From positions 1,054,001 through 1,118,000 of the forward strand of contig NZ_CP064356.1 of assembly GCF_018141545.1 (NCBI RefSeq): a stretch of 64,000 nucleotides of DNA, given 5' to 3'. Shown here piece by piece: positions 1 through 64,000 of the stretch. The position numbers were made by a program, and so were the translations under genes. The notes under the pieces were generated by a model, which saw nothing but the letters and a program-made list of their open reading frames with translations, searched no databases and was not told the origin of the DNA. How positions within the stretch are numbered: the stretch's first letter is position 1; the number at the start of each line of letters is the position of its first letter. This DNA is from Miltoncostaea oceani (GTDB taxonomy: Bacteria > Actinomycetota > Thermoleophilia > Miltoncostaeales > Miltoncostaeaceae).

Positions 1-2
1 CC

Positions 3-128
3 GGGCTCGCCGCCGGCAACTACATGGCGTACATCGCCACCGGCTTCTCGGGCGGCACGCCGACGTGGAGCGCCGGCAAGCTCGTCTCCGCCGCGGGCAA
101 CACCGTCTCCTACTACCGGGTCCCGTGA
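3..128 (+). CDS. C-terminal end of a pilin-like protein (partial)
   Basis: The open frame enters from the left edge and ends at TGA. Only 41 residues are visible; they are rich in Gly, Ser and Tyr, end in YYRVP and contain no recognisable motif. The stop codon overlaps the GTG start of the following prepilin gene in a GTGA arrangement, so it is probably the preceding gene of the same type IV pilus or pseudopilin operon. The function is inferred from position only. Confidence 0.5.
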   Translation, partial: GLAAGNYMAYIATGFSGGTPTWSAGKLVSAAGNTVSYYRVP

Positions 129-784
129 GGCGCGCCCCCGCCAACGGAGGCCGGGCCGCCGCCCGCCGCCGCTCCCAGTCCGGCTTCAGCCTGATGGAGC
201 TGCTGATGGGGATCGTCCTCACCGGCATCTTCTCCCTCGCGCTGTACGGGTTCTTCTTCTCGGGCGTCGTCTCGGCGCGCACCCACGAGTCGCAGGCCCG
301 TGCGCAGTCCGAGGCGCGCCTGTCCATCGACCGCTTCGCCCGCGAGGTGCGGCAGGCGGTGAGCCCCGACGACGGCCTCACCGCGCCCGTGATCTCGCTG
401 TCGCCGACGGTGATCGAGCTCTACATCGACCCCTCGCGCGTCGCGACCGCGACCACCCCGCGCCCCGAGAAGGTGCGGTACTCGATCGTCGCCGACCAGC
501 TGATCCGCGAGTCGTCGGCGCCGGTCGGCACGACCTGGCCGTTCTCGTACGGCGCGTACGCGAAGCGCACGGTCATGGTCGAGGACCTGCAGCAGGGCGC
601 GGTCCCCGCGTTCCGCGCCATCACCCGGCAGGGGGTCGGCCTCCCCGCCACGCCCGCGGCGACGCAGATGCGGGACATCGCGCAGGTCTCGGTCCGGCTG
701 GTCGTCAGCCAGCGGACCGGCAACGCCGCCACGACGCTGGAGCTGAACACCGATGTGGCCCTCCGGAACGCGAACCGTGTCTAG
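125..784 (+). CDS. Prepilin-type N-terminal cleavage/methylation protein (PilW/GspJ-like)
   Basis: This is a minor pilin or pseudopilin of a type IV pilus-like system. GTG at 125 is chosen because it overlaps the upstream stop (GTGA) and gives a short basic leader followed by the class III signal SGFSLMELLMG. A prepilin peptidase would cut after the Gly, the new N-terminal Phe is methylated, and Glu occupies the conserved fifth position. A hydrophobic helix of about 20 residues follows, then a beta-rich globular part with no cysteines. A longer frame starting at GTG 65 would bury the cleavage site deep in the protein and is less likely. The protein has 219 residues, normal for PilW/GspJ. It overlaps the next pilus gene. 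Confidence 0.8.
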   Translation: MRRAPANGGRAAARRRSQSGFSLMELLMGIVLTGIFSLALYGFFFSGVVSARTHESQARAQSEARLSIDRFAREVRQAVSPDDGLTAPVISLSPTVIELYIDPSRVATATTPRPEKVRYSIVADQLIRESSAPVGTTWPFSYGAYAKRTVMVEDLQQGAVPAFRAITRQGVGLPATPAATQMRDIAQVSVRLVVSQRTGNAATTLELNTDVALRNANRV

Positions 785-2255
785 GACCCGCCGCCGCGAC
801 GGACAGCGCGGGTCGAGCCTGATCACCACGATCGCCCTCACCGGCATCCTCGCCCTGCTCGTGCTCGCGAGCCTCTCGTTCGCGCGCAGCAGCACCCAGA
901 GCACCGCCCGCCAGGGGCGCGCCGAGATCGCCATCCAGGTGGCCGACGCCGGCGTGAACCGGTACATCTCCCGGCTCGTCGAGGACCCCCGCTACTACGA
1001 GCACTACGTCGACCTCGCGGAGGACCCGCGCGTCGCGCCGAACGGCACCGTCGTGCAGCCGGGGTCGCCGTGGACGGCGGGCGTCTCCTGGACCTACCAG
1101 GCGGGTGGTCCGAAGACCTGGATCGAGCTCCAGGACGAGCGGTACGGCAAGGCCGCGTACTCGCTGCGCATCACGCCGCCCGCCGCCGGCTCGGACATCG
1201 TCACGGTGCTCTCCACCGCGAAGGCGGACCGCACGTCGCCGCAGCCGGTGACGCGGACGATCCAGAGCCAGATCCGCCCGACCTCCATCGCCGACTACCA
1301 GATGATCTCGAACGCGACGATCAAGTACGGGTCGACGGCGACGACGACCGGCAAGCTGTACTCGGCCGTGGACATCAACCACCAGGGCGTGGCGAAGGCC
1401 CCGGCGTACGCGGCGCACTGGACCTGCTCGAGCAACAACTTCGCGTGCCCGAGCGCCTCCGTGCCGCCCGCGGTGTTCACGGCGGGCGCCTACAACGCGA
1501 CCACCGTGCCGTCGTTCCGCGACCAGTTCCCCATGCCGATCGACTTCGGGCAGTTCACCAGCGCGCGCCTCGACGTGAAGGACGCCGCGGCGGCCCAGGG
1601 CACCGCCTTCAACGACCCGTCGGCCAGCGCCTGGATGATCCAGTTCCTCGCCGACGGCCGCGCCCGCGTGTTCCGCATCACCGGCACGTCCGACCCGGGC
1701 GCCTCGATCGCGACCAACGGCATCGGGTGTCCCGTGACCTACACCCTCCCCGCGGGGAAGGCGCCGGCGTACTTCTACTTCGAGCAGCCGGTGATCGTCT
1801 CGGACGGCGGCACCAAGACCGACAACTGCTCGCCGAAGGGCTCCGGCCCCCGTCCGTCGGTCGTGAACGGCCGGGTCACCATCGCGACCAAGTCGAACGT
1901 CTACGTCGGCGGCAACACCACCTACGCACAGCCGGGCGACGACGTGCTCGGCCTGATCGCGGGCGGCGAGGTCATCATCACCGCCTACACCCCGCGCAAC
2001 CTGACCTGGCGGGCCGCCTCGCTCGCCCAGTCGGGCCAGTGGCGGACCTACTACAACACCAACGTCGGCGACGCCCACGACTCGATGCTCTACATCGGCT
2101 CGCAGACGACGTTCGAGGGTGGCTACGCGTCGATGTTCGACGCCCGCGAGTACCAGTATGACGACACCCTCAAGTACATGCGCCCGCCGCTCTACCCGAT
2201 CCTCGAGGGGTCGTGGGAGACGTTCTACTGGCGCGAGGTGCTGCCGCCCGCCTGA
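777..2255 (+). CDS. PilX-like type IV pilus assembly protein
   Basis: The N-terminus is short and basic and is followed by GSSLITTIALTGILALLVLA, a hydrophobic helix like that of PilX or minor pilins but without the canonical Glu. The next segment, with the motif ADAGVNRYI, resembles PilX-family N-terminal domains. The remaining 430 residues are Ser/Thr/Tyr-rich with a few cysteines and look like an extracellular beta-domain. GTG 777 overlaps the end of the previous gene by 8 nt; ATG 753 is an alternative in the same frame. It is the last gene of the pilus cluster. The role, adhesin-like tip or minor pilin, is inferred. Confidence 0.65.
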   Translation: MSRTRRRDGQRGSSLITTIALTGILALLVLASLSFARSSTQSTARQGRAEIAIQVADAGVNRYISRLVEDPRYYEHYVDLAEDPRVAPNGTVVQPGSPWTAGVSWTYQAGGPKTWIELQDERYGKAAYSLRITPPAAGSDIVTVLSTAKADRTSPQPVTRTIQSQIRPTSIADYQMISNATIKYGSTATTTGKLYSAVDINHQGVAKAPAYAAHWTCSSNNFACPSASVPPAVFTAGAYNATTVPSFRDQFPMPIDFGQFTSARLDVKDAAAAQGTAFNDPSASAWMIQFLADGRARVFRITGTSDPGASIATNGIGCPVTYTLPAGKAPAYFYFEQPVIVSDGGTKTDNCSPKGSGPRPSVVNGRVTIATKSNVYVGGNTTYAQPGDDVLGLIAGGEVIITAYTPRNLTWRAASLAQSGQWRTYYNTNVGDAHDSMLYIGSQTTFEGGYASMFDAREYQYDDTLKYMRPPLYPILEGSWETFYWREVLPPA

Positions 2256-2291
2256 CGCGGCACGCCCCCGGGGACCACGGCCGCGCGCTGG

Positions 2292-2297
2292 TACGCT
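2292..2297 (+). promoter_or_regulatory. -10-like box TACGCT of a leaderless transcript
   Basis: TACGCT lies exactly 7 nt before the GTG of a 19-codon ORF. This is the same spacing seen before several other genes in this window, so transcription probably starts at or next to the GTG. No clear -35 is visible. Confidence 0.4.
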
Positions 2298-2304
2298 CGG
2301 GGCC

Positions 2305-2364
2305 GTGATCCCCGGCGCCGCCGCCATCACCTGCGCCGGCGCGCGTGAGGTGGGGGAGGGGTGA
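2305..2364 (+). CDS. Putative 19-codon upstream leader ORF
   Basis: A GTG codon opens a 19-residue frame (MIPGAAAITCAGAREVGEG) whose TGA overlaps the GTG start of the AEC transporter in the GTGA configuration used between real genes here. A -10-like TACGCT sits 7 nt upstream, so ribosomes could load on a leaderless mRNA at this ORF and reinitiate at the transporter. The Cys codon is the only uncommon one and no regulatory amino-acid run is seen. It may be a coupling leader rather than a functional peptide. Confidence 0.35.
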   Translation: MIPGAAAITCAGAREVGEG

Positions 2365-3278
2365 CCGAGACCGCCATCGGGGCCCTGCTGATCATCCTCG
2401 CCGGCGCGGTCGCCCGGCGGGCGGGCGTCATCCGCCGCGACGACGGTCCCGTGCTCGTGAAGGTGGTCATCCACCTCGCGCTGCCGCCGCTGATCTTCCT
2501 GATCCTGGTGCGGGCGGACCTGCACGGCTCACTGCTCCTCGTGCCGGTCGCGGGCTTCGCGATCCACGGCCTGCTCGTGGGCTTCGTGGTGGTCTCGACG
2601 CGCCTGTGGGGGATGGACCGGCCCCGCGCCGGCGCGTTGATCGTGGCGACCGCCGTCGGCAACACCGGCTTCTTCGGCCTCCCCCTGATCGCGGCGTCCG
2701 GGGACGGGTTCTCGCTGCCCGCCGCCGTGATGTACGACGCGCTCTGCACCGGGGTGATCACGTGGACGTCGACCGTCGCGATCGCGACGTCCTACGGGCG
2801 GCCCCAGGGCGGCCCGCGGGTGTCGCTGTCGGACCTCGGACGGAGCCTGCTGCTGCCCCCCACGTGGGCGCTCGTCGCGGGCCTCGCGGTCAACCTCGCG
2901 GGCGTCGAGGAGCTCCCCGCCATCGTCGAGCGCCCGTTCGAGCTGCTGGGGGCGGCGACGCTGCCGCTCACGATGATCTACGCGGGCCTGATGCTCGACC
3001 TCCGCGGGGTCGAGCGGCTGTGGCGCGAGCTGGGCTACGCCGTGGTCGTGCGGCTCGGCCTGTCGACCCTCCTGGGGGTCGCCGTGGCGGCCGTCCTGCG
3101 CCTCGAGGGGGACGTCCGCGCCACGGTCGTCATCATGGCGGCCATGCCGACCGCCATGATGTCGCTCGTGATCGGAACCCGCTCAGGCCTGCGCAGCGAC
3201 GTCCTCGCCAGCGCGGTCGTCGTGACGACCCTCCTGTCGACCCTCACGCTGCCCGCGTTGCGGGCGGTGCTCCTGTGA
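2361..3278 (+). CDS. AEC (auxin efflux carrier) family permease
   Basis: A 305-residue integral membrane protein with about ten hydrophobic segments. It shows the AEC/Mem_trans pattern: an N-terminal half with IHLALPPLIF, a conserved GNTGFFGLPL segment around residue 95, a broken helix near PLTMIYAGLMLDL, and a C-terminal half ending in TLPALRAVLL. Members move organic acids or similar amphipathic anions across the cytoplasmic membrane; the substrate cannot be read from sequence. The start overlaps the upstream mini-ORF and the stop overlaps the pyrF start, so the three are probably co-translated. Confidence 0.85.
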   Translation: MTETAIGALLIILAGAVARRAGVIRRDDGPVLVKVVIHLALPPLIFLILVRADLHGSLLLVPVAGFAIHGLLVGFVVVSTRLWGMDRPRAGALIVATAVGNTGFFGLPLIAASGDGFSLPAAVMYDALCTGVITWTSTVAIATSYGRPQGGPRVSLSDLGRSLLLPPTWALVAGLAVNLAGVEELPAIVERPFELLGAATLPLTMIYAGLMLDLRGVERLWRELGYAVVVRLGLSTLLGVAVAAVLRLEGDVRATVVIMAAMPTAMMSLVIGTRSGLRSDVLASAVVVTTLLSTLTLPALRAVLL

Positions 3279-4111
3279 CCCCGGCGGCCGTCGCGCCCGA
3301 CGGCTTCGGGGCCCGGCTCGCCGCCGCCGTCGCGCAGCGGGCCAGCCAGGTCGTGCTGGGACTCGACCCCGACCCGCGCCGTGTGCCGGGCGGGGCGGAG
3401 GGCGCCCGGGCGTTCTGCCGCCGGGCCATCGCCGCCGCCGGCCCGGCGTGCGTCGCCGCGAAGCTCCAGCTCGCGTCGTTCGAGCGCTTCGGGACGGCGG
3501 GGTGGGAGGCCTTCGAGCGGGTCGCCGCCGCGGCGGCCGACGCCGGCCTGCTGGTCATCGCCGACGCCAAGCGCGGGGACGTCGACGTGACGAGCCGCGC
3601 CTACGCCGAGGCGTTCCTGCGCCCGCCGATCGACGCGCTCACCATCAACCCGTCGCTCGGCGGCGACGCCGTCGCGCCGTTCGTCGAGGCCGCCGCCGCG
3701 AGCGGCCGCGGGCTGTTCGCCCTCGTGCGCACCTCGAACCCCGGGGCGGCCGAGCTGCAGGACCTCCCCCTCGCCTCCGGCGGGCTCTGGCACGAGGAGG
3801 TCGCCCGCCTCGTCGCCGGGTGGGGCGCGCCGAGCGTCGACTCCTCCGGACTGTCGTGCCTCGGCGCCGTCGTCGGCGCCACCGTCCCCGGGCGCATGGC
3901 GGCGCTGCGGGAGCTCATGCCGCACCAGCCCCTCCTGATCCCCGGCGTCGGCGCACAGGGCGGCCGGCCCGAGGACCTCGGCCCCGCGTTCGGCGGCCGC
4001 GCCGCCGGCGCGCTCGTCTCGGCGAGCCGGTCGATCATCTTCGCGGAGAGCCCCCGGCGGGCCGCCGAGGAGCTGCGGACCGCCCTGTGGAGCGCCTTCG
4101 AGTCCTCGTAG
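3275..4111 (+). CDS. pyrF: Orotidine 5'-phosphate decarboxylase
   Basis: PyrF converts OMP to UMP, the last step of de novo pyrimidine synthesis. The 278-residue protein has the core motif DAKRGDVDVTS with the catalytic Lys and Asp residues, the early substrate segment VLGLDPDP, and a late LLIPGVGAQGG loop that binds phosphate. Length and motif order fit the longer type-2 PyrF common in actinobacteria. GTG 3275 overlaps the transporter stop (GTGA); the frame extends upstream inside the transporter gene, but those residues do not match the family. A strong hairpin follows the stop. Confidence 0.93.
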   Translation: MTPAAVAPDGFGARLAAAVAQRASQVVLGLDPDPRRVPGGAEGARAFCRRAIAAAGPACVAAKLQLASFERFGTAGWEAFERVAAAAADAGLLVIADAKRGDVDVTSRAYAEAFLRPPIDALTINPSLGGDAVAPFVEAAAASGRGLFALVRTSNPGAAELQDLPLASGGLWHEEVARLVAGWGAPSVDSSGLSCLGAVVGATVPGRMAALRELMPHQPLLIPGVGAQGGRPEDLGPAFGGRAAGALVSASRSIIFAESPRRAAEELRTALWSAFESS

Positions 4112-4116
4112 CCGCC

Positions 4117-4154
4117 CCCCGCGGGCGCCGGCCGGACCTCCGGCCCCCGCGGGG
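4117..4154. terminator. Hairpin between convergent pyrF and the isochorismatase-like gene
   Basis: CCCCGCGGG at 4117-4125 pairs perfectly with CCCGCGGGG at 4146-4154, and GGCCGG at 4130-4135 pairs with CCGGCC at 4140-4145, leaving an ACCT loop and a 4-nt bulge on one side. There is no U tract, as is usual in this GC-rich DNA. It sits between converging genes and could end both transcripts. Confidence 0.6.
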
Positions 4155-4200
4155 AGCGCTCTCCGTCCCGCGCGCGGGCGGGATGGCAACAGGTGACGGG

Positions 4201-4749
4201 CTACGAGGCCGGGGCGTCCAGGAGGGTGCCGATCGCCTCCGCGGACAGTACCTCCACACCTGCCCGCGTGCGGGCCGCCAGCCTCCGCCCACGTTCCACC
4301 GCGCCCTCCTCGCAGGCGTCCGTGGCGTCGTCGGCGACGACCGTGCGGAAGTGGCGCGACAGCGACTGCGAGGCCGCGGCGTCGCAGCAGGCGAGGCTCA
4401 TCGGGCCCGCGACGACGACGGCCTGGACCCCGCGGGCCCCGAGCACCTCGGCCAGCCCCGTGCCGGCGAACGGGTCGGGGTGGGGCGAGTCGAGGACCGA
4501 CTCCCACCCGGTCGGCGCGACCTCCGGGGGCTCGCCGGCCAGGGCCGTCGCCGCCTCGCCCGCGCCGGGCGCGGCGCCCGGCAGGTGCCGCACGTGCACG
4601 ACGTGCGCGCCGGTGGCCCGCGCATGGGCGAGCAGGGCGGCGGCGCGGTCGAGCGCGGGGGCGTCCGGCACGCCGTGGAAGGGGGCGCCCGGGGAGGCGA
4701 TCATGAGGATGGCGGTGCGCTCGGGGTCGAGCGGGGCGGCGGCGATCAC
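4201..4749 (-). CDS. Isochorismatase-like cysteine hydrolase, probably degenerate
   Basis: The 182-residue protein has the alpha/beta layout of isochorismatase-fold cysteine hydrolases, with a first strand AILMIAS, a nucleophile region SLACCDAAASQSL and a following strand TVVADDATDAC. Two of the three usual catalytic residues are missing: the Asp of the first strand (normally a V-I-D-x-Q type segment) is Ala, and no Lys is found before the central helix (GWESVLDSPHPDPF). The Cys is kept. It may have a changed chemistry or be a non-catalytic relative. GTG 4749 is preceded by AGGAGGAG. It diverges from the carboxypeptidase gene. Confidence 0.7.
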   Translation of the reverse strand: MIAAAPLDPERTAILMIASPGAPFHGVPDAPALDRAAALLAHARATGAHVVHVRHLPGAAPGAGEAATALAGEPPEVAPTGWESVLDSPHPDPFAGTGLAEVLGARGVQAVVVAGPMSLACCDAAASQSLSRHFRTVVADDATDACEEGAVERGRRLAARTRAGVEVLSAEAIGTLLDAPAS

Positions 4750-4848
4750 GGCGGTCTCCTCCTGGATCCGGGGCGGGGGGGACGCCAGGTGGTACGGACG
4801 ACCCCGCGGGGCGGATCACCGCCGTCGTGCGATTCGCCCGGGAGCGGC

Positions 4849-4854
4849 TAGGAT
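4849..4854 (+). promoter_or_regulatory. -10-like box TAGGAT for the carboxypeptidase gene
   Basis: TAGGAT lies 7 nt before the GTG start, and there is no Shine-Dalgarno sequence between them. This fits a leaderless mRNA. Confidence 0.5.
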
Positions 4855-4861
4855 CGTCGGC

Positions 4862-5995
4862 GTGCCGCGCCGGCTCGCCATCCTGGCCGCCCTCGTGAGC
4901 CTCCTCGCGACGGCCCCCGCGACCCTCGGCGTCGGCACGCCGCCGGCCATCCCGGCGGCGGCGTGGGTCGTCGTCGACCCGGCCACGGGGGAGACGCTCG
5001 CGAGCCGCGCGCCCGACCGGGAGCTGCCGATGGCGAGCACCACGAAGATCATGACGGCGCTGGTCGTGCTGGAGAGCGCCGACCTCGACGAGGTCATGAC
5101 GGTGCCGCCCGAGGCGGCGCGCATCGGCGAGTCGTCCGGCGGGCTCGTGGCGGGGGAGCGCCTCCGCGTGCGGGACCTCCTGACCGCCCTCCTCGTGCCG
5201 AGCGGCAACGACGCCGCGGTCACGCTCGCCGACGGCGTCGCCGGATCGCAACGCGCCTTCGTGGAGCTGATGAACCAGCGCGCCGCCGAGATGGGCCTGA
5301 CGCACACGAGCTTCGCCAACCCGCACGGGCTCGACGCCCCCGGACACCACTCCAGCGTCGCCGACCTCGTGACGCTGGCGCGCGTCGCGATGCGCGACCC
5401 CGTCTTCCGGGAGATCGTCGCCCAGCGCCGGGCGAGCATCCCCGGCCCCGGGGGCCGCGGCGTCCGCGAGTACCGCTCCGAGAACGCGCTCCTCGACATC
5501 GACCCCGAGGCCGACGGCGTGAAGACCGGCTCCACCGACGGCGCCGGGTTCGCGCTCGTGGCGCACGCGCGGCGGAAGGCGCTCGGGGTGCAGCTCTACG
5601 CGGCGATCATCGGCTCGCCGTCGCCCGACCAGCGCGCCCTCGACGCCGCGCGCCTCCTCGACTACGGCTTCTCCCAGTACGCCCGGGCGACGCTCGTCAG
5701 CGCCGACGCCCCCGTGGGGCGCGCGCCGGTCGACGACCGCCCCGGGACCGACGTGCCCTACCGGGCCGCGTCGGACCTGAGCGCGGCGATCCGCCTCGGC
5801 GCCCCCGTCACCGAGGTCGTCACCGCCCCCGCGGAGCTGCGGGCGCCCGTCGCCGCCGGGCAGGTCGTCGGCACCATCACCCTCCGCCAGGGCGACCGGG
5901 TGCTCGGCCGCCGCGACCTCCTCGCCATGCGCTCGGCGTCCGAGCCCGGCGTCTGGGACCGCGTCCGCGCGGGTATCGGAGCCCTCATCCCGTGA
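4862..5995 (+). CDS. D-alanyl-D-alanine carboxypeptidase (PBP5/DacA type, S11)
   Basis: This enzyme trims the terminal D-Ala of peptidoglycan stem peptides outside the membrane. The sequence shows an N-terminal signal peptide (residues 1-25), the three penicillin-binding motifs STTK (active Ser and Lys), SGN and KTG in the expected order, and a C-terminal PBP5_C-like beta-domain. The 377-residue length is normal. GTG 4862 is chosen because it gives the signal peptide directly and follows a -10 box; the frame is open upstream but would only add an implausible extension. The stop overlaps the next gene, suggesting coupled translation. Confidence 0.9.
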   Translation: MPRRLAILAALVSLLATAPATLGVGTPPAIPAAAWVVVDPATGETLASRAPDRELPMASTTKIMTALVVLESADLDEVMTVPPEAARIGESSGGLVAGERLRVRDLLTALLVPSGNDAAVTLADGVAGSQRAFVELMNQRAAEMGLTHTSFANPHGLDAPGHHSSVADLVTLARVAMRDPVFREIVAQRRASIPGPGGRGVREYRSENALLDIDPEADGVKTGSTDGAGFALVAHARRKALGVQLYAAIIGSPSPDQRALDAARLLDYGFSQYARATLVSADAPVGRAPVDDRPGTDVPYRAASDLSAAIRLGAPVTEVVTAPAELRAPVAAGQVVGTITLRQGDRVLGRRDLLAMRSASEPGVWDRVRAGIGALIP

Positions 5996-6942
5996 TCGTC
6001 ACCGTCACCCTCAACGCGGCCCTCGACCGGACGGTGCGCGTCCCGAACTTCCAGCTCGGCGCCCGCCACCGCGCGGACGCGTCCCTGCGCTTGCCGGGCG
6101 GCAAGGGCGTCAACGTCGCCCGCGCGCTGAAGAGCCTCGGCCAGCCGGTCATCGCGACCGGCCTCGCCGGTGGCCGCGTCGGGACCTACATCATCGAGGA
6201 GCTGACGCAGGAGGGGATCCTCAACGACTTCGTGCGGATCGCCGACGAGTCGCGGACGAGCACCGCGGTCATCGACCCCACCACCGGGCAGCAGACCGAG
6301 ATCAACGAGTGGGGCCCGTCGGTGCAGGCGGCGGAGCTCGACGTGCTGCTCGACAAGATCCGCTACCTCTCGAAGGGGGCGGAGATCTTCGTCGTCGCCG
6401 GGTCGCTGCCCCGCGACGTGCCGACCGACTACTACGAGTACCTGCTCCGCGAGCTGCGCCAGGAGAAGATGATCACCGCGGTCGACACCTCCGGCCCCGC
6501 CCTGCGGGCGGCCCTCCAGGCGGAGCCGGGGGTCGTCAGCCCCAACGTGCGCGAGGCCGAGGAGCTCGTCGGCCACGAGTTCGGCGACGAGGACGACATG
6601 GCCGCCGCCGCCGAGACGCTCACCCAGATGGGCGCCGAGTCGGCGCTGATCCACCACGAGGACGGATGCGTCGCCCGCATCCGCACCGACGGGGGCAGGA
6701 AGGGCCGGACCTACCGGGCGCGGCTGCCGCGCCGGGCGGACGTCGTCTCCACCGTCGGCTCCGGCGACGCCCTCCTCGCCGGCTACCTGTCGGCGCGGCA
6801 GAGCCACCAGCCGCCCGAGGCCGCCCTCGCCCTGGCGGTGGCGTGCGGCGCCGCGAACACCCAGCGGTTCGGGGCCGGGGTCTTCGACCCGGCCGACGTC
6901 GAGTCGCTCATGCGCCGCGTGGAGATCGTCTCCGAGGACTAG
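5992..6942 (+). CDS. PfkB-family sugar-phosphate kinase (1-phosphofructokinase-like)
   Basis: The start MIVTVTLNAALDRT and the glycine-rich LPGGKGVNVAR segment are typical of the FruK/LacC branch of the PfkB (ribokinase) fold, which phosphorylates fructose 1-phosphate, tagatose 6-phosphate or fructose 6-phosphate. The C-terminal PfkB signature STVGSGDALLAGYL carries the catalytic Asp and the anion hole. At 316 residues it is full length. No PTS or transporter gene is adjacent, so the exact sugar is unknown; it may serve as a glycolytic 6-phosphofructokinase. The GTG start overlaps the previous stop (GTGA). Confidence 0.85.
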   Translation: MIVTVTLNAALDRTVRVPNFQLGARHRADASLRLPGGKGVNVARALKSLGQPVIATGLAGGRVGTYIIEELTQEGILNDFVRIADESRTSTAVIDPTTGQQTEINEWGPSVQAAELDVLLDKIRYLSKGAEIFVVAGSLPRDVPTDYYEYLLRELRQEKMITAVDTSGPALRAALQAEPGVVSPNVREAEELVGHEFGDEDDMAAAAETLTQMGAESALIHHEDGCVARIRTDGGRKGRTYRARLPRRADVVSTVGSGDALLAGYLSARQSHQPPEAALALAVACGAANTQRFGAGVFDPADVESLMRRVEIVSED

Positions 6943-6998
6943 GCCCGCGTGCCGTTTGCAACGCGGCGCGGCAGGAGACAGGCGGCCGGGCCCGACGC

Positions 6999-7004
6999 TA
7001 TCCT
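6999..7004 (+). promoter_or_regulatory. Possible -10 box TATCCT upstream of guaB3
   Basis: TATCCT lies about 125 nt before the guaB3 start and would give a leader of roughly 120 nt that contains the hairpin at 7052-7085. The -35 is not clear. Confidence 0.35.
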
Positions 7005-7051
7005 CCGTGGATCATTTCTCGAGAGCACCGATCGACGCAGGACGGACACCC

Positions 7052-7085
7052 CGACCCAGGTCCCGGCATCGCCCGGCCTGGGTCG
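7052..7085 (+). promoter_or_regulatory. Hairpin in the guaB3 leader
   Basis: CGACCCAGG at 7052-7060 pairs perfectly with CCTGGGTCG at 7077-7085. An inner CCGG/CCGG stem (7063-7066 and 7073-7076) leaves a 6-nt loop. It sits in the long leader before guaB3 and could be an attenuator or stability element. No known riboswitch motif was recognised. Confidence 0.4.
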
Positions 7086-7130
7086 TGTCGTCTGAGGGCG
7101 CGGTCGGGCGGACGTGGCGGGGGGCGCTGA

Positions 7131-8288
7131 GTGGAGATCGAGATCGGGCGTGGCAAGAAGGGCCGCAGGGCCTACGGGCTGGATGAGATCGCGATCGTGC
7201 CGAGCAGGCGCACGCGGGATCCGGAGGACGTCGATCTCACGTGGCGGCTCGACGGGCACGAGCTGGAGCTGCCGATCCTCGCGTCGGCGATGGACGGGGT
7301 GGTCGACACGCGCACCGCGGGGATCATCGGGAAGATCGGCGGGCTCGGGGTCCTCAACCTCGAGGGGATCCAGACCCGGTACGAGGAGGCCGACGCCGAG
7401 CTGGAGCGCATCTCCCGCATGCCGGTGGCGGAGGCGACCCGGGGCCTGCAGCAGGTCTACCAGGAGCCCATCAAGCCGGAGCTGATCGCGCAGCGCATCC
7501 GCGAGGTCAAGTCGCAGGGCGTCCTCACCGCGGGCTCGCTCACGCCCCAGCGGGTGACGGAGTACATCGACGTCGTCCTCGAGGCGGGGCTCGACATCCT
7601 CGTCATCCAGGGCACCGTCGTGTCGGCCGAGCACGTCTCGTCCGTCGCCGAGCCCCTGAACCTCAAGCGCTTCATCGCCGAGCTCCCGATCCCCGTGATC
7701 GTCGGCGGCTGCGCCTCGTACCACGCCGCCCTGCACCTCATGCGCACCGGCGCGGTCGGCGTGCTCGTCGGCGTCGGGCCGGGCGCGGCCTGCACCACCC
7801 GCCAGGTGATCGGGGTCGGCGTCCCCCAGGCGACGGCGATCGCCGACGCCGCCGGGGCCCGCATGCAGCACCTCCTGGAGACCGGCCAGTACGTCAACGT
7901 CATCGCCGACGGCGGCATGGCCTACGCCGGCGACCTCGCGAAGGCGATCGCCTGCGGCGCCGACGCCTGCATGATCGGCTCGCCGTTCGCGAAGGCCGCC
8001 GAGGCCCCCGGCCGCGGCTACCACTGGGGCATGGCGACGTTCCACCCGAGCCTGCCGCGCGGGACCCGCGTCAAGACCTCGACGATCGGGACCCTCGAGG
8101 AGATCCTCACGGGCCCCGCCCACGAGAACGACGGCACGCTGAACCTGGTCGGCGGCCTGCGGAGCGCCCTGGCGACCTGTGGGTACGAGTCGATCCAGAG
8201 CTTCCAGAAGTGCGAGGTGATGGTCGCGCCCGCGCTGAAGACCGAGGGCAAGAAGCTGCAGCAGGCCCAGGCCGTCGGGATGGGGTGA
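7131..8288 (+). CDS. guaB3: GuaB3-type IMP dehydrogenase-related protein
   Basis: The 385-residue TIM-barrel protein belongs to the short, CBS-less IMP/GMP dehydrogenase-reductase branch that actinobacteria carry beside GuaB. The catalytic loop [15 protein letters not shown] keeps the Cys that forms the covalent XMP intermediate and the following Thr/Arg. It also shows [19 protein letters not shown] (phosphate loop) and a C-terminal [10 protein letters not shown] segment. The natural reaction of GuaB3 proteins is not settled; IMP oxidation or GMP reduction are both possible. GTG 7131 matches the usual N-terminus. guaA lies 3.3 kb downstream on the same strand, so the region groups guanine nucleotide genes. 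Confidence 0.87.
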
Positions 8289-8315
8289 GCCGCGACCGGG
8301 CCCACCCGGGGCGGC

Positions 8316-8345
8316 TTGTCCGCCGCGGGGGGCCCGGCGTAGGCT
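8316..8345 (+). promoter_or_regulatory. Promoter of the propeller/RTX gene
   Basis: A -35-like TTGTCC (8316-8321) and a -10-like TAGGCT (8340-8345) are separated by 18 nt. The -10 is 8 nt from the ATG, so the mRNA should be leaderless. Confidence 0.55.
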
Positions 8346-8353
8346 CGCCGCCG

Positions 8354-10183
8354 ATGCGGCCGCAACGCAGGAGGGGGGGTCCGGTCGCGGTCGCGCTCTG
8401 CGCCGCCGTCACCCTCGGCCTGCTCGTGGTCCCGGCGTCCGCCTTCCGCGACGACGTCGTGCTGGTGTCCCGCTCCACGGCGGGGTTCCCGGCGGACGGG
8501 GCGTCCGGCGAGCCGGCGATGTCGGCCGACGGCCGCGTGGTGGCGTTCACCTCGGCGGCGACCCAGCTCGCCGACGGCGGCGACGACGACACCGACACCG
8601 ACGTGTTCGCGCGCGACGTCGACACGGGCGCGACGGTCCTCGTGAGCCGCGCCACGGGGCCGACCGGCGCGGGCGGCGACGGGCCGTCGAGCGCGCCGTC
8701 GATCTCCGCCGACGGCCTGCACGTCGCCTTCCAGTCGACGTCCACCGACCTCTCGTCCGCCGACGTCGACCCCGTCTCCGACATCTTCGTCCGCGACCTG
8801 CAGACCGGTGTGACCACCCTCGTCAGCCGCGCCGACGGCCCGACGGGCGCCGGCGGCGACCTCGCGTCGTTCGCGCCGTCGATCTCCGCGGACGGCCGGT
8901 ACGTCGCCTTCCAGTCCCTCGCGACGAACCTCGGTCCCGACGGCGCCGGCTTCGACGTCTTCGTGCGCGACCTGGTGGCCGGGACGACCACCCTGGTCAG
9001 CCGTGCCGACGGCGCCGCGGGCGCCCCCGGCGCGGGGCCCTCGACGGCCCCGGCGATCTCGGGGGACGGGCGCCGCGTCGCCTTCGCCTCCGCCGCCGCG
9101 AACCTGTCCGACGAAGACATCGACGCCGTCGCGAGCCGCGTGCTGGTGCGGGACCTCGCGGCGGGGACGACGACGCTCGTCAGCCGGGCCGACGGCGTGG
9201 CCGGGGCCCCGGCGGGGCAGCCGGCGCTGGCGCCCGCGATCTCCGGCGACGGCACCCGCGTGGTGTTCCAGTCGGCGGCGCCCGAGCTGTCGCCCGACGA
9301 CGCCGACGACACCACCGACGTGTTCGTGCGCGACCTCGCCGCGGCGACGACGGGCCTCGTCAGCCGCGCCGCCGGGCCGGCGGGGGCGCCCGGCGACGGC
9401 AACTCGGGGGCCGCGGCGATCTCGGCCGACGGGCGGCGGGTGGCGTTCTCGTCCGCGGCGGGCAACCTGTCCGACGCCGACGCGGACGCCTACACGGACG
9501 TCTTCCTCCGCGACCTGGCCGACGGGTCGACGGTGCTCGTGAGCCGCGCGCCGGGTGCGGGCGGGGCGCCGGCCGACGGCGGCTCCCGCGACCCGGCGCC
9601 GAACGCCGACGGCACGTTCGTGGCGTTCGCGACCGAGGCCGACAACCTCGCGCCCCAGGGCGACCCGTTGGTCACGAACGTGGTGCGCCGCGACGTGCTC
9701 GGCCCCGCCGCCCCGGTCCCGCCCGCCCCTCCCGCCCCTCCGGCGCCTCCGGCGCCGCCCACCCCGGTCGCGGCGGTCGTGGTGCGGTGCGCCGGGGTGC
9801 CCGCGACGATCGTCGGGACCGTCGGCGACGACGTCATACGCGGCACCGCGCGGCGCGACGTGATCGCCGCCCTCGGCGGCGACGACGTCGTCCGCGGGCT
9901 CGGCGGCAACGACATGATCTGCCTCGGCGCCGGCGCCGACCGGGGGATCGGGGGCGTCGGCTCCGACACGGTCCTCGGCGGGCCGGGCGCCGACCGGCTG
10001 GAGGGGGGCACCGGCCGGGACCTGCTCGACGGCGGGCCGGGGGCGGACGTCCTGGACGGCGGCAAGGGCACCGACCGGCTCATCGGCGGCGCCGGGCGCG
10101 ACGTCGCCCGCGGCGGCGCGGGCCGGGACGTCTGCGGGGCGGAGCGCCGCAGCGGCTGCGAGCTGCCGAAGCCGCGGCGGTGA
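8354..10183 (+). CDS. Secreted seven-bladed PD40 beta-propeller with C-terminal RTX calcium repeats
   Basis: A signal peptide (about residues 1-30) is followed by seven near-identical repeats of about 66 residues. Each carries S-R-A-x-G, an [10 protein letters not shown]-like strand and a DVFVRDL-like strand, which fits one closed seven-bladed TolB/PD40 propeller. A short Pro-Ala linker leads to about 110 residues of glycine/aspartate nonapeptides such as [13 protein letters not shown], the calcium-binding beta-roll of RTX proteins. The 609-residue product is probably extracellular and calcium-stabilised; no enzymatic motif is visible. The long upstream extension of the frame lies inside guaB3 and is rejected. 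The stop overlaps the start of the nuclease gene. Confidence 0.8.
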
Positions 10184-11568
10184 GCGTCGAGGTCCGCTCC
10201 CACGGGGCGGCGATGACGGTGACGGGCTCCTGCCACCTGGTGGAGGCGCCCGGCGCGCGGGTGCTCGTCGACTGCGGCGCCTTCCAGGGCTCCCGCGCGC
10301 TGTTCGCGCTCAACCGGGAGCCGTTCGGGTTCGACCCGGGCGCGATCGACGCGGTGCTGCTGACGCACGCGCACCTCGACCACTCGGGCCGCCTGCCGGT
10401 GCTGGTGCGCAACGGCTTCCGCGGGCGCATCCACGCCCGGCCGGCGACCGCCGAGCTCTGCGGGCACCTCCTCCGCGACGCCGCGAAGATCCAGCACGAG
10501 GACGCCGAACGCGACCGCCGCCACGGGCGGACGCCGCCCCCGCCGCTGTTCGACGACGACGACGTCGCCCGCGTCCTCGGGATGTTCGCGCCGATGGGGT
10601 GCGGGGTGCCCGTGGACGTCGCGGGGCTCCGGGTCACGGCACAGCCGGCCGGTCACATCCCGGGGTCGGCGAGCTTCCTCATCGAGGCCGCGGGGCGGAG
10701 GGTCGTCGTCAGCGGGGACATCGGGAACGCCCGCAAGGAGATCCTCCCCGACCCGACGCCGTGCCCCGAGGCCGACGTCGTGCTGATGGAGGGCACCTAC
10801 GGCGACCGCGACCACCGGCCGTACGAGGCGACGGTGGCGGAGCTCGCGGGGCTGCTGCGCGCCGCGCAGGAGCGCGGGGGCAAGATCCTGGTGCCGTCGT
10901 TCGCGCTGGAGCGCACCCACGAGGTGCTCTACACGATCGCGCACCTCGAACGGGACCACGACATCGCGCCGCTGCCGGTGTACGTCGACTCGCCGCTCGC
11001 CGCGCGCGTGGACGAGGTCTACGACCACTTCCCCGACGAGCTGTCGCCCGAGCTGCGCCTGCTGCGCTCCACCGGCCGCGACCCCTTCCAGCCGAAGCAC
11101 CTGACGTACACGCGGTCGGTGCAGGAGTCGAAGGAGATCACGGCCTCCGACGCGCCCGCCATCGTGATCGCGGGGTCGGGGATGCTCTCGGGCGGTCGGA
11201 TCCTCCACCACCTGCGGGCCGGGCTCGGCGATCCGCGCACGACGGTGATGATCGTCGGGTACCAGCCGTCGGGCGGCCTCGGGCGCGCCCTGGTCGACGG
11301 CGACGACACGGTCCGCGTGATGGGGCATCCGGTGCGGGTGCGTGCCCGCGTGGCGACCGTCGGCGGGCTCTCCGCCCACGCCGACCGGACGGAGCTGCTC
11401 GACTGGGTGCGGCCCTCGGGGGCGGCGGAGGTGCGCCTGGTGCACGGCGAGCCGAACGCGCTGACCTCGCTGCGGGACGCCCTCCGGGCGGAGGGGCGGC
11501 GGGCGGTGCTGCAGCCGAGCGAGGTCGAGGTGCCCGGCGGGGGCCACCACGAGGAAGCGGGGGAGTGA
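10180..11568 (+). CDS. Metallo-beta-lactamase fold beta-CASP nuclease
   Basis: A 462-residue protein with the beta-lactamase motif [14 protein letters not shown] (HxHxDH, two zinc ions), VVSGDIGN, and the downstream beta-CASP motifs [28 protein letters not shown] and [16 protein letters not shown]. This architecture is that of bacterial relatives of the CPSF-73/YSH1 endoribonuclease (COG1236), cytoplasmic enzymes that cut RNA. It is not RNase J, which has an extra C-terminal domain. GTG 10180 overlaps the stop of the propeller gene (GTGA). The functional link to its neighbours is unclear. Confidence 0.87.
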
Positions 11569-11598
11569 CCGGGGCCGCGGCCGTCCGGCCCGCTCCGC

Positions 11599-11604
11599 TA
11601 ACCT
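11599..11604 (+). promoter_or_regulatory. -10-like box TAACCT for guaA
   Basis: TAACCT ends 6 nt before the CTG proposed as the guaA start, and its first three bases are the in-frame TAA that limits how far upstream guaA can begin. The position fits a leaderless transcript starting at the CTG. Confidence 0.5.
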
Positions 11605-11610
11605 GACGCC

Positions 11611-13191
11611 CTGGCCGCGACCCCCGCACACCCCGCGCTCGACCCCGCCCTCGCGGCCGCCGCACCGGGCGGCGTCCTCGTCGTCGATTTCGGCGCGCAG
11701 TACAGCCAGCTCATCGCGCGGCGCATCCGCGAGTGCCGGGTGTTCTCGGCCGTGGTGCCGCACGACGCGGCCCCCGAGGAGATCCTCGCGCTCCGCCCCG
11801 CCGGTCTCGTGCTCTCCGGGGGGCCGGCGTCGGTGTACGCACCGGGCGCGCCCTCCCTCGACCGGCGCCTCCTGGAGCTCGACATCCCGGTGCTGGGCAT
11901 CTGCTACGGCCAGCAGGCGATGGCGCTGGCGCTCGGCGGCGAGGTCGCGCGGACCGGCGCCGGCGAGTACGGGAAGACGCCGCTGACGGTCCGCTCGCGG
12001 GACGGCATGTTCGGCCAGCTCCCCGCCGAGGTCTGCTGGATGAGCCACCGCGACGCCGTGTCGCGCCCGCCGGACGGGTTCACGGTGACGGCCGAGACGA
12101 CGTCGTCGCCGGTCGCCGCGATGGAGAACCCGGCTCAGCGGATGTACGGCGTCCAGTTCCACCCCGAGGTGGTCCACACGCCGTTCGGGACGGACCTGTT
12201 GAAGTGGTTCCTCTTCGACGCGTGCGACTGCGCGCCGACGTGGACGGCGACGCACGTCATCGAGGAGCAGGTCGAGCGCATCCGGGCGCAGGTGGGGGAC
12301 ACGGCGCGGGTGATCTGCGGCCTCTCCGGTGGCGTCGACAGTGCGGTGGCGGCGTTGATCGTGCACCGCGCAATCGGCGACCGGCTCACCTGCGTCTTCG
12401 TCGACCACGGCCTGCTGCGGATGAACGAGGGCGAGCAGGTGGAGGCGGCGTTCGGCCGCCACTTCGGCGTCCCCCTCGTGCACGTGCGGGCGCAGGACCA
12501 CTTCGCCGCCGCCCTCGCGGGGATCACGGAACCGGAGGAGAAGCGCAAGACGATCGGGCGGGAGTTCATCCGCATCTTCGAGCGCGAGGCGGAGAAGCTG
12601 AAGGACGCCCGCTTCCTGGTGCAGGGGACGCTCTACTCCGACGTCATCGAGTCGGGCTCCCGGGACGCCGCGAAGATCAAGAGCCACCACAACGTCGGTG
12701 GGCTCCCGGAGGACATGGCCGTCGAGCTGATCGAGCCCCTCCGCCAGCTCTTCAAGGACGAGGTGCGCGTCGTCGGCGAGGAGCTGGGGCTCCCGGAGAA
12801 CATGGTGTGGCGCCAGCCGTTCCCCGGTCCGGGCCTCGCGATCCGCATCATCGGCGAGGTGACGCTGGAGCGGCTCGACATCCTCCGGAAGGCCGACTTC
12901 GTGCTGCAGGAGGAGATCCGCCGCGCCGGGCTCTACCGGGAGCTGTGGCAGAGCTTCGCGGTGCTGCCGGCGGTGAAGAGCGTCGGTGTCCAGGGCGACG
13001 AGCGGACCTATGCGTACCCGATCGTGATCCGCGCGGTGACGAGCGACGACGCGATGACCGCCGACTGGGCGCGCCTGCCGTACGACCTGCTGGAGCGCAT
13101 CTCGAACCGGATCATCAACGAGGTCGACGGCGTGAACCGCGTCGCCCTCGACCTGACGAGCAAGCCGCCCGGCACGATCGAGTGGGAGTGA
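11611..13191 (+). CDS. guaA: GMP synthase (glutamine-hydrolysing), apparent CTG start
   Basis: GuaA converts XMP to GMP using glutamine and ATP. The class I amidotransferase domain has the nucleophile GICYGQQ, HPEV with the catalytic His, and a first strand [17 protein letters not shown]. The ATP pyrophosphatase domain has the P-loop [10 protein letters not shown], and the dimerisation domain ends in the typical GTIEWE. Between the in-frame TAA at 11599 and the first conserved strand there is no ATG, GTG or TTG. CTG 11611 is the only plausible start and gives 526 residues, the normal length. The first GTG would delete the start of the fold. Confidence 0.93.
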
Positions 13192-13199
13192 CCGCGGCC

Positions 13200-13234
13200 T
13201 GACCCCCCGCCGGTGCGCGGCCCCCGCGGGGTCA
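13200..13234. terminator. Hairpin between convergent guaA and the XRE regulator
   Basis: TGACCCC at 13200-13206 pairs with GGGGTCA at 13228-13234 and further GC pairing is possible inside. The downstream arm contains the stop codon of the XRE gene. A bidirectional terminator is likely. Confidence 0.45.
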
Positions 13235-14041
13235 GCGCCGGGTGGAGTGGTCCCGCAGGATCCGGGCGGTCGCGTCGTCGGCGGGGTAGAACGCCTCGAC
13301 AGTGAGCTCGGAGAGGGTGACGTCGAGGGCCGTCCCGAAGACGGTGACGGTGCTGAGCAGCGACAGCTCGCCGTCGGGGTGGCGGAGCCGGAGGGGCAGG
13401 AGGATCGCCGCCGGGTCGGCGGTGCCCGCCCCGCGGTCGTCGCCGGCGTCGACGCCCGGGTAGGTGGCGAGCTCGTCGTGGAGGTCCCGGAGGCGGGTGT
13501 CGCCGGTGACGGCGTGCTGGCGGCGGAGGCGGTGGAGGAGGTGCCCGCTCCACTCCGCGAGGTTCACGATCCGCGGCGCCATGCCGTCGGGGTGCAGCGC
13601 GACGCGGAGGGCGTTGGCGGGGGGCGCGAGGAGCGCGGGGTCGGCGCCGGCGGTGAGCAGCCCGAGGGCGCCGTTGGCGCGGACGAGGTCCCAGTGCCGG
13701 TCGACGACGAGGGCGGGGTAGGGGTCGTGGGCGGCGAGGAAGCGGTCGAGGGCGTCGCGGACGGCGGCCATCTCGGCGTCGTCGAGTCCGTGTTCGCCGA
13801 AGAGGGGTGCGTGGCCGGCGGCGAGCAGCAGCCGGTTGCGTTCGCGGAGGGGGACGTCGAGGCGGTCGGCGAGGTGGAGGACCATCTCGCGGCTGGGGCG
13901 GGCGCGGCCGGTCTCGATGAAGCTGAGGTGGCGGGCGGACACGGCCGCCCCGGAGGCGAGTTCGAGCTGGCTGAGGTTGCGCCGCCGCCGCCATTCGCGG
14001 AGGAGGCGGCCCCCGGAGGGGCGGTCGGCGGCGTCGATCAC
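13232..14041 (-). CDS. XRE-family transcriptional regulator with MmyB-like ligand domain
   Basis: The N-terminal 75 residues form a helix-turn-helix of the XRE type (LLREWRRRRNLSQLELA, then SARHLSFIETGRARPSREM). The rest matches the MmyB/MLTR-type PAS-like ligand-binding domain, with FLAAHDPYPALVVDRHWDLV and the late FGTALDVTLSELTVEAFYP segment. Relatives are repressors or activators that sense hydrophobic ligands. GTG 14041 is preceded 6 nt upstream by TAGATT, fitting a leaderless mRNA. It is divergent from a SnoaL-like gene, and a perfect palindrome lies between the two, which is probably its operator. The length of 269 residues is typical. Confidence 0.88.
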   Translation of the reverse strand: MIDAADRPSGGRLLREWRRRRNLSQLELASGAAVSARHLSFIETGRARPSREMVLHLADRLDVPLRERNRLLLAAGHAPLFGEHGLDDAEMAAVRDALDRFLAAHDPYPALVVDRHWDLVRANGALGLLTAGADPALLAPPANALRVALHPDGMAPRIVNLAEWSGHLLHRLRRQHAVTGDTRLRDLHDELATYPGVDAGDDRGAGTADPAAILLPLRLRHPDGELSLLSTVTVFGTALDVTLSELTVEAFYPADDATARILRDHSTRR

Positions 14042-14047
14042 ACGGCG

Positions 14048-14053
14048 AATCTA
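14048..14053 (-). promoter_or_regulatory. -10-like box TAGATT for the XRE regulator
   Basis: On the minus strand TAGATT ends 6 nt before the GTG start of the regulator. No Shine-Dalgarno sequence is present. Confidence 0.5.
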
Positions 14054-14075
14054 ACCCCCCTCCGGGGGCGCGGCG

Positions 14076-14092
14076 ATTACCCCGCGGGTAAT
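14076..14092. promoter_or_regulatory. Perfect palindromic operator ATTACCC-CGC-GGGTAAT
   Basis: ATTACCC and GGGTAAT are exact inverted repeats around CGC. The site lies 23 nt upstream of the -10 box of the XRE gene and 60 nt upstream of the SnoaL-like start, where an autoregulating dimeric repressor would bind both promoters. Confidence 0.65.
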
Positions 14093-14152
14093 GGCGTCTG
14101 GCGGTCCGGCCGTCCAGCCTCTCCGGCACACGATCCGACCGAGGAGGGAACG

Positions 14153-14527
14153 ATGACCGACATCACGGAGACGGTGGACGCGTACCTGGCGATGTGGAAC
14201 GAGCCGGACCGGGACCGCCGCGCGGGGCACATCGCCCGCGCCTGGACCGCGGACGCGCGGTACGCCGATCCCCTGTTGGAGGCGGACGGCCACGATGCCC
14301 TGAGCGTGATGGTGGACGGGGTGCACGAGCGGTTCCCGGGGCACCGGTTCCGCCGTGCGAGCGGGATCGACCGGCACCACGACGTCGCCCGGTTCGGCTG
14401 GGAGCTCGTCGCCCCCGACGGGACCGTCGCCGTCGCGGGCATCGACGTCGCCGACCTCGACACCACCGGCCGCCTCCGCCGCGTCGCCGGCTTCTTCGGC
14501 GAACTCCCGACGGAGGCCACCGCCTGA
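14153..14527 (+). CDS. SnoaL-like / NTF2-fold protein
   Basis: A 124-residue protein of the SnoaL-like NTF2 fold: an N-terminal helix with VDAYLAMWNEPD, the motif HIARAWTADARYADPLLEADG, then strands ending RRVAGFFGELP. The family includes polyketide cyclases, isomerases and small-ligand binding proteins; this subgroup has no assigned reaction. ATG 14153 has a good ribosome site (AGGAGGG). It is divergent from the XRE regulator and is likely its target through the palindrome between them. Confidence 0.8.
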   Translation: MTDITETVDAYLAMWNEPDRDRRAGHIARAWTADARYADPLLEADGHDALSVMVDGVHERFPGHRFRRASGIDRHHDVARFGWELVAPDGTVAVAGIDVADLDTTGRLRRVAGFFGELPTEATA

Positions 14528-14600
14528 CTCGGCGTTGTCCGCGGCTCCCGGGACCGTCCGGCCGAACCGGAGCGCCCGGGGTCGCACCAGCCCTCGTCGG

Positions 14601-14645
14601 GTCCCGGTCGATCGACCACGGAGCGTCTGGTCAATCGACCGGGAC
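14601..14645. repeat. Hairpin repeat copy A
   Basis: The arms GTCCCGGTCGAT and ATCGACCGGGAC are exact complements; after one C/A mismatch the inner GACCA/TGGTC pairs. The loop is CGGAGCGTC (9 nt). This is the longest of the four, with 18-nt arms. Confidence 0.85.
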
Positions 14646-14769
14646 CCCTCGACCGTCCGTCGGCGTGCAGCGCGGGGGAGGGGCAGGAGCGCCGGCCCGA
14701 GGTTCCTTCCCGAGATCTCCACGCCAGAGGAGGTCCGTTCCGGCTCCTGCCGAACCCCCGGGGGGCGTC

Positions 14770-14808
14770 GCGGTCGATTGACCGCCGACCCTCCGGCCGA
14801 TCGACCGC
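14770..14808. repeat. Hairpin repeat copy B
   Basis: The arms begin GCGGTCGAT and end ATCGACCGC, with one wobble pair and one A/C mismatch inside 15-nt arms. The loop is CCGACCCTC, the most divergent of the four. Confidence 0.8.
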
Positions 14809-14867
14809 CGACCCGGCGCACCCCTCTGCCGCGCGGGAAGCTCGCGGCCAGGAGCATCCGGATGGTC

Positions 14868-14904
14868 CGGTCGATTGACCGCGGAGCCTCCGGTCAATTG
14901 ACCG
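14868..14904. repeat. Hairpin repeat copy C
   Basis: CGGTCGATTGACCG pairs with CGGTCAATTGACCG over 14 positions with one G-T wobble. The loop CGGAGCCTC has 9 nt. Confidence 0.85.
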
Positions 14905-14968
14905 TCGACCCCGCGGACACTCTCGGCCCCCCGCGGACGCCGTGTTGCCGTCAGCGGTCCGGCCGCCG

Positions 14969-15005
14969 CGGTCGATTGGCCACGGAGCCTCCGGCCAATC
15001 GACCG
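14969..15005. repeat. Hairpin repeat copy D
   Basis: CGGTCGATTGGCC pairs perfectly with GGCCAATCGACCG. Compared with copy C, an A-T pair is replaced by G-C on both sides, a compensatory change. The loop contains CGGAGCCTC. Confidence 0.85.
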
Positions 15006-15093
15006 GAACACGTCACGGCGCGGCGGCCCTCGAAAGGGCAGGGATCACCTCGACCCGGGCGGGGAGGCCCGCCCGGGTCGGAGGCACCACCGT

Positions 15094-16125
15094 TCAGTCG
15101 GGCGGGGGCCACACCTCGTCGGGGCGTCCCTGGACCTGGTCGGCGACCATGATGCGCTGACGGCCGGGGTCGTTCGCCTCGTAGGGGCGGACGGCGGGGG
15201 CGCGCCACGTCTCGTAGCTGCGGCACGCGGCGTCGGCGTCGTCGGGGTTCATCATCACGGCCTGCGCGAGGGCGTGGGCGTCGCCGAGGCCGATGCCGGA
15301 GCTGATGCCCGTCTCCGGCCCGAAGAAGTGCGCGGAGTCGCCGATGATCACGCAGCCCGGCGTCCACCACTCGGGGCAGGCGAGGAGCTCCGGCTCGGAG
15401 TAGCGGATCTGGTCGAGCGACGTGACGCCCTCGAGGGCGGACGCCGACGCGGGCAGGAGGCGCGCCCACATCTCCTTGATGGCGTCGAGGCCGGGGGCGA
15501 GGGCGGCGTCGCGGCCGACCTTGCGGGCGCTCCGCCAGCCGCCGGAGCCCTCGTTCCACGACAGCATCCCGATGTGGCCGCCGTCGGACATGTACGACAT
15601 CGCGAACGACGTGTCGGCGACGGAGGTGCTCATGAACCCGAGCTCGGCCTCCGGCAACGCGTCGAACTTCGCGACGAGGCCCGCCTTCTCCCGGGTGGGG
15701 GACCGCATGCCGTCGCACGCGACGACGAGGTCGGACTCGAACTCGACGGGGCCGTCGGGGCCCTCCGCGACGACGCCGATGATGCGGTCCCCCTCGCCGT
15801 CGCGCACCAGCTCGGTGACGGTGTGCTCGTTCACGATCGGGAGGTCCCGCTGCAGCGCCTCGATGAGGGCGCCGAAGCGGACCGCGACGGCGACGGGGGG
15901 CTGGTCGGGGCGCGGCGCGATCGGCCGGCCGGCGGCCTTCACGTCGTCGTACACGCCGACCTCCTCCAGGGGCTCGTAGCCCTGGAAGCCCAGCATGTAG
16001 CCACGGGGGACGTAGTGCCCGGCAGGCATCCGCTCGAGCACCGTGGGCTCGACGCCGCGCCGCCGCAGGAGGTGGGCGAGGGTCATGCCGACCATGCCGC
16101 CGCCCACGATCACGATCTTCATCAT
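15094..16125 (-). CDS. FAD-dependent monooxygenase (UbiH/PHBH fold)
   Basis: A 343-residue group A flavoprotein. Visible are the N-terminal Rossmann motif IVIVGGGMVGMTLA (GxGxxG), the second FAD motif DLVVACDGMRSPTREKA, and the GD motif VIIGDSAHFFGPETG followed by SGIGLGDAHALAQA. The family hydroxylates or epoxidises aromatic and related substrates with NAD(P)H and oxygen; nothing nearby reveals the substrate. There is no signal peptide or membrane anchor. The start follows a TAGGAT box by 6 nt. Confidence 0.87.
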   Translation of the reverse strand: MMKIVIVGGGMVGMTLAHLLRRRGVEPTVLERMPAGHYVPRGYMLGFQGYEPLEEVGVYDDVKAAGRPIAPRPDQPPVAVAVRFGALIEALQRDLPIVNEHTVTELVRDGEGDRIIGVVAEGPDGPVEFESDLVVACDGMRSPTREKAGLVAKFDALPEAELGFMSTSVADTSFAMSYMSDGGHIGMLSWNEGSGGWRSARKVGRDAALAPGLDAIKEMWARLLPASASALEGVTSLDQIRYSEPELLACPEWWTPGCVIIGDSAHFFGPETGISSGIGLGDAHALAQAVMMNPDDADAACRSYETWRAPAVRPYEANDPGRQRIMVADQVQGRPDEVWPPPD

Positions 16126-16131
16126 GCGGCG

Positions 16132-16137
16132 ATCCTA
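16132..16137 (-). promoter_or_regulatory. -10-like box TAGGAT for the FAD monooxygenase
   Basis: On the minus strand TAGGAT ends 6 nt before the ATG. This hexamer and near-identical spacing also occur before the carboxypeptidase gene at 4862. Confidence 0.5.
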
Positions 16138-16154
16138 TCCGGTTAGGCCACCGG

Positions 16155-17483
16155 TCAGCCCCGGGGCGCGGTCCCCGCGACCGGCGCCGCCAGCATCCCC
16201 TCCACCTCCTCCCACTCGACCGCCGTCTGGCGTCCCGCGTCGAACTGGGCGAGCAGGGCCTCGTGGACACGCACCACGTCGGGATCGTCCTTCGGGAGGT
16301 CGGCGCCGGTGTGCTGCCGGATCAGGAAGACCAGGCCCGCGACACCCGAGTCGCGGGTGAGGCTGACCTCCAGCGGGCGGCCGATGAGGCGGGGGACGTC
16401 GAACGGCGCGTACATCCACCAGAACTTGTTGAGCCCGTCGGCGTGGATGCCGGCGCGGGTGCGGTGCGCGTCCCGCCCGTACAGCGGGTACGTCGGCGGC
16501 ACCGGCCGCCCCAGCTCCGCATAGAGGTCGGCCAGCTCGTTGAGGGCGTGGAAGTCGGGGAGGGGGTCGCCGAGCAGGCCCATCCCGATCTGGTGGAGCA
16601 CCACCGCCTCGAGCGGCGCGTTGCCGGTCCGCTCCCCCGTGCCGAGCAGCGTCCCGTTCACCACCGCGCACCCCGCCTGGATCGCCGCGAGGCAGTTCGC
16701 GACCACCAGGTGGGTGTCGTTGTGGGGGTGGAACTCGAGGTCCTCCGGCGCGACCCCGAGCTCCCGCAGGCGCCGGATCCAGCGCGGCACCGACCGCGGG
16801 GACGCGACCCCGTCGAGGGGGAGGCCGAGGCCCATCGTGTCGCACACCCGGAACTTCGGGCGCAGCGCCGGCCCGAACGGCGCGGCCGCCGCGATCACCG
16901 CCTCCGCGAACGGCAGCACGAACTCCTCGGGCGCCCGGGTCGCGTCCTCCAGGTGCAGGCGGGGACGCAGCCCCGCGTCGAGGACGGCCCGCACCGCGTC
17001 GAGGTAGACCCCCGCCGCCTGCCGCCGCCCCCCCGGCCGGAACTTGTGGAACGTGTGGTAGTCGCTCGCCGACGCCAGCATCCCCGTCTCGCGCACGCCG
17101 AGGTGGCCGACGAGGTCGGCGTCGCGGCGGCTCGCGCGGATCCACGTCGTCGGCTCGATCGGCGCGCCGCCCGCGTGGCGGGCGAGGGCCTCCTCCAGGA
17201 TCCGCCGGTCCGCCGGCCGGTACACGAAGAACTCGGCCTGCCGGATCGCGCCGCTGTCGCCGGTGAATGCGCACATCAGCTCGTAGATCCGGACACCCGC
17301 CTCGACCGTCAGCGGCAGTCCGCCCTGCTGGCCGTCGCGGTGCGTCGTCTCGGTGGTCCATGCGGCGGGCGGCAGCCCCGGGGGGCGCTCCGTCCAGTCG
17401 TAGCGGGGGAAGCCCTCGCGGGGGAACGCGCCGGGGAAGAGCTCCGGGGCGTCGGGGTCGGTGATGCTCTCGGTGATGTCCAT
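16155..17483 (-). CDS. HMGL-like acyltransferase (isopropylmalate / Re-citrate synthase family)
   Basis: A 442-residue TIM-barrel enzyme of the HMGL-like family, which condenses acetyl-CoA or pyruvate units with 2-oxo acids or performs the reverse cleavage. The N-terminal motif TTHRDGQQGG supplies the catalytic Arg, Asp and Gln; the metal ligand motif HPHNDTH and the following NGTLLGTGERTGNAPLE are conserved. No C-terminal leucine-regulatory domain is evident, so it is not a typical LeuA. Divergent pairing with a citrate synthase suggests Re-citrate, homocitrate or methylcitrate-type chemistry, but the substrate is not determined. The ATG follows TACCGT by 7 nt. Confidence 0.75.
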   Translation of the reverse strand: MDITESITDPDAPELFPGAFPREGFPRYDWTERPPGLPPAAWTTETTHRDGQQGGLPLTVEAGVRIYELMCAFTGDSGAIRQAEFFVYRPADRRILEEALARHAGGAPIEPTTWIRASRRDADLVGHLGVRETGMLASASDYHTFHKFRPGGRRQAAGVYLDAVRAVLDAGLRPRLHLEDATRAPEEFVLPFAEAVIAAAAPFGPALRPKFRVCDTMGLGLPLDGVASPRSVPRWIRRLRELGVAPEDLEFHPHNDTHLVVANCLAAIQAGCAVVNGTLLGTGERTGNAPLEAVVLHQIGMGLLGDPLPDFHALNELADLYAELGRPVPPTYPLYGRDAHRTRAGIHADGLNKFWWMYAPFDVPRLIGRPLEVSLTRDSGVAGLVFLIRQHTGADLPKDDPDVVRVHEALLAQFDAGRQTAVEWEEVEGMLAAPVAGTAPRG

Positions 17484-17490
17484 GACGGGA

Positions 17491-17520
17491 ACGGTAGGAG
17501 CCCGCCCTGGCGGACGTCAA
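17491..17520 (-). promoter_or_regulatory. Promoter TTGACG-18-TACCGT of the HMGL-like gene
   Basis: Minus strand: TTGACG (17520-17515) and TACCGT (17496-17491) are 18 nt apart, and the -10 is 7 nt from the ATG. The -35 is one half of the palindrome at 17515-17528. Confidence 0.6.
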
Positions 17521-17528
17521 TATTGACG
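17515..17528. promoter_or_regulatory. Perfect palindromic operator CGTCAATATTGACG
   Basis: This exact 14-bp palindrome overlaps the -35 of the HMGL-like gene and lies directly before the -10 box of the HTH-citrate synthase gene. It is well placed for simultaneous control of both genes, possibly by the HTH domain of the citrate synthase itself. Confidence 0.7.
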
Positions 17529-17530
17529 AC

Positions 17531-17536
17531 TAAGAT
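17531..17536 (+). promoter_or_regulatory. -10-like box TAAGAT for HTH-citrate synthase
   Basis: TAAGAT ends 6 nt before the ATG and begins 2 nt after the palindrome. The mRNA should be leaderless. Confidence 0.55.
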
Positions 17537-17542
17537 CAATCA

Positions 17543-18718
17543 ATGGCCGTCACGACCTCCTCCCCCGACCTGTCCGCCGCCGAGGCCGCCGCGTTCCTCG
17601 GCGTGTCGAAGGCGACCCTCTACGCCTACGTGAGCCGCGGGATGGTCGCGTCGGCGCCGGGTCCGGGCCCGAGCCGCGCGCGGAGGTACCCGCGCGCCGC
17701 CCTCGAGGAGTTCGCGTCCCGCCGCGAACGCACCCGCGACCGGGGGCTCGCCGCTCACGGGGCCCTGCACTGGGGGCTGCCGGTGCTCGACTCGGAGCTG
17801 ACCCTGATCCGCGACGGCCGCTGCCACTACCGCGGCCGGGAGGTCGTCGGCCTGTCGCGCCGCGAGCCCTTCGAGCGCGTCGCGGCCCTCCTGTGGACCG
17901 GGGACCCGGCGGCGGCGGACGACCTGTTCGCGGGCGTCGCGCCCTCGGGGGGTGCGCCCGGCGGGCCCGCGCCGACGGCGCTCGCCGCCCACCTCGCCGC
18001 CGCCGCGGCTGACTCGGTCGTGAGCCCGTCGTCGGGTGCCGCGGCCCTGCTGCGCGGCGCGGTGCGCGTCACGGCCGGGGTGTTCGCAGCCGCCGGGGCG
18101 GTGGGGGACGGGCCGCTCGCGTCCCGGCTCGCGCACGGGTGGGGCGTCCCGGAGGCCGTGGACGACATCGACGCCGCCCTGGTGCTGTGCGCCGACCACG
18201 AGCTGAACGTCTCGTCGTTCACCGCCCGGTGCGTCGCCTCGGCGGACGCGTCGCTGGAGGACGTGGTGCTCGCCGCCCTCTGCGCGTTGCGCGGCCGCCG
18301 GCACGGCGGCCTCACCGCGCGCGTCGAGTCGATGGCCGCCGACGCCGACCGCGACGGCGCCGTCGCCGCGGCGGCCCGCTGGCGCGGGGGCGACGGGGCC
18401 CTGCCGGGGTTCGGGCACCCGCTCTACCCGGACGGCGACCCCCGGGGCGCGGAGCTCCTGCGGCGCGCCGGGCTGCCGCCGGACGACCCCGTCACCGTCC
18501 TCGTCGGGATCGCCCGCGACCAGCTCGGCGAGGAGCCCACCCTCGACCTGGGGCTCGCCGCCCTCGCCCGCGCCCGGCGCATGCCGCCGGGGGCGGCCTT
18601 CCACCTCTTCGCGCTCGGCCGGTGCGCCGGGTGGGTGGCCCACGCCCTCGAGACCGTCGGCGACGACCGGCTCATCCGCCCGCGGTCGCGTTACACGGGG
18701 CCGCCACCCGACGCGTGA
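17543..18718 (+). CDS. Citrate synthase with N-terminal excisionase/MerR-type helix-turn-helix
   Basis: Residues 8-58 form a DNA-binding helix-turn-helix (AAAFLGVSKATLYAYVSRG, then the wing RYPRAALEEF). The rest is a citrate or 2-methylcitrate synthase: ELTLIRDGRCHYRGREVV at the start, the His of GRRHGGLTARVES, the His of LPGFGHPLYPDGDPRG, and the C-terminal LFALGRCAGWVAHALE and RPRSRYTG segments that bind CoA and oxaloacetate. The catalytic residues look intact, so it may be an enzyme, a metabolite-sensing regulator, or both. It is divergent from an HMGL-like enzyme with a perfect palindrome between them. The total of 391 residues matches this fusion type. Confidence 0.83.
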   Translation: MAVTTSSPDLSAAEAAAFLGVSKATLYAYVSRGMVASAPGPGPSRARRYPRAALEEFASRRERTRDRGLAAHGALHWGLPVLDSELTLIRDGRCHYRGREVVGLSRREPFERVAALLWTGDPAAADDLFAGVAPSGGAPGGPAPTALAAHLAAAAADSVVSPSSGAAALLRGAVRVTAGVFAAAGAVGDGPLASRLAHGWGVPEAVDDIDAALVLCADHELNVSSFTARCVASADASLEDVVLAALCALRGRRHGGLTARVESMAADADRDGAVAAAARWRGGDGALPGFGHPLYPDGDPRGAELLRRAGLPPDDPVTVLVGIARDQLGEEPTLDLGLAALARARRMPPGAAFHLFALGRCAGWVAHALETVGDDRLIRPRSRYTGPPPDA

Positions 18719-18980
18719 CGCCCCGCCGGTGATCCCCCCGTCCGCGCGGGGCCGCCCGCCACGCCCGCCACGGGCGTCGTCACCGCGCTCGCACCCCCGA
18801 CGGTGAGGACGCCGGCGGCCGGGACCCCCGGGGACGCGTGCGGCACCCGGGGGCTCGTGTGGGGTGCCCCGGGCGTCGATGGGGCGGGTGACGTCCCCTC
18901 GAGCGCTCGCGCCCGACCTGGCGCCGACCATCCGGTCGCGCGACCCGCGCCATCGGAGCCCCCTCGAAAGGCTCCCCGAG

Positions 18981-20438
18981 ATGCCCATGTCCCCGGCGCG
19001 GTCGGCAGCGCTCGCGCTCGCCGGCTCCGCCTGCCTCATCGTGCCCTCCCTCGGCGTCGCGGCACCCCCCACCGTGCAGGTGACGGACGCCGGCCCCGCC
19101 GTGCCCGGCCTCTCGACCCCGGACGAGATCGCGCGCGAGCTCCTGTCGCCCGGCGTGGTGCTCGCCGCCCCCGCCACCGTCAACGGGACGGCCGACCCGG
19201 CGGGCTTCGCGGCCGCGCTCCCCTCGTTCCGCACGTTCGCCGACGGGGACGAGGACATCGGGATCCCCCGCGGCCTCGTGATCGGCGCCAACGCACGGGC
19301 CGGGTCCTTCGCGACGGCCCAGTACCAGGCGGCGATCGCCGCCGACCGCGACGACGACGAGCTCTTCGACGTGATCGACGCGGCCGGCCTCTGCACGGGC
19401 GGCGCGAGCGCGTGCGTCAACAACGCGACGAGCATCGAGCTGTCGGTCGTGCCGCGGGAGCGCTACCTCAAGTTCGAGTACGCCCTCGCCGCGACCGAGT
19501 CGGGTTACTGGGACGGCGCGTCGTGGCAGGGCGCCGCCTTCTACTACTCCGACGGGTTCGCCCTGCTCGTCGGCGGCCGGCACGTCGTGGACAACTGCGC
19601 GGTCGTCCCGCGCACCTCGACGTACGTGACCATGCCGACGGCCGGCGTCGTGCCGGAGATGGCACCCGCCGACGACCGGGCGCTCGCGCAGGCGAACCTC
19701 GACGCGCGGATCGCCGACACGGCGGACCCGCCGGTCACGCCGAACGGCTTCGCCTACTCGACCCAGAACCCGGACTGGGTCGTGAGGTTCATGACGGTTC
19801 CGCTCACCTGCGTGGTGGACGTGAACGCCGACTTCCTCGCGGGCACCCCGACCGACATCAAGATCGTCGTCGCCGACGCGAACGACAGCCAGGTCCCCCC
19901 GGCCCTCTTCCTGCGCGGCGGATCGATCCGGTTCTCCGACGACGGGACGCCGTCCCCCGTCATCGACCCCCCGCCCCCGGACCCGCCGGCCCCGGCCGCG
20001 CCGCCGTCCGAGACCGCCGTCCCCGGTGCGGCGCCCGCGGCACCCGTCCGGACGGCGCCCGCGGTGCGCGACCCGGCCGTCACGCCCCTCGCCGCACCGA
20101 CCACGCGACGGTCGCGCGCCGGACACGCGGGGGACGTCGTCATGTCCCATCGCATCCGGTTCGACCGCCCCGGCCGGTACACGTTCATCTACGTCGCCGA
20201 GCGCACCGGCCGGCGCGTGACGCAGCTGCCGGGGAGCCGGATCGGCCGCCGCGTGCTGACGGACCGCTACAGCGCCCCCGTGCTGCGCAACGCCCGGCCG
20301 GGACGGCGCCTCGTCATGGCCGCCCGGTTCGACCCGGCGCGGGTGCCGGCGGGCGGCGTGTCGCTGCGCGTCGTGCACCGCGCCCCCGACGGGACCCTGT
20401 CGTCGGCCGTGATCGACCGGGAGGGCCACCTGGGCTGA
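18981..20438 (+). CDS. Secreted protein with choice-of-anchor-like N-domain and C-terminal beta-domain
   Basis: MPMSPARSAALALAGSACL is the start of a signal peptide cleaved near GVAA. The N-terminal half contains SIELSVVPRERYLKFEYALA and YYSDGFALLVGG, which resemble the choice-of-anchor L type extracellular beta-sandwich; this match is tentative. A Pro/Ala-rich linker (about residues 330-380) leads to a C-terminal beta-domain with RFDRPGRYTFIYVAERTG. There are a few cysteines and no catalytic motif. ATG 18981 is preceded by GAAAGG. It stands alone, followed by a strong hairpin. It is probably a surface or secreted protein of unknown role. Confidence 0.65.
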   Translation: MPMSPARSAALALAGSACLIVPSLGVAAPPTVQVTDAGPAVPGLSTPDEIARELLSPGVVLAAPATVNGTADPAGFAAALPSFRTFADGDEDIGIPRGLVIGANARAGSFATAQYQAAIAADRDDDELFDVIDAAGLCTGGASACVNNATSIELSVVPRERYLKFEYALAATESGYWDGASWQGAAFYYSDGFALLVGGRHVVDNCAVVPRTSTYVTMPTAGVVPEMAPADDRALAQANLDARIADTADPPVTPNGFAYSTQNPDWVVRFMTVPLTCVVDVNADFLAGTPTDIKIVVADANDSQVPPALFLRGGSIRFSDDGTPSPVIDPPPPDPPAPAAPPSETAVPGAAPAAPVRTAPAVRDPAVTPLAAPTTRRSRAGHAGDVVMSHRIRFDRPGRYTFIYVAERTGRRVTQLPGSRIGRRVLTDRYSAPVLRNARPGRRLVMAARFDPARVPAGGVSLRVVHRAPDGTLSSAVIDREGHLG

Positions 20439-20454
20439 GGCCGGGCCCGCGCCC

Positions 20455-20478
20455 CGCCGCCCCGCCACCGGGGCGGCG
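20455..20478 (+). terminator. Hairpin after the secreted protein gene
   Basis: CGCCGCCCC pairs perfectly with GGGGCGGCG around a 6-nt loop GCCACC. It lies between the stop of the secreted protein gene and the -10 box of the S4-domain gene. Confidence 0.6.
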
Positions 20479-20484
20479 AGGCGT

Positions 20485-20490
20485 CATGAT
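20485..20490 (+). promoter_or_regulatory. -10-like box CATGAT for the S4-domain gene
   Basis: CATGAT ends 6 nt before the ATG, the spacing seen at other putative leaderless starts. The first base differs from the TANNNT pattern. Confidence 0.35.
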
Positions 20491-20496
20491 GGCGCG

Positions 20497-20930
<434 letters not shown>

Positions 20931-20934
<4 letters not shown>

Positions 20935-21347
20935 GCGCTCCGCCGGCGGGTCGGGCGCTCCGAGATCGACCGCTCGCTCAGCAGGCCGCTCTCGTCGCGC
21001 ACCAGCAGGTACGCGCCGTCGCTCGGGCTCTCGAGGAAGTCGAGCAGCTCCGCGACGCGCTCCGGGCCGAGGGCCTCGGCGAGACGCGCCGACTGCGCCT
21101 CGAGGGCGGCCCAGGCGGCGCGGCGCTCCCCGGAGCGGCGCTCGGGGACGTGCGTCGCGACGTCATCGACGGGCGGCGGCGCCGCGGCCTTCGCGGACGA
21201 CCCGGAGCCGAGCGGGCGGCTCGGCGCCCAGATCTTGCGGCTCTGCGTGTGGTGCCAGCAGTACGGGCTCCCGCGGAAGGGGCTCTGCTGGCACCTCTTG
21301 CCGTGCGCGGCGATCGCGACGCACCGGCTGAGGGAACGCGTTTCCAT
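20931..21347 (-). CDS. Small Cys/His zinc-motif protein of unknown function
   Basis: A 138-residue protein. The N-terminal 30 residues contain SRCVAIAAHGKRCQQSPF followed by GSPYCWHH, a compact Cys/Cys/Cys-His-His set that probably binds one zinc ion. The middle is disordered and the C-terminal 60 residues are a helical segment (AEALGPERVAELLDFLESP). I do not recognise a named family, although short C-G-x-x-C-x(8-10)-C-x-x-H motifs like this occur in many uncharacterised actinobacterial proteins. ATG 21347 is chosen because the longer frame runs into the rplM leader region. It is divergent from rplM. Confidence 0.6.
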
Positions 21348-21431
21348 CTCGTGCCGCCCTGCATTGTTGCCCGGTGTACTGGTTGTAACCCTCCGGGGGC
21401 GCGAAGTCCAGCGCTCCACGCGCCGCGGAAC

Positions 21432-21461
21432 TTGCGAGAGGCCCCGGAACTTCCCTAGACT
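21432..21461 (+). promoter_or_regulatory. Promoter of the rplM-rpsI-glmM operon
   Basis: TTGCGA (21432-21437) and TAGACT (21456-21461) are separated by 18 nt. The implied leader is about 55 nt long and carries a GGAGGT ribosome site before the rplM GTG. Confidence 0.6.
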
Positions 21462-21523
21462 CCGCGGTCGTTCTCGTGGCGCCCTGCGCCGCGCCGTCAT
21501 TTGGTGGAGGTCAGCACCCGCCC

Positions 21524-21976
21524 GTGAGCACACTCAGCGCAAAGCCCGGGACCGTCGAGCGACGGTGGTACGTCGTCGACGCCGAGGGCCAGAACCTCGG
21601 GCGGCTCGCCGCGATCATCGCCGAGACGCTGTCCGGCAAGCGCTCCCCCTGGTTCACCCGGCACTGCGACACCGGCGACTTCGTGATCGTCGTGAACGCG
21701 GGCAAGGTGACGGTCACGGGCAACAAGCTCCGCGACAAGCGGTACTGGCGCCACTCGGGCTACCCGGGCGGCATCCGCAGCCGCACGCTCGGCGAGCAGC
21801 TCGAGCGCCGGCCGGAGGAGGTCCTCCGCAAGGCGGTCCGGGGCATGCTCCCCAAGAACAGCGTGGGCCGCGCCCAGCTGATGAAGCTCAAGATCTACGC
21901 CGGGTCCGACCACCCGCACGCCGCCCAGCAGCCTGAGCCCCTGCGCCTCACCCGAGTCGCGGAGGTCCCCGCGTGA
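21524..21976 (+). CDS. rplM: 50S ribosomal protein L13
   Basis: L13 is an early-assembling protein of the large subunit. The sequence shows [17 protein letters not shown] near the N-terminus, [18 protein letters not shown] in the core, and the signature [28 protein letters not shown]. The 150-residue length is normal. GTG 21524 is preceded 12 nt upstream by GGAGGT. Its TGA overlaps the rpsI start (GTGA), the standard rplM-rpsI pair. Confidence 0.97.
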
Positions 21977-22377
21977 GCACCGACGTCTCCACCTCGAGCT
22001 ACCGCGCGACCGGCAAGCGCAAGAACGCCGTCGCCCGCGTCATCCTGAAGCCCGGCGACGGCACGATCACGTGCAACGGCCGCCCGGTGGACGAGTTCTT
22101 CGGCCGCGCCGTCCTGGTCACCCAGGCCCGCGCGCCGTTCGCGACGACCGGCACCGAGGGTCGCTTCGACGTGGTCGCCCTGCTCCACGGCGGCGGCGTC
22201 TCCGGCCAGGCCGGCGCCCTGCGGCACGGCATCGCGAAGGCCCTGACGGTCGCCGACGAGAACCTGCGCCCCGACCTGAAGAAGGAGGGCTTCCTCACGC
22301 GGGACGCCCGCATCAAGGAGCGCAAGAAGGCCGGTCTCAAGGGCGCACGCAAGCGCCCGCAGTTCTCGAAGAGGTAG
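21973..22377 (+). CDS. rpsI: 30S ribosomal protein S9
   Basis: S9 contacts tRNA in the P site through its C-terminal tail. The protein has [19 protein letters not shown], the segment [19 protein letters not shown] and the invariant basic end RKRPQFSKR. It has 134 residues, with a start overlapping the rplM stop. The stop TAG lies 38 nt before the likely glmM start. Confidence 0.97.
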
Positions 22378-22415
22378 TCGCTCCCACGGCTGGTACGTCC
22401 CCAGCGCCGCGGAGG

Positions 22416-23741
22416 CTGTTCGGAACGGACGGCGTCCGTGGCGTGGCGAACCGTGGGCTGACCCCGGAGCTCGCCATGGCGCTCGGCCGCGCCCTCGGCG
22501 GGCGCCTCGAGCGCGGCGCGCGGGTGATGATCGGGCGCGACACCCGCCGCAGCGGCCCCATGCTGGAGGGGGCGCTCGCGGCGGGGCTCGTCAGCGCCGG
22601 CGCCGACGCCGTGCTGCTCGGCGTGCTCCCGACCCCCGCGGTCGCGGAGCTCACCGCCGCGGGCGGGGCGGCGGCGGGCGCCGTCATCAGCGCCTCCCAC
22701 AACCCCTTCGCGGACAACGGCATCAAGCTGTTCGGGCCGGACGGCTTCAAGCTGGCGGACGCGGAGGAGGCCGCCGTCGAGGCCGCCCTCGAGGAGGACG
22801 GCGAGCGCCCCGTCGGCGGTGACCTCGGGACGGTCGCGCACGACCCCGACGGCCGCGACCGCTACATCGCCACGATCCACGAGCGCTGCCCCGTCGACCT
22901 CTCCGGCCTGCACCTCGTCGTCGACTGCGCCCACGGCGCGACGGTCGTGACGGCGCCCGAGGTGCTCGAGGCGCGCGGCGCCCGGGTCACGGCGATCGGG
23001 GTCGCCCCCGACGGCGTCAACATCAACGAGGGCTGCGGCTCCACGCACCTCGACCTCGTCGCCGCCACCGTCCGCGAGGTCGGCGCCGACATGGGCCTCG
23101 CGTTCGACGGAGACGGCGACCGCGTGCTCGCGGTGGACCGCACGGGCGCGACCGTCGACGGCGACCAGATCCTCGCGATCTGCGCGCTCGACCTGCGGCG
23201 GCGGGGCCTGCTCGCCGGCGACGCGGTCGTCACCACGACCATGACGAACCTCGGCTTCCGCCGGGCGATGGCCGGGGCAGGCATCGAGGTGCGGTGGACC
23301 GACGTCGGCGACCGCTACGTCCTCGCCGAGATGAAGCGGGGCGGGTTCGTGCTCGGCGGCGAGCAGAGCGGCCACCTCATCGACCTCTCCCACGGACCCT
23401 CCGGCGACGGCCTCGCCGCCGCCCTGCACCTGCTGTCGGCCCTCGTCGCGACCGGCGAGGACCTCGGACCGGCGGCCGCCATCGTGCAGCGCCTGCCCCA
23501 GAAGCTCGTCAACATCGTCGTGGAGCGAAAGTCCGACCTCCCACAGGCCGATGGGACGTGGGCGGCCGTGCGCGAATGCGAGGCGGCGCTCGGCGAGGAC
23601 GGCCGCGTGGTCGTCCGTGCGTCGGGCACCGAGTCCCTCGTGCGGGTCATGGTGGAGGCGCCCACCGTCGAGGAGTGCGAGTCGTGGTGCACGCGGATCG
23701 CCGATGTCGTCCGGTCGGAGCTGGGCGGGGCGATACCCTGA
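22416..23741 (+). CDS. glmM: Phosphoglucosamine mutase, start unclear (probably CTG)
   Basis: GlmM interconverts glucosamine 6- and 1-phosphate for UDP-GlcNAc synthesis. All hallmarks are present: LFGTDGVRGVANRGLTPE at the N-terminus, the phosphoserine loop AVISASHNPFADNGIKLFG, the metal loop AFDGDGDRVLAVD, the sugar loop GGEQSGH and the phosphate site VRASGTESLVRVMVE. No ATG, GTG or TTG exists in frame between the middle of rpsI and FGTDGVRG. CTG 22416, directly after GGAGG, is the only common near-cognate codon and gives MFGTDGVRG, only a few residues shorter than usual; GTC 22377 overlapping the rpsI stop is a less likely alternative. Confidence 0.93.
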   Translation: MFGTDGVRGVANRGLTPELAMALGRALGGRLERGARVMIGRDTRRSGPMLEGALAAGLVSAGADAVLLGVLPTPAVAELTAAGGAAAGAVISASHNPFADNGIKLFGPDGFKLADAEEAAVEAALEEDGERPVGGDLGTVAHDPDGRDRYIATIHERCPVDLSGLHLVVDCAHGATVVTAPEVLEARGARVTAIGVAPDGVNINEGCGSTHLDLVAATVREVGADMGLAFDGDGDRVLAVDRTGATVDGDQILAICALDLRRRGLLAGDAVVTTTMTNLGFRRAMAGAGIEVRWTDVGDRYVLAEMKRGGFVLGGEQSGHLIDLSHGPSGDGLAAALHLLSALVATGEDLGPAAAIVQRLPQKLVNIVVERKSDLPQADGTWAAVRECEAALGEDGRVVVRASGTESLVRVMVEAPTVEECESWCTRIADVVRSELGGAIP

Positions 23742-23783
23742 TCCGTCGGGCCGCGCGGTCCGGACCGAAAGAGGAGGCGCGGG

Positions 23784-25625
23784 ATGTGCGGGATCATCGG
23801 ATACGTCGGGGGCAGGCCCTGTCGTGAGCTCATCCTCACGGGGCTCGAGCGGCTGGAGTACCGCGGGTACGACTCCGCGGGGTTCGCGCTGCTCGACGCG
23901 TCGGACGGCGTCGTCGAGGCCGTCCGGGCCGTCGGCAACCTCTCGGCCCTGCGGGAGGCGGCCGGCCTGAACGGCGGCTCCGCCGCGACCGCCGGCCTCG
24001 GCCACACGCGGTGGGCCACCCACGGCCGCGTCACCACCGACAACGCCCACCCGCACACGAGCGCCGACGGCACCGTCCTCGTCGTCATGAACGGGATCAT
24101 CGAGAACTACCTGGAGCTGCGCTCCGAGCTGATGGAGCAGGGCGTCGTGTTCTCCTCGGACACCGACACCGAGGTTATCCCGCACCTGATCCACCGCGAG
24201 TACGCGGGCGACCTCGCCACGGCCGTGCGCGCGGTGCTGCCGCGCCTCGGCGGCCACTTCGCCTTCGTCGCCGCCCACGTGGACGAGCCGGAGCGCCTCG
24301 TCGCCACCCGCCGCGAGTGCCCGCTGGTGCTCGGCGTCGGCGACGGCGAGCGGTTCGTCGCCTCCGCCATCCCCGCCTTCCTGCGCGAGACCCGCGACAT
24401 CATGCTGATCGAGGACGGCGAGGTCGTCACGATCGAGGCCGACGAGCACCACGTCTGGCACGGGTCGGAGCTGCTGCCGCCGCGGCCCGTCGAGCGCGTC
24501 GACTGGGACGAGGACGCCGCCGAGAAGGGCGGCTACGAGACCTTCATGCTGAAGGAGATCCACGAGCAGCCGTCGGCGCTGTGGGACACCATCGGCGACC
24601 GCCTGCGCCCCGACGGCTCCGTGGAGCTGCTCGGCCTCGGCCTCGACGACGCCACCCTCGCGCGGGTCGAGCGCATCCACATCGTGGCGTGCGGCACCTC
24701 GTACCACGCGGGCCTCGTCGGCCGGTACCTGATCGAGGACTGGGCACGGGTGCCCGTCCACGTCGAGGTCGCGTCGGAGTACCGCTACCGCACCTGCCTC
24801 GCCGGCCCGGGCGACCTGATCATCGGGATCACCCAGAGCGGCGAGACGGCCGACACCCTCGCCGCGATGCGCGTCGCCCGCGAGCGCGGCGCCCACGTCG
24901 TGGCCCTCACCAACATCATGGGGTCGCAGGCCACCCGCGACGCCGACGGGGTGCTCTACACCCGCGCCGGCCTCGAGATCGGGGTGGCCGCCACGAAGAC
25001 CCACACGGCGCAGGTGATGGCGCTGTCCCTGTTCGCCCTCAAGCTCGGCCGCCTCAAGTGGGCGCTCACCGCGGGCGGGGCGCTCGACCTGGCCGACGAG
25101 CTCCGCCGCCTGCCCGACGCGCTCGAGGCCTACCTCGCCTCGCCCGCCCCCGAGCAGGTGATGACCGTCGCCGAGCGCTACGCGGAGCGGCCGTTCTTCC
25201 TCTACCTCGGCCGCCACGTCGGCGTGCCGGTGTGCTTCGAGGGCGCGCTGAAGCTGAAGGAGATCAGCTACATCCCCACCGAGGCGTATCCGGCGGGGGA
25301 GATGAAGCACGGCCCGATCGCGCTGCTCGAGGAGGGCTCGCCGGTCGTCGTCGTCGCGACCGACGGCCACGTCTTCGACAAGGTCGTCTCGAACATCCAG
25401 GAGGTCCGCGCCCGCGGGGCCCGCGTCATCGCGGTCGCCACCGAGGGCAACGAGGAGATCGGCCGGCACGCGGACGACGTCCTCTGGGCGCCGCGCAGCC
25501 CCGCCCTGCTCTCGGCGATCTGCGCGGTCGTCCCGCTGCAGATCTTCGCGTACGGCCTGGCCCGCGCGCGCGGCCTTAACGTCGACCAGCCGCGCAACCT
25601 GGCCAAGACCGTCACCGTCGAGTAG
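23784..25625 (+). CDS. glmS: Glutamine-fructose-6-phosphate aminotransferase (isomerizing)
   Basis: GlmS makes glucosamine 6-phosphate from fructose 6-phosphate and glutamine, the first step toward UDP-GlcNAc. The protein starts MCGIIGYVGG, with Cys as the processed N-terminal nucleophile, and has the amidotransferase motifs LEYRGYDSAGFAL and HTRWATHGRVTTDNAHPH. Two SIS domains follow, with VACGTSYHAGLVG and ITQSGETADTLAAMR, and the C-terminal tail ends AKTVTVE. The 613 residues are full length. ATG follows a strong GAGGAGG site. It forms the classical glmM-glmS-acpS order. Confidence 0.97.
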   Translation: MCGIIGYVGGRPCRELILTGLERLEYRGYDSAGFALLDASDGVVEAVRAVGNLSALREAAGLNGGSAATAGLGHTRWATHGRVTTDNAHPHTSADGTVLVVMNGIIENYLELRSELMEQGVVFSSDTDTEVIPHLIHREYAGDLATAVRAVLPRLGGHFAFVAAHVDEPERLVATRRECPLVLGVGDGERFVASAIPAFLRETRDIMLIEDGEVVTIEADEHHVWHGSELLPPRPVERVDWDEDAAEKGGYETFMLKEIHEQPSALWDTIGDRLRPDGSVELLGLGLDDATLARVERIHIVACGTSYHAGLVGRYLIEDWARVPVHVEVASEYRYRTCLAGPGDLIIGITQSGETADTLAAMRVARERGAHVVALTNIMGSQATRDADGVLYTRAGLEIGVAATKTHTAQVMALSLFALKLGRLKWALTAGGALDLADELRRLPDALEAYLASPAPEQVMTVAERYAERPFFLYLGRHVGVPVCFEGALKLKEISYIPTEAYPAGEMKHGPIALLEEGSPVVVVATDGHVFDKVVSNIQEVRARGARVIAVATEGNEEIGRHADDVLWAPRSPALLSAICAVVPLQIFAYGLARARGLNVDQPRNLAKTVTVE

Positions 25626-25636
25626 AGGCTGAGGGT

Positions 25637-26011
25637 ATGGCCGTGGTGGGCGTCGGCGTGGACGTCATGGAGATCGACCGCTTCGCGGAGACCCTGCGCC
25701 GCCGCCCGCGCATCGCCGAGCGCTGCTTCACCGAGGCCGAGGCCGCCTACTGCTCCCGCAAGCCCTTCCCGCCCCAGCACTTCGCCGCCCGCTTCGCGGC
25801 GAAGGAGGCCGTCGGCAAGGCGCTCGGGATCGGGATGACCCGGTGGCGGGAGGTCGAGGTGGTGCGCGGACGCGGGGCCCCGACGATCGCCCTGCACGGC
25901 CGGTACGCCGAGCGCGCCCGCCAGCTCGGGGTCGACCGCGTCCACGTGTCCCTCACCCACGGCCGCGACTCCGCGATGGCCTTCGCGGTGGCGGAGGCCT
26001 CCGGGGGCTGA
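25637..26011 (+). CDS. acpS: Holo-[acyl-carrier-protein] synthase
   Basis: AcpS transfers phosphopantetheine from CoA to acyl carrier protein. The 124-residue protein has the two family motifs: VGVDVMEIDRF near the N-terminus, with the Mg-binding Asp, and RFAAKEAVGKALG with the Glu/Lys pair. It ends with VSLTHGRDSAMAFAVAE. It starts 11 nt after glmS, in the common actinobacterial order before nnr and alr. Confidence 0.95.
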   Translation: MAVVGVGVDVMEIDRFAETLRRRPRIAERCFTEAEAAYCSRKPFPPQHFAARFAAKEAVGKALGIGMTRWREVEVVRGRGAPTIALHGRYAERARQLGVDRVHVSLTHGRDSAMAFAVAEASGG

Positions 26012-26033
26012 TCTGCGAGGATGCGGGCCCGCC

Positions 26034-27581
26034 GTGGCCGCCGCCTCGCACCCATCCCGACCGCCCGTCCCGGGCTGCACGCCGCTCTTCGACGCGGAGG
26101 CGATGCGCCAGGCCGACCGCGCGGCCTCCGAGGACCATGGGATCCCCTCCGTCGTGCTGATGGAGCGCGCCGGCCTCGCGGCCGCCCGGGAGATCGAGGC
26201 GGCGTGGCCGGACGCCCGGTCCGCCGACATCCTGGTCGGGCCGGGGAACAACGGCGGCGACGGGATGGTCGTCGCGCGCCACCTCGCCGAGGCCGGCTGG
26301 CGGGTGCGGGTCGCGGCCCCCGGCGGACGCGCCCCCGCGACGCCCGACGCCGCGCTCATGACCCGCATCGCGGCGACCCTCGGCATCGACGTCGCGCCCT
26401 TCGACCCCGCCGCCCCCCACGACGCCGCCGCCGTCGCCGTCGACGCCCTGCTGGGCACCGGGGCCACCGGCGCCCCCCACGGGCCCCTGGGGGCCGCCGT
26501 GGAGTGGCTGGCGGCCCATCCGGGGCCCGTCGTGGCCCTGGACGTCCCCTCCGGCGTCGAGGCCGACACGGGACGCGTCGCGGGGGCCGCCGTGCGCGCC
26601 GACCTCACGGTCACCTTCCACGGCGACATGACGGGGCTCCACGTCGCCCCCGGTCTCGGGCGCTCCGGGCGCGTGGTCGTCGTGGACATCGGGATCCCCC
26701 GGCTCGTCGCCCCCCCGCCGGCGGCGTGGCTCGCGCCGCGCGCCGTGATCGCCGCGATCCCCGCGAAGGGCGCCGCGTCCGACAAGTACGCCTCCGGGTC
26801 CGTCCTCGTCGTCGCCGGGTCGCCGGGCCTCACCGGCGCCGCGGCCCTCGCGGCGTCGTCGGCGCTGCGGGCCGGCGCGGGGCTCGTCGTGGCCGCGGTG
26901 CCGGCCGGCGTGCAGCCGCTCGTCGCCGCGCACCTCCTCGAGGTGATGTGCGCCCCCGTCCCCGACGAGGACGGCCACCTGGCCCCGTCCTCGGTCGACG
27001 CCGTGCTGGGCGAGGCCCGGCGGGCGTCGGCGGTGGCGATCGGCCCCGGGCTCGGCCGGGCCGCGGCGACCACGGCCGCCGTCGAGGCGCTCATCGACGT
27101 CCTCGCGCCGCCCGTCGTGATCGACGCCGACGGGCTCTGGCACCTGGGCGACGCCCCGGAGCGCGTCGCCGGGCGCCGCGGCCCGACCGTGCTGACCCCG
27201 CACGCCGGCGAGGCGGCGCGCCTGCTCGGCCGCCCCCGGGCGGACGTCGAGGCCGACCGCCTCGCCTGCGCGCGCGAGCTCGCGGCGCGCGCCGGGGCCG
27301 TCGTCGTCCTGAAGGGGGCGGGGACGATCACCGCCGCGCCCGACGGCACGGCGGTGGTCACCGACGGAGGCACCGCCGCGCTCGCGACCGCCGGGACGGG
27401 CGACGTCCTCACCGGGGCGGTCGCCGCGGCCCTCGCGAAGGGGATGGACCCGCTGCCCGCCGCCGTCGCGGCCGTGGCGGCGCACGCCCGCGCCGGCGAG
27501 CTCGCCGACCGCGGCGACGGCACCATCGCGTCCGACGTACGGGACGCGCTGCCCCGCGCGATCGCCGGGGAGCACGGGTGA
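26034..27581 (+). CDS. nnr: Bifunctional NAD(P)H-hydrate epimerase / ADP-dependent dehydratase
   Basis: Nnr repairs hydrated NAD(P)H. The N-terminal YjeF_N epimerase domain (about residues 15-210) has PSVVLMERAGLAAAREIE and VGPGNNGGDGMVVARHLAE. The C-terminal dehydratase domain of ribokinase fold (about 225-510) has SVLVVAGSPGLTGAAALA, VLTPHAGEAARLLGR and the catalytic TAGTGDVLTGAVAA. The 515 residues cover both domains. GTG 26034 lies 22 nt after acpS. The stop overlaps the alr start (GTGA). Confidence 0.94.
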   Translation: MAAASHPSRPPVPGCTPLFDAEAMRQADRAASEDHGIPSVVLMERAGLAAAREIEAAWPDARSADILVGPGNNGGDGMVVARHLAEAGWRVRVAAPGGRAPATPDAALMTRIAATLGIDVAPFDPAAPHDAAAVAVDALLGTGATGAPHGPLGAAVEWLAAHPGPVVALDVPSGVEADTGRVAGAAVRADLTVTFHGDMTGLHVAPGLGRSGRVVVVDIGIPRLVAPPPAAWLAPRAVIAAIPAKGAASDKYASGSVLVVAGSPGLTGAAALAASSALRAGAGLVVAAVPAGVQPLVAAHLLEVMCAPVPDEDGHLAPSSVDAVLGEARRASAVAIGPGLGRAAATTAAVEALIDVLAPPVVIDADGLWHLGDAPERVAGRRGPTVLTPHAGEAARLLGRPRADVEADRLACARELAARAGAVVVLKGAGTITAAPDGTAVVTDGGTAALATAGTGDVLTGAVAAALAKGMDPLPAAVAAVAAHARAGELADRGDGTIASDVRDALPRAIAGEHG

Positions 27582-28693
27582 CGGACGTCCGCGCCGAGGC
27601 GCGGATCGACCTGTCCGCCGTCCGCCACAACGCGGGCGTGCTGGCCCGCGCCGCGGGCGGTGCGCGGCTCATGGCCGTCGTGAAGGCCGACGGGTACGGG
27701 CACGGCGCCGTCCCGGTGGCGACCGCCGCCCTGGCGGGGGGCGCGACCGACCTGGGGGTCGCGACCGTCGCGGAGGCCGAGTCGCTCCGCGCCGCCGGCC
27801 TCGACGGGTCGCTCCTCGTGATGGGTCCCCTGACCGGCGGGGAGTGGGCGCGCGCCGCCGCCTGCGGCGCCGACGTCGCCGCATGGACCCCCGAGGGCGT
27901 CGCCGCCGCCGTCGCGGCGGGCTGCTCGCGCGTGCACCTCAAGCTCGACACGGGGATGGGCCGCCTCGGCGCCCGCCCCGAGGACGTCGCCGCGCTCGCC
28001 GACGCCGCCGCGGCCGCGCAGGACGCCGGGGACGTCGAGGTCGCGGGCCTGATGAGCCACTTCGCGACCGCCGACGAGACGACCGGCGAGAACGCCGCCT
28101 TCATGGGCGAGCAGCTCATCCGCTTCCGGGCCGCGGCCGCGGCGCTCCGGCCGCGGTTCCCCGGGGCCTCCGCCCACATCGCGAACTCGGCCGCGACCCT
28201 CCGCGAGCCGCGGGCCGCGTTCGACATGGTCCGGTGCGGCATCGCCCTCTACGGCTGCTCGCCGTTCGGCGGCGACCCCGCCGCCCACGACCTGCGGCCC
28301 GTCATGGCGCTCCGCTCCTACGTCGCCTCGGTGAAGACGCTGCGGTCGCGCGAGAGCGTCGGCTACGGCCGCCGCTGGCGCGCGGCGCGCGGTACCCGCG
28401 TCGCCCTGGTGCCCGTCGGGTACGCCGACGGCTGGGCGCGGGCGCTGGCGGGGCACGCCGAGGTGCTCGTCGGCGGGCGGCGCGTGCCGGTCGTCGGGAC
28501 GATCTCGATGGACCAGCTCACCGTCGACCTCGGCCCCGAGGGCGCCGAGGCGGTCGGGGAGGAGGTGGTGCTGCTCGGCGCCCAGGGCGGCGACCGGATC
28601 ACCGCCGAGGAGGTCGCCGGCTGGCGCGGGACGATCAACTACGAGGTCACCTGCGCCGTGGGGCCGCGCGTGCCCCGGACGCACCTGCCGTGA
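27578..28693 (+). CDS. alr: Alanine racemase
   Basis: Alr is a PLP enzyme that makes D-alanine for peptidoglycan. The lysine that binds PLP lies in LMAVVKADGYGHGAVPV. Other conserved parts are HLKLDTGMGRLG, GLMSHFATADE, the second-subunit catalytic Tyr region ESVGYGRRW, and PVGYADGWARALAG. The 371 residues are full length. GTG 27578 overlaps the nnr stop and the alr stop overlaps the next start, so nnr, alr and the nucleotidyltransferase are probably one transcript. Confidence 0.96.
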   Translation: MTDVRAEARIDLSAVRHNAGVLARAAGGARLMAVVKADGYGHGAVPVATAALAGGATDLGVATVAEAESLRAAGLDGSLLVMGPLTGGEWARAAACGADVAAWTPEGVAAAVAAGCSRVHLKLDTGMGRLGARPEDVAALADAAAAAQDAGDVEVAGLMSHFATADETTGENAAFMGEQLIRFRAAAAALRPRFPGASAHIANSAATLREPRAAFDMVRCGIALYGCSPFGGDPAAHDLRPVMALRSYVASVKTLRSRESVGYGRRWRAARGTRVALVPVGYADGWARALAGHAEVLVGGRRVPVVGTISMDQLTVDLGPEGAEAVGEEVVLLGAQGGDRITAEEVAGWRGTINYEVTCAVGPRVPRTHLP

Positions 28694-30111
28694 GCTCCGA
28701 CGCCCTCCGGGCCCTGACCGCGCCCCTCGCGCCCCTGGGGGACCGCGCGTGGGCCGTCGGCGGCGGCGTGCGCGACGCCCTCACCGGCCGCGCGGCGGAT
28801 CCCCCCGTGGACATCGACGTCGCCATCGACGGCGACGCCGCGGCCGCCGCCGGCGCCCTCGCCCGCGCGCACGGCGCGACGCGCTTCCGCCTGTCGCGCG
28901 ACTTCGGCGCCTGGCGGGTCCAGGGCGGCGACCTGACGGCGTCCGTGGACATCACCCCCCTGCAGGGCCCGGACCTCGTGGAGGACCTGGCGCGGCGCGA
29001 CCTCACCGTCAACGCGATGGCCGTCCCCGTGGCCCCCGCGGGCGGCGACCCCGAGGTCATCGACCCCCACGGCGGGCGCGCCGACCTCGCCGCCGGCCTG
29101 CTGCGGATCGTGCGCCCCGGCGCCCTCGCCGACGACCCAGTGCGGCTGCTGCGCCTCGCGCGCATCGCGGAGGAGACCGGGTTCACGGTGGAGCCGGGGA
29201 CACGCGACCGGGCGCGCGCCGACGCCGCCCGGGTCTGGGAGGCCCCCGGGGAGCGCCTCGCCGACGAGCTCGGCCGCATCGTGCGGCTGCCGCGCCCCGA
29301 CCGGGCGTTCGCCGGCATGGACGCGATCGGCGTGCTCGGGGCCCTCGTTCCGCAGCTCGAGGAGTCGCGCGGCCTCGACCAGAGCGCCTACCACCACAAG
29401 GACGTCCTCGGACACGTCCTCGAGGTCGTCACGCACGTCACCGACCTGTGCGCCGACCCCTCGGAGGTCTTCCGGGGGCGGGCGCCCCGCGTCTCCGAGG
29501 TCCTCGCCGCGCCGCTCGCCGACGAGCTCACCGCCCGCGACGGGCTCATGCTCACCGCCCTCCTGCACGACATGGCGAAGCCCGCCACCCGCGCGGTCAC
29601 CCCCGAGGGGCGCGTCACGTTCATGGGCCACGACCGCCTCGGCGCCGAGATGGTCGAGGCCCTGATGCGCCGCCTCCGCACGTCCGCCCGGCTCCGCGAC
29701 ACCGTGGCCCGCGGGGTCCGGTGGCACCTGCCGCTCGGCTTCATGGTCCACCTGACGCCGCTGTCGTTGCGGCAGATCGACCGCTACCTGCGGCTCACCG
29801 CGCCCTCCGAGGTCGAGATCATCGTCCTCTCCGTCGCCGACCGCCTCGCCACCCGCGGTCCCCGGACCTCCGAGTCGGCCGTCCGGCGCCACCTGGTGCT
29901 GGCGCGGGAGGTCATGGACGCCCACTTCGCGCTCGTCGACCGCGGACCCGTGACGCCCCTGCTGGCCGGCGACGAGATCGCCGCGGCGGCCGGCCGACCG
30001 CCCGGCGCGTGGCTCGGGCCGGTGGTCGAGGAGCTGCGCGAGGCGCAGACCGTCGGCGCCGTCACCACGCGGGCCCAGGCGCTGCGGCTGGTGCGACGTT
30101 CCGCGGGGTGA
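28690..30111 (+). CDS. CCA-adding enzyme / poly(A) polymerase family nucleotidyltransferase with HD domain
   Basis: A class II tRNA nucleotidyltransferase-like protein of 473 residues. The head domain has AVGGGVRDALTGR, the metal-binding DIDVAIDGD and the RRD motif ARRDLTVNAMAV. The neck region has DDPVRLLRLARIAEETGF. A C-terminal HD phosphohydrolase-like domain contains YHHKDVLGHVLEVV, LLHDMAKP and a further GHDRLGAE. Such proteins add or repair the tRNA 3' CCA end, or add A tails; which one applies cannot be decided from sequence. GTG 28690 overlaps the alr stop. Confidence 0.87.
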   Translation: MSSDALRALTAPLAPLGDRAWAVGGGVRDALTGRAADPPVDIDVAIDGDAAAAAGALARAHGATRFRLSRDFGAWRVQGGDLTASVDITPLQGPDLVEDLARRDLTVNAMAVPVAPAGGDPEVIDPHGGRADLAAGLLRIVRPGALADDPVRLLRLARIAEETGFTVEPGTRDRARADAARVWEAPGERLADELGRIVRLPRPDRAFAGMDAIGVLGALVPQLEESRGLDQSAYHHKDVLGHVLEVVTHVTDLCADPSEVFRGRAPRVSEVLAAPLADELTARDGLMLTALLHDMAKPATRAVTPEGRVTFMGHDRLGAEMVEALMRRLRTSARLRDTVARGVRWHLPLGFMVHLTPLSLRQIDRYLRLTAPSEVEIIVLSVADRLATRGPRTSESAVRRHLVLAREVMDAHFALVDRGPVTPLLAGDEIAAAAGRPPGAWLGPVVEELREAQTVGAVTTRAQALRLVRRSAG

Positions 30112-30193
30112 AGCCGGCGGGTCCGCCGGAACACGCGATGTTTTCGAATGTGAGAAAAACGCAAGCCGACTGGCCAGCCCGGTTCCCGTCCCC

Positions 30194-30199
30194 TAGGGT
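30194..30199 (+). promoter_or_regulatory. Possible -10 box TAGGGT for the CAP-domain gene
   Basis: TAGGGT lies 75 nt before the TTG start, downstream of an unusually A/T-rich patch at 30138-30165. No good -35 is visible. The gap also holds a GTTTTC / GAGAAAAAC imperfect inverted repeat. Confidence 0.35.
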
Positions 30200-30268
30200 C
30201 GCCCAATCGCGTCGCCGGTGGTCGTGCCACCCCGGCCGATGGAGCTGCCCCGACGGAAGGACGACGGA

Positions 30269-30736
30269 TTGCGCAGAGCGCTGCGCGCGGGAATCGGTGC
30301 CGCCCTCACGGGTCTGACACTGACCGCGCTGACGGGCCCGGCGGCCGCCGCCCCGGCCACCTGCACCGTGACCCCCGCCAAGGGCGACGAGGTCACCATG
30401 AACCGCCTCATCGCGAACCAGCGCAAGGCGGCGAAGGCGCCGAAGGTCAAGGTGAACCCCGTCCTCCGTAAGGCCGGCCGCGCGAAGAGCGTCGCGATGG
30501 CCAAGGGCGCGCGCTTCGCCCACGAGGGCGTCCTGCCCTGGGCCGACGGCCGCAAGGGCGGCCAGAACATCGCGATGGCGTCCACCGCGGAGATCGCGTT
30601 CGAGGCGATGCTCGCCAGCCCCGGGCACCGCGCCAACATCCTCGCCCGCGACTGGCGCTTCGCCGGCGTCGGCGCCGCGCGCGCCTGCGACGGCCAGGTG
30701 TTCTTCACCCTCAACTTCCTGGGCCCGGCCGCCTGA
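30269..30736 (+). CDS. Secreted CAP-domain (SCP/PR1-like) protein
   Basis: TTG 30269 is preceded by GGAAGG at 8 nt and gives an ideal signal peptide (RRALRAGIGAALTGLTLTAL, cleaved near AAAA). ATG 30239 in the same frame is an alternative with a longer n-region. The mature part is a CAP domain: MNRLIANQRKAA at the start, ARFAHEGVLPW, GGQNIAMA and the signature ASPGHRANILARDWRFAGVG. CAP proteins are extracellular and may bind lipids or act on the wall; no specific role is known for this one. Two Cys probably form a disulfide. Confidence 0.82.
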   Translation: MRRALRAGIGAALTGLTLTALTGPAAAAPATCTVTPAKGDEVTMNRLIANQRKAAKAPKVKVNPVLRKAGRAKSVAMAKGARFAHEGVLPWADGRKGGQNIAMASTAEIAFEAMLASPGHRANILARDWRFAGVGAARACDGQVFFTLNFLGPAA

Positions 30737-30759
30737 TCCGGGGCGGCGGCGCCCGGGTG

Positions 30760-30765
30760 TAGGGT
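30760..30765 (+). promoter_or_regulatory. -10-like box TAGGGT for the cobalamin adenosyltransferase
   Basis: TAGGGT ends 7 nt before the GTG start. There is no ribosome site, so the mRNA is probably leaderless. Confidence 0.5.
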
Positions 30766-30772
30766 CCGCCGC

Positions 30773-31342
30773 GTGGTCCGCCTCACACGCATCTACACCC
30801 GGCTCGGCGACGAGGGGGACACCCACCTCGGCGACATGAGCCGGGTGCGCAAGACGCACCCCCGCGTCGTGGCCTACGGCGACGTGGACGAGCTGAACGC
30901 CGCCCTCGGCGTCGCGCGGGCCCAGGGCGGCCTGGAGCCGCGCCTCGACGGGTGGCTCGCGCAGGTCCAGAACGACCTCTTCGACGTCGGCGCCGACCTC
31001 TGCGTGCCGCACGGCGACGCGACGCGCGATCGCCTGCGCATCGCCCCCGACCAGGTCACCCGGCTCGAGGGCTGGTGCGACGAGATCAACGACACGCTGC
31101 CCGACCTGACGAGCTTCGTCCTCCCCGCCGGGTCGCCCGCCGCCGCCGGCCTGCACCTCGCGCGGACGATCTGTCGGCGGGCCGAGCGGTCCGCGGTCGC
31201 GCTCGCGGAGGCGGAGACCGTGACGCCCGAGGCGATCGCCTACCTCAACCGCCTCTCCGACCTGCTCTTCATCCTCGCGCGGGCCGTGAACCAGGGCGCC
31301 GCCGGCGACGTCCTCTGGACCCCGGGGGGCGGGCGGGCCTAG
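30773..31342 (+). CDS. ATP:cob(I)alamin adenosyltransferase (PduO type)
   Basis: This enzyme makes adenosylcobalamin from cob(I)alamin and ATP. The 189-residue protein has the PduO N-terminal ATP site IYTRLGDEGDTHLGDMSRV, KTHPRVVAYGDVDELNAALG, and the conserved RTICRRAERSAVALAEAE and YLNRLSDLLFILARAVNQ helices. The trimeric fold is expected in the cytoplasm. It implies that the organism uses or salvages vitamin B12. Its stop codon is part of a hairpin shared with the converging RNB gene. Confidence 0.92.
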   Translation: MVRLTRIYTRLGDEGDTHLGDMSRVRKTHPRVVAYGDVDELNAALGVARAQGGLEPRLDGWLAQVQNDLFDVGADLCVPHGDATRDRLRIAPDQVTRLEGWCDEINDTLPDLTSFVLPAGSPAAAGLHLARTICRRAERSAVALAEAETVTPEAIAYLNRLSDLLFILARAVNQGAAGDVLWTPGGGRA

Positions 31343-31362
31343 TGGCCCGGTCGGGCCACTAG
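31339..31362. terminator. Perfect hairpin containing both stop codons of two convergent genes
   Basis: CTAGTGGCCC at 31339-31348 pairs perfectly with GGGCCACTAG at 31353-31362 around GGTC. The left arm holds the TAG of the adenosyltransferase gene and the right arm holds the TAG of the RNB gene on the other strand. Confidence 0.65.
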
Positions 31363-32801
31363 CCCGGCCCCCGCGCGAACCGCACGCGGCGGGTCGCGGG
31401 GTCGGCGGTCACGAGCCGGGCGGAGATCCGCTCGCCGGGCGTGGCGGCGCCGTCCTCGAGCGGGGCGACGACCGCGGGGTCGGCGACCTGCACCGTGACC
31501 CGGTCGTCGCGGACGTCGGTGACGACGGCCGGGAAGCTCTCGCCGACGCGCGGGGCGAGCACGGCGGCCTCGACCAGGTCGATGGCGGCGCGCTCCGCCT
31601 GGCGTTCGCGCTGACCGGTCGCCGCCATCGTCGCGGCGATCTCGTCGAGCGGCGCGACGGCCCACGCCGGCGGCTCCCGCCCCTCGCAGAACGCGAGCAC
31701 GATCTCGTTGGCGAAGCGGTCCGCGAGGCGCCGAAGGGGCGCCGTGACGTGCGCGTAGACGGCGGCGATCGCGGCGTGCACCGGCGGCTCCGTGCCGTCC
31801 TCCCGGCGCCACGGGGTGTAGGCGGCCCCGCCGAACAGGCGGGCGGCGCGGACCGCGAACGCGGCGTGGTGCGGGTCGGCGGGGTCGAGCGCGCGGACCA
31901 CGTCCCCGTACCGCGCCCCCTCGGCCCAGGGGACGCCGAGGGCCCGCGCGCTGCGCCGCAGCGACGCGAGGTCGCGGGGCTCCGCGGGGGCGAGCGTGCG
32001 GAAGAGCCCGACGCCCCCGTCGATCATGATCCGCGCGGCGCAGATCCCGGCGAGCAGCGACACCTGGGCGTTCCAGTCCTCGACGGGGAGCGGGGTCTCG
32101 TACCGCAGCCCGAAGCCGCCGTCGTCCTGCGCCACGACCTCCTGCACCGGCACGCTGAGGCTGACGCCGCCGCGCTCCGCCTCGCGCGCCAGGCGCGCCA
32201 GGCCGACCTCCCGCAGCAGGGCCGGCGTCGGGTCCCCCCCGCCGGCGTCGATGGCGGCCTGGGCCTCGGCGTACGACATCGCCCGGCGGCTGCGGACGAC
32301 GGTGCGCGTCAGGTCCGCCGCGACCGGCTCCCCGGCGGCGTCGAGGTCGATCGTCCAGAGGAGGGCCGGGCGGTCCTCCCCCGGCAGCAGGCTGCCGGCG
32401 CCCTCGCCGATCGCCGCGGGGTGGAGGGGCGACCGCCGGTCCGGCATGTAGACCGTGACGCCCCGCGCCCGCGCCTCGGCGTCGACCGCCCCGCCCGGGG
32501 CGACGAGCGCGGCGACGTCGGCGATGGCGTAGTGGACGCGGTGCCCGTCGCCGAGCCGCGTGATCGCGACGGCCTGGTCGAGGTCGCGGGACCCCTCCGG
32601 GTCGATGGTCAGCAGCGGCAGGTCGCGGTGGTCGGCGCGCCCGTCGCCGGGGGACGCGGGCGACGCCGCGGCCGCGGCCGCAGCCTCGCGCTCGACCTCC
32701 GGCGGGAAGTCCCCCGGCACGCCCGTCTCGGCGCGGATGGCGTCGAAGCCGGCGACCAGGAGGCCGTCGGGGGGGCGCAGCCGGACGGGGGAGGCGGGCA
32801 G
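31359..32801 (-). CDS. RNB-domain ribonuclease (RNase II/R family, actinobacterial type), CTG start
   Basis: The catalytic RNB domain has LTIDPEGSRDLDQAVAI, with three of the four usual metal-binding Asp residues; the fourth is Gln, as I recall from other actinobacterial members. It also has VYMPDRRSPLHP and HVTAPLRRLADRF with the catalytic Arg region, and a C-terminal S1-like segment. The family degrades RNA 3' to 5'. No ATG, GTG or TTG precedes GTG 32720 in frame, but residues before it (LLVAGFDAIRAETGVPGDFP) look conserved. CTG 32801, 6 nt after the upstream stop, restores them and gives 480 residues. GTG 32720 is the fallback. Confidence 0.85.
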   Translation of the reverse strand: MPASPVRLRPPDGLLVAGFDAIRAETGVPGDFPPEVEREAAAAAAASPASPGDGRADHRDLPLLTIDPEGSRDLDQAVAITRLGDGHRVHYAIADVAALVAPGGAVDAEARARGVTVYMPDRRSPLHPAAIGEGAGSLLPGEDRPALLWTIDLDAAGEPVAADLTRTVVRSRRAMSYAEAQAAIDAGGGDPTPALLREVGLARLAREAERGGVSLSVPVQEVVAQDDGGFGLRYETPLPVEDWNAQVSLLAGICAARIMIDGGVGLFRTLAPAEPRDLASLRRSARALGVPWAEGARYGDVVRALDPADPHHAAFAVRAARLFGGAAYTPWRREDGTEPPVHAAIAAVYAHVTAPLRRLADRFANEIVLAFCEGREPPAWAVAPLDEIAATMAATGQRERQAERAAIDLVEAAVLAPRVGESFPAVVTDVRDDRVTVQVADPAVVAPLEDGAATPGERISARLVTADPATRRVRFARGPG

Positions 32802-32807
32802 GGCCCC

Positions 32808-33470
32808 TCAGCCCCCGTCGGCGGAGAAGTGCTGGTAGTCGATCGTGCCGCTCCAGCGGCCGCCCCACTCCCAGCCGCGGGCGTCGAACGCCCGGGTCAC
32901 GACGCCGCCCTCGACGATCACGCCCGGCCGGGCGCGGCGGTCGAGGTACCGGACGCTGCCGCGGTGCGAGGTGGTGCCGCCCGAGACGTAGGGGTTCTCG
33001 AGGGGGTTCAGGTCGATCGCCCGGCCGTACGCGTGCTGCGACCAGCGCCCCGACCCGGTCGCCGCGCGGCAGTTGAACGCCGAGGTGTTGTCGGCCTCGA
33101 TGCTGGCGTAGTCGTCGCCGCCGTAGCGCTGGATGGGCTGCATCCGCCGGATGGGGAAGCGGGCCCGGTAGAGCGCGCGGAAGACCTCGACGACGTCCCG
33201 GGCGACGGCGTCGTGCACGACGATCGCCCCGCGGCGCACGCGGCCGTCGAAGCCCACGAACGGGACGCTCACGTGGCGCAGGCGCGCGAACCCGACGGGG
33301 CAGCCCCGCCGCCACACCGACGGCGTCATGTCGGCCCGCTCCTGGGGGCTCAGGGCCCGGACCACCGCCCGGTACGGGGGGTCGGCGGCCGCCGCGCCGG
33401 ACGGGACGGCGGCGAGGACGGCGACGGCGAGGACCGGGAGCACCACGCGGAGGGGGCGGGGGAGGCGCAC
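32808..33470 (-). CDS. Secreted M15-type peptidase (D-Ala-D-Ala carboxypeptidase-like)
   Basis: A signal peptide (RLPRPLRVVLPVLAVAVLAA) leads into a zinc peptidase of the M15 / D-alanyl-D-alanine carboxypeptidase-like group. The metal ligands are visible in SQHAYGRAIDLNPLENP (SxHxxGxAxD) and in the later His of DYQHFS. MQPIQRYGGDDY and NTSAFNCR are further family parts. It probably cleaves peptidoglycan peptides outside the cell. GTG 33470 is chosen because it gives the signal peptide and sits 7 nt after TAGCGT; the frame is open further upstream inside the transporter gene. The product has 220 residues. Confidence 0.83.
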   Translation of the reverse strand: MRLPRPLRVVLPVLAVAVLAAVPSGAAAADPPYRAVVRALSPQERADMTPSVWRRGCPVGFARLRHVSVPFVGFDGRVRRGAIVVHDAVARDVVEVFRALYRARFPIRRMQPIQRYGGDDYASIEADNTSAFNCRAATGSGRWSQHAYGRAIDLNPLENPYVSGGTTSHRGSVRYLDRRARPGVIVEGGVVTRAFDARGWEWGGRWSGTIDYQHFSADGG

Positions 33471-33477
33471 CGGCCCC

Positions 33478-33483
33478 ACGCTA
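33478..33483 (-). promoter_or_regulatory. -10-like box TAGCGT for the M15 peptidase gene
   Basis: On the minus strand TAGCGT ends 7 nt before the GTG start. This fits a leaderless transcript that would also carry the RNB gene. Confidence 0.5.
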
Positions 33484-33502
33484 CCGGCCCGCCGGGCGCG
33501 GG

Positions 33503-34405
33503 TCACGGCGGCGCGGCGGGGGTCGGGGGCTCCAGGGCCGTGGTCGTGCCGCGCCGCCCGTCGAGCGCGACCTTCGCGGCGGTGGCCCCCAGGATCAGCA
33601 GGCCACCGGCGATCGCCGCCCCTCCGGGGCGCTCCCCGTGCACGATCCACGACCAGACGGGGTTGAGCGCCGGCTCCACGAGCAGCAGCAGCGAGACCTC
33701 GAAGGCCGGGACGTGCCGGACCGCGGACGTCAGCAGGACGTAGGCCAGCCCGATCTGGGCGACGCCGAGGTAGGCGATGAGGAGCCAGTCGGCCGCGTCG
33801 CCGGTGGGCGGGATCGCCGTCGGGATGCAGATCGCGGCGGCGATCAGGTTGCCCGTGACGGTCGCCCCCGCCGCGCCGCCGGCGCCGCCCGCCCCCCGGC
33901 CGAGCCACCGCAGGCCGAGCAGCGTCGCGGCCCAGGTCACGCCCGACGCCGCGGCCAGGGCGTTGCCGAGGGCGGGATCCGGCGCCGTCGCGACGGCGTC
34001 GCCCGGGTCCACGAGGAACAGGGACAGGCCGGCGACGAGCACGAGCATCAGCAGCACGTCGGGCCGCCGCACCCGTTCGCGCAGCACCACCACGCCCGCG
34101 ACGAGCACGTACAGCGGCGCGGCGCTCTGCAGGAAGATGGCGTTGGCGGACGTCGTCTGCTTGTTCGCCAGCACGAAGAGGATCACCGTCGCCGCGTACG
34201 CGGCGCCGACGGCCCACGTGCGCCACGTCCACCCGCGCCGGGAGGCGGGCAGCACCAGCGCGATCACGAGGGCGCCGATGCCGGACCGGAACCCGGCGAC
34301 CTCAAGGCCCTCGGGGATCCCCGTGTAGCTCGTCCCCTTGATGGCGGCGCCGCCCGTCGAGAAGAGGGCGGCCGCGCCGATCACCTGCAGCCGTGAGAGC
34401 CGCAT
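33503..34405 (-). CDS. EamA/DMT-family transporter
   Basis: A 300-residue protein with about ten membrane helices arranged as two EamA repeats. The first starts with LQVIGAAALFSTGGAAIKG and has LQSAAPLYVLVAGVVVLRE; the second has LGVAQIGLAYVLLTSAVRH and ends with LLLLVEPALNPVWSWIVHGE. Family members export metabolites, amino acids or drugs; the substrate is unknown. The short Gly/Ala loop in the middle marks the repeat junction. It is followed after 32 nt by the M15 gene on the same strand. Confidence 0.87.
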   Translation of the reverse strand: MRLSRLQVIGAAALFSTGGAAIKGTSYTGIPEGLEVAGFRSGIGALVIALVLPASRRGWTWRTWAVGAAYAATVILFVLANKQTTSANAIFLQSAAPLYVLVAGVVVLRERVRRPDVLLMLVLVAGLSLFLVDPGDAVATAPDPALGNALAAASGVTWAATLLGLRWLGRGAGGAGGAAGATVTGNLIAAAICIPTAIPPTGDAADWLLIAYLGVAQIGLAYVLLTSAVRHVPAFEVSLLLLVEPALNPVWSWIVHGERPGGAAIAGGLLILGATAAKVALDGRRGTTTALEPPTPAAPP

Positions 34406-34412
34406 CCCCCCG

Positions 34413-34418
34413 ATGTCA
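34413..34418 (-). promoter_or_regulatory. -10-like box TGACAT for the EamA transporter
   Basis: On the minus strand TGACAT ends 7 nt before the ATG. It is a weaker match to TANNNT but has the same spacing as other putative leaderless starts. Confidence 0.35.
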
Positions 34419-34459
34419 CGCCCCCTCGCCGCGCCGCGGACCCGGGGGACCCGGAGGAG

Positions 34460-35863
34460 CTAGTAGCGGCGGGCCCCCGCGTACGACTCGGCATGGTACG
34501 GCTCGTAGAGCGACGAGATCGTCACCGACTCGCCCGGGCCGGGCGCGTGGACGAACTGGCCGTCGCCGGCGTAGAGGCCGACGTGCTCGACGAGGCCCGT
34601 CGGGTCGGAGAAGAAGACGGCGTCGCCCGGCTCGAGGTCGGCGGGGGCGACGGCGGTGCCGACCCGCGACTGGGCGACCACGCCGCGCGGCAGGGTCACG
34701 CCCTGCTCGGCGTAGGCCCACGCCACGAGCCCGGCGGCGTCGAAGCCGCGGGCGGGGGTCTGGCCGCCGCGGACGGTCCGGGTGCCGAGCTCCCCGAGCG
34801 CCTCCTGGGCCGCCGCGGCGCCGAGGCCGGACGATCCGAGGGCGACCTCCGGCACGACCACCGGCAGGGCGGGGGACACGACGGGCGCGCCCCCGGGGCC
34901 GGTGGCGGTCGTGACCGTCGCGGGCGTGGCGGTGGGGGAGGGGGCGGTGGACGCGCCGGCGGTGAACACGGCGGTGGCCGGGTCGCCCCCGAGCTCGGCG
35001 TAGTACGTCGAGACGTTGCGGACCCAGTTGTTGTTCAGCCCCGTCGGGTCGTTGTCGGCGCCGCTCGGCGCCCAGCGGCCCTGGATGGCCGGGATCGTCG
35101 TCAGGCCCGAGCCGGCGTAGAGGTTCCCGCCGAGGTTGCGCGCGGCCGCCCCGATGCCGTCCGACCACGAGGGGTACACGATCCCCGGACCCATCCCGAA
35201 GGGGTTGTGGATGCCCTGCGAGGGGCCGTAGGTGCCGAAGCTCGTCTCCGCGCCGCTGATCGCCACGAGGAAGCGGGGGTCGAGGCCCACGGCGCGCGAC
35301 TCGGTCACGAAGACCGCGCCGAGGCCCGTCAGCGGGCTGGCCTTCGACGCGAGGTAGCCGTCGATCTGCGCGGCGAGGGTGCGGTCGTCGCCGGTGACGG
35401 CCGGGCGCCGCTCGTCGGGGAGCGGGATGACGGCCCCGCCCGCACCGGGGGTCGCCGTGGCGGCGGGCCGCTCGGCGGGGGGCTCGGCGAGCACCACGAC
35501 GGGCCCGTCCGGGTCGTCGCCGGGGCCGGCGGGGGTCGCGAGGGGGTCGTCGTTGGCGGCCTCCTCCTGGGCGGCGGTCTCCTGCGCGTGGCGGGCGGCG
35601 ATGCCCGACTCGAGGGCGATGAGGTCCTCCTTCTGGCGCAGCAGCCGCCGCTCGAGGCGCTCCAGCTCCCGCCGCTCGGCGCCGCCGAGCCGCTCGGCGG
35701 CCGTCCTCGCCTGCGCCAGCTGCGCCGACGTGCGGTCGATGCGGTCGCGCGCGTGGGCCAACTCGGCGGCCGTGGCCGCCACGGCGGGCGCGGCGGGGGC
35801 GGCGAGGAGGGCGATGGCGAGGGTCGCGACGAAGGCGCGCCGCACGGGGAGGCGACGGGGCAT
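34460..35863 (-). CDS. Secreted lysozyme-like + NlpC/P60-like protein with dead NlpC site
   Basis: Signal peptide (1-30), coiled coil (about 33-100), linker, a lysozyme-superfamily/glucosaminidase-like module (about 162-300, with GLDPRFLVAISGAETSFGTYG, likely catalytic Glu206), Pro/Thr linker, then an NlpC/P60-like domain (about 345-465). The NlpC nucleophile motif, normally FDCSGL, reads FDAAGLVAWAY, so the Cys is Ala376. The following His is kept (EHVGLYAGDGQFVHAP). The domain therefore cannot act as a standard Cys endopeptidase and may bind wall peptides or regulate its active neighbour, which is encoded 61 nt upstream on the same strand. The lysozyme-like module is also found in the giant hydrolase at 58117-61298. 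Confidence 0.83.
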   Translation of the reverse strand: MPRRLPVRRAFVATLAIALLAAPAAPAVAATAAELAHARDRIDRTSAQLAQARTAAERLGGAERRELERLERRLLRQKEDLIALESGIAARHAQETAAQEEAANDDPLATPAGPGDDPDGPVVVLAEPPAERPAATATPGAGGAVIPLPDERRPAVTGDDRTLAAQIDGYLASKASPLTGLGAVFVTESRAVGLDPRFLVAISGAETSFGTYGPSQGIHNPFGMGPGIVYPSWSDGIGAAARNLGGNLYAGSGLTTIPAIQGRWAPSGADNDPTGLNNNWVRNVSTYYAELGGDPATAVFTAGASTAPSPTATPATVTTATGPGGAPVVSPALPVVVPEVALGSSGLGAAAAQEALGELGTRTVRGGQTPARGFDAAGLVAWAYAEQGVTLPRGVVAQSRVGTAVAPADLEPGDAVFFSDPTGLVEHVGLYAGDGQFVHAPGPGESVTISSLYEPYHAESYAGARRY

Positions 35864-35924
35864 CCCCTCTATCGTCGGCCCCCGCGCGCCGCCCCTTGAG
35901 GGCGCGGCGCGGGACCGGGGGACC

Positions 35925-37067
35925 CTAGGGGCGGACGGCGCCCTGGTAGTCGCTGCGGCCGCTCATGCTCGAGACCTTCACGACGTCACCGGTCTGCGGT
36001 GCGTGGACGTACTGGCCGCCGCCGATGTAGATGCCCATGTGCCCGAGGTCCGCGCGGTAGAAGACGAGGTCGCCGACCTGGAGGTCGCTGGAGGGGACCT
36101 TCGGGAACGCGGCCCAGATCGCCCCCGTGTAGTGGGGGACGCTCTTGCCGATCTGGGCGTAGGCGTAGGAGGCGAGGCCGCTGCAGTCGAAACCCGACGG
36201 CGACGCGCCACCCCACACATAGGGGACACCCAGGTACTGCATCGCGATGCTCGCCGCGGCGGCGTTGCCGCTGCCACTCGGCAGCGGGGCGCTCGGGGCG
36301 GGTGTCGCGGCGGCGGGGTCGGCCGGGTCGGCGGCGGGCGCCGACGCGGCCGCGGGGGCGGAGGGGGTCGACGCGGCGGCCTCGGCGGCGGCGGCGCGCT
36401 GGCGGGCGAGGCGGGCCTGGGCCTCGGCCTCGGCGGCCTTGCGCTGCTCCTCGGCGCGGATCAGGCCACGCAACTCGGCGCTCGCCGAATCGAGGACCGC
36501 CTGACGCTGGGCGAGCAGACCCTCGATCCGCTCCTTCTCCCGCTCCCGGGCCGCGACGGCCTCGGCCGCCGTCGCCCGGTCCTCCACCAACTGGGCCCTC
36601 AACCGCACCAACGCCGCCTTGTGCTCACGCAACCCACCGACGACCTCGGCGTCCTGGCTGCCGACGCGGTCCAACAGGTCCATCTGGTCGCTGGCGGCGG
36701 CGATCGAGCCGCTGGTGATCAACACCTCCGCAAGGCTCGGCTGCGGCGTCGCGTACAGGCCCCGGAGGCGCTCGGCGAGGGCCTCACGCGACGCCCCCAG
36801 GTCCCGCTCGGTCTGGCGGGTGCGGGCCGTGTTCTCCTCGATCCGGCCGTTCACCTGCTGCAACTCATAGCGGGCCCCGTTGTAGGCCTCGGCGGCGACC
36901 TCGACCTGGGTGTTGTAGCTGTCGAGCTCGGCCTGGAGCTCGGCGACCCGGGCGCGCTGGGCCTCGATCGCGGCCGGCTCGGTGGTGGCGGTCCCCGCGC
37001 CGAACGCCAACAGGGCGGCGAGGACGGCGCAGGCCACGAGGGCCGTGAGGTGTCGCAGGGGTCTCAG
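35925..37067 (-). CDS. Secreted NlpC/P60 endopeptidase with coiled coil (RipA-like), CTG start
   Basis: RipA-like wall endopeptidases cut gamma-D-Glu-diaminopimelate bonds to separate daughter cells. Residues 30-225 form a long coiled coil (AQRARVAELQAELDSYNTQ and similar), followed by an Ala/Pro linker and an intact NlpC/P60 domain with FDCSGLASYAYAQ (Cys295), LGHMGIYIGGGQYVHAP and the third polar residue. CTG 37067 has AGGAG at 9 nt and gives a perfect signal peptide starting RPLRHLTALVACAVLAALL. The GTG at 37133 lies inside the -10 box, and GTG 37037 lacks the basic n-region. The product has 380 residues. Confidence 0.87.
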   Translation of the reverse strand: MRPLRHLTALVACAVLAALLAFGAGTATTEPAAIEAQRARVAELQAELDSYNTQVEVAAEAYNGARYELQQVNGRIEENTARTRQTERDLGASREALAERLRGLYATPQPSLAEVLITSGSIAAASDQMDLLDRVGSQDAEVVGGLREHKAALVRLRAQLVEDRATAAEAVAAREREKERIEGLLAQRQAVLDSASAELRGLIRAEEQRKAAEAEAQARLARQRAAAAEAAASTPSAPAAASAPAADPADPAAATPAPSAPLPSGSGNAAAASIAMQYLGVPYVWGGASPSGFDCSGLASYAYAQIGKSVPHYTGAIWAAFPKVPSSDLQVGDLVFYRADLGHMGIYIGGGQYVHAPQTGDVVKVSSMSGRSDYQGAVRP

Positions 37068-37131
37068 GAAGCAGGTCTCCTGCAGCGGGGACAGGGCGCG
37101 CGAAGCCAGGGCGGCTCCATCCGACCGGCGC

Positions 37132-37137
37132 ACGCTA
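37132..37137 (-). promoter_or_regulatory. -10 box TAGCGT of the NlpC/P60 gene pair
   Basis: On the minus strand TAGCGT predicts a start of transcription near 37125, giving a leader of nearly 60 nt that contains AGGAG before the proposed CTG start. The box overlaps GTG 37133, which argues against that GTG as start. Confidence 0.5.
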
Positions 37138-37221
37138 CCACCGTTCCGCGCGCCCGCACAACGCCGTCGCGCCCGCCCCCCGGTGTTGAAGCCGTCCGTC
37201 CCGCCGAGGATGATGGGGCCC

Positions 37222-38565
37222 GTGAGCCTCCTCCGCGCGCTCGTCGCCGCTGCTCTCGGGGCCGCGATCCTCCTGCCCGCCGCCCTCCTGGGGCAGGCCG
37301 CCCCGCCCTCCGCGCAGGCCCGCGGCTACGCCGCCCTGCTCCCCGGCGGGGCCCAGGGCGGCGCCACCGCGACGACCGGCGGCCCCGCGGAGCGGACCGC
37401 CTCCGTGGGGGGCCTGCGGCCCGCGGGCGGGGGCACCGTCGCCTCCGTATCGGTGCGCGTCGGCGCGTCCTCGGCGGGCACCGGGGCCACCGCCGAGGGG
37501 TCGATCACGGCGTCGGGCCTGCGCCTGCTCGACGGGCGGGTCACCGTCGCGTCGCTGCGCATGGCGGCACGCGCCGGCGACGGGACGGACGCCGGCGCGA
37601 CGGGGCTGACGTCGTCGGGCGCCTCGGGCGTGACCGTCGACGGCGCCCCCGTCCCCGTCGGGCCGGGATCCCGCGTCGCGGTCCCCGGCGTCGGCGCGCT
37701 CGTCTTCTTCGAGACGGTCGCCGACGGCACGGGCGGCCTGCGCGCCAACGCCCTCCGCGTCGAGGTCACCGACCCGGCGGCGGCCGCCGTGATCGGGCAG
37801 CCGTTCGTGATCGGGCACCTCGACCTCGTGGCGGAGCGCGGCGCCGCGCCCGCCGCGGAGGCGCCCGCCGACCCCCCGGCGACGACGCGGCCGGCGGCGC
37901 CCGCCACCGCGCCCCGCGCCGCCGCCGCGCCCGACCCGGCGGCGATCCCGCTGGCGGCGACGCCGAGCCTCGGCCTGCCGGTGCGCCCCGCCCCGCGGGC
38001 CGCGGTCGTGTCGGGCGACGGCTACGTCTTCCCCGTCGTCGGCGACGACGTCGGCTTCACCGACGACTACGCCGCCCCCCGGGCCGGCACCGGGTGGCAC
38101 CACGGCAACGACCTCTTCGCACCCACCGGCACCCCGCTGGTCGCCGTCGCCGACGGCACCCTCTCGCGGGTCGGCGTGAACACCCTCGGCGGCAACCGCC
38201 TGTGGCTCACCGACGACGCCGGCAACGCCTTCTACTACGCCCACCTGTCGGCCTACGCGCCGGCCGCGGTGGAGGGCGCCCGCGTGAGCGCCGGCCAGGT
38301 GATCGGGTTCGTCGGCAACACCGGCCAGGCCATCACCACGCCGCCGCACCTGCACTTCGAGATCCACCCGGCGGCGGGTGACAGCGTCAACCCCTACCCG
38401 TACCTGCTGGCCTGGCAGCGCGGCGGGGACATCCCGCGCGCCTTCGCCCAGGCGGCGACGTCGTCGTCGCCGGCCCCGGCGGCGGGCGCGGTGCTCGTGG
38501 ACGGGGTCCCCGAGGTCGACGTCGCGCCGGCGCCGGCCGACGGGCTCGCCACGCCGGCCTCCTAG
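37222..38565 (+). CDS. Secreted M23 (LytM) metallopeptidase
   Basis: A signal peptide (SLLRALVAAALGAAILLPAA) is followed by a Gly/Ala/Thr-rich beta-domain (about 40-215), a Pro/Ala linker and a LytM/M23 domain (about 265-395). The zinc ligands are visible: the HHGNDLFAPTG motif (His and Asp), FYYAHLSAYAP and the PPHLHFEIHP motif. It should cut peptidoglycan cross-bridges. GTG 37222 is preferred because a GATGAT box ends 7 nt upstream; ATG 37210 and 37213 in the same frame are possible. It is divergent from the NlpC/P60 pair. Its TAG shares CTAG with the converging hydrolase gene. Confidence 0.87.
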   Translation: MSLLRALVAAALGAAILLPAALLGQAAPPSAQARGYAALLPGGAQGGATATTGGPAERTASVGGLRPAGGGTVASVSVRVGASSAGTGATAEGSITASGLRLLDGRVTVASLRMAARAGDGTDAGATGLTSSGASGVTVDGAPVPVGPGSRVAVPGVGALVFFETVADGTGGLRANALRVEVTDPAAAAVIGQPFVIGHLDLVAERGAAPAAEAPADPPATTRPAAPATAPRAAAAPDPAAIPLAATPSLGLPVRPAPRAAVVSGDGYVFPVVGDDVGFTDDYAAPRAGTGWHHGNDLFAPTGTPLVAVADGTLSRVGVNTLGGNRLWLTDDAGNAFYYAHLSAYAPAAVEGARVSAGQVIGFVGNTGQAITTPPHLHFEIHPAAGDSVNPYPYLLAWQRGGDIPRAFAQAATSSSPAPAAGAVLVDGVPEVDVAPAPADGLATPAS

Positions 38566-39380
38566 GCGCCGTCCCCGGCGGGGCGGCGGCCCCCGGGGGC
38601 TGCCATCCTCGGCCGATGCCCCTCCCCGGCCAGGAAGGCCCTGATCGCGCCGGCCGCCGCCCGCGGCGCGTCGTGCCCGAGGCCGTGGGCGGCGCGGGGG
38701 ATGACCACGATGCGGGCGCGCCGGGCGCGGACGGCGATGCGCCGCGCCCACCGGCCGGTGGTGAGGGGGTCGCGGGACCCGCGCACGACGAGGACGGGGG
38801 CGCGGACCGCGACGACGAGCTCGTCGAGCGGCAGGGCGGAGGCCTCGCGGAGGGTGGCGAGCACCCGGGGCAGGCCGGCGCGGAGGTAGTCGCGGGCTCC
38901 CCCCGCGACGAGCGACGGCCGCTCCATGGGGCTGTCGACCGCGAGGCGGACCACCTGGCCGGCGGCCCCGCCACGGCCGTCGAAGGCGGGGCTGAGCAGC
39001 ACGAGGGCGCGGACCCGCCCCGGGTGGCGCGCCGCGAGGACCGTGGCGACGTGGCACCCCCACGAGTGCCCGACGAGGGTGACCCGGCCCATGCCGCGGA
39101 GCGCGAGGACCTCCTCGAGGACGTCGGCGGCGGCGCCGGTGCTCCAGATGGCGTCGGAGTCGGTCCGGCCGAAGCCGGGGAGGTCGCAGACCAGCACGAC
39201 GTGGTCCCGGGCGAGCTCCTCGGCGAGGGGCCCGAGGCTGCCGGCCGAGACACCGAGCCCGTGGACCATCACGACGGGGCCCGCGGAACGTCCCGCGGGG
39301 CGCAGCAGCCGCGCGTGGACGCGGACGCCGCCCGCCGCGGTCCACGTGCCCAGGGCACGCGGGTGCGCCTCGCCGGCCAC
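38562..39380 (-). CDS. Alpha/beta-hydrolase fold protein
   Basis: A classical alpha/beta hydrolase: oxyanion-hole strand VVMVHGLGVSAGSLGPL, nucleophile elbow VTLVGHSWGCHVAT (catalytic Ser), acid region VLVVRGSRDPLTTGRWA and the catalytic His in IPRAAHGLGHDA. There is no signal peptide. Substrate unknown. The start is uncertain: GTG 39380 lies 5 nt after a TAGCGC box but overlaps the start of the divergent hydrolase by 18 nt; CTG 39353 is an alternative. The product has 272 residues from GTG. Its paralogue lies back to back on the plus strand. Confidence 0.8.
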   Translation of the reverse strand: MAGEAHPRALGTWTAAGGVRVHARLLRPAGRSAGPVVMVHGLGVSAGSLGPLAEELARDHVVLVCDLPGFGRTDSDAIWSTGAAADVLEEVLALRGMGRVTLVGHSWGCHVATVLAARHPGRVRALVLLSPAFDGRGGAAGQVVRLAVDSPMERPSLVAGGARDYLRAGLPRVLATLREASALPLDELVVAVRAPVLVVRGSRDPLTTGRWARRIAVRARRARIVVIPRAAHGLGHDAPRAAAGAIRAFLAGEGHRPRMAAPGGRRPAGDGA

Positions 39381-40079
39381 GTGGTGCGCTACGAGGCGTC
39401 GGGTGAGGGACCGGCCGTGGTGCTGGTGCACGGCCTCGGCGGATCCGCCCGCTGGTGGCGCCGGACGGTGGCGGCGTTGTCGCAGGCGCATCGCGTGATC
39501 GTGCCCGAGCTGCCGGGCTTCGGCTACGGCCTCGGCGGCCGGCGGTTCCGGCTGGAGGACGCCCCCGTCGTGCTCGGGGGGCTGCTCGACCGCCTCGCCC
39601 TCGGGCCGGCGTCGCTCGTGGGGCACTCGTTCGGGGCGATGGTCTGCCTGGGCGTCGCGGTCGCGCGACCGGAGGCGGTCGACCGCCTCGTGCTGATCGG
39701 CCCGCCGGTGCGGACCGCCTCGCCCGCCCTGGCGGGCAACGTGCTGCCGGCGCTGCGGACGGTGCTCGGCCTGCCGCCCCCCGCCGCGTTGACCGTCATG
39801 ACGGACATCGCCACCCGCTCGCCCCTCGCGTTGCTGCGCGCCGCCGGGGAGATCCTGGCCCACGACGGCGAACCCGGCATCGCACGGGCCCCCGCGGTGC
39901 CGACCATGGTGGTGTGGGGCGCCCGCGACGCCCTCGTGCCGGTGGGCGGGACGGGATGGGTGGCGCGGGCGCTGCCGGACGCGCGGGTGCGGGTGCTGCC
40001 CGGCGCGGGGCACGTGCCGATGCTCGACCGTCCCGACCTGCTCGACGCCGAGCTCCGCGCCTTCCTGTCGCCCGGGTGA
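39363..40079 (+). CDS. Alpha/beta-hydrolase fold protein, divergent paralogue
   Basis: A 238-residue alpha/beta hydrolase with VVLVHGLGGSARWWRRTV, VIVPELPGFGYG, the nucleophile elbow SLVGHSFGAMVCLG, the acid strand MVVWGARDALVPVGG and the His in LPGAGHVPMLDRPDLL. All three catalytic residues are present. It is related to the minus-strand neighbour, and the two start codons lie within 20 nt, so the pair probably arose by inverted duplication or shares regulation. No Shine-Dalgarno sequence precedes GTG 39363. Substrate unknown. Confidence 0.82.
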   Translation: MRLAGHVVRYEASGEGPAVVLVHGLGGSARWWRRTVAALSQAHRVIVPELPGFGYGLGGRRFRLEDAPVVLGGLLDRLALGPASLVGHSFGAMVCLGVAVARPEAVDRLVLIGPPVRTASPALAGNVLPALRTVLGLPPPAALTVMTDIATRSPLALLRAAGEILAHDGEPGIARAPAVPTMVVWGARDALVPVGGTGWVARALPDARVRVLPGAGHVPMLDRPDLLDAELRAFLSPG

Positions 40080-40106
40080 GCCCCCGGGCGGGGCGACCGC
40101 CGCGGG

Positions 40107-40541
40107 TCAGGCCCCGAAGCTGTCCCCGCAGGAGCAGGTGGACGTCGCGTTCGGGTTGTTGATGCGGAAGCCCCGGCGCAGCAGGCCCTGCTCGTAGTCG
40201 ATGACCGAGCCGGTCACGTGGATCGCCGACTTCAGGTCCATCAGCATCGTGACGCCGTTCGAGACGACCTCGCGGTCGCCCGCGCCGGCCGTCTCGCCCG
40301 GCTGCAGCAGGTCGAGCTTGTACTCCAGTCCGGAGCAGCCGCCGGCGAGGATGCGCAGGCGCACGCCGTCGGGCCGTCCCTGCGCGCGCGCCGACTCCCG
40401 GATGTAGTCGGCGGCGGCGGGGGAGACGGTGACGAAGGCCTCGCCCCCGGCTTCGGCGGCCCGCGCCGCGCGGGCGCGTGCCCGCGCCGCGGCCTTCTTC
40501 TCCTCGAGGGTGAGGGGCGGGGCGGCGGCGACCTCAGCCAT
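40107..40541 (-). CDS. HesB/IscA/ErpA-type Fe-S carrier with basic N-terminal extension
   Basis: An A-type carrier that receives Fe-S clusters and passes them to target proteins. The three ligand cysteines are in LAGGCSGLEYKLDLLQ and the C-terminal STCSCGDSF. VTVSPAAADYIRESARAQG starts the conserved domain. The first 33 residues are an Ala/Arg/Lys-rich helix-forming extension not found in standard IscA or ErpA. It is the last gene of the SUF operon; its ATG overlaps the end of the SufT-like gene by 8 nt. Confidence 0.9.
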   Translation of the reverse strand: MAEVAAAPPLTLEEKKAAARARARAARAAEAGGEAFVTVSPAAADYIRESARAQGRPDGVRLRILAGGCSGLEYKLDLLQPGETAGAGDREVVSNGVTMLMDLKSAIHVTGSVIDYEQGLLRRGFRINNPNATSTCSCGDSFGA

Positions 40542-40845
40542 AGCCCATCACCTTCATCAGGAAGCGCCCCTCCTCGGTCATCGACTCCGGCGTCCACGGC
40601 GGGTCCCAGACCCAGTTGACGTCGACGCTGGTGACGCCCTCGAGCGGCTCGACGGCGTTGCGCGAGTCCCCGAGGATCTGCTCGGTGAGCGGGCAGCCCA
40701 TCGAGGTCAGCGTCATGTCGAGGACCACGTTGCCGGCGTCGTCGATGTTCACCTTGTAGAGCAGGCCGAGATCGACGACGTTCACGCCGAGCTCGGGGTC
40801 CTCGACCTGCTTCATGGCGCTGCGGATGTCGTCCTCGGTCGCCAC
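40534..40845 (-). CDS. sufT: SufT-like MIP18/DUF59 Fe-S assembly factor
   Basis: A 103-residue protein of the MIP18 (DUF59) family, which helps Fe-S cluster maturation. It has VEDPELGVNVVDLGLLY, the conserved MTLTSMGCPLTEQI with the reactive Cys, and the C-terminal WDPPWTPESMTEEG. DUF59 genes inside SUF operons of Gram-positive bacteria are called sufT. It starts directly after the sufU stop and overlaps the carrier gene, so it is co-transcribed. Confidence 0.88.
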   Translation of the reverse strand: MATEDDIRSAMKQVEDPELGVNVVDLGLLYKVNIDDAGNVVLDMTLTSMGCPLTEQILGDSRNAVEPLEGVTSVDVNWVWDPPWTPESMTEEGRFLMKVMGYG

Positions 40846-41295
40846 TCAGACCACCTCCCCGGTGTCGCGCTGATACGTCAGGATCGCGTCCTTCGCGGCC
40901 ATCCACCCGAGCAGCGCGCACTTCACGCGCACCGGGTAGCGGGCCACGCCCTCCAGGGCGACGGCGTCGCCGAGGCGGTCCTCGTCGGCCGCCTCGTCGC
41001 CGTGCATCACCTGGCGGAAGTGCTCGACGACGCCGAGGGCGTCCTCCAGCGAGCGGCCCGTGACCGCCTGGCTCATCATCGACACCGACGCCTGGGAGAT
41101 GGAGCACCCCTGGCCGGTGTGGGCGAGCTCCGTGACGCGGCCGTCCTCGATGATCATCTCCAGGTGGACCTCGTCGCCGCACAGCGGGTTGTGCTGGTCG
41201 ACGGCCACGGTCGGGCCGTCCAGCGTCCCCTCGCCGCGCTTGCGGCGATAGTGGTCCAGGATCAGCTCCTGGTAGAGGTCGTCGAGGCCGCCCAC
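40846..41295 (-). CDS. sufU: SufU-type Fe-S scaffold / sulfur acceptor
   Basis: SufU takes persulfide sulfur from SufS, binding zinc in Gram-positive bacteria. Three Cys and one Asp ligand are visible in HNPLCGDEVHLE, GQGCSISQASVSMM and RVKCALLGWMAAKDA. GTG 41295 is preceded by GGGGAG and gives the usual start VGGLDDLYQELILDHYRR; the longer frame starting inside the sufS end adds a non-conserved Pro/Arg stretch. The 149 residues are normal. It lies 13 nt after sufS. Confidence 0.93.
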   Translation of the reverse strand: MGGLDDLYQELILDHYRRKRGEGTLDGPTVAVDQHNPLCGDEVHLEMIIEDGRVTELAHTGQGCSISQASVSMMSQAVTGRSLEDALGVVEHFRQVMHGDEAADEDRLGDAVALEGVARYPVRVKCALLGWMAAKDAILTYQRDTGEVV

Positions 41296-41308
41296 GTCGC
41301 TCCCCGCC

Positions 41309-42556
41309 CTAGGCGAACGCGGCCCGCGCGGCATGGAGTGCCCGCACCAGCGCGTCGATGTCGTCGTGGGAATTGTAGAGGTAGGTGCTCGCGCGGGCCG
41401 TGGCGCCCACGCCCAGCACCCGCATCAGCGGCTTCGCGCAGTGGTGCCCCGCGCGGACGCAGACGCCGTCCTGGTCGATGAGCTGCGCGATGTCGTGCGG
41501 GTGCAGGTCGTCCATGCTGAACGACACGGCGCCTCCGCGGGCCGCGGGGTCGCGCGGGCCGTACACCGTCAGGCCGCGGATGCCGGCGAGCGCGTCGAGC
41601 ATGTGGGCCGTGAGGTCCACCTCGTGCGCCCGCACCGCGTCGAGGCCGACCGCCATGAGGTACTCGGCGGCGGCGCCGAGGCCCACGGCCTCCGCGATCG
41701 GCGGGGTGCCCGCCTCGAACTTCCACGGCAGGTCGGCCCACGTCGAGCCGCTCGTCGAGACGTCGGAGATCATCTCGCCGCCACCGAGGAACGGCTCCAT
41801 CGCGTCGAGGACCTCCGGCCGCCCGACGAGGACGCCGATGCCGGTCGGGCCGAGCATCTTGTGGCCCGTGAAGGCCATGAAGTCGCAGCCGAGAGACGCG
41901 AAGTCGACCGGCATGTGGGGGACGCTCTGCGACGCGTCGACCAGGCAGAGCGCGCCGGCCTCGTGGGCGAGCGCCGCGATCTCGGCGACGGGGTTGATGG
42001 TGCCGAGCACGTTGCTCGCGTGGACGACCCCGACCATCTTCACGCGGCCGCCGCCGATCAGGGCCCGTGCGGCGTCCATGTCGAGCTCGCCCCCGGGGGT
42101 GACCGGCACGAACCGGACCGTCGCCCCCGTGATGCCGGCGACGATCTGCCACGGCACGATGCCGGAGTGGTGCTCCATCTCGGTGACGACGATCTCGTCG
42201 CCGGGGACGAGGGTGCGGACGCCCCACGCCCACGCGACGAGGTTGATCGCCTCGCTCGCGTTCTTGGTGAGGATCACGCCCTCGCGGGGGCTGCCGACGA
42301 GGCGGGCCACCGCGTCACGGCCCGCCTCGAAGCGGGCGGTCGCCTCGGCCGCCAGCTCGTAGACGCCGCGGTGCACGTTGGCGTTCGTCTCGCGGTAGTA
42401 GGCGTCCATCGCCGCGAGCACCGACGACGGCTTCTGCGAGGTCGCCGCCGAGTCGAGGTAGACGAGCGGCGCGTCGTGGACGCGCCGCCCCAGGATCGGG
42501 AAGTCGGCGCGGACCGCCGGGACGTCGATGGTCGCGGCGGTGCCCACGGCCGTCAT
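41309..42556 (-). CDS. sufS: Cysteine desulfurase SufS
   Basis: SufS is a PLP enzyme that releases sulfur from cysteine. Seen are VYLDSAATSQKPSSVL, TKNASEAINLVAWAW, the PLP lysine in DFMAFTGHKMLGPTGIGV, and the active-site Cys in GVCVRAGHHCAKPLM. The group II desulfurase features and length of 415 residues fit SufS. The start ATGA overlaps the sufC stop. Confidence 0.96.
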   Translation of the reverse strand: MTAVGTAATIDVPAVRADFPILGRRVHDAPLVYLDSAATSQKPSSVLAAMDAYYRETNANVHRGVYELAAEATARFEAGRDAVARLVGSPREGVILTKNASEAINLVAWAWGVRTLVPGDEIVVTEMEHHSGIVPWQIVAGITGATVRFVPVTPGGELDMDAARALIGGGRVKMVGVVHASNVLGTINPVAEIAALAHEAGALCLVDASQSVPHMPVDFASLGCDFMAFTGHKMLGPTGIGVLVGRPEVLDAMEPFLGGGEMISDVSTSGSTWADLPWKFEAGTPPIAEAVGLGAAAEYLMAVGLDAVRAHEVDLTAHMLDALAGIRGLTVYGPRDPAARGGAVSFSMDDLHPHDIAQLIDQDGVCVRAGHHCAKPLMRVLGVGATARASTYLYNSHDDIDALVRALHAARAAFA

Positions 42557-43323
42557 CCCGCGGCGGGTGCCGCGGCCTCCTCGGCGGCGCCGAACTCGAC
42601 GTAGCCGTTCTCCTCGAGGTGGTCGGCCAGCTCGGGGCCGCCGGTCTTGGCGATGCGGCCCTCGAACATCACGTGGACCACGTCGGGCCTGATGTACCGG
42701 AGGATGCGCGTGTAGTGGGTGATGATGAGGACCCCGAGGTTCGGGCCGCGCATCGTGTTGACGCCCTCGGACACGACCTTCAGGGCGTCGACGTCGAGGC
42801 CGGAGTCGGTCTCGTCGAGCACCGCGAACTTCGGCTCGATCATGGCCATCTGCAGGATCTCGTGGCGCTTCTTCTCGCCGCCCGAGAACCCCTGGTTGAG
42901 GTAGCGGTCGGCGAAGGAGCGGTCGAAGCCGAGGAGCTCCGACTTCGCGTCGAAGAGCTTGATGAAGTCGCGGGGCGAGATCTCCTCGCCGCGGATCGCG
43001 TTCAGCGACGTCCGCAGGAAGTTCATGACGGAGACGCCCGGGACCTCGACGGGGTACTGCATCGCGAGGAACATGCCGAGGGCGGCGCGCTCGTCGGCCT
43101 CCATCTCCACGATGTCCTGGCCGTCGAAGATCACCGACCCGCCGGTGATCTCGTACCGGGGGTGCCCGGCCAGCGCGTACGCGAGGGTGCTCTTGCCGGA
43201 GCCGTTGGGCCCCATCAGCGCGTGGACCTCGCCCTGGGGCACGGTCAGGTCGACGCCCTTCAGGATCGGGGTTCCGTCCACGGCGACCTCGAGGCCGCTG
43301 ATCTGCAGGATGGGTTCGCTCAC
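42553..43323 (-). CDS. sufC: SUF ABC ATPase SufC
   Basis: SufC powers the SufBCD scaffold. The Walker A motif is HALMGPNGSGKSTLAYALAG, the ABC signature is LNQGFSGGEKKRHEIL and the Walker B region is PKFAVLDETDSGLDVDAL; the switch His is in VLIITHYTRILRYI. GTG 43323 has GAGGAG directly upstream and matches the usual N-terminus. The longer frame runs into the Rieske gene and is not used. The 256 residues are standard. Confidence 0.97.
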   Translation of the reverse strand: MSEPILQISGLEVAVDGTPILKGVDLTVPQGEVHALMGPNGSGKSTLAYALAGHPRYEITGGSVIFDGQDIVEMEADERAALGMFLAMQYPVEVPGVSVMNFLRTSLNAIRGEEISPRDFIKLFDAKSELLGFDRSFADRYLNQGFSGGEKKRHEILQMAMIEPKFAVLDETDSGLDVDALKVVSEGVNTMRGPNLGVLIITHYTRILRYIRPDVVHVMFEGRIAKTGGPELADHLEENGYVEFGAAEEAAAPAAG

Positions 43324-43331
43324 GGTTCTCC

Positions 43332-43661
43332 TCAGCGGATCAATGGGTGTTGGGTGCTCGGGGCGGGGTCCACGAGGACACGTCCGTCCCGCACCTCGAC
43401 GCGGTAGGTCGGCAGCGCACGCGACGCGGGCGGCGTCAGCGCCTCGCCGGTCGTCAGGCAGAACTGCGCGCCGTGACGGGGACACTCGATGCGGTCGCCC
43501 TCGACCCAGCCCGCCGACAGGGACTCGAAGGCGTGGGTGCAGATGTCGTGCACCGCGCGGACGGTGCCGTCCACGACGACCAGGCACACCGGCGTGTCGC
43601 CGAGCTGCACGAGGTGCGGCTCACCGGGGGTCAGGTCCTCGAGGGCGGCGACGTCGATCAC
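43332..43661 (-). CDS. Rieske-type ferredoxin in the SUF operon
   Basis: A 109-residue Rieske [2Fe-2S] protein with cluster ligands in DICTHAFESLSAGW and ECPRHGAQFCL (CxH, CxxH). It resembles ferredoxin subunits of ring-hydroxylating oxygenases, but actinobacterial SUF operons commonly carry such a gene between sufD and sufC, so a role in cluster assembly electron supply is likely. GTG 43661 overlaps the sufD stop (GTGA). Confidence 0.9.
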   Translation of the reverse strand: MIDVAALEDLTPGEPHLVQLGDTPVCLVVVDGTVRAVHDICTHAFESLSAGWVEGDRIECPRHGAQFCLTTGEALTPPASRALPTYRVEVRDGRVLVDPAPSTQHPLIR

Positions 43662-44881
43662 GCCAGCTTCGCCTGCACCGCGCGCTCCAGCTCCTCGCGG
43701 AGCTCGACCAGGCTGACCTGCTCGAGGACCTCCTGGAGGAAGCCCATGACGATGAGGCGCTTCGCCTCGGCCGTCGGGACGCCGCGGGACTGCAGGTAGA
43801 AGAGGTGCTCGTCGTCGACGCGGCCGACGGCCCCGGCGTGCGAGCACTTCACCTCGGCCGTCTCGATCTCGAGGAACGGGATCGTGTCGGCCCGCGCCCC
43901 GTCGTTGAGGACGAGGTTGCGGTTCGTCTGGTACGCGTCGGTGCCGGGCGCGCCCGGCGGGACGATCAGGTTGCCGAAGAACACGGTGTGCGCGTGGTCC
44001 TGGATCGCACCCTTGTAGAGCAGGTTCGAGTACGACTGCGGCGCCTCGTGGCGGGCGATCACCCGGTGCTCGAAGTGCTGGTCGCCACCGGCGAAGTAGA
44101 GGCCGAGCGCGCGGGCGTCGGAGCCCGGGCCGGCGCAGACGACGGTCGGCTCGACGCGCACGACGTCGCCGCCGAGCGTGACGAAGACCGAGCGGGCCTT
44201 CGCGTCGCGGTCGACGCGGGCGCGCAGCATCGCGTGGTGGCGCACGCCGGCGCCCCAGTCGACGACGGAGACGTGCTCCAGCTCGGCGCCCTGGCCCACG
44301 TAGAGCTCGACCACCGACGAGGCGCTGACCGGGGACGCGAAGTCGCCGGAGGTGAAGCGCTCGATGACCGTGGCCTTCGCGCCCTCCTCGACGACGATCA
44401 GCGAGCGCCCGAGGACGCGGCCGGCGAGGCCGGTGGCGGAGAGCAGCGACTCGATCGGCAGCTCGACCTCGACGCCTCGGGGGACGTGGACGAACAGGCC
44501 GCCGTCCCAGCGGGCCGCGTTCAGCGCGCCGGCGTGCTGCTCGAAGCCGATCAGGCCGTAGAGGCGCTCGCGGACGAGGGCCTCGTGGTCGGCCAGCGCG
44601 GCGCCCAGCTCGGCGACGATCACGCCGTCGGGCAGCGACTCGAGGGACGGCGCGGAGGGCGCGCCGTCCACGAGCTGGAGCCGTGCCGCGCGGGGGCCGC
44701 CCGCGGTGCTCGGCACGTCGACCGCGCCCGGCGCCTCGGGCGCGTCGCCCGTCAGCAGCGCCAGGTCGGCGGGCGGGGTGAAGCGCCAGTCCTCCTCCCG
44801 GCCCGTGAGGCCCGGGAGGGTGGACAGGGTCTGCGTGGCGGCGTCGCGGACGTCCGCGGCCCAGCCGGGTCGCTCAGCCAA
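43658..44881 (-). CDS. sufD: SUF scaffold protein SufD
   Basis: SufD pairs with SufB in the SufBCD complex. The 407-residue right-handed beta-helix protein has [49 protein letters not shown] and the C-terminal [20 protein letters not shown]. The start is TTG 44881, overlapping the sufB stop by 8 nt; no ATG or GTG is nearer. Confidence 0.95.
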
Positions 44882-46280
44882 TCGAGCCCTCCATCTGCAG
44901 CTCGATGAGCCGGTTCAGCTCCACCGCGTACTCCATGGGGAGCTCCTTCGCGATCGGCTCGATGAAGCCGCGCACGATCATCGCCATGGCCTCCTCCTCG
45001 GAGAGCCCGCGGCTCATGAGGTAGAAGATCTGGTCGTCGGCGACCTTGGACACCGTGGCCTCGTGGCCGATCGAGGAGTCCTCCTCGCGGATGTCCATGT
45101 AGGGGTAGGTGTCCGAGCGGCTGTCCTCGTCGAGGAGCAGCGCGTCGCAGACGACCGACGCCTTCGCGCGCTTCGCCCCGGGCTCGACCTGCACGAGGCC
45201 GCGGTAGCTGGTGCGTCCGCCGCCGCGCGAGATCGACTTCGACACGATCGTCGAGGACGTGTCGGGGGCGACGTGGACCATCTTCGCGCCGGCGTCCTGG
45301 TGCATCCCCTCGCTGGCCATCGCCACCGAGAGCACCTCGCCGCGTGCGCCGGGACCGGTCATCCAGACGGCGGGGTACTTCATCGTCAGCTTCGACCCGA
45401 GGTTGCCGTCGACCCACTCCATCGTGGCGTTCTTCTGGGCCTCGGCGCGCTTGGTGACCAGGTTGTAGACGTTCGTCGACCAGTTCTGGATGGTCGTGTA
45501 CCGGCAGCGGGCGCCCTCCTTGACGATGATCTCCACCACCGCCGAGTGCAGGGAGTCGCTCGAGTAGACGGGGGCGGTGCAGCCCTCGACGTAGTGCACG
45601 AACGAGCCCGGCTCGCAGATGATCAGCGTCCGCTCGAACTGGCCCATGTTCTCCGCGTTGATGCGGAAGTAGGCCTGCAGCGGGATCTCGACCTGCACGC
45701 CCGGCGGGACCCAGATGAACGAGCCGCCCGACCACACGGCCGAGTTCAGCGCGGCGAGCTTGTTGTCGCCCGGGGGGATGATCGTGGCCCAGTGCTTGCG
45801 GAAGATCTCCTCGTGCTCACGGAGCGCGGTGTCCGTGTCGCAGAAGATGACGCCCTTCTTGTCGAGGTCCTCCCGCAGCGAGTGGTAGACGACCTCGCTC
45901 TCGTACTGGGCGCTCACGCCCGACAGGTACTTCTGCTCGGCCTCCGGGATGCCCAGGCGGTCGAACGTGTTCTTGATGTCGGACGGGACGTCGTTCCAGT
46001 CGGTGCTCTGCTTCTCCGACGAGCGGATGAAGTAGAAGATGTTCTGGAAGTCGATGCCGTCCATGTCCCCGCCCCACTGGGGCATGGGCTTGCGCTCGAA
46101 GATCTCCAGGGCGCGAAGGCGGAACTTCAGCATCCACTCCGGCTCGCCCTTCAGGAACGAGATCTCGCGGACGACGTCGGCGTTGAGCCCGCGCTTGGGC
46201 TCGAACACGTAGTTCGCCGGGTCGTGCCAGCCGAACTTGTACTGGCCGAGATCGATGTCGGGCGGCTTGACTGTGGACAC
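44874..46280 (-). CDS. sufB: SUF scaffold protein SufB
   Basis: SufB is the main scaffold on which the SUF system builds Fe-S clusters. The 468-residue protein has [56 protein letters not shown] (with the conserved Cys), [17 protein letters not shown] and the C-terminal [22 protein letters not shown] 46280 follows GGGGAGG. It is the first gene of the eight-gene SUF operon and has a palindrome near its promoter, consistent with SufR-type control. Confidence 0.97.
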
Positions 46281-46323
46281 GGGCCCTCCCCGGTCGCGTG
46301 TGGAACTCGGGCGTCTGGTCTAA

Positions 46324-46329
46324 AGGATA
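46324..46329 (-). promoter_or_regulatory. -10 box TATCCT of the SUF operon
   Basis: On the minus strand TATCCT lies about 43 nt before the sufB GTG; the -35 region is weak, which would fit regulation by a bound factor. A palindromic site lies immediately upstream. Confidence 0.45.
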
Positions 46330-46352
46330 CGCGCATCGCCGTAATCGGGGGA

Positions 46353-46366
46353 GTGTCGTACGACAC
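46353..46366. promoter_or_regulatory. Perfect palindrome GTGTCGTACGACAC, candidate SufR operator
   Basis: This exact 14-bp inverted repeat lies 23 nt upstream of the -10 box of the SUF operon, at or just above the -35. A SufR-like regulator gene is present 1.5 kb away, which makes it the natural candidate to bind here. Confidence 0.65.
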
Positions 46367-46448
46367 CGGCCCTCCGCGGCGCGGCATGCGCCCTCCGCCA
46401 GCGCTCCAGACTAGCCGCTACGGGCGGCGCGGGCCGTGGCCCGTGGCG

Positions 46449-47804
46449 TCAGGAGACGGGTCCCGAGGCCCGCTCGACCACGGTGCGCCCGCCCGCGGCG
46501 CGGGTCCAGAGGAGCTCGGCGTCCCCGGCGGCGTCCGTGTCGAGCGCCGGCGCGTCGCCCGTGACGACCCCCGCGCCCGAGACGGTCTCGCCCGTCGTCA
46601 CCGACCCGTCGGAGGAGCGGGTGGCCGCCACGACCCTCCCGTCGGCCGTCCACGCGACGACGCCGCGCCGGGCCATGTCGGCCGCGGCGACGCGGATGCC
46701 GCGGGTGTCGTCGATGGCCGACCCCAGCGAGGAGGGGGTGCCGACGCCGAGGTCGGCGGCGATCGGCGCGGTGCGCGGCCGCCCCGCCCGGTCGGTCCAG
46801 GCGGTGAGGGCGTCGCCGCCGGCGTTGACGGCGATGCGCGGCGCCCCCGCCTCGGGGTCGCTGCGCTCGGTGGGGCCGAGCGCCGGCAGCACCTGCAGCG
46901 TGAGGCGCTCCGCGATCTCCCCCCGCCACCAGCGCAGCGACCCGTCGGCCGTGGCGCTGACCGCCGCGACCCGCCCGGCGTCCGAGACGGCCAGGTCGGC
47001 CGAGACGTCCGCGTCGGTGCGGAACGGCAGCTCGGCCTCCGAGCCGAAGGCGTCGCCGGGGGCGCGCGAGATCGCGAGGGCGGTGCTGCGGCCCTCCGGC
47101 AGGTCGCACTGCCACCAGACCACCGCGTGGCCGCGGCCGCCGACGGCGACGCGCGGCAGCCGCACCTCGGAGCAGAGCGTCGCGCGCGAGACCCGGCGCG
47201 GCGGGGTCCACGCGCCGTCGGACGACCGCTCGGCGACCTGGACCTCCCCGACGAAGCCCGGCGCGCGCGGCGTGGTGCCGGTGCCCCAGTGCCAGGCGAC
47301 GACGGCCGCCCCCGTGTCGTCCATCGCCAGGCGGGGCGGGCCGACCTTGTTGCGGGAGCTCGAGAGGGTCGTGATGGGGCTCCAGCGGGCGTCGGCGGTG
47401 GCGCGCTCCCGTGCACGGGTCACGTAGACGGCCTGGCGGCGGCGCCCGGACTCGGTGCGGACGATCCGGGTGCGGACCACCTGGCGCCACGTCACGAGGG
47501 CGAGGCCCTGCCCATCGATCGCCACCTGGGGATCGATGGCGGGGCGGCCGCGCCGCGAGATCGCCACCGGGGCGCCCCAGTCGCCCCCCGCCGGGCGCTG
47601 GCTGACGACGATCATCGCGTCGCGTCGCGCCCCCCGCACCCAGGCCGCGACCGCGTCGCCGCGGGCGTTGACGGCGACGTCGGGGGAGTGCGCGGGCAGC
47701 GGGCCCTTCGACGCGCGCACCGGGGCCTCCCACGCGCCGAGCGCCGGCGCGGCGCCCGCCAGCGCGGATGCGGAGACGACGGCGAGCATCAGGCGCGACC
47801 TCAT
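46449..47804 (-). CDS. Secreted beta-propeller-like protein of unknown function
   Basis: A signal peptide (MRSRLMLAVVSASALAGAAP) precedes about eight repeats of roughly 50 residues built on the pattern VAVNARGDAVAAWVRG / LAMDDTGAAVVAWHWG, which fit the blades of a beta-propeller. There are three Cys and no catalytic motif. The 451-residue product is probably extracellular. ATG 47804 follows TACCGT by 6 nt; the longer frame crosses the sufR promoter and is rejected. It lies between sufR and the SUF operon but has no evident link to Fe-S metabolism. Confidence 0.7.
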   Translation of the reverse strand: MRSRLMLAVVSASALAGAAPALGAWEAPVRASKGPLPAHSPDVAVNARGDAVAAWVRGARRDAMIVVSQRPAGGDWGAPVAISRRGRPAIDPQVAIDGQGLALVTWRQVVRTRIVRTESGRRRQAVYVTRARERATADARWSPITTLSSSRNKVGPPRLAMDDTGAAVVAWHWGTGTTPRAPGFVGEVQVAERSSDGAWTPPRRVSRATLCSEVRLPRVAVGGRGHAVVWWQCDLPEGRSTALAISRAPGDAFGSEAELPFRTDADVSADLAVSDAGRVAAVSATADGSLRWWRGEIAERLTLQVLPALGPTERSDPEAGAPRIAVNAGGDALTAWTDRAGRPRTAPIAADLGVGTPSSLGSAIDDTRGIRVAAADMARRGVVAWTADGRVVAATRSSDGSVTTGETVSGAGVVTGDAPALDTDAAGDAELLWTRAAGGRTVVERASGPVS

Positions 47805-47810
47805 GGGCTG

Positions 47811-47816
47811 ACGGTA
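47811..47816 (-). promoter_or_regulatory. -10-like box TACCGT for the secreted propeller gene
   Basis: On the minus strand TACCGT ends 6 nt before the ATG. It is identical in sequence to the -10 of the HMGL-like gene and fits a leaderless mRNA. Confidence 0.5.
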
Positions 47817-47829
47817 CAACGACCGGGTG

Positions 47830-47835
47830 TATCGT
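47830..47835 (+). promoter_or_regulatory. -10-like box TATCGT for sufR
   Basis: TATCGT lies about 45 nt before the sufR GTG, leaving a leader near 40 nt. It is only 14 nt from the minus-strand -10 of the divergent gene. Confidence 0.35.
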
Positions 47836-47880
47836 GGGCATCGACCGGGGCGCCTGAGGTGTCGTGTGGGGGGCGTGGGT

Positions 47881-48624
47881 GTGACGGGCGGAGAGGAACG
47901 CGCGGATCGGGACATCGGCCGGCTGGCGGCCGCCCTCGGCGACCCCACCCGTCGCCGGGTGTTCTTCGCGGTCCGCGCCGCCGGGCGCGACCAGTCGAAG
48001 GACGACGTCGCCGCCGCCGTGGGCATCGACCGCCGGCTCGCGGGCTTCCACCTCGACAAGCTCGTCGAGCACGGGTTCCTCGAGGCCGAGTTCCGCCGCG
48101 ACGCGGGACGCGCCGGGCCCGGCGCCGGCCGTCCGCCGAAGCGCTACCGGCCCGCGGAGGCCGAGGTGCTCGTCGCCCTGCCGGAGCGCCACTACGAGCT
48201 GCTGGCGTCGCTCCTGCTGCGCGCCTCGCGCGACCGCTCCGCCACCGACCCGCAGGAGGTGCTGGAGCGCGTGGGCCACGACTTCGGCTTCGAGCTCGGC
48301 CTCGCCGAGGTCGCCGCGGGCGGCACCGCCCCCGACGCGACGCCGGCCGAGGCGATCGAGGCCGTCGTGCGGCTCCTGTCGCGGTACGGCTTCGCGGCCC
48401 GCGCCGAGACCGGTCAGCGCCTCCGCGCCTGCGCCTGCCCCTTCGAGGAGCTCGCGTTCGACGACCCGGAGCGCATCTGCGGCCTCGACCGCGCCATCTG
48501 GCGGGGGATGCTGGCGGCGTTCGCCCCCGACGCCACCCTGCGCGTCGCGACCACCCGCGCCCGCGGCGACGAGGCCTGCGTCGCCTCGGTGGGCGAGGAG
48601 GCCCTCCCCACCGGCGTCAGGTGA
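47881..48624 (+). CDS. sufR: SufR-like Fe-S sensing transcriptional regulator
   Basis: The N-terminal winged helix (IGRLAAALGDPTRRRVFF, then GIDRRLAGFHLDKLVEHGFL) is of the COG2345 type used by SufR, which represses the SUF operon when it carries an Fe-S cluster. The C-terminal part has the cluster-binding pattern RACACPFEELAF, ERICGLDRAIWRGML and GDEACVASV; Cys 184, 186, 200 and 233 are candidates for ligands. GTG 47881 gives 247 residues. In many actinobacteria sufR lies directly before sufB; here one unrelated gene separates them. The family match is strong, the target is inferred. Confidence 0.83.
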   Translation: MTGGEERADRDIGRLAAALGDPTRRRVFFAVRAAGRDQSKDDVAAAVGIDRRLAGFHLDKLVEHGFLEAEFRRDAGRAGPGAGRPPKRYRPAEAEVLVALPERHYELLASLLLRASRDRSATDPQEVLERVGHDFGFELGLAEVAAGGTAPDATPAEAIEAVVRLLSRYGFAARAETGQRLRACACPFEELAFDDPERICGLDRAIWRGMLAAFAPDATLRVATTRARGDEACVASVGEEALPTGVR

Positions 48625-50383
48625 GCCGGACCGCCGTCGTCGCCACCACCGTGCCGCCCGCGCGGAGCGTCGCGCGGTAGAGGCCGGCGGGCAGGCGCCC
48701 CGACGAGCCGCCGATGAAGGCGACCACCGTCGGCGCGAACGCCTTGCGCGTCGCCCCGCCCGCCACCCGGTCGTCGCGGGTCCAGGTCACCGTGATCCGC
48801 CGGCCCTTCGCGGGGCGGGCGGAGAACACGAAGTGCGCGAAGATCCGCCGGCGGGCGCTCAGGCCGCGCGCCGCCGGGCCGTTCTGCAGGCCGCTGACGA
48901 ACGCACGCCGCACGACGCCCTCGGGCGGCGCCGCGAGCCGCGCGGCGGCGACGGCGTCGGTGAGGGCGGGACCGGGCGGGGTGCCGACCTCCCGCAGCCG
49001 CACCCGCAGGGGGCCGGGGGCGAGGCGCGGGGAGAGCACGACGCGCTGCCGGAACGGGCCGCCGGCGAGCGTCACCACCTGCCGCTGCAGCACCCGCTCC
49101 GACCGGCCGGCGCCCCGCAGCAGGGCGATCTCGACGCGCCCGCCGCGGGCGGCCGCGCCGGTCACGCGCACCGCGCCCCGCACGCGGCTGCGGTTCCAGC
49201 GCGCCGTGACGCGCGCCGAGACGATGGTCAGCGACGGCCGCGCCGCCGCGGGCCCGGGCGGCGGGGGCGGGTCGACGGTCGCCGTCCGGGGGAGCGACAG
49301 GCCGCCGCCGGCCGGTGACGTGAAGACCGTGACGGGGGCGGTGCCGGCCGACGCGACGTCGGCGGCGGTGAGCTGGGCGGTGAGGCGGGTGGGGGAGACG
49401 TACGTCGTGGGGCGGTCCGCCCCGTTCCACCGCACGACCGAGCGGAGCACGAACCCCGTGCCGTCGACCGTCAGCGTCGCCCCCGGCCCCCCCGCGACCG
49501 GTCGGGAGAGCCCCGTGATGTCCGGCGGCGGCCCGAGCGGCTGCCAGTCGGGGTCGCTGTCCTGGACCCCCGCCGCGGTGAGGGTGTTGCGGATCTCGAT
49601 CGAGCCGTCGGCCTGCATGACGTAGATCTCGGAGTTGCCCGCCTCGCGGAAGCTGGCGAACGCGATGAGCCGACCGTCGGGGGAGACCGCCGGCTCGTAG
49701 TCGGCCGCGGGGTCGTCGGTCAGCGGCACGGGGGCGGAGCCGTCGGGGGCGACGCTCCAGATGTCGCCGGAGCGCTCGACGGCGAGGCGGCTGCCGTCCG
49801 GGAACCAGTTCGGCCGCGTCGCCGAGGGGAGGATCTGCACGGGGTCGGTGCCGTCCGCCCGCATCACCGAGATCCCGGTCCCGCCGGAGAAGTGGCGCCA
49901 CGCGATGCGGGTGCCGTCGGGCGACCACGCGGGGCCGAGGTTGATGTTGTCGTTGGAGGTGATCGGCCGCGGGTTCGAGCCGTTGGCGTTCATCACCACG
50001 ATTTGCGCGGTGGCGTCGCCGAACCCGCGGAACGCGATGCGGGTGCCGTCGGGCGACCAGGCCGGGTCGGACTCGCTGACCGGCGACGATGTCAGCCGGG
50101 CCTGGTCGGAGCCGTCGGCGTCCATCACCCAGATGTCGTCGCCGGTGCCGCGGTCGGCGGTGAACGCGATGCGCAGGCCGTCGGGGGACCACGCGGGGTC
50201 GCGCCCGCCGAGCGTCGTCAGGGCCTCGTCGTTGGAGGACCCCTCGTCCTTCACCCAGATCTGCCCGTCCTTCTCGTAGGCGATCTTGCCGTTCAGCCCG
50301 GGGAACGCGCCGACGGCCGCCCCCGGCAGGGCGAGGAGGGCCGCGGCGGCCGCGAGGGCCGCGACGGTGCGGGCCCGGGTCAG
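48617..50383 (-). CDS. Secreted PD40 propeller with TIG domain, paralogue 1, CTG start
   Basis: A 588-residue secreted protein: signal peptide, AFPGLNGKIAYEKDGQIWV, six PD40/TolB propeller repeats with the pattern PAWSPDGTRIAFRG, an IPT/TIG Ig-like domain (ATLTVDGTGFVLRSVVRWNG), a beta-domain, and a C-terminal domain with SARRRIFAHFVFSARPAKG. Two close paralogues lie at 54531-58120. No ATG, GTG or TTG precedes the signal peptide in frame. CTG 50383 has GGAGGG 6 nt upstream and overlaps the stop of the regulator gene as CTGA. It ends overlapping sufR by 8 nt on the other strand. Confidence 0.8.
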   Translation of the reverse strand: MTRARTVAALAAAAALLALPGAAVGAFPGLNGKIAYEKDGQIWVKDEGSSNDEALTTLGGRDPAWSPDGLRIAFTADRGTGDDIWVMDADGSDQARLTSSPVSESDPAWSPDGTRIAFRGFGDATAQIVVMNANGSNPRPITSNDNINLGPAWSPDGTRIAWRHFSGGTGISVMRADGTDPVQILPSATRPNWFPDGSRLAVERSGDIWSVAPDGSAPVPLTDDPAADYEPAVSPDGRLIAFASFREAGNSEIYVMQADGSIEIRNTLTAAGVQDSDPDWQPLGPPPDITGLSRPVAGGPGATLTVDGTGFVLRSVVRWNGADRPTTYVSPTRLTAQLTAADVASAGTAPVTVFTSPAGGGLSLPRTATVDPPPPPGPAAARPSLTIVSARVTARWNRSRVRGAVRVTGAAARGGRVEIALLRGAGRSERVLQRQVVTLAGGPFRQRVVLSPRLAPGPLRVRLREVGTPPGPALTDAVAAARLAAPPEGVVRRAFVSGLQNGPAARGLSARRRIFAHFVFSARPAKGRRITVTWTRDDRVAGGATRKAFAPTVVAFIGGSSGRLPAGLYRATLRAGGTVVATTAVRLT

Positions 50384-51018
50384 ATCAGGCCCTCCCGGAC
50401 CGCGCGGGCGACGGCCTGGGAGCGGGTGCGCACGTTGAGCTTCGTCACGACGTCGTGGATCACGTTCTTGATCGTCCGCTCGCTGTAGCGGAGCTGCTCC
50501 GCGACCTCGCGGATCGGGTGGCCCTCGGCGACGAGGCGCAGCACCTGCTGCTCGCGGGGGTTGAGGCGGGTCAGCGAGAGGCCGCGCGGCTCGAGGACCT
50601 CCTCCGACGCGCGCGAGATGCCGCGCAGCAGGGTGCCGAGCATCCCCGGCTCCATCACGCCCGCGCCGCTCGCGGCGGCCCGGACCGCGGCGACGAGCGA
50701 CTCCGGCGTCAGGGTGTCCTTGCAGACGTAGCCCATCGACCCGGCGGCGACGGCGGCGACGACCTCGCCCTCCTCGCTGCGCGACGAGCACACCAGCACC
50801 TGCGCGCCGGTCGCCTCGCGCACTTGGCGGATGAACTCCAGCCCGCCCGGCAGCCCGTGGTCGAGCACGACGACGGTGGACTCCGGGAGGTCCGGGTGCA
50901 CCCAGGCGTCGCCGACGCTGCCGGCCTCGGCGACCGCGTCGATCCCCTCGGCGTCCCCCAGGCACGACGTGAGGCCCCGGCGGTAGATCATGTGGGGATC
51001 GAGAACGAAGACCTTCAC
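50380..51018 (-). CDS. NarL/LuxR-type response regulator
   Basis: The receiver domain (1-120) has the acidic start VFVLDPHMIYRRGL, the phosphoacceptor Asp53 in VVVLDHGLPGGLEF and Lys100 in YVCKDTLTPESL. The C-terminal LuxR-type helix-turn-helix is LNPREQQVLRLVAEGHPI, then YSERTIKNVIHDVVTKLNV. No histidine kinase is adjacent, so it may be an orphan regulator or be controlled by the nearby Ser/Thr kinase. GTG 51018 has a GAGG site; the longer frame would cross the divergent promoter. It overlaps the downstream propeller gene by 4 nt. Confidence 0.9.
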   Translation of the reverse strand: MKVFVLDPHMIYRRGLTSCLGDAEGIDAVAEAGSVGDAWVHPDLPESTVVVLDHGLPGGLEFIRQVREATGAQVLVCSSRSEEGEVVAAVAAGSMGYVCKDTLTPESLVAAVRAAASGAGVMEPGMLGTLLRGISRASEEVLEPRGLSLTRLNPREQQVLRLVAEGHPIREVAEQLRYSERTIKNVIHDVVTKLNVRTRSQAVARAVREGLI

Positions 51019-51073
51019 CGGCGAGACCTCGTCAGGGGCGCGCAATCCGGCGTGCCCGTCCAGTCGCGCGAGA

Positions 51074-51081
51074 AATATAGT
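51074..51081. promoter_or_regulatory. Overlapping divergent -10 boxes
   Basis: AATATAGT contains TATAGT on the plus strand (51076-51081, for the PAAR-like gene) and TATATT on the minus strand (51079-51074, for the response regulator). This is one of the few A/T-rich spots in the region. The two promoters cannot be melted independently. Confidence 0.6.
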
Positions 51082-51119
51082 GGCGGGAGGTCTCCGCTGA
51101 CCAGTCCCCTGGAGGGGCC

Positions 51120-51455
51120 ATGCCGTTCGTGGTAACGACCAATGCCAGGATCGTCTGCATCCACGGCGGCCAGGTGCAGCTCGCGCCGAAGCAGGCGACG
51201 GTGACCATCCAGGGGGCACCGGTGCTGCGCGAGACGGACATCATGGGCGCCCCGATCGTCGGATGCGCCCAGCCGCCCACGATCTCCTCCAAGCCCTGCA
51301 CGACGGTCGTCGCGGTGCTGCCGGGTGGCAGCGCGCCGACCGTGACGGCGGGCGGCATGCCCGTCCACACCGACGTCCTGTCGGGGATGACCGACGGGGT
51401 GCCGCCCGGGACCGTGATGGTCGTCTCGCCCGGGCAGACGACGGTCCAGGCGTGA
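51120..51455 (+). CDS. PAAR-like (DUF4280-type) protein
   Basis: A 111-residue protein without signal peptide. VCIHGGQVQLAPKQATVTI followed by GAPVLRETDIMGAPIVGC resembles the PAAR repeat (HGG, V-x-G-x-P, metal-binding His/Cys), and the end SPGQTTVQA is like DUF4280 PAAR-like proteins. Such proteins cap the spikes of type VI secretion or extracellular contractile injection systems. No sheath, tube or baseplate genes are visible here. Candidate metal ligands are Cys13, His15, Cys49 and Cys60. ATG follows GGAGGGG. The kinase gene starts 49 nt downstream. Confidence 0.65.
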   Translation: MPFVVTTNARIVCIHGGQVQLAPKQATVTIQGAPVLRETDIMGAPIVGCAQPPTISSKPCTTVVAVLPGGSAPTVTAGGMPVHTDVLSGMTDGVPPGTVMVVSPGQTTVQA

Positions 51456-51504
51456 GCGCCCCCGGCCGGCGACCCGCGGGCCCGCCCCGCCGGGTGCGTT
51501 AGCC

Positions 51505-54500
51505 GTGCCGCGCGAGGGCGAGCGCGTCGGCCGCTACGAGATCGTCCGCGAGATCGGCCGCGGCGGCATGGCCGCCGTGTACCTCGCCCGCCAGACCGAC
51601 CTCGACCGCGACGTCGCCCTGAAGCAGCTCGGCGCGTTCCACGCCACCGACCCCGCCGCCGCGGCGCGCTTCCTGCAGGAGTCGCGCATCACCGGCTCCC
51701 TCGGCCACCCGAACATCGTGACGGTGCACGAGTACCTGCAGCACGACGGCACCCCCTACATCGCGATGGAGTACCTGGAGCGGGGGTCGCTGCGGCCGCA
51801 CGTGCGGGGCCTCGGCCTGGCCCAGGTCGCCGGGGTGCTGGAGGGGGTGCTCGCCGCCCTGTCACACGCCTCCGAGCAGGGCATCGTGCACCGCGACCTG
51901 AAGCCCGAGAACCTGATGCTGACGCGGGCCGGGACGGTGAAGGTCGCCGACTTCGGCATCGCGAAGGCCGTCAACGAGGTCCAGACGAGCTTCGCGACCG
52001 CGACGGGCACCACCGTCGGCACCCCCGCCTACATGTCGCCGGAGCAGGCGATGGCGAAGGGCGTCGGCCCGCCGACCGACCTCTACGCCGTGGGCGTGAT
52101 GGCCTACGAGATGCTCGTCGGCCGCGTCCCGTACATGGCGGACACGCCCATCGCGGTGCTGCTGCAGCACGTCAACGAGCCGCTGCCGTCGCCGGCGCAG
52201 GTGCGCCCCGACCTCGACCCCGAGCTCGCGCAGTGGCTCGAGGCGATGCTGGCGAAGGCGCCCGCCGACCGCCCGCCCGACGCCGCGGAGGCGTGGGACC
52301 GCCTCGAGGGCATCGTGATCCGCATCCTCGGCCCCCGCTGGCGCCGCGACGCCCGCCTGCTGGAGGGGCCGGGCGCCGCCGCCGCCGCGCCGCTCACCCC
52401 CGCCCCGTTCGACAGCATCCAGGCGCCCGCGACGCCCGCCCCGCAGAACCGGCCGGCGTCCCCGCCGCCGGCGACGACGGCGCCGCCCGTCACCCCCGCC
52501 CCCCCGCCCGAGGCGCCGCCCGCACCCGCGGCGCCGCCTCCGGCCCCGGCGCCGACCGGGTTCGAGACGTTCGCCCGCGGCGCCGAGGCGTCGCCCCCGG
52601 CCGCACCCGCCCCCCCGGCGGCGGCCCCGCCTCCGGCCCCCGCGCCCTCCGGCTTCGAGACGTTCGCCCGCCCGGGCGCCGCGCCCGGCCCGGCCGCGCC
52701 CCCCGACGCCCCCGTCGAGCGCGCGGCGCCCGCCGCGCCCGAGGCGGCCGACGACGGCTTCCGGACGTTCGCCCCCGGCGGGGCGCCGACCCCTCCCGCC
52801 GCCCCGCCGTCGCCGCCGGAGCCCCCCGCGGCCGACGCGCCGCCGCCGCCCACGCCGCCGCCCCCCGCCGCCCCGCCGCCGGAGCCGCCGCACGCGGAGG
52901 AGCCCCCGCCGGCGGACGAGCCGCCGCCCGCCGGGGACGACGCGCCCGGTCCCGAGCTCGAGCTGACGGTGCCGCCGCGGTCGCGGACGCCCCCGCCGAT
53001 CACGGCGCCGACGGAGGCGCCCGGGGCGCCCGCCGACGCGCCCGCCCGCCGGCGCACGCCGCTGCTGATCGGCGGCGCCGCGATCGTGGCCGCGGGCGCC
53101 GCGGCGCTCGTGCTCTCCCTGGGAGGCGGGGGCGGTGACGACGGGACCACGCCCGTCGCGGACCCCGGTCCCTCCACGACCCCGCTCGCACCCGACCTCG
53201 TGCTGGAGGACGCCCCCGCCGTCGCCGCGGGCGGCGGCTCCGTGGTCGTCGCGGACCCCGCCGGGCGGGTGGTGCGGGTCGCCGACGGCGCCGCCGCCGC
53301 GACGCTGGCCGACCCGGCGGGCCCGCGGGCCGTCGCCGTCGGCGGTGGCGGGGTCGTCGTCGCCGACGGCGCGACGGTCACGGTCGCCCGGGCCCGCGAC
53401 CTGCGGACTCTGTCGGCGGTCGCCTTCCCGGGGGCGGTCGCCCTCGCCGCCGCCTCGGGCGACGTCGCGGTGGCGGGCGCCCCGAGCGGCGACCGGGGAC
53501 GGGTCTGCCGGGTCGCGACCGGGGGCCTCGGGCCCTGCGCGGCGCTCGACTTCGCGCCCACCGGGCTGGGCATGACCGCCGGGACCGTCGCCGTGGCCGA
53601 CGGGGGGGCGGGGCAGGTGGTGCTGCTGCGCGTCAGCGGCGGCGCCCTGGTGCCCGGCACGCCCATCCCCGTCGGCACCGCGCCGCACGGGCGGATCGTC
53701 GAGGACCGCGGCCGGCTCTACGTGCCGGTCGAGCGCGGCGTCGCGGCCGTCGACGTCGCCACGGGCGCGACGGTCGGCACGTTCGCCACCCCGACGACCC
53801 CGGCGGACATCGGCGTCGTCGCCGCGACCGGGGTCATCGTGGCGGCGCTGCCCGGCAGCGACGCCGTCGCCCTCATCGACACCACGCAGGCCGCCGCCGA
53901 GCCCCGCCTCGTCGCGCTCGGCGCGACCCCCGCGGCGATCGCGGTGACCGCCGCCGGGGTCCAGGCCCTGACGACCGACGGCGCGCTCGTCCCGGTCGAC
54001 CCGGCCGCGGGGACCGCGGGCGACGCCGTCCCGGTCGAGGGGTTCGGGGACGACGTCGCCCCCGCCGCGCAGCTGACCCGCGTGACGTCGTCGGTGTCGG
54101 GGCGTCGCGTGACGATCACGCTCGACCTCGCCGAGGGCTCCCTCGACGCCTCGGGCCTGCGGCTCACCGACCGGTCGATCGGCGACGGCCGCGCCGCCCT
54201 CGAGCTGTGGCAGGGCGGCATCACCACCGGCGTGCGCACCGCGACCGCCGCCGGGGTGCGCGTCTCGGTCGCGCCCCGGGCGGGGCGCCTCGTGGTGGGC
54301 CTGTCGGCCCCGGCCCGCCGGTTCCAGACGCTCGCGGCCCGGCTCGCCCGTGGCGGCTCGGCCGTCTCCGTGGTGCTGCTGGAGCGGCCGCCGGAGGTCA
54401 CGCCGTCGCCGTCTCCGACGCCGGGCCCCAGCCCGACGCCGAGCCCGTCACCGAGCCCGAGCCCGACGCCGAGCCCGAGCCCCACCCCGAGCCCGGACCC

Positions 54501-54534
54501 GACGCCGCCCCCGCCCGACTTCGAGACCGGCTAG
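51505..54534 (+). CDS. Membrane Ser/Thr protein kinase with extracellular beta-propeller sensor
   Basis: A 1009-residue PknB-like kinase. The kinase domain (about 10-270) has [12 protein letters not shown], Lys40, HRDLKPENL (Asp131), DFGIAKA (Asp149) and [13 protein letters not shown] Pro/Ala-rich cytoplasmic linker (about 290-510) holds three copies of the motif GF(E/R)TFA at residues 352, 383 and 418. One membrane helix follows (about 518-540), then an extracellular propeller of NHL/YVTN-like repeats (about 560-850), a beta-domain and a Ser/Pro/Thr tail ending PPPPDFETG. It probably senses an envelope ligand. It follows the PAAR-like gene and converges with the propeller-TIG operon (shared CTAG stops). 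Confidence 0.9.
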
Positions 54535-56306
54535 CGCAGGCGCACCGACGCGACGGCGACGATGGTCCCGCCGGCGCGCAGCTCGCACCGCCACGTGCCC
54601 GCCGGCAGGCCGCCGGCCAGGCCCACGAAGGAGCTGACGACGCGTCGCCGGGGCTTCCCGTCGGCGCGCGTCGAGATCCCGCCCGGCCCGAACCACCGGG
54701 TCGTGACCCGCCGCCCGTTCTTCGGGAGGGCGGCGAACCGGAACGTGGCGAAGATGCGGGACTTGCCCCGCAGCGTCCGCGCGGGCGGGCCGTTCTGGAT
54801 GGCGCTGACGAAGCTGGTGGCCACCACGCCGGTCGGCGGGGCGGGGATGCGCACGACGCGTGTGGTCCCGACGAGCGCCGCACCGCCGCCGGGGGCGGCA
54901 CCGGCCTCGATCATCCGCAGCGTGTAGGAACCGGGGACGAGCGTGCGGGACAGGGGCACCGTGCGGGTGAACGCGCCCGCCGGCAGGTTCAGCACCCGCC
55001 GCTGGGCGACCTTCCGCCCCTTCAGCAGCGCCACCTCGACCCGGCCGGCGCGCTCCAGCGTGCCGGTGACGCGCAGGGTCCCGCGCAGGCGGCTGCGGGT
55101 CCACGTCAGCTTCGACAGTCGGGACGTGCCGATCAGGATGCGCGGCGGGGGCGGCGGGGGCGCCGGCACCACGGCGTTCACCGGCGCCGAGAGGCCGCCA
55201 CCGCTCGGCGACGTGAACACCGTGACCGGGACGGACCCGGGCGCCGCGACGTCGGCGGCCGTCAACGCCGCCGTGACGCGGGTGGGGCTGACCCAGGACG
55301 TCGGCCGGTTGGAGCCGTTCCAGCGGACGACCGACCGCGGGACGAAGCCCGTACCGTCCACCGTGAGGGTCGCGCTCGGCGCGCCCGCGACGAGCGGGAC
55401 GGGGAACCCGCGGATCACGGGGACGGGGCCGATCGGCCGCCAGTCGGGCGAGAAGTCGAGTCCGGCGGCGGTCGCCTCCGCCGTCTCGGCCCCGCCTCCG
55501 GCCGCCGACACCGTGAAGAGGTCGTAGTTCGGGGGTGGTCCGCTCGAGACGAACCGGCTGTAGAGGATGCGGGTCCCGTCGGGGGACCAGACGGGCCGGG
55601 CCGCCGGGCGGCCGTCGAGCACCGACGTCCCGCCGGTGCCGTCGGCGTTCACGATCTGCAGGCGCTGGATGTCGGTCCGGGACACGATGATGCGGGTGCC
55701 GTCCGGGGAGAAGTCCGCCTGGACCGCGTCGGCGAGGAACGGCGCGCGACCGGCGCCGGTCGCGCCGACGATCGAGAGGCCGCCGACGCTGTCGTCGTTG
55801 AAGACGACGCGCGTGCCGTCGGGCGTGAAGACGGGGAGGTCCTGGTCGCTTGCGCCACCGGCCACGGTCAGGCGCAGGCCGTCGGAGAGCGGCTGCACGA
55901 CCACGTCCTCGTCGGTGCCGTTGTTCACGGCGTAGGCGATGCGGGTGCCGTCGGGGCTCCACGCGGGCTCCGACGCGTCGCCCGCGCCGACGGAGAACTG
56001 CGCGGCGCCGGAGCCGTCGGCGTTCATCGTCCAGATCGCGGGTGAGCCGCCGCGGTCGCTGACGAACGCGAGGCGCAGGCCGTCGGCGGACCACGCGGGA
56101 TCGGAGTTCGTGCCCGTGGTGCCCCCGGCGAGCGGTGTCCCGCCCCCGAGGTCGCCCGGGTTCTTGACGACGATCTGGCCGTCGCGGTCCATGGCGATCA
56201 CGCCGTTGAGCCCGGGGAACGCGGCGACGGCGGGGCCGGCGGTCGCGGCGGCGCCGACGAGGGCGGCCACCGCCAGGACGATCCTGCGCACGGGGCGCCT
56301 CCTCAT
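54531..56306 (-). CDS. Secreted PD40 propeller with TIG domain, paralogue 2
   Basis: A 591-residue paralogue of the proteins at 48617 and 56303. It has a signal peptide (RRIVLAVAALVGAAATAGPA), the start AFPGLNGVIAMDRDGQIVV, PD40 repeats such as EPAWSPDGTRIAYAVNNG, a TIG domain (ATLTVDGTGFVPRSVVRWNG), a beta-domain and the shared C-terminal domain with KSRIFATFRFAALPKNGRR and a final VRL. The ATG overlaps the stop of paralogue 3 (ATGA). It is the last gene of the minus-strand operon. It is extracellular with unknown ligand. Confidence 0.83.
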   Translation of the reverse strand: MRRRPVRRIVLAVAALVGAAATAGPAVAAFPGLNGVIAMDRDGQIVVKNPGDLGGGTPLAGGTTGTNSDPAWSADGLRLAFVSDRGGSPAIWTMNADGSGAAQFSVGAGDASEPAWSPDGTRIAYAVNNGTDEDVVVQPLSDGLRLTVAGGASDQDLPVFTPDGTRVVFNDDSVGGLSIVGATGAGRAPFLADAVQADFSPDGTRIIVSRTDIQRLQIVNADGTGGTSVLDGRPAARPVWSPDGTRILYSRFVSSGPPPNYDLFTVSAAGGGAETAEATAAGLDFSPDWRPIGPVPVIRGFPVPLVAGAPSATLTVDGTGFVPRSVVRWNGSNRPTSWVSPTRVTAALTAADVAAPGSVPVTVFTSPSGGGLSAPVNAVVPAPPPPPPRILIGTSRLSKLTWTRSRLRGTLRVTGTLERAGRVEVALLKGRKVAQRRVLNLPAGAFTRTVPLSRTLVPGSYTLRMIEAGAAPGGGAALVGTTRVVRIPAPPTGVVATSFVSAIQNGPPARTLRGKSRIFATFRFAALPKNGRRVTTRWFGPGGISTRADGKPRRRVVSSFVGLAGGLPAGTWRCELRAGGTIVAVASVRLR

Positions 56307-58120
56307 CTCACGACGACGCGGGCCGTCGCCACCGTGGTGGTGCCGTAGCGCAGCACCGCGCGCCACGCGCCCCGCGGCAGCGGACCGGACCCCTTGATGA
56401 ACGCGATCACGAGCGCCGACGGCGGTTTGCGGTCGACCGCCGCGGGCCGGCGCGTGCCGGGGGCGTACCAGCTCACCGTCAGGCGCTTGCCGGGCTTCGG
56501 GCGGGCCGCCATCCGGAAGTGGGCGAAGATGATCGACCGGCCCGTGATGCGGGCGAGCGGCCGCCCGTTGATCTTGGTGCTGAAGTAGGCGCGCGCGGCG
56601 ACGCCCTCGCGGGGCGCCGGCACGACCGCGCGGCGCTCGGCGACGGGCAGCAGCCCAGGGCCGGTGCCGACCTCGGCGACGCGCACCAGGTAGCGGCCGG
56701 GCAGCAGGGTCGGCGGGAGGGTCAGCCGGCGGGTGAACGGGCCGGCGGCGGTCGCCCGGAACGTCCGCGTCACCAGCGCCCTGCCCTTCCCGTTCGCCCG
56801 CAGCACGCGCATCCGCAGCACGGCGGGGCGGGTGACGGCGCCGGTGAGGACGAGGCGCCCGCGCAGGCGGCTCGCGGTCCAGCGGTTCTGCACGGCGGCG
56901 CCCGCGATCGTCAGGCCGGGGGCGGGCGGCGGCGGCTGGACCGTGAACGGCAGCGCACCGGAGGTGCCGCCCCCCGTCGGGCCGGTGACGACCGTGACCT
57001 GCGCCGTGCCGGCGCCGGCGAGGTCGCTCGCCGGGATGGCGGCCGTGAGGCGGGTGGAGCTGACGAAGGTCGTCGCGCGGTCCTGACCCTGCCAGCGGAC
57101 GCGCGAGCGGAGGGTGAAGCCGGCGCCGTCCACCGTCAGCGTCAGCGCGGCCGAGCCGGCGGGCGCCGTCGACGGGCTGATCGCCGAGAGGAACGGGAGC
57201 GCCGCGACGGTCTGCCAGGAGGGGTTCGTGTCGGCGCTGGGGCTCGTGGTGAGCTGCACCGGGGCGTTCTCGGTGCCGGGGTACCCCGTCGTCCAGATGT
57301 CCCAGTTGGAGGTGCGGAAGCTGGCGAACGCGATCCGGGCGCCGTCGGGCGACCACGAGGGCGTCACCGCCCCGTTCGGGTCGTTGGTGTGCTGGCGCAG
57401 GTCCGTCTCGACGGGCGGGGTGCCGACGGGCGTTCCCGCGGCCGGCAGCGAGAAGATGTTCGACTGGGACCCCGGGCGGACGCTGTCGAACGCGATCCGT
57501 GAGCCGTCGGGCGACCAGCTCGGGGAGTTGCCCGGCGTCGTCGTCACCTGGCGGGCGTCCACCTCGGTGCCGCTCGCCGCGACCCGGTGGATGTTCCCCA
57601 TGCTGCGGCCGCTGCGGAAGGCGATGGCGGTCCCGTCCGGCGACCACGCCGGCTCGTCGTCGAAGAAGGCGCCGTTGTTGGTGTGCTGGATCAAACCGGT
57701 GCCGTCGAGGCGCGCCGAGAAGATCTCGAGGTCGCTGCCGTCGCGGAGGGACGCCCAGGCGATGCGGGTGCCGTCGGGCGACCAGGCGGGGTCGATGTCG
57801 GCCCCCGGCGTCGTCGTGAACGGCACGACGTTGGTGCCGTCGGCGGCGGCGATGAAGACGTCCTCCTCGCCGTTGTCGTTGCGCGTGAACGCGAACCGGG
57901 TGCCGTCCGGCGACCATGCGGCGTCGTCGTCGGCCTCGACGGTGGAGGTGCGCTGCGTCTCCGGGTCGCCGCCCGGCGGCATGGTGTAGATGTCGCCGCT
58001 GGTGGTGCGGGCGCTGGTGAAGGCGATCAGGCCGTCGAGGCCGGGCGTCGTCGCGAGGCCGGGCGCGGCGAGCGCCCCGGCGGCGGCGAGCGCGCCGGCC
58101 GCGAGGAACGCCCGCCTCAC
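56303..58120 (-). CDS. Secreted PD40 propeller with TIG domain, paralogue 3
   Basis: A 605-residue secreted protein with signal peptide (RRAFLAAGALAAAGALAAPG), the start TPGLDGLIAFTSARTTSGD, about seven PD40 repeats such as PAWSPDGTRIAWASLRDG, a TIG domain (LTLTVDGAGFTLRSRVRWQG), a beta-domain and the C-terminal domain with SIIFAHFRMAARPKPGKRL. GTG 58120 overlaps the stop of the giant hydrolase gene, so translation is coupled. Its cotranscription with wall hydrolase genes suggests a role in binding or presenting envelope components. Confidence 0.83.
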   Translation of the reverse strand: MRRAFLAAGALAAAGALAAPGLATTPGLDGLIAFTSARTTSGDIYTMPPGGDPETQRTSTVEADDDAAWSPDGTRFAFTRNDNGEEDVFIAAADGTNVVPFTTTPGADIDPAWSPDGTRIAWASLRDGSDLEIFSARLDGTGLIQHTNNGAFFDDEPAWSPDGTAIAFRSGRSMGNIHRVAASGTEVDARQVTTTPGNSPSWSPDGSRIAFDSVRPGSQSNIFSLPAAGTPVGTPPVETDLRQHTNDPNGAVTPSWSPDGARIAFASFRTSNWDIWTTGYPGTENAPVQLTTSPSADTNPSWQTVAALPFLSAISPSTAPAGSAALTLTVDGAGFTLRSRVRWQGQDRATTFVSSTRLTAAIPASDLAGAGTAQVTVVTGPTGGGTSGALPFTVQPPPPAPGLTIAGAAVQNRWTASRLRGRLVLTGAVTRPAVLRMRVLRANGKGRALVTRTFRATAAGPFTRRLTLPPTLLPGRYLVRVAEVGTGPGLLPVAERRAVVPAPREGVAARAYFSTKINGRPLARITGRSIIFAHFRMAARPKPGKRLTVSWYAPGTRRPAAVDRKPPSALVIAFIKGSGPLPRGAWRAVLRYGTTTVATARVVVR

Positions 58121-61100
58121 CGGGCCCCCCCGGCGGACAGCAGCGCGCGCGCCTCCTCGAGTCGCAGCTGGTAGCGGCCCCGGTACTGCTCGGCGGGTCT
58201 CTCGACGTCCGCGATCCACTCGCCGTAGCGCGCCGGGTCGGTGCCGAAGGCGCTGTACCCCTCGGCGAGGCGCTTCTCCTTGAGGGCGACCGCGTGGTCG
58301 ATGAACCACTTCATCTGCAGCTCCGGGTTGTCCGCGTATCCGGCGTACTCGCCGCGGTCCCAGACGCTGACGCGCATCTGGAAGAACCCGAGGGAGTCCG
58401 CGTGGCCGTGGTCGAGGTTTCTCAGGCCACTCTCCACCAGCCCCGCCATCACCGGCAACTCGGGCGGGAGGCCGGCGGCCTGGGCGCGGCGGGCCATCCA
58501 CATGGCGACCTGCTCCTTCGGGGCGGCGTCCCCGGGGTATGCGTCGGCGGCGGCCGAGAGGTCGACCGCCGGGGGTGGCGCCGACGGCGCGGCGGGATCG
58601 GCGGGCGGGACCCCCGGGGCGGCCGGGGCCCCCGGCGTGACGGGGGGCGCCGGGGTCACGGCGGGCGGGGCCGTGGCGGGGGGCGCCGGTGGCGAGGCCG
58701 GGGCGGGCACGGCCGGCAGCACCCGGGCGGTGTTGGGTCGCGCGATGGCGGGCCCGTCGTCCGGCGCGGCGGGACCGGGCACCGCGCCGAACACGGCGCT
58801 GGCCCGCCCCGCGCTCGGCGGGCCCTCGGGGGCGGCGGAGGCCGGCGGGGGCGCGGCGGCGACGGAGGGGGCCGGGGCGACGGGCGCCGGGGCCGATGCC
58901 GGTGCCGGTGCCGGCGTGACGGGGGCGGGGGGGACCGGGGCGGCGACCGGCGCGGGGGGCGGGGCGGCCTGGCCGGCGGGCGTCGCGATCGACCCGTCGG
59001 GGTCCCCGCCGAGCTCCCCGTAGAGGATCCGGACGTTGCGGAGCCAGTTCGAGTTGAGGTTCGTCGGGTCGTTCGCGGTGCCGACCGGCGCGTAGCGCGC
59101 CTGGATCTCCGGGAACGTGTCGAGGCCGTCGTCGATGTACCCGGTGCGCAGGCCGCGCGCGACCGTCGAGATGTTCTCCTCCCAGCTCGGGAACGGCTTG
59201 TGCGGTCCCCACCCGAACGCGTTGTTGATCGACACGGCGCCCGGGTCGGAGCCGAGGGAGCTCTCGGCGCGGGCGATCGCCACCAGCGCCCGCGGGTCGA
59301 TGCCGTTGAGGCGCCCCTCGCGCACGAACACCGCGCCGTAGCCCTCGAGGGGCGCGCCCGGGTTCTTGCGGGCGATCCAGGCGTCGAGCTGCGCGGCGAG
59401 CTGCTGGTCCTGGGGGCTGAGGCTGGCGAGCGCCTCGGCGGGGGCGAGGGCGCCCGCTCCCGAGGGCGCGGGGGCCGGGGGCGCCGACGGGTCCACGGGC
59501 GGGGTGGCGGCCACGGGCGCGGGCGCCTGCGACGGCGCCGGGGCGACGGGCGCCGGGGCCGGCGCCACCGGGGCGGGGGCGGGAGCGGGCGCCACCGGGG
59601 CGGGGGCGGGAGCGGGCGCCACCGGGGCGGGGGCGGGGGCGACGGCTGGGGGGGGGCGGGCGCGCCCGGCGCGGCGGCGGGGGCGGGCGCGGGGACGTCG
59701 CCCGCCCGGTAGCCGACCTCGATGCGGTTGCGCAGCCCGGGCTCGGTGAAGAAGCCGTCGCCCTTGATGCGCCAGGGGGTGCCGACCTCCGACGGGCGCC
59801 CCGACGGGTCGAGCGCCGCCAGCTCCTCCGCGAGGTCGCGGGCGTCGACGTTCGTCGGGTCGACCGGCTTGCCGTTGACGCTGCTGATCACGATGCGGCT
59901 CACGCCGCCCTCGGTCTCGACGGAGGTGATGCCGATCTCGTAGCGGTCGGAGACGTTCGCCAGCATGGGGATCGCGCGCGGGTCGAGGTCCTTCGCCAGC
60001 AGCTCCGACGCCACCGCCGGGGCCGCCACGACGTTCGGGTCGGCGACCACGTCCTCGGGCCGCAGCGCCACCGGCACGGGGGCCGGCGCGGCGACCGGCA
60101 CCGGCGGGGCGCCGGGCACCGGCGCCCCCGCGACCGGCGGCACGCCCCCGACGGGCACCGGCGCGGCCCCGCCCCCCTGGTACAGCGCCTGGAGGTAGGG
60201 GAGGGGGTCCTCCATGTTCGACACGTTGTAGCCGCCGGACAGCGACTTCCAGATCTCGATGTGGGTGTGCTCGGGCCCGTCGGTCCAGGGGCTCGTCACC
60301 GCGATCTGGGTGCCCGCCGCGACCTGCTGGCCGACGGTCACGGAGCCGGGCGTCACGTGCCGGAACACCCACACCTTGCCGTCGGCGCCCTGCAGCTTCA
60401 CGGTGCCGCCGAAGATCTGGCCGGAGGTGCCCCGCGACGCCCGCACCTCGACGATCGTCCCGGCGAACGGGGCGCGGATCGGGGCGTTCTCCTCCGTGAA
60501 GAAGTCGTACGCGGCGTGGTAGCTGCCGCCGGCCCCCGGCGCCCCCTCGGCGTCGCGGCCGTTGAACTCCGACGCGTGCAGCTTGCCGCCCGCGTTCGTG
60601 TTGTTCATGAGGGACGGGTCGACCGGCTGCACGCTCGGCACGACGGGCGCCGCGACGGGGGCGTCCGCGAACGCCTCGATGCGGTCCTCGCCGTGCCCGG
60701 GCGGCGACGAGGCGAACCGCTGCGGGTCGTCCCCCGTCGCGACCGCCATGCCGGAGCCCCCGTCGACGCGGGCGGCGAACAGGCGCCGGGAGGGGGCGCT
60801 GCGCCCCTCCGAGCGGCACACCGGGCACAGCACGGAGCCGAGCGGGGCGGGGCCGCCGCACGAGTCGCACTTCGCGAACTGCGGGGGCTTGTCGGGGTCC
60901 TTCAGCAGGCAGACGGGGCACGACGGGACGTCCGCGGCGTCCGAGAGGCCCGCCGGCGCGACGTCGGCGGAGTCCTGCACGGCGGGCATCGCCCGGGACA
61001 GGGCCGCGGCCGCCTCCCACCGCCCCGCCCCCTCGTCGCCGCGGACGTGCTGCACGAGCTCGGCGATGCCGACCCCCTCGGCCGCGGCGGCGAGCAGCAC

Positions 61101-61298
61101 CCCCGCCAGGCTCGACCGCGACTCGCGCACCTCGAGCGTCTGGAACGCGCGTCCGCCGTCGCGCCCCAGCTCGGCGGCGACCTCGTCGAGCTCCATCGCC
61201 CGGCACGCCGCCGCCGGGTCGCGGCGGAACTCCGACCGGAAGCGGTCGTCGGTCAGGAGCCGCGCCAGCATCTGCGCGGCGGCGCTATCCGACGGCAC
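58117..61298 (-). CDS. Giant wall hydrolase with leader-like N-terminus, frameshifted at a C9 run
   Basis: Domains in order: a leader-like segment without signal peptide (1-85, LARLLTDDRFRSEFRRDPAA, similar to Nif11/Os1348-type RiPP leader regions); zinc-ribbon Cys pairs (127, 130, 144, 147, 158, 161); an M23 LytM domain (about 250-350, HAAYD and HTHIEI); a beta-domain; Pro/Ala repeats; a lysozyme-like module (IDPRALVAIARAESSLGSD); a long Pro-rich linker; and a lytic transglycosylase domain (GLVESGLRNLDHGHADSLGF). The frame breaks at the G9 run 59648-59656; ten Gs would join both halves. GTG 61298 overlaps the previous gene. The product is over 1050 residues if repaired. The leader assignment is inference. 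Confidence 0.75.
59561..59641. repeat. Three tandem 27-bp repeats
   Basis: The unit GGCGCCACCGGGGCGGGGGC plus GGGAGCG is repeated at 59561-59587, 59588-59614 and 59615-59641, the last with one change. On the coding strand each unit encodes a nine-residue Ala/Pro/Val repeat. Such repeats readily expand or contract. Confidence 0.85.
59648..59656. other. Homopolymer of nine Gs at a frameshift point
   Basis: On the minus coding strand this is a C9 tract. Upstream sequence is coherent in one frame and downstream sequence in another; adding one base, or removing two, restores a single frame. It is either an assembly or sequencing length error or a slippage-based phase switch. Confidence 0.8.
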
Positions 61299-62958
61299 CG
61301 GCCGCTCCCCCGCCCCCGCGCCGGCGCTGCAGCAGCGGGCGCGCCACCACCGCGATCACCGGGACGAACAGCAGACAGTAGAGGGCGCCGAGCACCGTCC
61401 ACACCACCTCCGGCGGCGCGATCGCCGTCAATCGGTCGTAGTAGAGGAGGGACAGGAGTATGACGAAGCCCGCCGCGGCGATCATCCACGCCAGTGACAG
61501 CAGGCTGTAGATCCGGAGCCCCCGGCCCTCCTCGCCGGCGACCGGCGCGGCCCCCGACAGCCGCCGGTCGAGGCGGTCGCGCGCCCGCTTGCGCAGGCCG
61601 GGCTCGCCGAGGCGGTCGACGAGGATGTGGTACCCGTCGCGGTCGAGGAACGGGTTGAGGTTGTAGAAGGCCCCGATGTAGGCGGCGAGGGCCACCTGGT
61701 AGACGACGTCGCGGGTGTTGCCGGCGGGCAGCGACCAGGCGACGAGACCCGCCGCCCCGCCCACCACGAGGTCGGCGACGGGCCCGGCGGCGCTGATCGC
61801 CATGCGCCGCCGGCGGGGCTCGAACCACGCCTCGGTGGTGTCGACGAACGCGAACGGCAGGCCGAGGATCGCCTTCACGCCGGCGCGTGGCACCGTGCGC
61901 CCGAACGAGGCCATCGCCAGGCCGTGCGCGATCTCGTGGACCGCGACGACCAGGGCGCGGCCGGCGATGAAGACGAGCCCGCCGATGCCGATGCGGTCGG
62001 CGACCACGAAGGGCGTGCCGCCGCGTCCCACGATCAGGGCGGTGAAGGCGATCAGGCCCGAGACGGCGACGAGCGCGAGGGCGATCAGCCCGGTGCGGGT
62101 GAACAGCACCCAGCCGCCCCGCCGGTAGAGGCGCTCGAACCACGCCCCCGCCCCCGGGAACGCGCGCTCGCGGGGCCGGGTGAGGCGGCCGAGGAGGCCC
62201 TCCCGCGCCCGCCGCTCGGGCGCGTCGACGCCCTCGAGCAGCCCCCGCTCCCCGAGGTCGGCGAGCAGGCGCGCGAGCCGGCCGACCCCGTTGTCGCCGT
62301 GCACGCGCTCCGCCTCGGCCATCAGCTCGGGCAGGGAGGTCTCCCCGTCGAGCATCTGCACGAGCGCCGCGTCGGCGTCGCCCATGCGCAGCAGGTCGGG
62401 CATGTGCTCGCTCGACAGCACGTACCGCAGCCGCCCCTCGCCCTCGGCCATCCGCTTCAGCTTCCAGCCGGGGCGCATGCGGGGGCGGAACCCCGCCTGG
62501 GTCCCCGCCTGGGTGACGTGGGCGCCCCCCGTCGCGGCGACCACGACGCTGCCGTTGACGGGCACCACGACCGTCCGCCCGGCCTCGGCGTCGTCGCGGT
62601 GGCGCTCGACGCGCAGCTCCACGTCTCCGACGGAGATCGCCGACCCGTCGCGGAGCGGCGCGGGCCCGCCGACCGGGTGCCCGTCGAGGAGGGTGCCGTG
62701 GCTCGACCCGGCGTCCTCCAGCACGGCCCCGGCGGCCGAGACGGTCACCCGGGCGTGGGTCCGCGAGACGCTGCGGTCCTCCAGGCGCACCGTGCTCGCG
62801 GGGGACCGCCCGATGGTCGTCGCGTCGGCGAGCGGCACCCGCGCCCCGCCGGGCAGCACGAGGTCGAGGGCGGCCGTGCGGCCGTCGACGGCGACGCCGC
62901 ACGCGTGGCAGAACGGGTCGCCACGGCCGACCTGTCGCCGGCACGACCGGCAGAGCAC
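61285..62958 (-). CDS. Zinc-ribbon / FHA / PqqD-like / M50 membrane metalloprotease
   Basis: A 557-residue multidomain protein. Residues 3-20 form a CxxC...CxxC zinc ribbon; residues 31-118 an FHA domain (TTIGRSPASTVRLEDRSVSR, then SSHGT) that would bind phosphothreonine; residues 165-242 resemble a PqqD-type peptide-recognition element (RYVLSSEHMPDLLRMGDADA and EAERVHGDNGVGRLARLLAD). From 288 on are membrane helices with the M50 protease motifs HEIAH (341-345) and NLNPFLDRDG (433-442). PqqD-M50 fusions occur in RiPP pathways. The next gene encodes a protein with a leader-like N-terminus, a likely substrate. GTG 62958 lies 3 nt after the upstream stop. Confidence 0.82.
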   Translation of the reverse strand: MLCRSCRRQVGRGDPFCHACGVAVDGRTAALDLVLPGGARVPLADATTIGRSPASTVRLEDRSVSRTHARVTVSAAGAVLEDAGSSHGTLLDGHPVGGPAPLRDGSAISVGDVELRVERHRDDAEAGRTVVVPVNGSVVVAATGGAHVTQAGTQAGFRPRMRPGWKLKRMAEGEGRLRYVLSSEHMPDLLRMGDADAALVQMLDGETSLPELMAEAERVHGDNGVGRLARLLADLGERGLLEGVDAPERRAREGLLGRLTRPRERAFPGAGAWFERLYRRGGWVLFTRTGLIALALVAVSGLIAFTALIVGRGGTPFVVADRIGIGGLVFIAGRALVVAVHEIAHGLAMASFGRTVPRAGVKAILGLPFAFVDTTEAWFEPRRRRMAISAAGPVADLVVGGAAGLVAWSLPAGNTRDVVYQVALAAYIGAFYNLNPFLDRDGYHILVDRLGEPGLRKRARDRLDRRLSGAAPVAGEEGRGLRIYSLLSLAWMIAAAGFVILLSLLYYDRLTAIAPPEVVWTVLGALYCLLFVPVIAVVARPLLQRRRGGGGAAGAVG

Positions 62959-62961
62959 GGG

Positions 62962-64000
62962 TTACCCGGAGGCCGGGGGCGCCCAGACGGGGCTGCCCGA
63001 GGCGGCGTCGAGCCGGCTGAGGAGCGTCTGCGCGTTCGGCCGGGCGGGGTCGACCCGCACGATCCGCCCGCGCTCGTCGCAGGTGGAGTTGCGCTGGGCG
63101 ATGGCCAGCTCGGCGCCGTCGGGCCGCCAGCTCAGCTCGCACGCCGCGACGAAGGGCTGCTGCTCGGCCTCCGTCCCGATCACGCCGTCCGCCACGGGGA
63201 GCGTCCACAGCGTGAAGGTGGTGCTCCTCCAGTTGGCCGAGAACGCGAGGCGGGTGCCGTCGGGGGAGAAGGCGGACGACAGCACCTGGTCGGTCTTGCG
63301 GTCCTTGTGCATGCCGTCGGTGATCAGTCCCTGCGAGGTCCAGTCACCGGGCGCACCCGAGGAGGGGACGACGGACGTGAGGAGCTGCAGCTCGGTCTGG
63401 CCGGCGTCCTCGCCGTCGGAGGCGGTGACGAGCAGCGACCGCCCGTCGGGTGACCACGTCGGGCGGCTGACGGCGACGTCGCGGTCGGCGATGCACTTCG
63501 GGGCGGCGTTGGTCGCGTCGAGCCGGGCGAAGCAGACGTCGTAGTCGTCGGGGCGGCTTCCGCGGTTCGAGACGAACGCGACGACGGCGCCGTCGGGTGA
63601 GATCGCCGGGCGGCGGTCGTCGAAGCCGGCGTCGGTGAGCGGGCGCGCCGAGCGGGGGTCGGAGGGGTCGATGACCCAGATCTGGGCGGACGGCGCGACG
63701 CCCTTCGTGGAGCCCTCGGGGCCGCGGCGGTAGGCGATCACCGGCGCCGCGAAGGACGCGTTCGGCTGCTCCTCGACGTCCTCGCTGGCCGCGATCGGCT
63801 CGACCGGCTCGCCGGTCGCGCCGCCCACCCGGACGATGTCCCCGTTCGCGTCGTGGATCACGGCGGGGTACCCGCGGGAGATGGTGATCGCGATGGTCGC
63901 GCCGGGGCCGACCTCGGTCCCTGCGGCGGGCTGCTGGGCCAGGACCGTCCCGGCCGGCACCTCGGCGCTGGCCGCGCTCAGCACGCCCGGCACGAGGCCG
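62962..64000 (-). CDS. C-terminal part of a PASTA-domain / PD40 propeller protein, probably a Ser/Thr kinase (partial)
   Basis: The frame is open at the right edge, so the N-terminus is missing. The visible 346 residues begin with a PASTA domain (PGVLSAASAEVPAGTVLAQQ, then EVGPGATIAITISRG), which binds muropeptides or beta-lactams, followed by a PD40 beta-propeller with RRPAISPDGAVVAFVSNRG, RPTWSPDGRSLLVTASDG and SSAFSPDGTRLAFSANW. PASTA repeats usually form the outer part of PknB/StkP kinases, so a kinase domain may lie outside the window. It is the first visible gene of the minus-strand operon and lies 3 nt from the FHA-M50 gene. Confidence 0.75.
   Translation of the reverse strand, partial: GLVPGVLSAASAEVPAGTVLAQQPAAGTEVGPGATIAITISRGYPAVIHDANGDIVRVGGATGEPVEPIAASEDVEEQPNASFAAPVIAYRRGPEGSTKGVAPSAQIWVIDPSDPRSARPLTDAGFDDRRPAISPDGAVVAFVSNRGSRPDDYDVCFARLDATNAAPKCIADRDVAVSRPTWSPDGRSLLVTASDGEDAGQTELQLLTSVVPSSGAPGDWTSQGLITDGMHKDRKTDQVLSSAFSPDGTRLAFSANWRSTTFTLWTLPVADGVIGTEAEQQPFVAACELSWRPDGAELAIAQRNSTCDERGRIVRVDPARPNAQTLLSRLDAASGSPVWAPPASG

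Follow-up and report, generated by a model that had tools for sequence, protein, structure and literature searches.

A GH73-linked NlpC/P60 domain without its catalytic cysteine, encoded beside a RipC-like endopeptidase gene in Miltoncostaeaceae

Some wall-hydrolase domains have lost catalysis and yet persisted for long periods; the known cases, among them EnvC, NlpD and RipD, act as regulators or binders. RipD of M. tuberculosis (Rv1566c; structures 4jxb and 4lj1) has a peptidoglycan-binding NlpC domain in which the triad reads Ala-Ser-Glu, according to a review (PMC12067865). The degenerate M23 wall-hydrolase domains of EnvC and NlpD are presented as amidase activators and protein-interaction modules in PMC9662197, and a review names DUF1175 as an inactive, peptidoglycan-binding family among the NlpC/P60-like proteins. 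RipD and DUF1175 were the dead peptidoglycan-binding relatives met in the literature consulted. Ecd09610 of C. difficile combines GH73 and NlpC domains in one protein, with intact NlpC catalytic residues (PMC9405191). Dead NlpC/P60 domains are already known; the one described here is linked to a GH73-like domain, keeps a pair of histidines and lies beside an active RipC-like gene. This combination was not met in the open-access literature searched, where none of nine papers containing the word Miltoncostaea has NlpC or peptidoglycan in its title.

Both genes are encoded on the minus strand of the window, the 64,000-nucleotide stretch of the Miltoncostaea oceani genome that was analysed. The upstream gene (35925..37133) is transcribed first and hence has the higher coordinates; its reading frame and Pfam matches indicate a RipC-like coiled coil and an NlpC/P60 endopeptidase domain with an intact motif. 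The boundary at 37067 given in the sequence-only reading falls on a CTG codon; a GTG start at 37133 is used here, although the start codon is uncertain. The downstream gene (34460..35863) begins 61 bp past the upstream stop and, by reading frame, translation and Pfam, encodes 467 amino acids comprising a GH73/lysozyme-like domain, a linker and a dead NlpC/P60 domain. Both NlpC/P60 domains pass the Pfam NLPC_P60 cut-off of 23 bits (91.8 bits upstream, 74.1 bits downstream). FDCSGL in the upstream gene (Cys codon TGC at 36185-36183) and FDAAGL in the next one (Ala376 codon GCC at 34738-34736, adjoined by Ala377) were read from the sequence as first reported, and the histidine region said to be kept in the downstream domain is indeed there, as His427 (HVGLY) and His439 (FVHAP). 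A dead domain with a kept fold, a lysozyme-like module and a tandem layout had also been proposed, and all were confirmed. Six of the seven NlpC/P60 matches in the window's genome (G000) read FDCSGL, the sole exception being the downstream gene. A promoter and terminator scan returned 0 and 0 sites, a result of little weight at such GC content.

The downstream protein is like RipD in being an actinobacterial wall protein with a non-catalytic NlpC/P60 fold in which Ala replaces Cys (PMC12067865). RipD has also lost its His and carries pentapeptide repeats, whereas the downstream protein mostly keeps the His-His pair, has lost the loop before the Cys and joins its dead domain to a GH73-like enzyme; neither a GH73 domain nor an active NlpC neighbour is described in the review passages on RipD (PMC12067865). 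The NCBIfam RipD model gives the downstream protein 53.5 of 215 bits, which misses the cut-off. Ecd09610 shares the union of a glucosaminidase and an NlpC/P60 domain in one protein (compare 4hpe and 4fdy), and its GH73 domain (8yxk) is the structure nearest to the downstream first domain, but it retains the NlpC catalytic residues (PMC9405191) and the downstream gene lacks the Cys. A GH73-like domain with an intact NlpC domain is still found in two relatives (G006 and G014). EnvC and NlpD likewise keep a dead wall-hydrolase domain; theirs has the M23 fold and activates amidases, whereas the downstream domain has the NlpC/P60 fold.

For the upstream gene, the closest likeness is to RipC-type FtsEX-dependent endopeptidases. 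Its NlpC/P60 domain with FDCSGL was placed at 35955..36260 (minus strand, Cys at 36183-36185), and a long helical hairpin, the coiled coil, corresponds to 36372..36980 on the same strand (AlphaFold2 helices 5-81 and 97-207). The Cys and His are invariant in all 17 upstream proteins aligned, and a profile of these proteins matches RipC chain 8idc over both the coiled coil and the NlpC domain (E 2.7e-33), with a weak match to EnvC over the coiled coil only (E 4.5e-5). However, the NCBIfam RipC model scores 108.8 of 425 bits, below its cut-off, and we therefore call the protein RipC-like and go no further. The coiled coil suggests that the enzyme may be controlled by FtsEX; the window's genome has two matches to the FtsX extracellular domain, both elsewhere than the locus. 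Two further RipC-like NlpC genes were found in this genome (C1 3223986 and 3169364; L141 and L142), one of which groups very closely in the tree with the upstream gene of the window, and among the matches listed no GH73-like match lies beside them.

The downstream protein has a signal-peptide-like start, judged by eye, followed by a short coiled-coil-like region (35549..35773, minus strand; also by eye, limits approximate) into which the tblastn matches of several relatives extend. The GH73/lysozyme-like domain occupies 34973..35374 (minus strand) and the dead NlpC/P60 domain 34463..34822 (minus strand; Ala376 at 34736-34738, His427 at 34583-34585, His439 at 34547-34549). Assignment of the first domain to GH73 is based on its fold and a conserved Glu, and the Pfam cut-off is missed: PF01832 scores 16.8 bits against a cut-off of 30.2, and three relatives scanned gave 23 bits, 19.6 bits and no match. 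Structure matches include 8yxk (Z 17.4) and LytB 7pj3 (Z 13.1). Glu206 (35246-35248) is invariant in the alignment of 14 orthologues and aligns with the ET-motif Glu of the GH73 structure 8yxk; we take it to be the catalytic Glu. Because Glu206 is kept in 14/14 and the domain superposes on GH73 enzymes, the downstream protein probably cuts glycan. With this residue invariant, a dead NlpC domain does not imply an inactive protein, and a glucosaminidase that carries a dead appendage is more likely than a pure binding partner. GH73-like domains also occur in several other proteins of the window's genome, where the downstream protein has at least 14 matches, NlpC matches included.

Orthologues, defined as single-frame matches that cover the two domains, were searched for in 42 genomes of the family (an order-level search covered the same 42) and found in 14, including one cut by a contig start (G017) and one cut by a contig end (G014). 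The Cys is absent from 12 of the 14, spread over five genus codes. The position is Ala in four (G000, G019, G009, G010), Asp in seven (G020, G021, G011, G012, G001, G002, G003), Pro in one (G017) and Cys in two (G006, G014), the last belonging to two further genera and both keeping YVWGG. What is common is thus the absence of Cys and not the Ala whose conservation the sequence-only reading had proposed to check, since Ala is found in only 4/14. That reading had also held that orthologues with Cys would point to a recent mutation; such orthologues exist in two other genera only and not in the window's own genus, whose four genomes have Ala (G000, G019) or Asp (G020, G021). By this distribution, the loss of the Cys is old and shared, not recent. 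A recent mutation was rejected on the 12/14 count, which includes the three other genomes of the window's genus, and a single sequencing error was rejected because turning a Cys codon into GCC needs at least two changes and the adjoining Ser is also lost. All 12 dead copies are free of stops and 11 of them end in an ARR-type tail. In G018, which has the same neighbourhood, the downstream gene stops after the GH73-like domain, and the plus-strand frames of 1.9 kb translated at the locus held no NlpC remnant. In five other genomes (G004, G007, G008, G013, G015) the upstream gene is present together with a flanking one, and no downstream gene was seen in the stretch taken.

The 12 dead copies were compared with 43 Cys-bearing NlpC domains drawn from the same loci and from paralogues. 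All 12 have lost the Cys, the Ser after it and both the Tyr and the Trp of YVWGG, and the loop before the Cys is shortened in seven; the Asp preceding the Cys is retained in eight. On the other side of the cleft, His427 (HVG motif) is kept in 11/12 (Arg in G017) and the third residue, His439, in 10/12 (Asn in G009, Gln in G019); both are present in all seven copies in which Asp replaces the Cys. Twelve further positions (A355, G373, P392, G413, D414, F418, G429, Y431, G433, G435, A440 and V447) are kept in 12/12. As a candidate C40 member, then, the downstream domain has the fold and profile, the His and the third polar residue, and lacks the Cys. In the alignment, the nucleophile side (YVWGG loop, Cys, Ser) is evidently decayed and the His side and fold core are evidently kept. 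An AlphaFold2 model built on the 14-row alignment (pTM 0.48, so that domain placement is uncertain) gives the dead domain a pLDDT mostly near 90, which drops below 50 at residues 366-370 in the former loop. The best PDB match to this part of the model is 7cfl (Z 18.9), and the nearest solved structures are NlpC/P60 enzymes.

Selection on the dead domain was examined in eight pairs by the Nei-Gojobori method, with Fisher tests on six of the eight. In four pairs dN/dS was low: 0.15 (G020-G021), 0.20 (G009-G010), and 0.10 and 0.14 for the two g2 pairs (G001-G003 and G002-G003), each with a Fisher p of at most 2.7e-8. The ratio was 0.52 for G011-G012, and the three pairs with G000 gave 0.60, 0.90 and 0.96 (p 0.03 for G000-G020 and 0.9 for G000-G019), ratios that are probably inflated by GC-rich third positions and early synonymous saturation. 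The dN of the dead domain exceeds that of the GH73-like domain 2 to 2.4-fold in the G000 pairs and 4.7-fold in G020-G021, where it is 0.047, against 0.053 for the linker and 0.123 for the upstream active domain; in the only Cys-bearing pair, G006-G014, both domains have the same dN (0.25 and 0.25). Fold-core sites are more conserved than others (p<0.05) in six of ten dead-copy pairs, which are not independent of one another, and loop 362-378 does not differ from other sites in any of the ten. The corresponding loop of the upstream gene is identical at 16/16 positions in all five pairs. Judged from these substitution patterns, selection preserves the fold of the dead domain in several genera, with a looser hold in the window's genus.

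The age of the loss was approached with trees. In a tree of the downstream gene with the trait columns left out, one change between Cys and no Cys is needed, and the Cys-bearing rows fall together (100/99). A species tree from RpoB and DnaG (21 genomes, LG+G4; G003 gave neither marker) likewise needs one change and groups G006 and G014 at 96/99 with G027, a genome with no match spanning both domains. The earliest branches of this tree are genomes without the downstream gene. Two changes are required on the upstream-protein tree, where exactly the two Cys-bearing rows sit on long branches. A count of changes alone cannot separate loss from gain; we read the direction as a loss, given that the other 41 NlpC domains compared all carry the Cys.

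Around the two genes, a recurrent order is seen in many relatives: an M23 peptidase, the upstream gene, the downstream gene and then three flanking genes, which from the window sequence were judged to be cobalamin adenosyltransferase-like, CAP-like and CCA-adding-enzyme-like. In the window the M23 peptidase is a divergent neighbour (36982..38565, plus strand; PF01551, 74.5 bits) with a probable start near 37210; the stretches examined of the g2 genomes and G017 had no M23 match. Of the 14 genomes, 12 show both genes, the contigs of G002 and G017 beginning at the downstream gene; the two are neighbours at all 12 of these loci and lie within about 0.4 kb of each other in nine. In G009, G010 and G012 the gap is roughly 1.3-1.9 kb (the gene start in G009 is unsure), and in G010 and G012 it contains an opposite-strand gene, by eye EamA-like and antiporter-like. 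An exact operon partnership is weakened by these gaps. Elsewhere in the window, at 58117-61298 (minus strand), an M23 part lies in a different reading frame from a second GH73-like part with its C-terminal segment, the switch falling around a Pro/Ala-rich repeat; it could be a frameshift mutation, a sequencing error or slippage. The M23 and GH73-like halves share one frame in G019 (L137 1096-4098).

We favor, at a probability of about 0.6, a reading in which an enzyme with both glucosaminidase and endopeptidase activity turned into a glucosaminidase whose C-terminal module is non-catalytic, with peptide cutting falling to the neighbour. The ancestral downstream protein would have been a GH73-like glucosaminidase joined to a D,L-endopeptidase, the order bifunctional-then-dead being our inference. 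In an ancestor of several Miltoncostaeaceae genera, its peptidase half would have lost the YVWGG loop, the Cys and the Ser, presumably once the neighbour sufficed for peptide cutting. That half would then have become a module that retained the His side of the cleft within an NlpC/P60 fold and may give the glucosaminidase a scaffold for contacts with the wall or with a protein. The present-day protein would be secreted and GH73-active, leaving peptide cutting at the locus to the upstream RipC-like endopeptidase. Both uses of the dead domain, contact with the wall or with a protein, are plausible because RipD and EnvC/NlpD provide precedents. Counting against this reading are the weak constraint in the window's genus, the ratio of 0.52 in G011-G012, a dead domain that changes as fast as the linker in G020-G021, the loss of the domain in G018, the five genomes in which no downstream gene was seen, the two changes in the upstream tree and the sub-threshold PF01832 score.

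The strongest alternative, clearly less probable and overlapping with the favored reading as a special form of it, is that the dead domain is a RipD-like wall-binding module that holds peptide stems uncut. The retained His side of the cleft is consistent with this, as are the RipD precedent (PMC12067865) and the inactive peptidoglycan-binding DUF1175, and the model of the dead domain superposes on RipD 4jxb with Z 14.9. Active enzymes, however, outscore RipD as matches, and the Tyr and Trp of YVWGG are lost in every dead copy with the loop shortened in seven, which probably leaves the former peptide site damaged. It is rather unlikely, though kept alive by the decay in the window's genus, that the domain is a functionless, decaying relic, redundant with the upstream enzyme and released from selection. 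The accelerated dN relative to the GH73-like domain fits such decay, as do the G018 gene that persists without an NlpC domain and the five genomes with no downstream gene in the stretch taken. Against a relic, 12/12 dead copies are free of stops, 11 end in the ARR-type tail, the fold-core residues are kept and dN/dS is 0.10-0.20 in four pairs, and the single change on the species tree suggests that the dead domain has been retained across several genera.

A role of the downstream protein as a pseudoenzyme that regulates the upstream endopeptidase, or the FtsEX-like control over it, seems unlikely. The neighbouring position of the genes in 12/12 visible loci, the match of the upstream protein to RipC of the FtsEX complex and the degenerate amidase activators EnvC and NlpD (PMC9662197) speak for such a role. 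Against it, the genes stand roughly 1.3-1.9 kb apart in three genomes with an opposite-strand gene between them in two, the upstream gene is retained where no downstream gene was seen, and a GH73 domain that is probably active fits a pure regulator less well. In a further reading, more doubtful still, the dead domain would use its conserved pair of histidines, frequently accompanied by Asp where the Cys once stood, to bind a ligand, a metal or the RipC-like neighbour, and would thereby couple glycan cutting to FtsEX-RipC-like control of peptide cutting. Continued peptidase activity with another nucleophile is very improbable even with both His kept in most dead copies, for the Cys position holds Ala, Asp or Pro, the adjoining Ser was rejected as a candidate because it is gone from all 12, and the listed positions of loop 362-378 include no Ser, Thr or Cys common to the dead copies.

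The locus offers a natural series, with the NlpC domain active in two genera, dead in five genus codes and gone in one genome, and the downstream gene unseen in five, which makes the purpose of a dead NlpC/P60 domain directly testable among close homologues. Outside the family, the two-domain query was run against 399 genomes of the class and 396 of the phylum, both samples with family members (threshold E <= 1e-30, best five candidates scored per genome). Among the matches listed, only that of G053 (52-307) reaches well into both domains; those of G198 and G238 span 19-254 and 24-245. The G053 protein, from another family of the class (L135 2790-3785), has an SLT-like domain (by eye) and an NlpC domain with intact FDCSGL, and ends in a CGARRYA tail; it is a lysozyme-fold and NlpC pairing with a different first domain. 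In G039, of the small-genome genus g12, a SpoIID domain is fused to an NlpC/P60 domain with an intact motif (L055 4107-5399).

What the first reader, a model, noticed from the sequence alone, without database searches (positions are those of the whole stretch)
58117..64000. Possible leader-guided, phospho-regulated export or processing system for a giant wall hydrolase
Seen: a tight operon encodes a PASTA/propeller protein, then a zinc-ribbon/FHA/PqqD-like/M50 membrane protease, then a multidomain M23/lysozyme/transglycosylase protein that has no signal peptide but starts with an 85-residue segment like the leaders of Nif11/Os1348-type RiPP precursors. Known: PqqD-like elements bind leader peptides, M50 proteases cut within membranes, FHA domains bind phosphothreonine. 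Inference: the protease recognises the leader and releases or escorts the hydrolase, under kinase control.
Basis: partly seen in the sequence, partly recalled or inferred. Interest (0 to 1): 0.8.

Follow-up and report, generated by a model that had tools for sequence, protein, structure and literature searches.

The report
Leader-guided wall hydrolase beside injection machine
An actinobacterium encodes, at the end of a phage-tail-like injection machine operon, a membrane protease with a domain that in other systems grabs peptide leaders, and right after it a large cell-wall-cutting enzyme that begins with just such a leader; a dozen related genomes keep this pairing, which suggests that bacteria have borrowed a peptide-antibiotic recognition trick to handle a big enzyme.

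Summary
In order on the minus strand lie the end of a PASTA/propeller gene, a zinc-ribbon/FHA/PqqD-like/M50 protease (61285-62958), and a wall hydrolase (58117-61298) that overlaps it by 14 nt.

Both halves of the proposed recognition pair were tested. Residues 155-262 of the protease are predicted (pLDDT 84) as a RiPP recognition element; the top PDB matches are RRE-leader complexes. All 11 N-terminal segments match NHLP/Os1348 RiPP-leader models. In the class sample, 12 genomes carry the protease; all 12 have the leader directly downstream and a CIS. Five CIS-bearing genomes lack both. The leader stays constant while the hydrolase domains behind it change. The pair recurs without a CIS in two distant actinobacteria.

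Most likely the RRE binds the leader and the M50 protease processes or gates the hydrolase at the membrane. Binding, cleavage and kinase control remain unshown.

The parts
62962..64000 (-). C-terminal part of zinc-ribbon/TM/PASTA/PD40-propeller protein (gene continues beyond the window); sits directly after the baseplate genes, the position of CisA in Streptomyces
61285..62958 (-). Zinc-ribbon/FHA/RRE/M50 intramembrane protease, 557 aa
62614..62847 (-). FHA domain (aa 38-115)
   Evidence: Pfam FHA 8.5e-15; FHA structures of GarA, OdhI and TB39.8 matched
62224..62496 (-). RiPP recognition element (PqqD-like winged helix, aa 155-245)
   Evidence: AF2 pLDDT 84; Foldseek top hits 5v1v, 6jx3, 8t19; VIA Z 7.9-9.2 to cyanobactin heterocyclases, TruD, lasso B1, TbiB1, PqqD
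61609..61971 (-). M50 catalytic core (HEIAH aa 341-345, NPFLDRDG aa 435-442) in a region with hydrophobic segments
58117..61298 (-). Leader-bearing multidomain wall hydrolase gene (GTG start at 61298), split here by a frame change at C9 59648-59656
61113..61298 (-). NHLP/Os1348-type leader (helical, aa 1-62)
61053..61139 (-). Conserved box TLEVRESRSSLAGV plus borderline-hydrophobic stretch (aa 54-82), candidate recognition/cleavage site
60816..60920 (-). Cys-rich zinc-ribbon-like segment of the hydrolase (aa 127-161)
   Evidence: sequence
60246..60521 (-). Peptidase M23 domain
59648..59656 (-). C9 tract at the frame break
58984..59445 (-). Glucosaminidase/lysozyme-like domain
58123..58560 (-). 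SLT transglycosylase-like domain
51505..54534 (+). Ser/Thr protein kinase with a membrane segment and C-terminal repeat domain; neighbour conserved in every complete locus read
   Evidence: Pkinase 2.8e-47; HRDLK, DFG
51120..51455 (+). PAAR-like CIS spike-tip protein
   Evidence: (weak, E 0.013)

Best explanation
The protease is a membrane-bound handler for the hydrolase encoded next to it. Its cytoplasmic RRE binds the hydrolase's NHLP-type leader, placing the conserved RES[RK]SSLAGV box and the hydrophobic stretch behind it at the membrane. There the M50 site cuts, or holds, the leader. This keeps a dangerous wall hydrolase tethered or inactive until it is needed, and then frees it. The FHA domain and neighbouring Ser/Thr kinase probably supply the trigger. 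The pair is an accessory of a contractile injection system whose membrane anchor is probably the PASTA/TM protein (CisA position); the freed hydrolase would open the producer's wall so that the system can fire or particles can leave. Shown here: gene layout, domain identities, RRE fold prediction, leader family, strict co-occurrence, intact active-site motifs. Inferred: binding, cleavage site, trigger, and the wall-opening role.
For: RRE fold: AF2 pLDDT 84; top PDB matches are RRE-leader complexes 5v1v and 6jx3 (prob 1.00, TMt 0.70-0.71) and PbtF RRE 8t19 (0.98); VIA Z 7.9-9.2. PqqD models hit in 3 of 11 and 4 of 11 orthologues. Leader: all 11 match NF038399 and TIGR04509, best 4e-10; outside the class's 13 strong genomes only three weak matches in 399. 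Co-occurrence: 12 of 12 protease genomes have leader plus CIS; five CIS genomes have neither, and in the complete chromosome G585 the PASTA gene is followed directly by PAAR. No protease orthologue without a leader in a 254-genome class sample. ORF overlaps. Cargo varies behind a constant leader: M23+GH+SLT, or 2-3 SLT with CHAP, NlpC/P60 and extensin-like domains. Recurrence without CIS: G443 (4 leader proteins, one protease) and G267 (FHA-RRE-M50, leader protein and kinase adjacent). M50 enzymes are established RiPP peptidases, and an RRE is required by lasso leader peptidases (PMC10885120).
Against: No complex could be modelled and no binding or cleavage was measured. The leader model is of low overall confidence (mean pLDDT 58; helices of the first 40 residues 74-81) and found no significant fold match. 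The Foldseek E-values for the RRE are 0.03-0.05, so the assignment rests on the consistency of the top hits. Most positive genomes are one class and mostly one family, so 12 of 12 is not 12 independent events. The kinase link rests on neighbourhood alone. The hydrolase frame is broken in this assembly.
Confidence: 0.52

Rival explanations
1. The leader is a loading tag: the hydrolase is a cargo/effector of the injection system, the N-terminal segment docks it into the particle, and the RRE-M50 protein is only an escort or trims the tag after loading.
For: Operon position at the end of a complete CIS. Hydrolase lacks a signal peptide, as expected for CIS cargo. Its SLT domain resembles a tape-measure SLT, and Streptomyces CIS effectors are tape-measure related (titles/abstracts of PMC11126660 and PMC13277306).
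Against: Known eCIS signals are short, very hydrophilic and without a conserved sequence (PMC11297309); this one is conserved and partly hydrophobic. The leader-RRE-M50 pairing also exists without a CIS. Five CIS genomes have neither gene.
Confidence: 0.22
2. The segment is an N-extended, atypical Sec-type signal: RESRSS is the charged part, LAGVLLAAA the hydrophobic core, AAA the cut site. The M50 enzyme merely clears the leftover signal or acts in regulated proteolysis.
For: The stretch is the most hydrophobic part of the hydrolase (Kyte-Doolittle 1.84 over 19 residues at aa 64-82) and has an AxA-like end.
Against: Sequence conservation of R58, E59, S62, S63 and E74 is unlike Sec signals. 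An acidic residue lies in the core. The G267 and G443 relatives keep the xSKSx(L/I) box with a poor or no hydrophobic core. A dedicated RRE would be unexplained.
Confidence: 0.13
3. The RRE-M50 protein serves an ordinary RiPP pathway; the hydrolase is an operon neighbour whose leader resemblance is evolutionary debris.
For: The closest named family is the daptide protease.
Against: No separate short precursor with this leader was found in the CIS loci; the leader model hits only the hydrolase. Families identified in the cluster are CIS parts, not RiPP modifiers. The leader is conserved and stays while the hydrolase domains change.
Confidence: 0.08

Closest known systems
RiPP leader peptidases of family M50 (EpeP/YydH-LiaK, daptide HExxH protease NF041824, TglG/TmoG)
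   Same: Membrane M50 core with intact motifs; daptide protease is the best-scoring named family (1.5e-33; 5e-40 in the best orthologue)
   Different: Below the curated cut-off (116.5 of 300 bits); carries FHA and zinc ribbon; the apparent substrate is a 600-1900-aa enzyme, not a peptide
RRE-dependent leader peptidases (lasso B1/B2 proteins, TbiB1)
   Same: RRE fold closest to TbiB1 and lasso B1 bound to leaders
   Different: RRE is fused to an intramembrane metalloprotease, not partnered with a cysteine peptidase; no cyclised product
NHLP/Os1348 RiPP precursors (TIGR04509, NF038399)
   Same: N-terminal 40 residues of all 11 homologues match
   Different: No short core peptide; a giant hydrolase follows; extra near-invariant RES[RK]SSLAGV box
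Streptomyces-type contractile injection system with CisA (PMC12237407)
   Same: Same kind of core genes; a single-pass membrane protein encoded just after the baseplate
   Different: PASTA/propeller outer part in place of the CisA C-terminal domain (homology to CisA not tested); additional RRE-M50 protease, leader hydrolase and kinase
Protein-sorting systems such as exosortase/PEP-CTERM (from memory, not tested)
   Same: One membrane protease, several proteins with a shared terminal tag (G443)
   Different: The tag is N-terminal and of RiPP-leader type; a dedicated RRE would read it

Membership tests
RiPP recognition element (PqqD-like) | Winged-helix RRE fold with N-terminal three-stranded sheet | tested here: met
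   (predicted structure)
RiPP recognition element (PqqD-like) | Binds a leader peptide | not testable with these tools
   No complex prediction or assay available
Pfam PqqD (PF05402) | Scores above the curated cut-off | tested here: not met
   No hit at E 0.001 in the own genome; 3 of 11 orthologues match, at best 0.0019
NHLP/Os1348 RiPP-leader clan | Profile match of the N-terminal segment | tested here: met
   TIGR04509 35.5 bits vs cut-off 34 for the isolated segment (33.0 in the longer protein); NF038399 34.2 vs cut-off 40, so below that one; 11/11 members match both models
RiPP biosynthetic cluster | Short precursor peptide with core plus a modifying enzyme | tested here: not met
   The leader precedes a 1000-aa hydrolase; the gene families identified in the cluster are CIS components
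Peptidase family M50 | HExxH and N-P-x(4)-DG motifs in hydrophobic segments | tested here: met
   Pfam M50 matches 11/11, best 1.2e-8, although the window's own copy is below the gathering score
Daptide intramembrane metalloprotease NF041824 | Curated cut-off (300 bits) | tested here: not met
   116.5 bits
eCIS cluster | Sheath, tube, hub, gp25, baseplate J, Pvc16, AAA ATPase, eCIS_core | tested here: met
eCIS cargo with known N-terminal loading signal | Short hydrophilic signal without a conserved sequence | tested here: not met
   Conserved 85-aa segment with hydrophobic stretch against the description in PMC11297309

The most novel reading that the evidence does not exclude
Actinobacteria possess a leader-guided protein-sorting system: an RRE fused to an intramembrane M50 protease reads an NHLP-type N-terminal tag with an xSKSx(L/I) or RES[RK]SS box on large, unrelated proteins (wall hydrolases in CIS operons, glycine-rich or acidic low-complexity proteins elsewhere) and anchors, processes or exports them. 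RiPP leader recognition would thus have been repurposed as a general protein address.
Probability: 0.27. Interest if true: 0.9.

Novelty: new variant of a known kind. Interest (0 to 1): 0.7.

Why it matters
RREs and NHLP leaders are known from making small modified peptides. Here the same pair sits on a membrane protease and on giant wall hydrolases within a phage-tail-like injection system. If true, it explains how a CIS producer keeps and releases a wall-cutting enzyme without a signal peptide. It also suggests a new kind of protein address that can be found by sequence in other genomes.

Tried and rejected
Pfam PqqD search of the own genome: nothing at 0.001, but the fold prediction recovered the RRE. 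Leader fold search in PDB: no significant match. Most other M50 relatives in the phylum (27-35% identity) show no neighbouring leader in the 4-20 kb read, so the pairing is not universal for this protease type. Leader hits in G482, G514, G636, G181, G201 and G210 are weak and cover mainly the first helices; not counted. The G710 leader is an isolated remnant without a nearby protease or CIS; not counted as a pair.

Full report
WHAT IS THERE. The window is C1:1054001-1118000 of a 4.5-Mb, three-contig genome with 76% G+C in the window. On the minus strand, in transcription order, lie the end of a zinc-ribbon/TM/PASTA/propeller gene (to 62962), a zinc-ribbon/FHA/PqqD-like/M50 protease (61285-62958) and a wall hydrolase (start 61298). 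The protease starts 3 nt after the PASTA gene ends, and the hydrolase start overlaps the protease end by 14 nt. Active-site motifs of M50, M23, SLT and the neighbouring kinase are present.

FRAME BREAK. The hydrolase is not one frame here. The N-terminal part (leader, zinc ribbon, M23) and the C-terminal part (glucosaminidase-like and SLT) lie in different frames that meet at a C9 tract, 59648-59656, the only G/C run of eight or more in the window. The same-genus genome G003 has one uninterrupted 1021-aa ORF. A sequencing error or a slippage mutation is the simple reading; one assembly cannot decide. The PASTA gene is also split, at different places in G000 and G003.

THE LARGER SETTING. The operon begins outside the window. 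Upstream lie sheath (PF04984/PF17482), tube (gp19), CIS_tube/LysM, hub, gp25, baseplate J (TIGR02243, 5.8e-133), Tail_P2_I, Pvc16_N, AAA+WHD ATPase and eCIS_core proteins. The PASTA protein follows the baseplate genes directly. That is the place of CisA in Streptomyces, a single-pass membrane protein needed for CIS firing (PMC12237407); homology between the two was not tested. A Ser/Thr kinase and a PAAR-like protein are encoded nearby.

THE TWO HALVES OF THE PROPOSED PAIR. AlphaFold2 with two sequences predicts protease residues 155-262 at mean pLDDT 84. Foldseek's best PDB matches are RREs: TbiB1 5v1v and lasso B1 6jx3 bound to leaders, PbtF 8t19; then TruD (E 0.03-0.09, prob 0.98-1.00). VIA-align gives Z 7.9-9.2 to heterocyclases, lasso B1, TbiB1, TruD and PqqD. 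PqqD sequence models reach only 3-4 of 11 orthologues at E about 0.002, so the fold evidence carries the assignment. For the hydrolase N terminus, all 11 members match the Os1348 and NHLP-related models (best 4.1e-10 and 1.9e-9), and the window's own segment exceeds the TIGR04509 cut-off. Its model is helical in residues 3-46 but of low overall confidence and gives no fold match.

CO-OCCURRENCE. In 399 genomes of the class, the leader model rings strongly in 13 and the CIS baseplate J in 17 (E below 1e-100). The protease orthologue (E below 1e-70) is in 12 of the 23 genomes flagged by either marker; all 12 have both leader and CIS. In each the leader begins at or within a few tens of bases of the protease's last codons. 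A 254-genome class sample contained no orthologue outside that set. Five CIS-bearing genomes (G011, G535, G585, G644, G753) have neither; in G535 and G585 the PASTA gene is followed by the PAAR region with no protease or hydrolase between, and in the G585 chromosome no kinase lies there. G011 and G753 loci end at contig ends, so for these the absence rests on the whole-genome search. The 13th leader genome, G710, holds an isolated remnant. These genomes are related, so the count shows consistency, not twelve independent events.

CONSTANT TAG, CHANGING CARGO. Behind the leader, G000 and G003 have M23, a glucosaminidase-like domain and SLT. G738 and G521 have three SLT, CHAP and NlpC/P60 domains, plus extensin-like regions, in about 1,870 aa. 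G593 has two SLT and NlpC/P60. G569 has SLT plus the extensin-like region in 636 aa. Within the leader the box TL[ED]xRES[RK]SSLAGV, the AAA and E74 are nearly invariant, which suggests a read or cut sequence.

RECURRENCE WITHOUT A CIS. In G267 an FHA-RRE-M50 protein (34% identity) is flanked by a glycine-rich protein with a leader (LDPRLSKSSLF) and by a Ser/Thr kinase gene. In G443 one M50 protein (32%) has three nearby leader proteins and a fourth on another contig, all with RxSKS boxes. G443 was noticed because its protease locus was already in hand, and G267's hit with the class-only model is weak (5e-4), so these are leads and not a statistical sample. No CIS genes were found near either.

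MECHANISM. Shown: the domains, RRE fold prediction, leader family, adjacency, joint presence and absence, and intact M50 motifs. From the literature: lasso leader peptidases require an RRE, and M50 enzymes such as EpeP cleave and perhaps export RiPPs (PMC10885120). Inferred: the RRE binds the hydrolase leader, the M50 site cuts at or after the conserved box near the membrane, and FHA plus kinase set the timing. In the CIS setting the likely purpose is to open the producer's wall at the right moment. The alternative that the leader is a particle-loading tag is taken seriously, but known eCIS tags are short, hydrophilic and not conserved in sequence (PMC11297309), and the pairing exists without a CIS.

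VERDICT. It is best filed as a new variant built from known parts (RRE, NHLP leader, M50 protease, CIS); if the non-CIS cases hold up, it may be a wider protein-sorting system.

Noticed in passing
window 59648-59656: C9 tract (- strand), the only G/C run of 8 or more in 64 kb, exactly at the frame break of the hydrolase; could be a sequencing error or a slippage switch.
   Followed up: partly
L002 about 1080-1280 (just beyond the window end) and L035 16854-17230: The PASTA/propeller gene is split between frames in both G000 and G003, but at different positions; it is one ORF in G050.
   Followed up: no
L118 8484-12594 (-); L148 4030-5076 (-): Genome G443 has four proteins with the NHLP-type tag and RxSKS box and one RRE-M50 protease, as in a multi-substrate sorting system.
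   Followed up: partly
L115 7742-12947: In G267 (9.9-Mb genome) a glycine-rich protein with the tag, an FHA-RRE-M50 protease and a Ser/Thr kinase are adjacent, without a CIS.
   Followed up: partly
window 61113-61298: The leader also weakly matches the IniB N-terminal domain model NF038175 (10 of 11 members, best 0.0012), hinting at a link to mycobacterial IniB.
   Followed up: no
window 48617-50308, 54531-56219, 56303-58120 (-): Three related TolB-like PD40 propeller proteins (one with a TIG domain hit) surround the kinase and PAAR genes; similar genes lie at the same place in G003.
   Followed up: no
L036 hydrolase (1550-4612) aa 912-972: The SLT domain matches a phage tape-measure family (phrog_10030, 9.1e-7), a possible phage origin.
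   Followed up: no
L037 and L112 (G050): Genome G050 carries two different CIS baseplate loci, one with the protease-leader pair and one without it as far as the contig goes.
   Followed up: no
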